From a virus, in the IMG/VR virus record IMGVR_UViG_3300025128_000308, positions 1-25,166 of that record: DNA of 25,166 nt. The stretch is one strand, 5' to 3'. A model generated the notes under the pieces. The model saw only the letters and a program-made list of their open reading frames with translations. It had not been told where the DNA came from and did no database searches. Shown here piece by piece: positions 1-25,166 of the stretch. Within the stretch, counting starts at the first letter, position 1, and every line of letters begins with the position of its first letter. Both the position numbers and the translations under genes were made by a program.

Positions 1-1
1 T

Positions 2-37
2 GGCAAAGCTCAAGCCATGCTGGATCAACTTTTGCAT
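2..37 (-). CDS. Start of a gene running off the window (partial)
   Basis: Only the first 12 codons are present, reading MQKLIQHGLSFA, and the gene continues beyond base 1. The ATG lies three bases after the stop codon of the preceding membrane coiled-coil gene, so it belongs to the same transcription unit. A weak GTGAG sits a few bases upstream as a possible ribosome site. Its place directly after holin-type genes makes an endolysin or another lysis or late gene plausible, but nothing in twelve residues shows a function. Confidence 0.45.
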   Translation of the reverse strand, partial: MQKLIQHGLSFA

Positions 38-40
38 TAC

Positions 41-286
41 TCACTTATGGCCATTAAATTTGTTTCTAAGAGTGTTACAGAAATGCCAGAGCGCCGATAT
101 ATTTTTATCTGTTTGCTCTTGCTGTGCCTGTAACCGCACGACGCTAACATATGTATCCCTGCTTAATAACAGATCAAGGTCTTTTTGTAGTTCTTTTACT
201 TGGGCCTGGAGCCTGACAGCCACAACTAAAGCTCCTATCACAAACACCAAAAGCGGTAGAACCGTTTTTATAAGATCAAGACCCAT
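41..286 (-). CDS. Small membrane-anchored coiled-coil protein, possibly Rz-like inner spanin
   Basis: This 81-residue protein has one hydrophobic segment at about residues 7-24, followed directly by a charged, heptad-like stretch (residues 27-65) that should form a coiled coil. An N-terminal anchor with a periplasmic coil is the architecture of inner spanins (Rz), which fuse inner and outer membranes at the end of lysis. It follows the holin gene after one base, which fits a lysis cassette. It is short for an Rz, and no overlapping lipoprotein (Rz1) is visible, so it could instead be a holin accessory protein. That it is a gene is well supported; the role is inferred from topology and position. 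Confidence 0.7.
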   Translation of the reverse strand: MGLDLIKTVLPLLVFVIGALVVAVRLQAQVKELQKDLDLLLSRDTYVSVVRLQAQQEQTDKNISALWHFCNTLRNKFNGHK

Positions 287-287
287 T

Positions 288-812
288 TCACTTCCGTAAC
301 GCCTCGATTTGTTTTGTTTTGTCCTGGCTTGATCGGCTTGATCCTAGCCAAAAATTTGTCACTTGAGTAAAGGCCGCTGCCAATGTGCCTAGTAGAATAT
401 AGATAATTTCTGAATTTCCATCTGGAATGGGATCACCCAGAATGAGCCAAAGCATTATACCAAAACCAACAACAACGAGCACAGACATTGCACAAACAGC
501 CCATGCGTGTAGGTTGCTTTTACTGGCCATTGCCCGTGCGCTAACTCTGTCTTGCATTTCAATCCGCGCTGTTTGCAACCGTTCTTCGCTTAACTGCATC
601 TGCAATTTAATTTGCATATCCGGGTTTGCTTGTAGTTTTTTTATCGCAGCTACGCCATCCGCCTCTGTTTTAATTGGAGAACCGACTAAACTAGATGCAG
701 CACCAACAACTTTCTCTGCAATTTTTTCAGCGTCTTTGCCCACAAGAGAGCCAATTAAATCAGGAAGAAATTGCTGTGCTAGAGTTGTGGCGATTGGAAT
801 TAACGGTATCAT
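288..812 (-). CDS. Phage holin-like protein (3TM holin type)
   Basis: This 174-residue protein has a mixed N-terminal half, including an amphipathic coiled region at about residues 55-95, then two strong membrane segments near residues 104-126 and 136-157. A charged tail (around WLGSSRSSQDKTKQ) follows. That tail and the paired membrane segments resemble the holin family common in alphaproteobacterial phages. Holins open the inner membrane at a programmed time so the endolysin or other lysis effectors can act. The ATG follows the preceding stop by one base, and the neighbours on both sides are small membrane proteins, which supports a lysis cassette. The family assignment is from pattern recognition only. 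Confidence 0.7.
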   Translation of the reverse strand: MIPLIPIATTLAQQFLPDLIGSLVGKDAEKIAEKVVGAASSLVGSPIKTEADGVAAIKKLQANPDMQIKLQMQLSEERLQTARIEMQDRVSARAMASKSNLHAWAVCAMSVLVVVGFGIMLWLILGDPIPDGNSEIIYILLGTLAAAFTQVTNFWLGSSRSSQDKTKQIEALRK

Positions 813-813
813 T

Positions 814-1032
814 TTATGTTACCCAATTTTTAATTGCGATTGCAATACCAGCCAGGCCACCCATTGCAATACCCATCATCGTGATTGCACGTAAACTTCC
901 CTTGCCAAAAGACGCTAATTCAATTAATTCCAACTGATGCTTTTCAACATCATTTAATCGCTCCGCCATTGCGCCAACCTTTGTTTCCAACGCGACAAGA
1001 GAAAGCCGGATATCGCTATCTTGTTGGGACAT
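814..1032 (-). CDS. XhlA-like coiled-coil membrane protein, lysis accessory
   Basis: This is a 72-residue protein starting MSQQDSDIRL. Residues 8-45 form a charged, heptad-rich segment, and residues 53-68 form one hydrophobic membrane helix at the C-terminus. This is the layout of XhlA or haemolysin-type accessory proteins found beside phage holins. The start at 1032 is chosen because GAGG lies six bases upstream; a TTG five codons earlier in the same frame has no comparable site. The first 17 bases overlap the end of the protease gene in another frame, and the holin follows after one base. Confidence 0.65.
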   Translation of the reverse strand: MSQQDSDIRLSLVALETKVGAMAERLNDVEKHQLELIELASFGKGSLRAITMMGIAMGGLAGIAIAIKNWVT

Positions 1033-1843
1033 TCGCAGCCTCTTCAATCTCGATTATTCTGTCATCCCCAATGAGAAAACCAAATTTATTTGCTCTAAAA
1101 AATATACGGATTTCAGAGATTGGCCTTGACCACCCCATGTGACTGACGACATTGCCCCACCCATAGGCTGAAACCATGCTTGGTACGCCAATCATTTCAT
1201 AGCCACGTTCACTTTTAACCCAAAGCGAACCTCCGCTATTGCCAAAAATTATAGGTGAACTCGATAAAAATAAAGCTCTCCCATCGCGGTCTTTCCCGTA
1301 GCCCGATAGTAATCCGACTGTCGGAAAAGGGGGAGCCCCAAGGCCACTTCCCACCGCATACGTTTCTTGAAAGATCCAGGGGCCATCTGCTTTTTCGGGA
1401 TATAATTTTCCAACGAATTGCACTGGTTTTTCTTTATCATCAATTCGGACCAGAGCTAAATCACGGAGCTTGTCATAGGCAACAATGTTTCCTGTACGCC
1501 CAGTTGTGCCGATAGCCGTGCTATAATTATTATATTCGTAAATATCTATTTTAACTGGCCGACGCATTTCCACTTCTTTTGTTTCTTGTGCGTCCGAATC
1601 AAATATCTTTTGAATACTGATTGCATTTTGAATAACATGATAATTTGTTAGAACGTAGCTTTCCCACTCTCCCTCATACATTTCTGAAAAAATGACTGTA
1701 CCGCTTCCAGTACCACGGCTATTTCCCGTGGTGACAAGCACAGTTGGGTAAAGCATTTCCTTGTGCTTTTGCTTTGGCACATCTGCACTCGCCGGGAGCG
1801 CAAACACAATTAGGATCGCTACAAATAATGGGAGAATTTTCAT
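1016..1843 (-). CDS. Secreted trypsin-like serine protease
   Basis: This 275-residue protein has a clear Sec signal peptide: Lys2, a hydrophobic core at residues 3-17 and a likely cleavage after Ala-Ser-Ala at residue 20. The mature part has the chymotrypsin/HtrA-type triad: His69 in NYHV, Asp128 in RDLALVRI and Ser203 in GNSGGS. A TGSGTVIF strand precedes the histidine, as in S1 or trypsin_2 peptidases. No PDZ domain follows and there are no cysteines, so stability does not depend on disulphides. It should act in the periplasm or outside the cell. Its ATG overlaps the preceding stop (TGATG), and it sits between fibre-associated and holin genes. Possible roles are processing a virion protein, degrading envelope proteins at lysis, or modifying the host surface. 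The protease call is firm; the role is inferred. Confidence 0.85.
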   Translation of the reverse strand: MKILPLFVAILIVFALPASADVPKQKHKEMLYPTVLVTTGNSRGTGSGTVIFSEMYEGEWESYVLTNYHVIQNAISIQKIFDSDAQETKEVEMRRPVKIDIYEYNNYSTAIGTTGRTGNIVAYDKLRDLALVRIDDKEKPVQFVGKLYPEKADGPWIFQETYAVGSGLGAPPFPTVGLLSGYGKDRDGRALFLSSSPIIFGNSGGSLWVKSERGYEMIGVPSMVSAYGWGNVVSHMGWSRPISEIRIFFRANKFGFLIGDDRIIEIEEAANVPTR

Positions 1844-1995
1844 CAGTCTGTCCCTCCGACTTTAATTTCATCTATGTAGTCCTCTTCCAGTTTTATAATG
1901 GCTGCACGTAAATTAATGTTTTCCTTTTGCAATCGCGTAAGCTCAACTGCCATCGCTCTAATTTGGTTTTCTGCGCTTACGCTAATTTCAGTCAT
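1843..1995 (-). CDS. Small coiled-coil protein (50 aa)
   Basis: I found this short gene by translating the gap before the protease. It encodes 50 residues starting MTEISVSAEN, with a leucine/isoleucine heptad region at about residues 12-38 that should form a helix or coiled coil. Its ATG overlaps the last codons of the upstream gene (ATGACTGA), and its TGA overlaps the protease ATG (TGATG), a double overlap typical of translationally coupled phage genes. There is no signal peptide or membrane segment. The function is unknown; a small virion or chaperone-like partner of its neighbours is possible. Confidence 0.65.
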   Translation of the reverse strand: MTEISVSAENQIRAMAVELTRLQKENINLRAAIIKLEEDYIDEIKVGGTD

Positions 1996-2281
1996 CCGTC
2001 GCCGTCGCTTTCACATTTTCATAAATGGCGTCTAGGCGCTCCCATTCAGTTTGTTCTGCATCAATAATAGTTTGATATTTTGTTGTTGTGTTCGCATCCA
2101 AACCGCCCTCAAGAATTTTTAAACGCATCCACATAATCTGCAAGTCTTCTACAATTCTTCCATCGTCGCCAGACCATCTTGGATCAACTTCGTGACCCCT
2201 TGGCCCGCCATTCATCCAATTTGCGATGCCGCAATACCGTTCTTGTTTTGCTTCAGAAATTTTCTGATTTTTGGTTGCCAT
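1988..2281 (-). CDS. Hypothetical protein after the tail fibre gene
   Basis: This 97-residue soluble protein starts MATKNQKISE. It has a strong AAGGAG ribosome site about seven bases before the ATG, which itself comes 13 bases after the fibre gene's stop. The C-terminal half (about residues 45-90) is predicted helical and acidic, with several tryptophans and methionines. I do not recognise the family. Its place between the fibre and a small coiled-coil protein suggests a fibre-assembly or tail-associated role, but this rests on position only. Confidence 0.7.
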   Translation of the reverse strand: MATKNQKISEAKQERYCGIANWMNGGPRGHEVDPRWSGDDGRIVEDLQIMWMRLKILEGGLDANTTTKYQTIIDAEQTEWERLDAIYENVKATATDD

Positions 2282-2294
2282 TTTTTACTCCTTT

Positions 2295-4496
2295 TTAATT
2301 TGCATAGAACAAACATAACCAATCAGTATAATTTGCATTCGCGTACCTTGTGGTGTCCGCATACAGCGGATTTCCCCCAGAATAAAATAGTTGCAATTCT
2401 GCTCGAAAATGAGTTGTCCCATCTACATTATTGGAGTGAGTTCTAATCACGCCTTGGCAGTCACGGTATGCTTCGGCCATGTTTTGTTTTACATTAATCG
2501 CGTAGCCAATCCAATTTGTCGCGTTCGTTTGGGTGCTTGTGTTGAACCAGACACATGAAGTGTCAGACGCATTCACCCCTGCTGGTTTGCTTCCAAATCC
2601 TGTAGATGAATTAAGCAACGGCATCGTGTAATTGTTGGTCACCATATCATCGATGTCTGGACACAAGTCGCTATCCCCTGCTCCCACATCCCAACTATGT
2701 CCAGCCACCGCCAATTCCATTGTTCCGCCATTGTTGAAAACTCGCACCATCACATGATTTCTTCTACGCGCAAAAAGGTGAGGATTTCGCATAAAGACAT
2801 TATTAAACTCGGCGGCAGAAGTTCCTACATCTCGCGTCCCATCGCCATCCGGCACAAGATTTTCACCAATGGAAGACAAATCTGCTCCGCTGCTGGCAGC
2901 AGCCCACTTGATTCCAGAAGCCTCTGAACTGTCAGCGACTAAAACGTGTGTGTTGCTTCCCACACTTAATGCACGTGGATCGCCACTTCCGTCGCCAACC
3001 AGGATCGAGCCTTTGGCTGTTACGTCGAGTGTGCCAACCGCTGACGTACCTTGGCCAAGAAGCACATGACCGCTGGCTAATGAACTTGCGCCCGTACCAC
3101 CATCGGCTACGGCTAAATCGGTAATGCCATTGATTGTACCGCTGTCAATATTCACATTGGTCATTGCATTATTGCCAAAATCACTTACGGCATTAATATC
3201 AAGTTCTTTGTCTATTTGGATTTTTTCACTACCGTTACTTGTTACAAAAGTAACATACGCATTTCCGGCTTCTTTAATTTCAAGCGCGGCTGCGTCATTA
3301 TCGGTTAGGGTAATATCCATTTGTGTGCCATCCGCCGAAATTGAATCGAGCGCGATATCTCCGACATTTGTAATATTCCCATCACCAACACTTAAACTTG
3401 TGCCAGCTATTGCCGCAAATGTTCCGGCGGCTGCACTGTTAGCACCAATAATTGTGCCATCAACGGCTCCCGAATCAATGTTAACATTCGTCATAGCATT
3501 TGAGCCAAAATCTGATGCAGCATTAATGTCCAGGGCTTTATCAACTTGTATTTTCTCGCCACTGTTCGTCGTCACAAACGTCATGTATGCCGTCGAGCCT
3601 TCTTTAATTTCGAGAGCCGCAGCATCATTGTCCGTAAGCACAATATCAATTTGCGTTCCATCAGCCGAAATTGAATCAAGTGCAACATCGCCAACATTGG
3701 TGAGGTTAACATCTGACAAGCTGGTTGCGCCTGTCACGGTTAGTGTACCGTTAACGGTTAAAGCGCCAGACGCTAACCCAATCAAATCTGTGTCATCGGT
3801 ATGACCAATATTTGTGCCGTTTATTATCACGTTATCTGTGGCCAATGAACCGCTGACAGTGTACGCCCCGGTTAGCGCAACACCATCAATCCATTTGGCA
3901 CTGGATGAATCATATATAAGCACACTACCGTTAGCCGGGCTTGTAATATTAGCATCTGTGGCCCCTGCAATGGAGGCTACTGCCCCTGCTGTTGTAAGAG
4001 CCGTACCATTTGAATCATAGAGAATATATTTATTGGCTTGATCGGATGCTGTGTCCGCGTAAGGAAATTCTAATGGCCCTGACGTTCCTGTGCCACTAGT
4101 TGTACGATTCACATTTACTGGCAATTGAATATTTCGAGATGACGCGGTTTCAAGCTGCTGATCGTTAATCGCTAACCTGTCTAAATCATCATTAATACTT
4201 GCCGCTTTAAAGTCACCGCCCGTTGTATAATCGGAGGTTCTTTCAATCGCCTGATTGCTTTCAATGGTGACAATCGTGCTCGACGCGGGAGCATTGCCTG
4301 ACGTAAAGGTAATACTGCCTGTACCATCCGCAGACAAAGTTGTTGTGTAATGCGTTGTTACCGTCTTCAAGGTTGAGCCTACATAAACGCGGATATCGGC
4401 ACTTGCCAGCACCTTAAACGAAAAGCTGTACGGCCCCAAACTTCCGCTGCTGGTAAATTGGACTCGCCTGTGAACTGCATTTACTGTAATAGCCAT
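2295..4496 (-). CDS. Tail fibre protein with T7-fibre-like N-terminus and internal repeat
   Basis: This 733-residue protein is the likely receptor-binding fibre. Residues 1-125 (VQFTSSGSLGPYSFSFKVL, then a YTTTLSADGTGSITF region) resemble the N-terminal domain of T7-type fibres, which attaches to the tail. The middle is Thr/Ser/Asp/Gly-rich and holds two copies of an about 80-residue module (residues about 267-347 and 377-457), then a VADGGTGASSLASGHVLLGQ segment common in phage fibres. The C-terminal about 150 residues contain most of the aromatics and the only cysteines (612, 648, 680, 728) and are probably the receptor-binding tip. An AGGAAG site precedes the ATG. It follows the internal core genes, as in T7. 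No intramolecular chaperone or depolymerase domain was recognised. Confidence 0.85.
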   Translation of the reverse strand: MAITVNAVHRRVQFTSSGSLGPYSFSFKVLASADIRVYVGSTLKTVTTHYTTTLSADGTGSITFTSGNAPASSTIVTIESNQAIERTSDYTTGGDFKAASINDDLDRLAINDQQLETASSRNIQLPVNVNRTTSGTGTSGPLEFPYADTASDQANKYILYDSNGTALTTAGAVASIAGATDANITSPANGSVLIYDSSSAKWIDGVALTGAYTVSGSLATDNVIINGTNIGHTDDTDLIGLASGALTVNGTLTVTGATSLSDVNLTNVGDVALDSISADGTQIDIVLTDNDAAALEIKEGSTAYMTFVTTNSGEKIQVDKALDINAASDFGSNAMTNVNIDSGAVDGTIIGANSAAAGTFAAIAGTSLSVGDGNITNVGDIALDSISADGTQMDITLTDNDAAALEIKEAGNAYVTFVTSNGSEKIQIDKELDINAVSDFGNNAMTNVNIDSGTINGITDLAVADGGTGASSLASGHVLLGQGTSAVGTLDVTAKGSILVGDGSGDPRALSVGSNTHVLVADSSEASGIKWAAASSGADLSSIGENLVPDGDGTRDVGTSAAEFNNVFMRNPHLFARRRNHVMVRVFNNGGTMELAVAGHSWDVGAGDSDLCPDIDDMVTNNYTMPLLNSSTGFGSKPAGVNASDTSCVWFNTSTQTNATNWIGYAINVKQNMAEAYRDCQGVIRTHSNNVDGTTHFRAELQLFYSGGNPLYADTTRYANANYTDWLCLFYAN
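3126..3698 (-). repeat. Two-copy module repeat inside the fibre gene
   Basis: Bases 3456-3698 and 3126-3368 encode two related blocks of about 81 residues. Both contain ALDSISADGTQ, LTDNDAAALEIKE, an AY-TFVT segment, a GEKIQ or SEKIQ segment and NAMTNVNIDSG. They are separated by about 29 residues. Protein identity is high but the DNA has diverged at many codon positions, so this is an old, selected duplication of a beta-structured shaft module and unlike the exact duplications elsewhere in the window. Confidence 0.85.
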
Positions 4497-4535
4497 TGTC
4501 TACTTCCTATATATATAATATTACCTTTTGACATT

Positions 4536-7500
4536 TTAGTTAACCTTAAAACTTCTATTATCTTCCTTCTCGTTTTTCTTCATTTTTTCAACAATATCTT
4601 TTGCTTTGTTTGCAATATCTACCATTTTAAAAATTAGCTTATCTGTAAGTTCTGTTTTCTGTTCGGGTAATAGCTTTGGACTTACTAAAATTACATCAAT
4701 AGATTTCCTGAGATTACGGAAATCTTCTTCAAACCCTTTTATAACTGCGGATTCGGGATAGACATTGCTAAGTACCAGTTTTTTAGCCCGGTCTATATTT
4801 AAACGGTCTATTCGCTTGCTAATGGAAGCAATAACTTTGTTTGCATCATTAAGATCATTCCAAAACTCAGTAAGTGGCGCTAATGAAAGGTTGGGATACC
4901 GTATTATAAAGGAATCAAGAAAAGCGCCTTGTAAAACTGAACGGCGCGGCAACGCGGGTTCGTCTACAACTTCTGTCGCACCTAAAACACGGTCCACAAG
5001 ATCAAAGGCTCGACGGCCCAATGTACCGGACATACTACCCACAAAATTTTCAATGCCTATGGGTGAAACGATACGTCCTGTCACTCCCAAGTCATCAAAT
5101 CCTCTGGCAATCGCTTTGGCACTTTCTGATGTATATATTGTTTGTTGATCGACACTTAACAAACGCTCTTGGTCCCTTGGTATAAGTGGCCCTCCTCTAA
5201 AAATATCGTAATTCGCTAAGTTTTCTATTAAAGGAGATAATGCCTGGGGAACAAGACCAGACCCCGTATCTGACCATAATGGATCTAAAAACGCTTTTTT
5301 CATATTTGGCAAAGTCATCTTCGTTTCACCATGTGCAATATCTAATATTCTCTCAGCATATGTTCCGAAAATTATACCTTGCTCAAATGCCTTTGGAATC
5401 CGGTACACCGTGTCGCCCGACTGAACAATAAAAAATATGTCTTTTTGCCAATCGGGTAGATTTCTATACACTTCGGCTTTTTCGGGGGTACTATGATTAT
5501 CGAACCACAAATAAACGGCGGGAGCCGTAATTAGCATCGCAGATTTAATAACTGCTTTTTTAGGGTTGTCTCTAAACTCTCTTGCTAATCTATCCCACCC
5601 CTGGACACGGGCATTTGTAAAGGCTGAGATCATATTAATAGCCCTCATTTGATCGCCCATTCTCGCAAAATCCAAAGTTACTTCTCTAGAACGATACGCG
5701 GCTTCGGCTATCGCATTAGGACCATCCCCCAATTGTCTTTTTGCTGCTTTAAACTCACCAACGCGAGTTGAGTTTTCAAAAACATCAGACATAAAACGTA
5801 AAAACCTTAATGTATTAAGCGGATTTACAACATTTGCCGCAGTTTTCAACAGTCCCGTTTGTTTCGTTAATTCTTCAAGGTTTGTATTCAAATATTTCCG
5901 GTCAATATCTACAAAAGTAGCGTTTGCTCCTCCATTTGCGACCCATTGTTTATAGGATTTACTCTTGAAACCCATTGCCAGGAAACCTTCAAGCCAGCTT
6001 ACAACAGGAATATACCCACTTTTTGAATAGATCGCCGCTGTTATATTATCCCGCATCATATTTTTTACGAAAAATGCAGGGTCTAAAATGGCCCCGGCAC
6101 GTAACACACGGGCCGGAACATTCATCACCTTAGTAACATATCCAACCTCTTTGGGTTTTGCGTTATTTAAAATCGCCGCTATTTCTGGATCAGGCGCTTC
6201 GTATATTTGAGCTTTCCCATCGTTATACACAACAAACGTGCGGTCACTTTCAGGAGCGGCTTCTCTTCTAAAAATAGTTAGCTCATCAGGATTATTTTCT
6301 ACGCCACCCCGAATTGTTTTAGAAAGCCCTACCTCTTCCGGTTTTACTTTAATCGCTTTTGTTTTTGGGTCTAATTTTGTAAACAACAATCCATTTGGGT
6401 CTAGGTCAATCATTGCCGTTGCCATTCGATTTCTTTCAGCTAATTCCGAATAGCGATAAGTATCCGAAATTATACTTTCTAATGGATCGACAAGATTGCG
6501 AGTAGAATCTTTTTCGACACCTTTTATGGTCTTGATCGGTCTTTTAGACCGCGCACCAGGCGCACTGGATTTACCATCATCCATTTCCCGATACATTGGG
6601 ACATAATCTTTGTTTTTCTTCAGTATCGCTTCATACTGTTTTTTTGTAAGAACGCCTGTATCGGCCAGTTGTTTTAAAACATTATTTTGATAATCTACAA
6701 CCTCTTCAAAAGTTTTAGCAAACAATCCATCTTTTTTATGTTGGCCGACCAAAGCTTTACGATCAGCCATGTCAATGTTTGTGTTAATATTTCGCTTCTC
6801 TAATTCCATTGCCCGTCTTGCGATTGAATACGCTGTAAACTCTTTCAGTTGTCCATGTACGGGTTTAAGAATATCCTGTAATGAACGTCCCATCGTTTCC
6901 CGTGTATAGTAATCAGTCGGCCCAAATTTTAACGCAGCGGTAGCGCGGCCTTCACCGACGATATTTGTCCTCCATATTTTATAAGGATCATTGTGCGCGG
7001 CAAGGTCTTCATTTCCTTTAAGCTCTTTAACTACTCGCCCAAGAGGGTGGCCACGATCAATAAAGCGAGTATATACCTCAGCAAATGTCAATCTTTTGTG
7101 GGGGCGGGTTTTTGGACTTATATTTTGTAATATTCGCTCACTCGACGTTTCCGCTACCGTTTTCGCCTGTGTTACCGGAACTTCTGAACCCCGCAGCCCG
7201 GCATTTGCTGTTGCAAGAAAATCTGCTTTAACTTGCCCACCAGCGCGTAATGCTTTGCCAGCTAGATCAAGTATTCCTTGTACCGCTGGGCCTATGACAA
7301 CACCAGGGGCCGCTACCACCAAACGAGAACGTAAATTGCCAACATTCCCGTCTGGCTCATCCATCCATTCCGCAATTGTATCTGCATACGCAAGAGCCGT
7401 TTCACCGCCATATTCCTTGGGAATTATTTTAAACATATCTAAAACAGTTTTTGCTAATTCTTCATCAGCAGTTACAAATTCACCAACCGCACCGCCAATG

Positions 7501-7964
7501 GTTGCTCCTATATATTTGCCTCCAACGCCTAGTGCTCTGACTAATTTCATTGCCGGAACAATACCAATCAGCGATTGAGTTACATCTGAGGAAAATTCAC
7601 CAATTCGACTAGAGTCAAGCGCAACATAATTATTAGGAAACAAATAATCTTCCGCTGCTTTACGATTGTCTTCACCGATCACTAGATCTACGGCTGCATT
7701 TACGGCTTTAGTACCGCCAGCAAGAATACCCTCACTACTTTCCACGGCCCCTTCCCATACCTCTTCAAGACGATCAACAACGTCTTCTAAAACAGTTGTC
7801 TCCTCGCCCTCCGCAGGGATTTGGTTTTGCGCTGGTTCTTGCTCAACCATATTTTCTACAGAAAAACCTAATTTTTGAGCAATTTCACTATCAGTAAGGT
7901 CTGGGTATTTTCTCCGTAGAAACGCCTGATATTTGGGGTCTTGTAATAAGATTTCGTTAGCCAT
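4536..7964 (-). CDS. Large virion protein with LPD38 domain, gp16-position ejected protein
   Basis: At 1142 residues this is the largest protein here. Residues about 610-880 match my recollection of LPD38 (large polyvalent-protein-associated domain 38): RVLRAGAILDPAFFVKNMMR, then a long helical region ending near FGTYAERILDI. The N-terminus (DPKYQAFLRRKYPDLTDSEI) looks like a small helical motif. Residues about 135-170 are Gly/Ala-rich and hydrophobic, and about 838-848 are also apolar. The C-terminus is Lys/Glu-rich coil. It is third in a gp14-gp15-gp16-like series and is followed by the fibre, so it probably is ejected into the host as part of the DNA-translocation tunnel. I saw no transglycosylase motif of the kind T7 gp16 carries. 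It starts three bases after the previous stop. Confidence 0.75.
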   Translation of the reverse strand: MANEILLQDPKYQAFLRRKYPDLTDSEIAQKLGFSVENMVEQEPAQNQIPAEGEETTVLEDVVDRLEEVWEGAVESSEGILAGGTKAVNAAVDLVIGEDNRKAAEDYLFPNNYVALDSSRIGEFSSDVTQSLIGIVPAMKLVRALGVGGKYIGATIGGAVGEFVTADEELAKTVLDMFKIIPKEYGGETALAYADTIAEWMDEPDGNVGNLRSRLVVAAPGVVIGPAVQGILDLAGKALRAGGQVKADFLATANAGLRGSEVPVTQAKTVAETSSERILQNISPKTRPHKRLTFAEVYTRFIDRGHPLGRVVKELKGNEDLAAHNDPYKIWRTNIVGEGRATAALKFGPTDYYTRETMGRSLQDILKPVHGQLKEFTAYSIARRAMELEKRNINTNIDMADRKALVGQHKKDGLFAKTFEEVVDYQNNVLKQLADTGVLTKKQYEAILKKNKDYVPMYREMDDGKSSAPGARSKRPIKTIKGVEKDSTRNLVDPLESIISDTYRYSELAERNRMATAMIDLDPNGLLFTKLDPKTKAIKVKPEEVGLSKTIRGGVENNPDELTIFRREAAPESDRTFVVYNDGKAQIYEAPDPEIAAILNNAKPKEVGYVTKVMNVPARVLRAGAILDPAFFVKNMMRDNITAAIYSKSGYIPVVSWLEGFLAMGFKSKSYKQWVANGGANATFVDIDRKYLNTNLEELTKQTGLLKTAANVVNPLNTLRFLRFMSDVFENSTRVGEFKAAKRQLGDGPNAIAEAAYRSREVTLDFARMGDQMRAINMISAFTNARVQGWDRLAREFRDNPKKAVIKSAMLITAPAVYLWFDNHSTPEKAEVYRNLPDWQKDIFFIVQSGDTVYRIPKAFEQGIIFGTYAERILDIAHGETKMTLPNMKKAFLDPLWSDTGSGLVPQALSPLIENLANYDIFRGGPLIPRDQERLLSVDQQTIYTSESAKAIARGFDDLGVTGRIVSPIGIENFVGSMSGTLGRRAFDLVDRVLGATEVVDEPALPRRSVLQGAFLDSFIIRYPNLSLAPLTEFWNDLNDANKVIASISKRIDRLNIDRAKKLVLSNVYPESAVIKGFEEDFRNLRKSIDVILVSPKLLPEQKTELTDKLIFKMVDIANKAKDIVEKMKKNEKEDNRSFKVN

Positions 7965-7967
7965 TAC

Positions 7968-9959
7968 TTACAACCCCAATTCTTCTTTATAAAACTCTAT
8001 CGTTGTAATGAGCCTTTCCCTGTCTTGCTCACTGAGTCCTTCCTGTAATAACTCTTGCTCCGCTTTCGCAAGCGATGAGCGATATTCCTCTTGTTGTTGT
8101 TGTTCTTTTTGGTCAACTGTTTCAAGGGTTAGTTCAGCCTCTTCTCCAAATCCTTCGATTGGCGTTGGTAAACCTTCCATACGTAATTTAATGGCTTTGT
8201 TAATATAAGAATTTTCATCAGTCTGATCTAAATCACCCGTCCAATCTTCATTCTTTGCGTCTTTTCCAAGGATTTTTATACGAACATCTTGAAAAGCTCT
8301 ACTCGCTGCTCTTTGAGCAACGGGTGCGTCTTTATTAGGCCAACGAGTCCCATCAAGACCAAGAATACCAACATCAATACCAAACTTAATAAAGATCACC
8401 CGACGAGCATTAGCAAGCGCCTCTGTTACCTCTGTTTTCTGGGCTGCGGCAAATGTTCGATATTCAGAAACAATAGCGTTAATATTAACGCCGTGGTTTC
8501 CGGTATGTGGCAGACCAAGGTCCCTCGCTTGTTGCATTATAATCTTTCTCTTTTTTAACCAAGATTTTTTAGTAAATTGACCTGTCAAAATATCGTTGAG
8601 TGTGTTGTGAAAAAATTGATCTTGCTCTGCTGTTGGCTGTTTTTCCCCCTCTGAATTTTGTTGCGTGTGACTTGCAAAAGCGGCATTTAAATCAGCAAGT
8701 AACGCGGTTTTGGTAAAATCAGCATCATCGCCCTCACCCGCCTCTCGCGGAATAACAATAGATTTCATTATCAAACTTCGGCTATTATCATACCAATCTT
8801 GAACGGATTGGTTTTCAGTAGGCCCATACTGTATTTGATCCCATATAACACTATGGCTTACTTCAATGCGATCCGTTCTCTCCTTTTCTTTTGCCGCATC
8901 ATCAACCCTTTCCAGGTTTTTAAGCTCATCATGTTTTTTCCTTAATTCAAGCGTAACAGCATATTGATCCCTTTTATCCAAGTTATTAAAGACGCTTTGC
9001 AAAACATCTCTTGGTTCAGCGGACTCTTCAAATTCTTGGCCGTCTTTTGGAGCAAACACTTCTCTACCAAAGCTACTTTGATTTAGACTTTGTGCGGCAT
9101 CTAATAAAGTTATATCGCCATAGTCACCGCGCATTATACTCTCTACAACATATTGTTGCTGTGCTTCTAAAACATTTTTATTAAAAAGATCATTAAATTT
9201 ATCAATGTCCGCGAGTGTGGCTCCATTATTTTTAAGATGTTCAACTTGTCTTGCTCTTTGCGCTTCCAAATCTTTAAAAGGGCTATTTCCTGGCGTATAA
9301 AGAAATCCAGAAAATTGGTTTTCTAGTCTTGACACCTCGGCTATTTCGCCAGCCATAATAACTGCAAAACTTCTTGCTTCATCTTTTTGTTTTTTAAAAA
9401 ACGCTTTTGAAAAAGCTAAATAGCCTCTATTGCGTTCTGTAAATAAATTTGCACGTAGCTTGGCTGCTGATCGTGGTGAAATTGAATTGAGAATATCAAC
9501 GTAGCTTTCACCAACACCGTCAATTTGTTCTAAATACATTTCCGGTGTCATGTTTGGATCCGCTGACGCTTTCGCGCTTTCTTCCGCTAACGCTGCGGAT
9601 GCTAATACACCATAATTATCTTCTACAACAGCAAGCCCTGCTTGGTGCGCTGCTTGTTGAAAAATTGAAAACGAATCAGCTTTGCCTGGAAGACTAATAG
9701 GCTGTCCAAGCTCTTTTGCTATTTCAATTTCTTCCAGCGTAGGGGCCCGTACAGCGCCAAAAGAAGCCCCTGCTGCTTCCGCTTTTTTCGCGGACATTTT
9801 GTTCATAGAGTCAGAAAAACTATTCGCTCGGACGCTTATATCGTTATACATCGCTATGGTTTGATCTAGCTCTGGATTCGATAAAGGCACAGATACGGAC
9901 ATCGCGGCTGGAGATACGGATCCTTCTAATAATGATCGTCTAGGCATCCCTTTAGGCAT
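7968..9959 (-). CDS. Internal virion protein, gp15-position
   Basis: This 663-residue soluble protein is rich in Glu, Gln, Lys and Ala and largely helical, with coiled-coil segments around residues 330-365 and 595-650. There is no signal peptide or membrane helix. Its size and position, after the gp14-like protein and before the very large LPD38 protein, match T7 internal core protein gp15 (about 750 residues), which forms part of the ejected channel. I see no specific catalytic motif, so the call rests on synteny, length and composition. Its start shares one base with the upstream stop (TAATG). Confidence 0.6.
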   Translation of the reverse strand: MPKGMPRRSLLEGSVSPAAMSVSVPLSNPELDQTIAMYNDISVRANSFSDSMNKMSAKKAEAAGASFGAVRAPTLEEIEIAKELGQPISLPGKADSFSIFQQAAHQAGLAVVEDNYGVLASAALAEESAKASADPNMTPEMYLEQIDGVGESYVDILNSISPRSAAKLRANLFTERNRGYLAFSKAFFKKQKDEARSFAVIMAGEIAEVSRLENQFSGFLYTPGNSPFKDLEAQRARQVEHLKNNGATLADIDKFNDLFNKNVLEAQQQYVVESIMRGDYGDITLLDAAQSLNQSSFGREVFAPKDGQEFEESAEPRDVLQSVFNNLDKRDQYAVTLELRKKHDELKNLERVDDAAKEKERTDRIEVSHSVIWDQIQYGPTENQSVQDWYDNSRSLIMKSIVIPREAGEGDDADFTKTALLADLNAAFASHTQQNSEGEKQPTAEQDQFFHNTLNDILTGQFTKKSWLKKRKIIMQQARDLGLPHTGNHGVNINAIVSEYRTFAAAQKTEVTEALANARRVIFIKFGIDVGILGLDGTRWPNKDAPVAQRAASRAFQDVRIKILGKDAKNEDWTGDLDQTDENSYINKAIKLRMEGLPTPIEGFGEEAELTLETVDQKEQQQQEEYRSSLAKAEQELLQEGLSEQDRERLITTIEFYKEELGL

Positions 9960-10522
9960 TATTTATACCCCGGATAGCTGGTGGGATACATTGGAGAGCT
10001 GACAGGCTGAAAACTAGAAGTGGGTGGCGTGGAAGTTGAAGGGATTGCCGTTTGCGAATATCCCATTAACCCCTGGCCGATTGCAGTCAAAGCCCCAAAA
10101 TAACCAGACCGCCGTGCTGATTGACCCGCTTTTCTGACTTGCTGTGCTTGATTTAATTCCATTCCAGCTTGTGCCAACCCTTGCTTGCGGACAATTGTGG
10201 CATTGGTTTCGGCCATTGCAAAATTTGTTGCACCAACGTCAAGAGCTTGAATTTTTAAACCCATTGGATTACCCGAAAATGGATCCATTAAGCCTGCTCC
10301 CGCTGCTGCATTTATTCTTGATTGATAGATTAATGTAGCCTCCAACTCATCTGCGGCCCGTTTTTTATATTCCAATGATTTTTGGCGACTTTCAAAACGA
10401 GTCCAATCAGCCTTAACTTCTAACGCCCGTGCCTGGCCTTCAGCTTGCGCTGCTGCTGCACGGCCTTTTTGAACGGATGAAACGGCAGAAACGACTGCCA
10501 TTGCCAATGCTGCCCATGCCAT
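9959..10522 (-). CDS. Internal virion protein, gp14-like
   Basis: This 187-residue protein starts MAWAALAMAVVSAVSSVQKG, a short apolar stretch. An Ala/Gln/Arg-rich helical body follows (residues 20-150), with a hydrophobic GYFGALTAIGQGLMGYS segment near residue 140 and a Pro/Ser-rich tail. An apolar N-terminus followed by a long helix is characteristic of podoviral internal protein B (T7 gp14, 196 residues), which inserts in the outer membrane during ejection. It lies directly after tail tube B and before the gp15-position gene, exactly as in T7. Confidence 0.75.
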   Translation of the reverse strand: MAWAALAMAVVSAVSSVQKGRAAAAQAEGQARALEVKADWTRFESRQKSLEYKKRAADELEATLIYQSRINAAAGAGLMDPFSGNPMGLKIQALDVGATNFAMAETNATIVRKQGLAQAGMELNQAQQVRKAGQSARRSGYFGALTAIGQGLMGYSQTAIPSTSTPPTSSFQPVSSPMYPTSYPGYK

Positions 10523-10534
10523 ATCTATACCCCT

Positions 10535-13101
10535 TTAATCGGTTGCAACGCTGACACGGTAATCCAATGATAACAGTGTCATAAACAAAGGTTGTGTTTG
10601 GGTGACTTCAACTGTTGCAACGCTGACACGGTAATCCAATGATAACAGTGTCATAAACAAAGGTTGTGTTTGGGTGACTTCAACTTGGCCTTTAAAATCA
10701 TATCCCAAAAACGGACCAATGCGTTTTGTTCCGGTAAATTTTACAATTCCAGCATCTAGCGCCATATCATCAAAACGACGAAAAAATAGTTCCTTGCCGT
10801 TTACGGCCATGCTTTGCGTGTTATCCATAATTACACTTGCTTGTACGATCCTCTTTTTATTTCCCGTAACAGGACCAGACGGCAATCGCGTTTCAACGGG
10901 CATTGTTCGCACCAACGGTGTTGTTTTTGTTGCACTTCCCGCTAGTAAATCGGTAAAGGATGGAAATTCTAAGCCAATTTCAAGATATGTATCTGCGGTC
11001 CTATCACTGACAATTGTATTACTAGCTACCGTTTTGCTGGCCAAAACGCTATCGTCCGCAATAACTTCAACCTCAAAATCTTCAAGCTGATTAATCCCGC
11101 TATTAACGGTTGTGGTTGATGGCAAATTAGCGGCGGCGGCTGTAAATTGTTTTGCTGCATCTGTGGTATAATTGCTATCAAACACCTCGACATAATAGAC
11201 CTCTGTATTTGAAAAGTTTGTCTTTGCCAGGCGTGTGGTATCGCTACTGGTCACAGTCAAATTATCCCGTCCAATTGTTGCCCGTGTGACTGTTACAACG
11301 GCGCTTGACGCTGATGCAGAAAAATTAGCATTGCCATTAATGGCAGCGGCTAAGTTTGTTGCTGTCTGATTATTAGAAGTTGCACTAACCCACTTATCCG
11401 TTGTGGCGCTTCCGGCACTTGTAAAAGTAACCGTATCGCCATCCTGTTTTGTAAGGATAATTGTGCTTCCAACGGCAATATTTGCATAATCTGATACCGT
11501 AATTGTGCAAGTTGCTTCATCCGGGACTGTTCGCTTTATCACTGTGTAGGTAATCGGCGCATCCGCATCTTCAACTTGAACATCGAGAAATGTGCCATCT
11601 GTTGTCAGTAAACTAGGGGCAATCACATTTTGACTTCTCAATATAGAAAAAGCCGCCATTGAGCCATCGCCAGAATTTACCAAAAATAACAAATCACCCT
11701 CATCCACATTCGTTCCGCGCCGCATCGCCATTCGCGTAGGGGTTTGTAAAAGATGCGATGATAAAAGCGAAATATCATTTGAAACATAGGACCCTTCCAC
11801 ATCAAGAAAAAGAAACTCACGTATTGCCTTGCCGCCGCGTTGCAAATGTAATGTTCCGCCCTCCGTAGAAACAGGCATCGTTCCTTCTTTTGTCCCTCTG
11901 GTTGTACTTGGTTTGAAAATAAAGGACGTTGGTGTTAATGGTTCACCGTCAAGCTGCGGCACAATAAATTCACAATAAATTCTGTGCCTGTTGTAAAGAC
12001 TTGAAGATCACGCCCGGAGAATATACCCACACAAGCATTAACTTGATTGGTATCAATGGTGGCTTGCAATGCCTCATCATCGAGCGATTGCCCTGCATCG
12101 AAATTAAAGAAAAGCCCCACCCGTGAGCCCCATATTGTTGTGGGGAGGGATTGAGAACCGCCAATCATTAACCGCCCTTCATGGAAAGTTGCAGTTTTTG
12201 GCCAGCCCTTGCTAGACGACCAGGCATCAACATAGCCCGTTTCCAATGTCCATGCTCCGCTTGCAATTGCAGACGTTGAGAAAAAGGGAACTTCTGTAAC
12301 TGCACTAACAACGGTACTAGACGTAAACCCTGTTATCTTTGCCCTGCCAAAATTATCATTCGCTTGAATATATTGATTTACGTGATCTGAGGTAAATACA
12401 CCGCTGCTGGCGGTTAATGTAATATTCCCCGTCACCGCTGAAGGAGTAAGGGTTGCTGATGGCGTTGTGGCTGCGGGAACAAAATCATATTTGGGAATAA
12501 AGTCATAAGCGATATCGCTCACTGTCCACGTTGCATCATTGGCTCCCCGGACAATTTTTATAGACTGCATCGTTTCCTCAAACAATAACATTGTATCGGC
12601 GCTTTGTGTCCACCATAAATTAGACAATCTTGCACTTGTCACGCCATCCGTTACACCGCTAACACTTGAGGAGCAATCAAGGAAATCATTGCCCGTTCCG
12701 TTAATATTAGTAATTTGAACGCCCTCTTTAAAAATATAAGCGCGTGTCCCGGTAAACAGAAACATATAGGTTTGGGTTGTGGAAAAAGCGAAATTGGCTA
12801 AACGCACCCCGGATTGTGGTGCAGCAACGGATGGGATTGTAAAAACATATCTAAGCCCTGGTCGTCTTTCTACAGAACCTTGGGGTTTGCAAATGACGTT
12901 TCGAGCTCTTTCTAACGCACTCTCGTATTGTTTGAGATCAATTCGGCCTCTTAGCTCCGGGTTAATCCCTTGGGGTTTGCAAATGACGTTTCGAGCTCTT
13001 TCTAACGCACTCTCGTATTGTTTGAGATCAATTCGGCCTCTTAGCTCCGGGTTAATCTCTCCCACCGCAAAGTTCGTTTGAACTTTAATAACTCTGCCCA
13101 T
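10535..13101 (-). CDS. Tail tubular protein B (gp12-like), split by assembly duplications
   Basis: This gene encodes the tail nozzle or stabilisation protein that closes the short tail. The N-terminal part begins MGRVIKVQTNFAVGEINPEL and contains SVERRPGLRY, signatures of this family; the C-terminal part includes REFLFLDVEGSYVSNDISLL. As written it is two frames, 11935-13101 and 10535-11962, broken by an 11-bp tandem duplication at 11961-11982. Removing one 11-bp copy joins FTTGTEFIV directly to PQLDGEPLTP in one frame. Two further in-frame exact duplications add 30 residues near the N-terminus (90 bp) and 24 at the C-terminus (72 bp). The corrected protein would be 797 residues, close to T7 gp12 (794). 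It starts one base after tail tube A. Confidence 0.85.
10542..10685 (-). repeat. Exact 72-bp tandem duplication, 3-prime end of tail tube B
   Basis: Bases 10542-10613 are repeated identically at 10614-10685 with no spacer. The length is a multiple of three, so the frame stays open and the 24 residues beginning VEVTQTQPLF occur twice before the stop. Perfect identity contrasts with the diverged fibre module and points to assembly or very recent slippage. Confidence 0.9.
11960..11982 (-). repeat. 11-bp tandem duplication that shifts frame in tail tube B
   Basis: The 11-mer acaataaattc at 11961-11971 is repeated at 11972-11982. Eleven bases shift the frame by two, and the upstream frame ends in a short nonsense tail (NLLCRSLTVNH). 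Deleting one copy restores a single reading frame through both halves. Confidence 0.9.
12878..13057 (-). repeat. Exact 90-bp tandem duplication near the start of tail tube B
   Basis: Bases 12878-12967 are repeated identically at 12968-13057. The frame is kept, so 30 residues beginning INPELRGRID and ending ICKPQG occur twice. Family members carry this segment once, as I recall, and the copies are identical, which suggests an artefact. Confidence 0.9.
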
Positions 13102-13102
13102 A

Positions 13103-13729
13103 TCACCCTGTCATCCTTACATCGACAATAGGATAATCGGAAATAAATTCGGTACTCGAACCTTGACCATCAACTGTTGCCGCTTGGCGAAAATATCCGC
13201 CTCGCCCTGCATCTGATGAATTGCCAATGGCAACTCTTTCCCAATGCTGCGCTTTGCTGATTTGGTCGGTAACGGGTTCCGCTAAATGCCAAGCCATCGC
13301 ATATTTTAAAAGCTGAATAAAGTAAGACGGCATCTCGGCTTCTAGCGGAATTGCTTGATAGTCAATTGTAATATCTTCGTAATCTGATTGAATTTCTTTT
13401 TCGTAGAGCTCCCATCCTCCTGTAACCGTCCGGGCTCCCACCGCGCTTGAGGCAAAGACCGCCCTTGGAACTCCTGTTAAGCTATCTGAAGGCATTGGAT
13501 AAGCATAATTCCATTCATTAACAGGAGCCGTTGCTGACCGTGCAAGGTCTACTTTTTTAATACTAAAAGACCACGCATACATTGACAGCATCATTGCCCG
13601 AATATCCGGGTACAATGCCTCACAAATACCAGCTTGCGTTGAACCATCTGAAAAAGATGAAATTGTGTTCTCGCCTAAAAGGGTTAAAGCATGAGAACAA
13701 ATCGAAACGTCAGTATCATTAATTGCCAT
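13103..13729 (-). CDS. Tail tubular protein A (gp11-like)
   Basis: This 208-residue protein starts MAINDTDVSICSHALTLLGE. The early SHALTLLG segment, the DIRAMMLSMYAWSFSIKK stretch (residues about 42-60) and the YAYPMPSDSL stretch are typical of podoviral tail tube A or gatekeeper proteins. These form the ring joining portal to nozzle. Length is close to T7 gp11 (196). It lies upstream of tail tube B with a one-base gap, as expected. An AAGGAT ribosome site precedes the ATG, and the preceding 76-base gap holds a hairpin. Confidence 0.85.
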   Translation of the reverse strand: MAINDTDVSICSHALTLLGENTISSFSDGSTQAGICEALYPDIRAMMLSMYAWSFSIKKVDLARSATAPVNEWNYAYPMPSDSLTGVPRAVFASSAVGARTVTGGWELYEKEIQSDYEDITIDYQAIPLEAEMPSYFIQLLKYAMAWHLAEPVTDQISKAQHWERVAIGNSSDAGRGGYFRQAATVDGQGSSTEFISDYPIVDVRMTG

Positions 13730-13749
13730 ACTTAATCCTTATAAAGAAA

Positions 13750-13797
13750 TGACCGGGGCGATAAGGAGAACGCACGGAGAGGAAACCACCCCGGTCA
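13750..13797 (-). terminator. Hairpin between head and tail genes, possible terminator
   Basis: A perfect 9-bp inverted repeat (tgaccgggg at 13750-13758 and ccccggtca at 13789-13797) surrounds a 30-base loop. On the minus strand it is followed by ATTTCTTTAT, a weak U-rich run. It lies in the 76-base gap after the capsid and decoration genes and just before tail tube A, a common site for partial termination that lets capsid transcripts outnumber tail transcripts. The long loop and imperfect U tract make it a weak terminator at best; an RNA processing site is an alternative. Confidence 0.45.
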
Positions 13798-13805
13798 CGG
13801 TAACT

Positions 13806-14087
13806 TTAGTCTGAGTCTGTTGCGCTAACCGCCGTACCGTCCCCGGTATCGACTACGCCAGACGCATTAGAAACAACGGGTGCTAATGAATATGTACGTG
13901 TGCCCCCTGTTGAAGCGTGGATGTAAATTAAATCCCCTACCTTCAACAAATCAGAAGCATCATTAAAATAACCAGAAGCATCAATTGCAGTTTTTGCGTC
14001 AGTGCTGGTATAAGACCAAATTTGGGGAGCATTCCCCGCTTTGGACTGACCACCTATGGGCTGTAGCCCTGCTACTGCATAAGCCAT
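13806..14087 (-). CDS. Small head protein next to the capsid gene, likely decoration
   Basis: This 93-residue protein starts MAYAVAGLQPIGGQSKAG. It has a compact beta-rich sequence with the segments APQIWSYTSTDA, SGYFNDASDLLKVGDLIYIH and a Thr/Gly/Asp-rich tail. I have seen this pattern in small proteins encoded immediately after the major capsid gene in many podoviruses and some other phages, where a head decoration or stabilising role is assumed. It starts ten bases after the capsid stop, and the terminator candidate follows. Gene confidence is high; the role is from context. Confidence 0.75.
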   Translation of the reverse strand: MAYAVAGLQPIGGQSKAGNAPQIWSYTSTDAKTAIDASGYFNDASDLLKVGDLIYIHASTGGTRTYSLAPVVSNASGVVDTGDGTAVSATDSD

Positions 14088-14097
14088 TCGTTTACTC

Positions 14098-14937
14098 CTA
14101 TTCTCTACAGGTTAATTTAACAATTCCAGAATCATCTATGGCCACGGCTCCGGCACTTAGCATACAATTCGTAAGCCAACTTGCTTTTTCTGGGACATAG
14201 TTAATTTCGGTTTTAATGCCGATACCTTCCGCATATCCAACAGCGTCTTTATGCCATGCAAACAATGAACGATCAGAAGACCCGTCAATCGCAAGTCCGC
14301 CTTCGTCCATGTCACCAAGCATAATTATTTTGAAACCCATCCAGGATCCAACACTTCCATCCATCAGATTTCGTGCCGCTACATAGTCGATGCTAGTGGC
14401 CTGACTTTCTGATAAGAGTGAAGCGAGTGAATCCGCATGAATCGCCATATAACGATCTGCTGCGGGAACATTCTGCCCATCTAAGAGGCGCTTTGCTTCA
14501 CGCACCTTTGCGAAATTCAAATTCGTATTTGAACCACCGATACTGTTAGCAACGGTTAAAGATGTTGAAGACGCTGTAAGTGCATCCAATTTAATTTGAT
14601 CGATTCGACGACCAATTGCATTTGATACAACTTGCACCAACTCACTACGTTCATCATAATTGACTTTTTGTTGGTCAAAAATAGATGTGTATTCGGGTGC
14701 AGCATAGTCGGTAAGGGTCGCAACCGCATTGCTATGGGTCACGTTAAGCGGCACCACATCGGTGGAGGGTATGTGTACGGTAGCACTTGCTGAACCAATC
14801 TTCGGAAATTGCACCGTAGACCCCACAACGCCCGTTCTTGAACGACATGAGCCGCCCAATTTTTGAACGCTTTGGTACGCCTGTTTTACTTCGGCTGCAA
14901 AAAGCTTGGTAAAGTTTGTGCTTAGAGATACTGCCAT
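14098..14937 (-). CDS. Major capsid protein
   Basis: This 279-residue protein is encoded after the scaffold and before the tail tube genes, the standard capsid slot. The N-terminal region (SLSTNFTKLFAAEVKQAYQ), the QFPKIGSASATVHIP strand (residues about 43-57), the YTSIFDQQKVNYDERSELVQ segment (about 83-102) and the later VAARNLMDGSVGSWMGFKII (about 185-204) fit HK97-fold capsids of short-tailed phages. It is smaller than T7 gp10A (345). A strong AAGGAG site precedes the ATG, and the largest gap in the window lies upstream with a possible promoter, consistent with high expression. Confidence 0.8.
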   Translation of the reverse strand: MAVSLSTNFTKLFAAEVKQAYQSVQKLGGSCRSRTGVVGSTVQFPKIGSASATVHIPSTDVVPLNVTHSNAVATLTDYAAPEYTSIFDQQKVNYDERSELVQVVSNAIGRRIDQIKLDALTASSTSLTVANSIGGSNTNLNFAKVREAKRLLDGQNVPAADRYMAIHADSLASLLSESQATSIDYVAARNLMDGSVGSWMGFKIIMLGDMDEGGLAIDGSSDRSLFAWHKDAVGYAEGIGIKTEINYVPEKASWLTNCMLSAGAVAIDDSGIVKLTCRE

Positions 14938-15056
14938 CTCAAAGCTCCTTATTTTAAGTTAAAATTTGATCGCCATACAGGTGGGGAACAAACTCCGGCT
15001 GTGGCTTGCAAGTAGGTTCTTGCCGTTACCAACCGACTCAAAGGTTTTGAGGTAGG

Positions 15057-15094
15057 GTTACATTCACAATTTCAGATGTGTATCAATATGTCAA
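15057..15094 (-). promoter_or_regulatory. Possible sigma70-type promoter upstream of the capsid gene
   Basis: On the minus strand the 197-base gap 14938-15134 contains TTGACA at 15089-15094, overlapping a second option, TTGATA (15081-15086) with TGTAAC 18 bases downstream (15057-15062). The -10 matches are imperfect (4 of 6 for TGTAAC). About 20 bases downstream a 6-3-6 inverted repeat (CTCAAA-TTTGAG, 15037-15051) could be an operator or a leader hairpin. This is the largest gap in the window and sits just before the capsid gene. The call is from motif reading only. Confidence 0.35.
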
Positions 15095-15134
15095 TAGTCT
15101 TTTTGTTATGTTTTGGCTATAGACTTACTATTAA

Positions 15135-15365
15135 TTAAAATGTATCAAAGATGCGCCTTAGAATATATGCACGACCCATTGATAAAATAAAGTAGCAAAG
15201 CGTGATCCACCCTGCGACTGCGGGTGTGGGAATTAATCCAAACAAAGGCAACGCAAAATATGTAAACGCCCAACTCACAGCCAATCCAATCACAGCATTT
15301 GTGCCAGATTCAACAAAACTTAATAGTTTGGATTGTTTAACTGCGTCGCCGCGCATATTTGTCAT
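15135..15365 (-). CDS. DUF7220-like small membrane protein
   Basis: This 76-residue protein starts MTNMRGDAVKQSKLLSFVES. It has two hydrophobic segments (residues about 22-44 and 46-64) and a basic C-terminal end, RAYILRRIFDTF. The pattern QSKLLSFVE, two membrane helices and R-YILRR-F matches DUF7220, a family seen in phages and proteobacteria with no known function. A second ATG at 15356 could be the start. Its first bases overlap the end of the preceding small gene. It stands between scaffold and capsid, an unusual place for a membrane protein; a holin-like or superinfection role is conceivable. Confidence 0.65.
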   Translation of the reverse strand: MTNMRGDAVKQSKLLSFVESGTNAVIGLAVSWAFTYFALPLFGLIPTPAVAGWITLCYFILSMGRAYILRRIFDTF

Positions 15366-15561
15366 GCCAATATTTACTCGCGGTTCGCAATTGCGTATTA
15401 ATCATTCTAATCAACTCACACTCTTCACGAATAACATTGTGATATCCCGTTGCAAGCTCATTATCGTCTTCGTTTATCAAAACTTCGGATAACTCGATCA
15501 CTCGGTCTATATGATCGCAGCTATCCGGGGGAATATTTGGTTTATCATTAATGCGGGGCAC
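15337..15561 (-). CDS. Hypothetical protein, GTG start
   Basis: This 74-residue soluble protein starts with GTG (MPRINDKPNI). An AGGA lies about ten bases upstream, overlapping the stop of the scaffold gene. The middle is acidic and helical (VIELSEVLINEDDNELATG) and the C-terminus is basic (WHDKYARRRS). I recognise no family. The end overlaps the following DUF7220-like gene by 29 bases. Position suggests translational coupling with the head genes, though its composition could equally suit a small host-takeover protein. Confidence 0.55.
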   Translation of the reverse strand: MPRINDKPNIPPDSCDHIDRVIELSEVLINEDDNELATGYHNVIREECELIRMINTQLRTASKYWHDKYARRRS

Positions 15562-15567
15562 AAAACA

Positions 15568-16398
15568 TTATCCTAACCCTGGCATATGCCCTTCTGCTTT
15601 GGGATCCATTTTTTCAAGTTGGCGATATACTTTCTGACGATACGCTGGATCTGTATTGTATTTTGGATCCGCAATTAAGCTTTCAAGCTCTGCCTGAGTT
15701 GGAACATCTCCCGCATCTGGCGATGCTTGAATAGGAATTGTCTTCTCACCATAATATTGCCGCAATCGCGTTAAGGCGCGGATACCGTTTGCTGTTCCGC
15801 CCCAAACTTTAAATTCTTCAAAATCATCTTTTGTCCAAGCCCCCTCTTTTAACATTTCCTGGGCCCATTTTACGTGACCATTAATTACCGCTTGCCCATC
15901 CGGGCCAAGCTTTTCAAGTTCGGCTTCGCGGTTAAATTTGTCTTCTTGCTCTGCATCTTCCGGCATATTCTGAGCAACAAGGCCGACAATGGATTCAAAA
16001 TCATCTTGTGTTAGGCCACGATCTGCGGCGACCTTTTTAAAGGAGCTTAACAACGCATCATCTTCTGCTACTTTGTTGTCAAGAAATTTAAGATCATACG
16101 TCCCGTCATCCGGCACGATATGCTTACCGTTCCGTAATTTCTTATACAACTCATCTTGACTTTTCGCCAAACCCTCATAATCCGGTCCTTTATCGTCATT
16201 CCAAAACCTTTCTGGCAACCATTCTGGTCTGTCATCACCCGTTGATGGATCTGTATGCGCTGGCTCTGGAGCTTCTTCTGCTGGAGCCGCATCTTCTCTC
16301 GATACGCTCTCCGCCGTTGATAATAAGCCCTCTTGGGGTGAAGTTTCGGCGGTATTTTGTTCTGTTGTTTCCTCTTGACCGTTTTCATTCTCAGCCAT
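15568..16398 (-). CDS. Capsid assembly scaffolding protein
   Basis: This 276-residue, strongly acidic protein is encoded between portal and capsid. Residues 1-55 are low-complexity Glu/Thr/Ala/Pro. A conserved block follows (DRPEWLPERFWNDDKGPDYE, residues about 56-75, then LAKSQDELYKKL) that I associate with scaffold proteins of podoviruses. The C-terminal about 35 residues are helical and charged (YRQKVYRQLEKMDPKAEG), which suits a capsid-binding tail. Scaffolds guide procapsid assembly and then leave the head. It shares one base with the upstream stop at 16398, indicating coupled translation. Confidence 0.8.
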   Translation of the reverse strand: MAENENGQEETTEQNTAETSPQEGLLSTAESVSREDAAPAEEAPEPAHTDPSTGDDRPEWLPERFWNDDKGPDYEGLAKSQDELYKKLRNGKHIVPDDGTYDLKFLDNKVAEDDALLSSFKKVAADRGLTQDDFESIVGLVAQNMPEDAEQEDKFNREAELEKLGPDGQAVINGHVKWAQEMLKEGAWTKDDFEEFKVWGGTANGIRALTRLRQYYGEKTIPIQASPDAGDVPTQAELESLIADPKYNTDPAYRQKVYRQLEKMDPKAEGHMPGLG

Positions 16399-16685
16399 TA
16401 CATTCCTCTCGCTCTATTGGCTCTCATTAAAATTTCCCGTACTAACGTGTTTTGCCCTTCTCTAAAATATCCAAAATCAGGACTGTATCCAGGAGCCCAA
16501 GAAGGTTGCCCAAGATAAGCATTTGTAAGCCATTCCAACATCTTTTCTCCGTCTGGAGAATCAAGGACATGCGCTATTGCGCGGTCTAACATTCCTTGCT
16601 CCGTATCAGATTGAGGCGGAGGAAGAGGTTGTTCAGCATTAACGCCCTCCCATCCCGGCGCATTGATATCAATAATTTCAGCCAT
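16398..16685 (-). CDS. Bbp19-like small head protein
   Basis: This 95-residue protein starts MAEIIDINAPGWEG. The C-terminal segment FGYFREGQNTLVREILMRAN resembles the Bbp19 family, small proteins encoded beside portal genes in podoviruses. The middle holds a helical DRAIAHVLDSPDGEKMLEWL segment. It overlaps the portal stop by one base and the scaffold start by one base, so all three are coupled. The function is unknown; a role in portal-scaffold assembly is suggested only by position. Confidence 0.65.
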   Translation of the reverse strand: MAEIIDINAPGWEGVNAEQPLPPPQSDTEQGMLDRAIAHVLDSPDGEKMLEWLTNAYLGQPSWAPGYSPDFGYFREGQNTLVREILMRANRARGM

Positions 16686-18265
16686 TAAGCCGGACTTTCA
16701 TCAGGCGGCATTTGTTGAGCGCCCACTTGCTGTGCCATTTGCTGTGCCATTTGTTCCATTTCGGCTCTCTCCTCTTCGCTTGTTCTCAATTGCATTGGAA
16801 CCCCTAAACGATCCGCAACCCAATCGGAAATTGCATCCATTTTTACTGTTGCTATTCCCGCTGGTCCCATTTGTGTTGCTATTCCCATCCATTGCATAAC
16901 ATCTTGCACATCATCCATATTCTGCGCTTGCGCTAATGGTGATACCGGAACAACCTTAATATCCTGTCCGTTAACTTTTAGATCCAGTTTTGGAATAATT
17001 CGCGCCTCTTCCATGACCGCCAAAGAACGCACTACAATTGGAACCATCGTTTCGGTTATTAAACGACCAAACGCACTTCCTAAATTTGTGGCAAGCTCTC
17101 GCATCCTTTCAACAATTTCGGTAGCACTTCGTGCGCTCATATTATCAGGAGGAAGGCTATCATCGAGCAGTATGCGTTTTATGTTTAATCGTAAATCTTG
17201 CAAAACGATTTGCGTTAATTGCAAATCTCCGGCTCTTTGCAGAGGTTGCAAAGACGGTCCTTGTGGCCCCGCATTTCGCGCAACGGGAACAACTGCACCG
17301 GGAACAATTCGGATTGTTTGTGGATTTAAAACGCCATCATCAACTGCGGTATATACTCCGGCAATATTCAAACTGGCATTTTTTAAAAGCAATTCTACAG
17401 TTTTATTAAGAGATTTAATATCATCAAGGGCTTGAACAACCGGACCCCTTCCATAAACCTCCCCACTGGCTTTCATGTAACGGCTCACAACCCACGGCGA
17501 TGTTTTTAAATAGCGATACACAACCATATCGTTTGTGCCTTCGTTGCTTTTGTGACAAATGTAATAATCAAAACCACCGTCTTTAACATTAACGATTGTG
17601 CTTTCCTGGAGCTCAACAGGCTCTTGCGGTTTATCTTCTAACATTCTTTGCATGGGCTCAGATAATTTAGCATCTGGCCATTCGCGGGTTATATTTTCAA
17701 CTGACATTCGTATTTTGCGATACACATTTTCAACAACGCCGCCCGGACCCTCTTCCAATGCAACTTGAAATTGTGGAATCGCCCGAAAGTTAATCGGCTT
17801 TAACGCTGTTCCCGGTTGAATTAACATAATGCCTGTGCCAACAGACAAATCCATTAAAAACTCACCAAGAGCAAGATCGAAATTAGTTTGACGAATGAGA
17901 GTAAAAAACCTATCCGTTAATTCCTGGCAACCGTTTCGCACATCAGCATCCATTTCTGATGGAATATCAATTCCAGGCTGTAGCGCCATCCAATGTTTAT
18001 CAGGCGGAAATAATCCAGATTGCAACCGATTTGCAAACCGCTGGACACCATGCACCGCCGTAGAGTCAAAAACTTTACCTGTTTTATGTTTCCCAGACGT
18101 TCCTGATTTCCAACTGCCATCATACAAATTGCGCTGCGGTAGAGCATATTCGTAACATTGCTCGTATAGATCACGCCAATTCTCTTTGGCGGACCAGGCC
18201 GCATCAAAACGCTTTTTTATTTTTTCAACAGATTGTGAGGGTTTTCGCCTAGATCGTGCTGCCAT
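16685..18265 (-). CDS. Portal (head-to-tail connector) protein
   Basis: This 526-residue protein is the dodecameric channel through which DNA enters and leaves the head. It fits the podoviral head-tail connecting family (PF12236). The N-terminal KKRFDAAWSAKENWRDLYEQ and QRNLYDGSWKSG are followed by VFDSTAVHGVQRFANRLQSG (residues about 65-84), a central GRGPVVQALDDIKSLNKTVE segment (about 273-292) and the helical SARSATEIVERMRELATNLG (about 382-401). The end is Gln/Met-rich with short repeats (MAQQMAQQ), as usual for this family. The length is typical. It overlaps the upstream gene by 17 bases and sits between packaging and scaffold genes. Confidence 0.9.
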   Translation of the reverse strand: MAARSRRKPSQSVEKIKKRFDAAWSAKENWRDLYEQCYEYALPQRNLYDGSWKSGTSGKHKTGKVFDSTAVHGVQRFANRLQSGLFPPDKHWMALQPGIDIPSEMDADVRNGCQELTDRFFTLIRQTNFDLALGEFLMDLSVGTGIMLIQPGTALKPINFRAIPQFQVALEEGPGGVVENVYRKIRMSVENITREWPDAKLSEPMQRMLEDKPQEPVELQESTIVNVKDGGFDYYICHKSNEGTNDMVVYRYLKTSPWVVSRYMKASGEVYGRGPVVQALDDIKSLNKTVELLLKNASLNIAGVYTAVDDGVLNPQTIRIVPGAVVPVARNAGPQGPSLQPLQRAGDLQLTQIVLQDLRLNIKRILLDDSLPPDNMSARSATEIVERMRELATNLGSAFGRLITETMVPIVVRSLAVMEEARIIPKLDLKVNGQDIKVVPVSPLAQAQNMDDVQDVMQWMGIATQMGPAGIATVKMDAISDWVADRLGVPMQLRTSEEERAEMEQMAQQMAQQVGAQQMPPDESPA

Positions 18266-18641
18266 AATCTTTTCTATTAAATATTGAACCAGAAGAACCT
18301 AACGTAGAAGCGTCTGTATTTGCTGTTGCTAATAAAGGTCGCCGCCGTTGTCTTAAATTGCGCTTTTCCCCTGCCAACACAGCCGCATCATCAAACAATG
18401 GTGATTTTTCCGGCGGACTTACAGTAGGAGAAGCGGTAGCGTCACCAGTAGGCATTTGCGATTTGATCTGTTTGCCAAGCGCTTTCATTGTCTCGCCAGA
18501 AGTAATTTGGTTGGGAGCGCCAACATTGCCGGGTGTGCCTCCACCTTGCGCCGGACTCATTCCACCGTGAGGACCGCCATCTGGAAGTGATGGTTTACCC
18601 AAACCGCCCAAACCACCAGCGCCACCAACACCACCTGTCAT
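18249..18641 (-). CDS. Gly/Pro-rich small protein upstream of the portal
   Basis: This 130-residue protein starts MTGGVGGAGGLGGLGKPSLP. The first 50 residues are Gly/Pro low complexity. The C-terminal third has a basic-hydrophobic motif (KRNLRQRRRPLLATANTDAS) ending near an SSGSIFN segment. Small proteins with an Arg-rich end of this kind precede the portal in other podoviruses; I know no function. Its ATG follows the previous stop directly. The C-terminal motif resembles that of the preceding gene. A minor head or packaging protein is the best guess. Confidence 0.65.
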   Translation of the reverse strand: MTGGVGGAGGLGGLGKPSLPDGGPHGGMSPAQGGGTPGNVGAPNQITSGETMKALGKQIKSQMPTGDATASPTVSPPEKSPLFDDAAVLAGEKRNLRQRRRPLLATANTDASTLGSSGSIFNRKDYGSTI

Positions 18642-18920
18642 TTAATTTGACCCCGTTTTCTTTTTAAAAGAAACATTCCCAAGCTGTTGTTGATCGGGAA
18701 CACCAAGATATGCGCTTTGCGTATCCAGCAAAGGATCAACTGACAAAAGCTTGCGCCTACCGCCTTGTCGCCGCGCTCGTTTACGTGCCGACAACGCCTT
18801 GGCATCTTCTGCGGCGTTAGCGGCGATACGGTCTTCCTGTTCTTTCTGTAACCGTAATAGTTCGGGATCAGGTCCCGGAGGAGGTGGAGGTGCTTTGGGT
18901 GTGCTTAATATTCCGCCCAT
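18642..18920 (-). CDS. Small Pro/Arg-rich protein
   Basis: This 92-residue protein starts MGGILSTPKAPPPPPGPDPE. The start at 18920 is chosen because an AAGGAT ribosome site lies just upstream; the in-frame codon 15 positions earlier has no comparable site. A proline run (residues 11-15) is followed by a charged helix and an Arg-rich motif (RRQGGRRKLLSVDPLLDT) before the C-terminus. It overlaps the end of the gp13-like gene by 53 bases. It may be a minor virion protein. The Arg-rich C-terminal motif is shared with the next gene. Confidence 0.65.
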   Translation of the reverse strand: MGGILSTPKAPPPPPGPDPELLRLQKEQEDRIAANAAEDAKALSARKRARRQGGRRKLLSVDPLLDTQSAYLGVPDQQQLGNVSFKKKTGSN

Positions 18921-19410
18921 CTTTAATCCTTGCAAACATAAAAAAATCGTGTCCATCCGGGCCATATTGTTTTAATAGACCCTCCTTTTTAAAATACATG
19001 GATTCAATCCATTTTCTAGCCTGTAAGTTTCGTGAATGTACGGTGCACTGAAGGCGAATCATATTTAATTCCTCAATATAAATATTAAACATTTGCCGTG
19101 ATACGCGATGAAAGGTACGTGCAAAGCGCGGTAAGCGAACATCTGTTAACATCCAAACCTCTCCAACACCGTTCCATAGCGGCACAAGACCAAAAGCGCA
19201 CACCGGGCTACCGTTTGCGACACCGCACCAGGCATAACCAATGTTTTTATAAGCATCCGTAAGGCTGGCATAATTAGCCACATAATCTGGAAAGACACGA
19301 TCCCATTTGCGGAGCTGCATTAGTTTCAAAAGAGGGGATTCAAACTCAATTAATTTTCGCTCTGAATTTAATCCGAGAGCGTGATTGAGAGCATTAATAT
19401 CGTTAAGCAT
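18868..19410 (-). CDS. T7 gp13-like (DUF2833, GNAT-like) protein
   Basis: This is a 180-residue protein starting MLNDINALNHALGLNS. It has a GNAT-like fold pattern: an AWCGVANGSPVCAFGLVP strand region (residues about 60-77), then VWMLTDVRLPRFARTFHRVS, and a C-terminal VHSRNLQARKWIESMYFKKE segment, typical of acetyltransferase-like folds and of the DUF2833 family that includes T7 gp13. T7 gp13 is needed for virion assembly. The ATG at 19410 is inside the terminase stop region (ATGCTTAA), so translation is coupled; a TTG four codons earlier is less likely. The gene sits beside the large terminase rather than beside gp14 as in T7. Confidence 0.65.
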   Translation of the reverse strand: MLNDINALNHALGLNSERKLIEFESPLLKLMQLRKWDRVFPDYVANYASLTDAYKNIGYAWCGVANGSPVCAFGLVPLWNGVGEVWMLTDVRLPRFARTFHRVSRQMFNIYIEELNMIRLQCTVHSRNLQARKWIESMYFKKEGLLKQYGPDGHDFFMFARIKDGRNIKHTQSTSTSSGT

Positions 19411-21020
19411 CGTAGAGATCAAAATCCATTTTTGCCTGTGGGTGATGGGTCCAGGTCATAGGTCGTCGCGTCATGCGTTTATGTTCTCCGCCGCCCAACA
19501 CCAGATAGCCATACGCATCTCCGACATGGGAGTGTTCATTTTTGTTAGGGACATCTTTAAATCGTTCCTGTCCGGCTCCGATTGCGACGCGAGAGAAATG
19601 ATAGCCCCCGGCAAGGGCTTTACGAATCCGCGCACATTTACGGTTCACCAATAAACCCGGCTTTTTGTCAATAAAGCGGATCATAGGCGCAGCCATTGCT
19701 TCACGCCGTGTTTTCCAATCATTCGTCGCTGTCGGTCTTGCCAGCAAGCCAATTGACTGTAGATAGGCAAATGAGGTGGTTTCGTAAATCTGATCGCGCT
19801 GCTGGCCAGCGGGATCGCCCCATATCATAATTTCCGCCTTATGAAACAAGGTTTCAATTTCTGCTTTTAGTTTCGTTCCAAAATTCTCCAAACCCATGTC
19901 AAACGTCACAAGCTCATGGATGATGCGCCATTGACCATGTATCGAGCGTTGCCCAAACACAGCCGCAGGGGTTAAACCAAAATCAAGACCAATTTGCAGA
20001 GGCAAAGTTGGATCATATTCAAGTTTCTCCGCTGTCATCGTTTCATCGTCATACTCAGGTGTAATTGGCTTGCCTTCAACAACGTAGGTATATTCGCCTT
20101 TTGCGTAGCAGCGTATCCAATCCAAATTCTTGCCGCCCACAAGCTGATCGTAATAACCTGGGGGCAAATTGTTGACATTTTCTGCTCGTGGGTTAGCCAT
20201 CCACCATTTACCAGCCGACATTACAAAACCATTAAACTCTGGATTTTCCGGCAACTCTTCCTCTGGAACTTCCAATACGCCGGACGGTTGGCGGTAAAAA
20301 TCCCATGCATATGTTCCAAGTGGCGCTTCTTTGCCTTCAGCCAGCCGCCAGTACCAATGATCTGAATCACAGGGGTTAGTGTCCATCCAGATTCCGCGCC
20401 ATGTGGGGCCACCATCTGCCTTTGTAGGGTATCTTCCAACTCTGTGGGTGAGGCCATCGACAATGGCTTTAGGCAATTCCCGACACTCATTAATCCATGC
20501 TCCGGTTAATTCCAGGGACAAAAGTTTGCGAACATCTTTTGGCTGGTCAAGGGCCAGGAAAATAACTTCACAATCGACACCATGCGCTCCTTCACGGCTC
20601 GGTAGTTTGATGTGATGGGTAATCGGCGGCGACCAATGCGCCCTGCCCCATATATTCTCAGGAAATATCTCCATCCATGTTTTGAGCGTTGTTGTTCTCA
20701 GCATGGGATAAGAGTTTCGCACAATCACAAATCGTGTATAGCGGATTCCATCACGGGGAGATGGCTTTTGTTTAACTGCGCGGAGCATTAATTCAGCAGC
20801 GCAAGCATAGGATTTGCCACTTCCCACTGGTCCCATTAAGCCGCGTACAAATTTATCCGAGTTCAAAAATTTCCAGACAGTCGGCGCAGTTGAAAAATCT
20901 AAGTTTAAATCAGCCACTTCCCACTGGTCCCATTAAGCCGCGTACAAATTTATCCGAGTTCAGAAATTTCCAGACAGTCGGCGCAGTTGAAAAATCTAGG
21001 TTTAAATCAGCTACAGACAT
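19403..21020 (-). CDS. terL: Terminase large subunit, 5-prime end broken by duplication
   Basis: This ATP-driven packaging motor and nuclease has a Walker A motif, GPVGSGKS (residues about 31-38 of the corrected protein), and a Walker B-type catalytic Glu in GAWINECREL. Its nuclease domain has acidic residues in GLDFG (Asp 314), WGDPAG (Asp 370) and HVGDAYGYL (Asp 469). The true start is the ATG at 21020 (MSVADLNLDF) with an AGGA site upstream. As written, a 97-bp duplication makes this frame stop at once after VGSG. The long frame reopens at a GTG (20917) inside the second copy. Deleting one copy gives 506 residues, the normal size. The small terminase-like gene is upstream. Confidence 0.9.
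20816..21009 (-). repeat. 97-bp imperfect tandem duplication at the terL start
   Basis: Bases 20816-20912 and 20913-21009 are adjacent copies with two differences (ttcaaaaat against ttcagaaat, and ctaagttt against ctaggttt). Ninety-seven is not divisible by three, so the frame is broken. The mismatches suggest that overlapping ends from two closely related variants were placed end to end. Confidence 0.9.
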
Positions 21021-21031
21021 TTTTTTTCCTG

Positions 21032-21208
21032 TTATCCGTTATGATTTACAAGCTCATGTGCTACCAGATAAAAAGCTTCGCAGTTTGAGCAAACAAAATT
21101 GCTTTCAAACAAAAATTCATCACAATACTTACCTGTTCCTTCAAGGTCGTGATCGCCACTGTGAATAACCCGACCCCCACAAAAAAAACATTTATGTTTA
21201 TCCGTCAT
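21032..21208 (-). CDS. Small zinc-finger protein between terminase genes
   Basis: This 58-residue protein starts MTDKHKCFFCGG. It has a CxxC pair at the N-terminus (Cys 7 and 10) and a second near the middle (NFVCSNCEAF), plus His residues. Together these should bind one structural zinc ion. The start at 21208 is chosen because it follows an AAGG ribosome site and overlaps the end of the small terminase-like gene. The function is unknown; a DNA-binding helper for packaging is possible given its position. Confidence 0.65.
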   Translation of the reverse strand: MTDKHKCFFCGGRVIHSGDHDLEGTGKYCDEFLFESNFVCSNCEAFYLVAHELVNHNG

Positions 21209-21641
21209 TTCCCTTATCCTTGACTTCTTCATAGGTGGTGGTCAAATCAGGCCCGACCATCTTAATGCCAACAACAGATGGGGCATCCGGTCCCTTTTCC
21301 GGCGCTTCCAAAAGCCCCGCAGACTTCGCAAGGACACGGAGAACGGAAACCTTATCGTGCATTTCCAGCTCTAGTGTAGGATCGCCATTTTTGCTTTTCG
21401 TTACACGGATACGCTTAATGGCACAGGCCACCTCGTCGGGTATATCCGCTGATGCTTTGACCTTAACATTTCCCTCTTCATCCCAGGTAAGAACGTCAGT
21501 AAGATTGGCTCCCGCAATATTCAGAAGATATTGCGCTACGGCATTTTTATTTTGCGCCACAACATCATTACGGCCCTTTAATCTATTCTCTAAGCGTTTC
21601 ACTCCGCCAAAGCGCCCTGTTGGGCTATGTGTCCCTGCCAT
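21198..21641 (-). CDS. Terminase small subunit-like protein
   Basis: This 147-residue protein is encoded two genes before terL. Its centre and C-terminus (GANLTDVLTWDEEGNVKVKA, DIPDEVACAIKRIRVTKSKN and LELEMHDKVSVLRVLAKSAG) match the C-terminal half of the Terminase_2-type small subunit family, which recognises phage DNA and activates the motor. The usual N-terminal helix-turn-helix is not evident: only about 35 basic residues precede this part (MAGTHSPTGRFGGVKRLENR). It overlaps the previous gene by 17 bases. Confidence 0.65.
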   Translation of the reverse strand: MAGTHSPTGRFGGVKRLENRLKGRNDVVAQNKNAVAQYLLNIAGANLTDVLTWDEEGNVKVKASADIPDEVACAIKRIRVTKSKNGDPTLELEMHDKVSVLRVLAKSAGLLEAPEKGPDAPSVVGIKMVGPDLTTTYEEVKDKGNDG

Positions 21642-21825
21642 TTGCCGCCTCTTTTAGCCAGATTTCAGCCAGTAGTTGCACAATCCCGTCACCGCCTTCA
21701 AAGCTGGCGGGTGGAGTTTGGTTCGCTGCAATATAAATTGAATCATAAGAAAATGTGCGTTTTTGCTTTTTCATCCATCGCCAATGATCGAGCGCGATTT
21801 GTTCAGCTTTCGCGGTAGCGTTCAT
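21625..21825 (-). CDS. Hypothetical small protein
   Basis: This 66-residue protein starts MNATAKAEQIALDHWRWMKK and ends WLKEAANGRDT. The ATG at 21825 overlaps the nuclease gene stop (ATGA), which is why I prefer it over the in-frame codon 39 positions upstream. The sequence is helical with aromatic residues; there is no membrane segment or metal motif. I recognise no family. It links replication genes to packaging genes and overlaps the small terminase start by 17 bases. Confidence 0.55.
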   Translation of the reverse strand: MNATAKAEQIALDHWRWMKKQKRTFSYDSIYIAANQTPPASFEGGDGIVQLLAEIWLKEAANGRDT

Positions 21826-22142
21826 CGTGTAATTTCCACAATCTTTATGCCGTATTGAGCTTCGACCATTTTTTTCTTGAGGCGATAGACCGCCGTTTTT
21901 ACCCCTTTGACATCCTCCACTACAGACTCGCCTTGGCGACAATAGCGGAAATCGGCAAAATAATTACAGATATGGCGACCTTCGATAGAGATCGGAAATT
22001 TGGGTTGCATTTCAAGATTTGAAATCTCGCATCGTGAATGCATATCCTTCAGCGCCAAATACCGATAGCTCTCTGCTTTACTGTCAAAAGTTATGCCGTC
22101 CAGTTTCACACGAATATTTCCATATTTGCTTCTGCGCCCCAT
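21822..22142 (-). CDS. DUF1064 family endonuclease-like protein
   Basis: This 106-residue protein has the DUF1064 pattern: GRRSKYGNIRV at the start, FDSKAE (Glu 24), YFADFRY (Asp 64) and EDVKG (Asp 77, Lys 79). The Asp and Asp-x-Lys arrangement is that of PD-(D/E)xK nucleases. Family members are common in phage replication modules and are thought to cut DNA, possibly as Holliday-junction or nicking enzymes; the exact substrate is unknown to me. The length is normal. It starts in a TAATG overlap with the preceding gene, so its translation is coupled. Confidence 0.75.
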   Translation of the reverse strand: MGRRSKYGNIRVKLDGITFDSKAESYRYLALKDMHSRCEISNLEMQPKFPISIEGRHICNYFADFRYCRQGESVVEDVKGVKTAVYRLKKKMVEAQYGIKIVEITR

Positions 22143-22393
22143 TAATGCAGCGTCCTTAATTTCATCTTTCGCGGCGTGTTTATTTTGCGTGGTCTGTACC
22201 CACCCCGGCGCTCCACATATAACGGTGCATCTAATCCGTTATCGAAATAGGGTTTAAGCTTTTCATCAAAACTTCTATTCCAGGGATCGCGCACCTTAAC
22301 CATCAATTGCCGCACCCCCTCATCCCGATTAAACTTTGAAGCCATCAACAATTGCTTGGCAAGAAGTCCCGCTTCAGCTTCCCGCACCGTCAT
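22142..22393 (-). CDS. Hypothetical protein in the replication module
   Basis: This 83-residue protein starts MTVREAEAGLLAKQLLMASK under the start chosen here (22393), which overlaps the previous gene by 20 bases. The same frame stays open up to 22555, with further ATG codons at 22489, 22496 and 22429-type positions, so the start is uncertain. The C-terminus is basic (RGGYRPRKINTPRKMKLR), suggesting nucleic-acid contact. I recognise no family. Confidence 0.5.
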   Translation of the reverse strand: MTVREAEAGLLAKQLLMASKFNRDEGVRQLMVKVRDPWNRSFDEKLKPYFDNGLDAPLYVERRGGYRPRKINTPRKMKLRTLH

Positions 22394-22991
22394 AACCGTA
22401 AGCCGCCGCCAAACGATCTGAGCTTTCATTCCGCGCTTCGGAACAATGTTGCATTCTGCGATAGCGACCCACGATGTTGGTCTTTCCATTAAATTCATCA
22501 ATTTTCCTTTCCAGCGCTTCCACCAAAAAGATTCGGCGCTTACATTTTTGCCCAATTCTGTCCTGTAACTCCTTCCATGTGGGCCACCATTGACTGCGAT
22601 CAGGGGCTTCCCTTAATGTTTCCAAAACAGCATCACGGGGGTATGCCCTTAATTTTTCGATATAGGCTTCCAGCGTAATATCCATCTCCGGGGCTGATTG
22701 GCGTTTATGACTGGTTAGCGCCCATAGGCGGTTTAATTCCATCAAAAGCTCTCGATCACTGGCCGGGGCCATGCTTTTGGCGAGTTGCCCATGCGTTATT
22801 TTCAAACTTTCCAAAGTCGGATTGCCTTTAATGGCATAGTGGCTAATCTGTATTCCCCCGGATATGTTTGGATAAACCGCGTCTAGCCAAAAACCGTTCT
22901 GAGGCTTCGACAATACCTTCGCCGCGTGACGATCCGCCTCCAGCGCTGTTGTTCTTGGATTTAACACTGTAACTGCTGTCTTGCTCATCAT
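22374..22991 (-). CDS. Replication-module protein downstream of the initiator
   Basis: This is about 205 residues starting MMSKTAVTVLNPRTT, chosen because AGGAAAGGTGG lies just before the ATG pair at 22991/22988. The central block (LMELNRLWALTSHKRQ, then YIEKLRAYPRDAVLETLREA and SQWWPTWKELQDRI) resembles the phage pattern of a helix followed by RSRWWPAWAEL, common next to replication initiators. The end is basic. It overlaps the initiator gene by about 149 bases, which is long, so a later start is possible. A helicase-loader-like partner is one option by analogy with lambda O/P, but I see no ATPase motif. Confidence 0.55.
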   Translation of the reverse strand: MMSKTAVTVLNPRTTALEADRHAAKVLSKPQNGFWLDAVYPNISGGIQISHYAIKGNPTLESLKITHGQLAKSMAPASDRELLMELNRLWALTSHKRQSAPEMDITLEAYIEKLRAYPRDAVLETLREAPDRSQWWPTWKELQDRIGQKCKRRIFLVEALERKIDEFNGKTNIVGRYRRMQHCSEARNESSDRLAAAYGYDGAGS

Positions 22992-23630
22992 CCCACCTTT
23001 CCTGGTTAAGCCATGTTGATGGATGGCATATAAAATTTGGATCAGGATTGTATCGTGCCAGCCCCGCCATAATTTTTTTATGAGGCACATTTTGCACGGC
23101 CTTTAAATACGCTTTTCTGGCAGCGCCTTTTCCGACCCGTTTTGGATATTGCTCCCAAAATTGATCGAAGTTATTTGCCTTTAAGTCGGCAACCTTTTGA
23201 TGCTGTTCCCTATATAATAAAGAAAGTGATGGTTCTAATGGTGGTTCATACCGCGCCTCCGCTAGGTTTAGATGTGCGCCTCCGCTAGGTTTAGCTTTCT
23301 TAACCCCGCGCGTGCGCGGTATTAAGATTTTATACTTTGTTCCCTTCTTTCCCTGCTTGCTTGGCACAGTTCCAACTCTGGATAATTCTCCCATTTCGAT
23401 TAAAATGTTGAGATTTTTACTAATGTTTGAAACATGAACATTTGCCATTTTTGCGAGGCGTGAAAGACTTGGCCATGCGACACCATCCTCGCCATTTTTG
23501 CGAGGCGTGAAAGACTGGGCCATGCGACACCATCCTCATCCGCATGATCCGCCAGGCTGAGTAAAATAAGTCGTGCCGTTCCTTTGGCCTGACTATGCTC
23601 CCACACCGCTTTACTGGCCTCCAGGCTCAT
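22843..23630 (-). CDS. Winged-helix replication initiator-like protein, split by duplication
   Basis: In the corrected frame this is a 246-residue protein. The N-terminus (MSLEASKAVWEHSQAKGTAR, then LADHADEDGVAWPSLSRLAK and NVHVSNISKNLNILIEMGEL) is the winged-helix DNA-binding part of phage replication proteins. The C-terminus (NFDQFWEQYPKRVGKGAARK, then FICHPSTWLNQERWDDE) is the typical second domain. As written a 47-bp duplication splits it into 23400-23630 and 22843-23523; removing one copy restores a single frame. The start overlaps the upstream stop (ATGA). The linker carries two 19-bp direct repeats, a candidate origin. It probably recruits replication machinery. Confidence 0.75.
23255..23340. 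other. Candidate replication origin inside the initiator gene
   Basis: Two identical 19-bp direct repeats (gcgcctccgctaggtttag, 23255-23273 and 23278-23296) are spaced 23 bases start to start, close to two helical turns. They are followed by a 6-2-6 GC palindrome (23308-23321) and a 19-base tract with only two G/C (23322-23340). In phage lambda the origin lies inside gene O, in the linker, as 19-bp iterons next to an AT-rich tract. This arrangement is similar but has only two repeats. Removing one repeat would create a stop codon, so it is not one of the assembly duplications. Confidence 0.35.
23444..23537 (-). repeat. 47-bp tandem duplication in the initiator gene
   Basis: Bases 23444-23490 are repeated at 23491-23537 with one mismatch (agacttggcc against agactgggcc). 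The unit encodes parts of DGVAWPSLSRLAKMA, and the length breaks the frame. Deleting either copy joins both halves in one frame. Confidence 0.9.
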
Positions 23631-23827
23631 GCTGATGCACGTTCCATCAAAGCAACAAATTTCTTCAGCCTAACCTGATCGTTTGCCCCTCTTTCATCAA
23701 GGCCATCTTCAACAAACTCAACCAGCAGTCGCGTCATTGATGTGCCCTCAAGGGCCCCTTGTGCCTTTAAGCGTGTGTGTAAATCAGATGGTAGCGAAAA
23801 TGTTGTTGTGGTTTTATTTTCATTCAT
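23627..23827 (-). CDS. Ribbon-helix-helix (CopG/Arc-type) regulator
   Basis: This is a 66-residue protein starting MNENKTTTTFSLPSDLHTRL. The short beta segment (TTTTFSLP) followed by two helices (LHTRLKAQGALEG and MTRLLVEFVEDGLDE) is the ribbon-helix-helix fold, which binds DNA as a dimer and usually represses transcription. Two in-frame ATG codons exist. GGAGG lies one base before the first (23833) but seven bases before the second (23827), so the second is chosen. It overlaps the next gene by ATGA and may control the early region. Confidence 0.75.
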   Translation of the reverse strand: MNENKTTTTFSLPSDLHTRLKAQGALEGTSMTRLLVEFVEDGLDERGANDQVRLKKFVALMERASA

Positions 23828-23964
23828 CTCCATTCCTCCGGTTGAGCTCGATCACCCGTACAACAATCCTCAATAACCTGGCCGCAAATGTCGCATTGAA
23901 AATGCCCGTGGACATCAATAGGCGAACACCCTTGCTGGCAATTGGGACATATAATTCTATCCAT
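23824..23964 (-). CDS. Small zinc-ribbon protein (46 aa)
   Basis: This short gene was found by translating the gap between its neighbours. It encodes MDRIICPNCQQGCSPIDVHG and then FQCDICG, with CPNC and CDIC pairs about 18 residues apart. This is the pattern of a one-zinc ribbon, as in small DksA-like or nucleic-acid-binding proteins. The start is the only ATG, with GGAG-type purines upstream (AGAGGAGTG). The end overlaps the ribbon-helix-helix gene start. Function unknown; phages often encode such proteins to alter host transcription. Confidence 0.65.
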   Translation of the reverse strand: MDRIICPNCQQGCSPIDVHGHFQCDICGQVIEDCCTGDRAQPEEWR

Positions 23965-23975
23965 TTTTCACTCCT

Positions 23976-24230
23976 CTAATCCGGCAATCCAAAAGGATCC
24001 CTGTCATCGCGTGGCGGCATCGTGCCCTCACGTTCCTTGGGTGGCATCATTACAACCCGTATCTCAAACTCGCCGGAATCATTCATCTGTCCCGTTGGCA
24101 AAGCATCAAAACTTAAATTATAACCGTCCTTGGAATTACCCTTCCAGGGAAACGCTACCCCAATCTTCGTCCAAAAACTTTTCCCGTCTTTGTTTGTCTT
24201 CACCGTATGTAGTTCGTATCTGTCCGCCAT
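23976..24230 (-). CDS. Conserved small phage protein (unknown function)
   Basis: This 84-residue protein starts MADRYELHTVKTNKDGKSFW. The pattern KDGKSFWTKIGVAFPWK, then GYNLSFDALPTG and EFEIRVVMMPPKE, is one I have seen in many alphaproteobacterial phage and plasmid proteins of unknown function. The predicted fold is a small beta barrel. An AAGGAGA site sits before the ATG. It overlaps the 3-prime end of the DUF6378 gene by 95 bases in another frame; the ribosome site and composition support this start. A single-strand DNA or nucleotide-binding role is only a guess. Confidence 0.7.
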   Translation of the reverse strand: MADRYELHTVKTNKDGKSFWTKIGVAFPWKGNSKDGYNLSFDALPTGQMNDSGEFEIRVVMMPPKEREGTMPPRDDRDPFGLPD

Positions 24231-24535
24231 CTTCTTTCTCCTTTATTAATTTCATAATTTCAAAACCTACTGCTGCGTAACCAGCAATATCGATCCAGCT
24301 ATCTTCATGCAGTGGATCATTCATCAGACGAGATATCTTCATCTGAATACAAATTAATACCCCCTGTAGAGCCGATACATCCATTTCAAGAAGGGGTGAC
24401 AAAAAAGCACTCAACCTTGCGTAATGACAAAAAAGCACTCAACCTTGCGTAATTATCTTGAGGCGAACCATAGGACTCCCTACGGTCCCTCACAGCCGCA
24501 TCAGCAGCAGCTAAACATTCAGAGGCAAGCGTCAT
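24136..24535 (-). CDS. DUF6378 family protein, split by duplication
   Basis: The corrected gene starts at 24535 (MTLASECLAAADAAVRDRRE), with AGGAG at 24544-24548 eight bases upstream, and encodes 123 residues. The motifs ESYGSPQDNYARLSAFL, ALQGVLICIQMKISRLMNDP and HEDSWIDIAGYAAVG match DUF6378, a common phage family of unknown biochemistry, possibly nucleotide-related. As written a 28-bp duplication (24397-24452) causes a stop soon after the first copy; the other frame resumes at 24438. Removing one copy joins them. It follows a palindrome-rich gap. Confidence 0.75.
24397..24452 (-). repeat. 28-bp exact tandem duplication in the DUF6378 gene
   Basis: Bases 24397-24424 are repeated identically at 24425-24452. 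The unit encodes part of YARLSAFLS. The length breaks the frame and separates the start codon from the body of the gene. Confidence 0.9.
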
Positions 24536-24565
24536 TGAAAAAACTCCTAAATATTTTTGTGTGTG

Positions 24566-24623
24566 CCCCCGTATATACGAAGGGGGGTGGGGCCCCCAAA
24601 GCCTCCTTTTGGCTAGAGGCCCC
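24566..24623. promoter_or_regulatory. Palindrome-rich GC region between early genes
   Basis: The 143-base gap 24536-24678 contains a perfect 10-bp palindrome, cgtatatacg (24570-24579), flanked by CCCCC and GGGGG runs that can form a hairpin. It also contains ggggcccc (24589-24596) and a ggggcc/ggcccc pair (24589-24594 and 24618-24623) enclosing an agcc/ggct stem. On the plus strand this last hairpin is followed by ggttttcctcactttttt, so it could terminate antisense transcription. It may also be an operator or leader upstream of DUF6378. I see no confident promoter boxes here. Confidence 0.4.
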
Positions 24624-24678
24624 GGTTTTCCTCACTTTTTTAAGGTAGCAACGATTTGTAAATATCCTTATCCTTGGT

Positions 24679-25124
24679 TTAGCCACTTGACACGCCCTCC
24701 TTTTTCAGCAGAAAACCGAGACTTTCAGGGGCTCCCTTCCTGTTGGCTCTACAGTCCATTAAGTAAGCTGTAGCTTGTGCCTTTATGTCTTCCCGGGGAA
24801 TTTCTGCTAGCACTTCTTGAGTTGCTTTAAAAGCTTTCTCATTAACCAACTTTAATTGTCCAGTTAAGCCATGCGCTTCCTTGCTATACCATTGAGCAAG
24901 AGAGTTCACCTCAACTAGCTCAACCTTACTCTTCTGGTTTTCCTGTTTACCCTGGTCGGCTTCTGGTTTTCCTGTTTACCCTGGTCGGCCTCTGGTATTT
25001 CTATTTCTGGTTGCTTTGGTAATTCACTTACATCAATCGGTGGTGGGTCCTCTTTCGTCATTACATCATGTAGATCATCAACCGTTAATCTTTCATCATA
25101 TATGACACGATGAACTGTGCCCAT
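24679..25124 (-). CDS. Hypothetical early protein, split by duplication
   Basis: As written two frames appear, 24915-25124 (starting MGTVHRVIYDERLTVDDLHD) and 24679-24909. A 29-bp exact duplication (24932-24989) separates them. With one copy removed they form one 138-residue protein: an acidic N-terminal half (residues 20-50, Pro/Glu/Asp-rich), the KSKVELVEVNSLAQWYSKEA junction and a helical C-terminus (NEKAFKATQEVLAEIPREDI, then RANRKGAPESLGFLLKKEGV). The frames match exactly after correction. I recognise no family. It is the first gene here and may be part of a longer early operon. Confidence 0.6.
24932..24989 (-). repeat. 29-bp exact tandem duplication in the first gene
   Basis: Bases 24932-24960 are repeated identically at 24961-24989. 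Twenty-nine bases shift the frame, giving a short nonsense end (PTRVNRKTRRVRLS) to the upstream frame. Removing one copy restores one reading frame. Confidence 0.9.
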
Positions 25125-25166
25125 TATGTGTTTCCATTTCTCATGGCTCCGATGACGGCTTACTAC

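Follow-up and report, generated by a model that had tools for sequence, protein, structure and literature searches.

Seven adjacent duplications in a marine phage contig very likely reflect unmerged contig overlaps

Here, we analysed a window of 25,166 nucleotides of marine phage DNA (the whole of the stretch at positions 1 to 25,166 of IMG/VR record IMGVR_UViG_3300025128_000308) and found seven adjacent direct duplications, which very likely arose where overlapping contig ends were joined without being merged. That they are a technical artefact of one kind or another is close to certain. The unmerged-overlap interpretation, put forward in an earlier note on this DNA, was supported because a near-identical contig and more distant relatives are single-copy at these sites, reading frames break at the copies, microhomology at the breakpoints is at chance level, mismatches between copies are synonymous, and the pattern is rare elsewhere; the unit lengths, all below 100 bp, agree with it as well.

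Duplications and affected genes

Tandem Repeats Finder, together with a direct repeat search, recovered units of 72 bp (10542–10685), 11 bp (11960–11981), 90 bp (12878–13057), 97 bp (20816–21009), 47 bp (23444–23537), 28 bp (24397–24452) and 29 bp (24931–24988). All seven duplications listed in the earlier note were thus present, with two starts moving by one base, to 11960 and 24931. The copies were exact in five of the seven pairs, and the mismatches claimed for the remaining two were located in the 97-bp pair (2 mismatches) and the 47-bp pair (1 mismatch). Window 1–10541 contained no exactly repeated adjacent unit of 11 bp or longer, in line with the claim that the first 10.5 kb is free of such duplications, and 50 shuffled versions of the window likewise yielded none of this length.

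The affected genes all lie on the minus strand. The tail protein gene (phrog_376; 10535–13101) is broken into two ORFs by a frame shift at the 11-bp duplication, and it also contains the 72-bp duplication near its 3′ end and the 90-bp duplication near its 5′ end, both in frame. In the gene for the terminase large subunit (19403–20917), the 97-bp duplication lies over the 5′ end. The gene is readable from a GTG inside the first copy, with an open frame of 504 aa from that codon, and the loss is confined to the displaced original start and a short stub at the 5′ end. The replication initiation protein gene (HTH_36; 22843–23630) is broken into two overlapping ORFs by the 47-bp duplication, while the 28-bp and 29-bp duplications split the DUF6378 gene (24136–24535) and a right-end gene of unknown function (24679–25166), respectively.

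Two further repeats were considered and set apart from these seven. A 19-bp repeat with a 4-bp spacer at 23253–23294 was rejected as an eighth case because the proteins of relatives align through it in frame and without a gap, and it is probably natural. A 239-nt repeat with copies at 3145 and 3475 (window 3145–3713) is 72% alike between copies, which lie 330 apart and are not adjacent; both copies fall within a single intact ORF of 733 aa, and the repeat probably belongs to a tail fibre.

Copy number and reading frames in related contigs

The contig IMGVR_UViG_3300006929_000088 (27,482 bp; loci L037 and L047) was collinear with window 1–19665 and differed from it by 32 substitutions. At all three duplication sites that it covers (72, 11 and 90 bp), this near-identical contig carries a single copy. 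Besides the three extra copies, one further indel separated the two sequences, namely 27 bp in a repeat of 9-bp units at window position 18597. There, three units of a CCCAAACCG-type repeat in a glycine-rich coding stretch are present in L037 and missing from the window, a difference that is likely natural repeat-number variation. Separately, 15 of the 32 substitutions were concentrated within 630 bases at window 242–868, a clustering suggestive of recombination or strain mixing at the left end.

Exact-pattern scans over the 23.4-kb and 21-kb sites returned no near-identical contig for the four right-hand sites (97, 47, 28 and 29 bp), and copy number at these four was compared with relatives at about 65–80% DNA identity alone. 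Such relatives align with one copy at all seven sites. The comparison with related phages that had been proposed as a check gave the same answer at both distances, with the near-identical contig single-copy at three of three covered sites and the distant relatives at all seven. The closest isolate by the window terminase is Methylophilales phage MEP301 (MW452941; 67% identical in amino acids along the entire query); this phage and podoviruses further removed, BcepC6B for example, are related at the protein level only and served as context outside the duplication test.

The 72- and 90-bp units preserve the reading frame, the other five lengths are not divisible by three, and the frame breaks at these five sites coincide with the duplicated copies. 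When the flanks were joined locally, a single long frame ran through the 11-, 47-, 28- and 29-bp sites. The claim that five genes are split and that removal of one copy restores each frame was thus upheld at these four sites; for the terminase gene at the 97-bp site, "split" proved slightly overstated. The same positions emerged with no joining needed, as alignments of single ORFs of relatives to the window changed from one frame to another at the 11-, 97-, 47-, 28- and 29-bp sites and nearly nowhere else. For example, an 800-aa ORF of L037 matches frames −3 and −2, meeting at the 11-bp duplication, and ORFs of relatives match frames −1 and −2, meeting at the 97-bp duplication. A frame change against locus L048 was also noted at window 21628–21916 (21.8–21.9 kb), where two window ORFs overlap and duplication is absent.

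Rarity, breakpoints and alternative origins

To estimate how often such duplications occur, 390 further IMG/VR loci (3.77 Mb) were screened with a tandem-duplication detector. One part of this set consisted of relatives recognised through their terminase, capsid, replication and DUF6378 proteins, and the remainder was sampled with an arbitrary word of 14 bases. About two cases of a plain two-copy duplication reaching 25 bp or more were found in the 390 loci (L196, 33 bp; L356, 28 bp), compared with six in the 25-kb window. Two surveyed loci, L303 and L315, contained short-unit arrays. The pattern of the window was absent from all 390 surveyed loci, whose contigs were sampled from many datasets; such duplications are not a general trait of these contigs or of this phage group. 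Exact 22-bp tandem duplications were observed in two terminase-group relatives, at 2254 in L010 and at 9737 in L011.

Short identical stretches at the unit ends are the usual trace of slippage and recombination, and chimeras formed during amplification usually arise at short complementary stretches. Microhomology at the seven breakpoints totalled 5 bases, compared with 4.9 ± 2.6 (SD) expected for random ends, and no slippage-type signature beyond chance was found at the seven sites. The plain duplications in L196 and L356 had 6 bases of microhomology each, and other, shorter duplications ranged from 0 to 16. All three mismatches between copies were synonymous, falling in two Leu codons of the 97-bp pair and one Pro codon of the 47-bp pair; small as this number is (n = 3), such differences are more in keeping with a pair of sister strains than with read errors. 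Substitutions near the junctions were weakly enriched (4 observed versus about 1 expected, P about 0.07), and this was set aside as evidence.

These observations bear on several other origins. Chimeras from whole-genome amplification or library preparation, in which template switching to a nearby site enters the consensus at low depth, are very unlikely to be the source. They too would be expected to leave false duplications missing from relatives, perhaps clustered in the low-depth part of a contig, but short complementary stretches beyond chance were not seen at the breakpoints, and the synonymous copy differences would need a join between templates from two strains.

It is highly improbable that the phage DNA truly contains these tandem duplications, as the product of slippage during replication or of illegitimate recombination in a genome that is decaying or defective, even though the copies do stand in the record, two of them in frame, and plain duplications of 28–33 bp exist in other viral contigs. 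The extra copies are absent from a contig that differs by just 32 substitutions over 19.6 kb; because this contig lacks all three of the duplications that it covers, they are not to be attributed to phage biology. Furthermore, the count is far too high for one genome, five of the duplications strike genes or gene starts (tail, terminase and replication genes included), and the stretch covered by L037 holds no other disabling indel. The statement that slippage in seven genes is very unlikely is accordingly sustained by the chance-level microhomology and by the missing copies in the near-identical contig.

A fault in assembler graph traversal, with a strain-variant path walked twice, in place of end-to-end joining of finished contigs, is likewise most unlikely. 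The strain-like mismatches in two pairs would suit it, and variable lengths below 100 bp are also possible from k-mer graph effects; against it, no k is shared by the varying lengths, and five pairs are exact, so there was no variant path for the assembler to walk. Least probable of all, and to be given hardly any weight, is a source population whose essential genes truly harbour numerous short tandem duplications formed independently of homology, for example through an unusual end-joining or hypermutating process that yields defective genomes.

Proposed assembly origin and its consequences

Under the preferred explanation, joining of contig ends without merging, the record would consist of eight pieces in correct order and orientation, of 10613, 1357, 997, 7945, 2578, 934, 535 and 207 bp. 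Neighbouring pieces would overlap by 11–97 bp, and an assembly or scaffolding step would presumably have written each overlap twice without merging it; units below 100 bp may be expected if the overlaps were too short to merge at a large k-mer. Pieces derived from sister strains would account for copies with synonymous substitutions, and the phage itself would carry one copy per site. Piece sizes tend to fall towards the right end, which would fit falling depth. Counted against this explanation were that two of the seven units are in frame and, seen alone, could be real variants, that the near-identical contig reaches the three left sites and none of the four right-hand ones, and that substitutions near the junctions are no more than weakly enriched.

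A search of the literature found nothing direct on an unmerged-overlap artefact in viral contigs. False duplications, both heterotype and homotype, are known in genome assemblies (PMC9516828). As in the window, sequence is written twice there, sometimes adjacently, when two versions of one region are left unmerged; heterotype duplications resemble the window copies with strain variants, and homotype duplications resemble its identical copies. However, the described cases are large, come from vertebrate assemblies and are often gapped, whereas those in the window are 11–97 bp long, gapless and located in a viral metagenome contig.

Read in this way, the record contains spurious frameshifts in several genes, those for tail and replication proteins among them, together with a displaced terminase start; gene counts based on it would be wrong, as would claims of pseudogenes or "split genes" based on it. 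An adjacent duplication without microhomology, combined with a frame break, offers a low-cost means of detecting errors of this kind in other viral metagenome contigs. The significance of the finding is that of a quality warning, and its interest for the biology of the phage is low.
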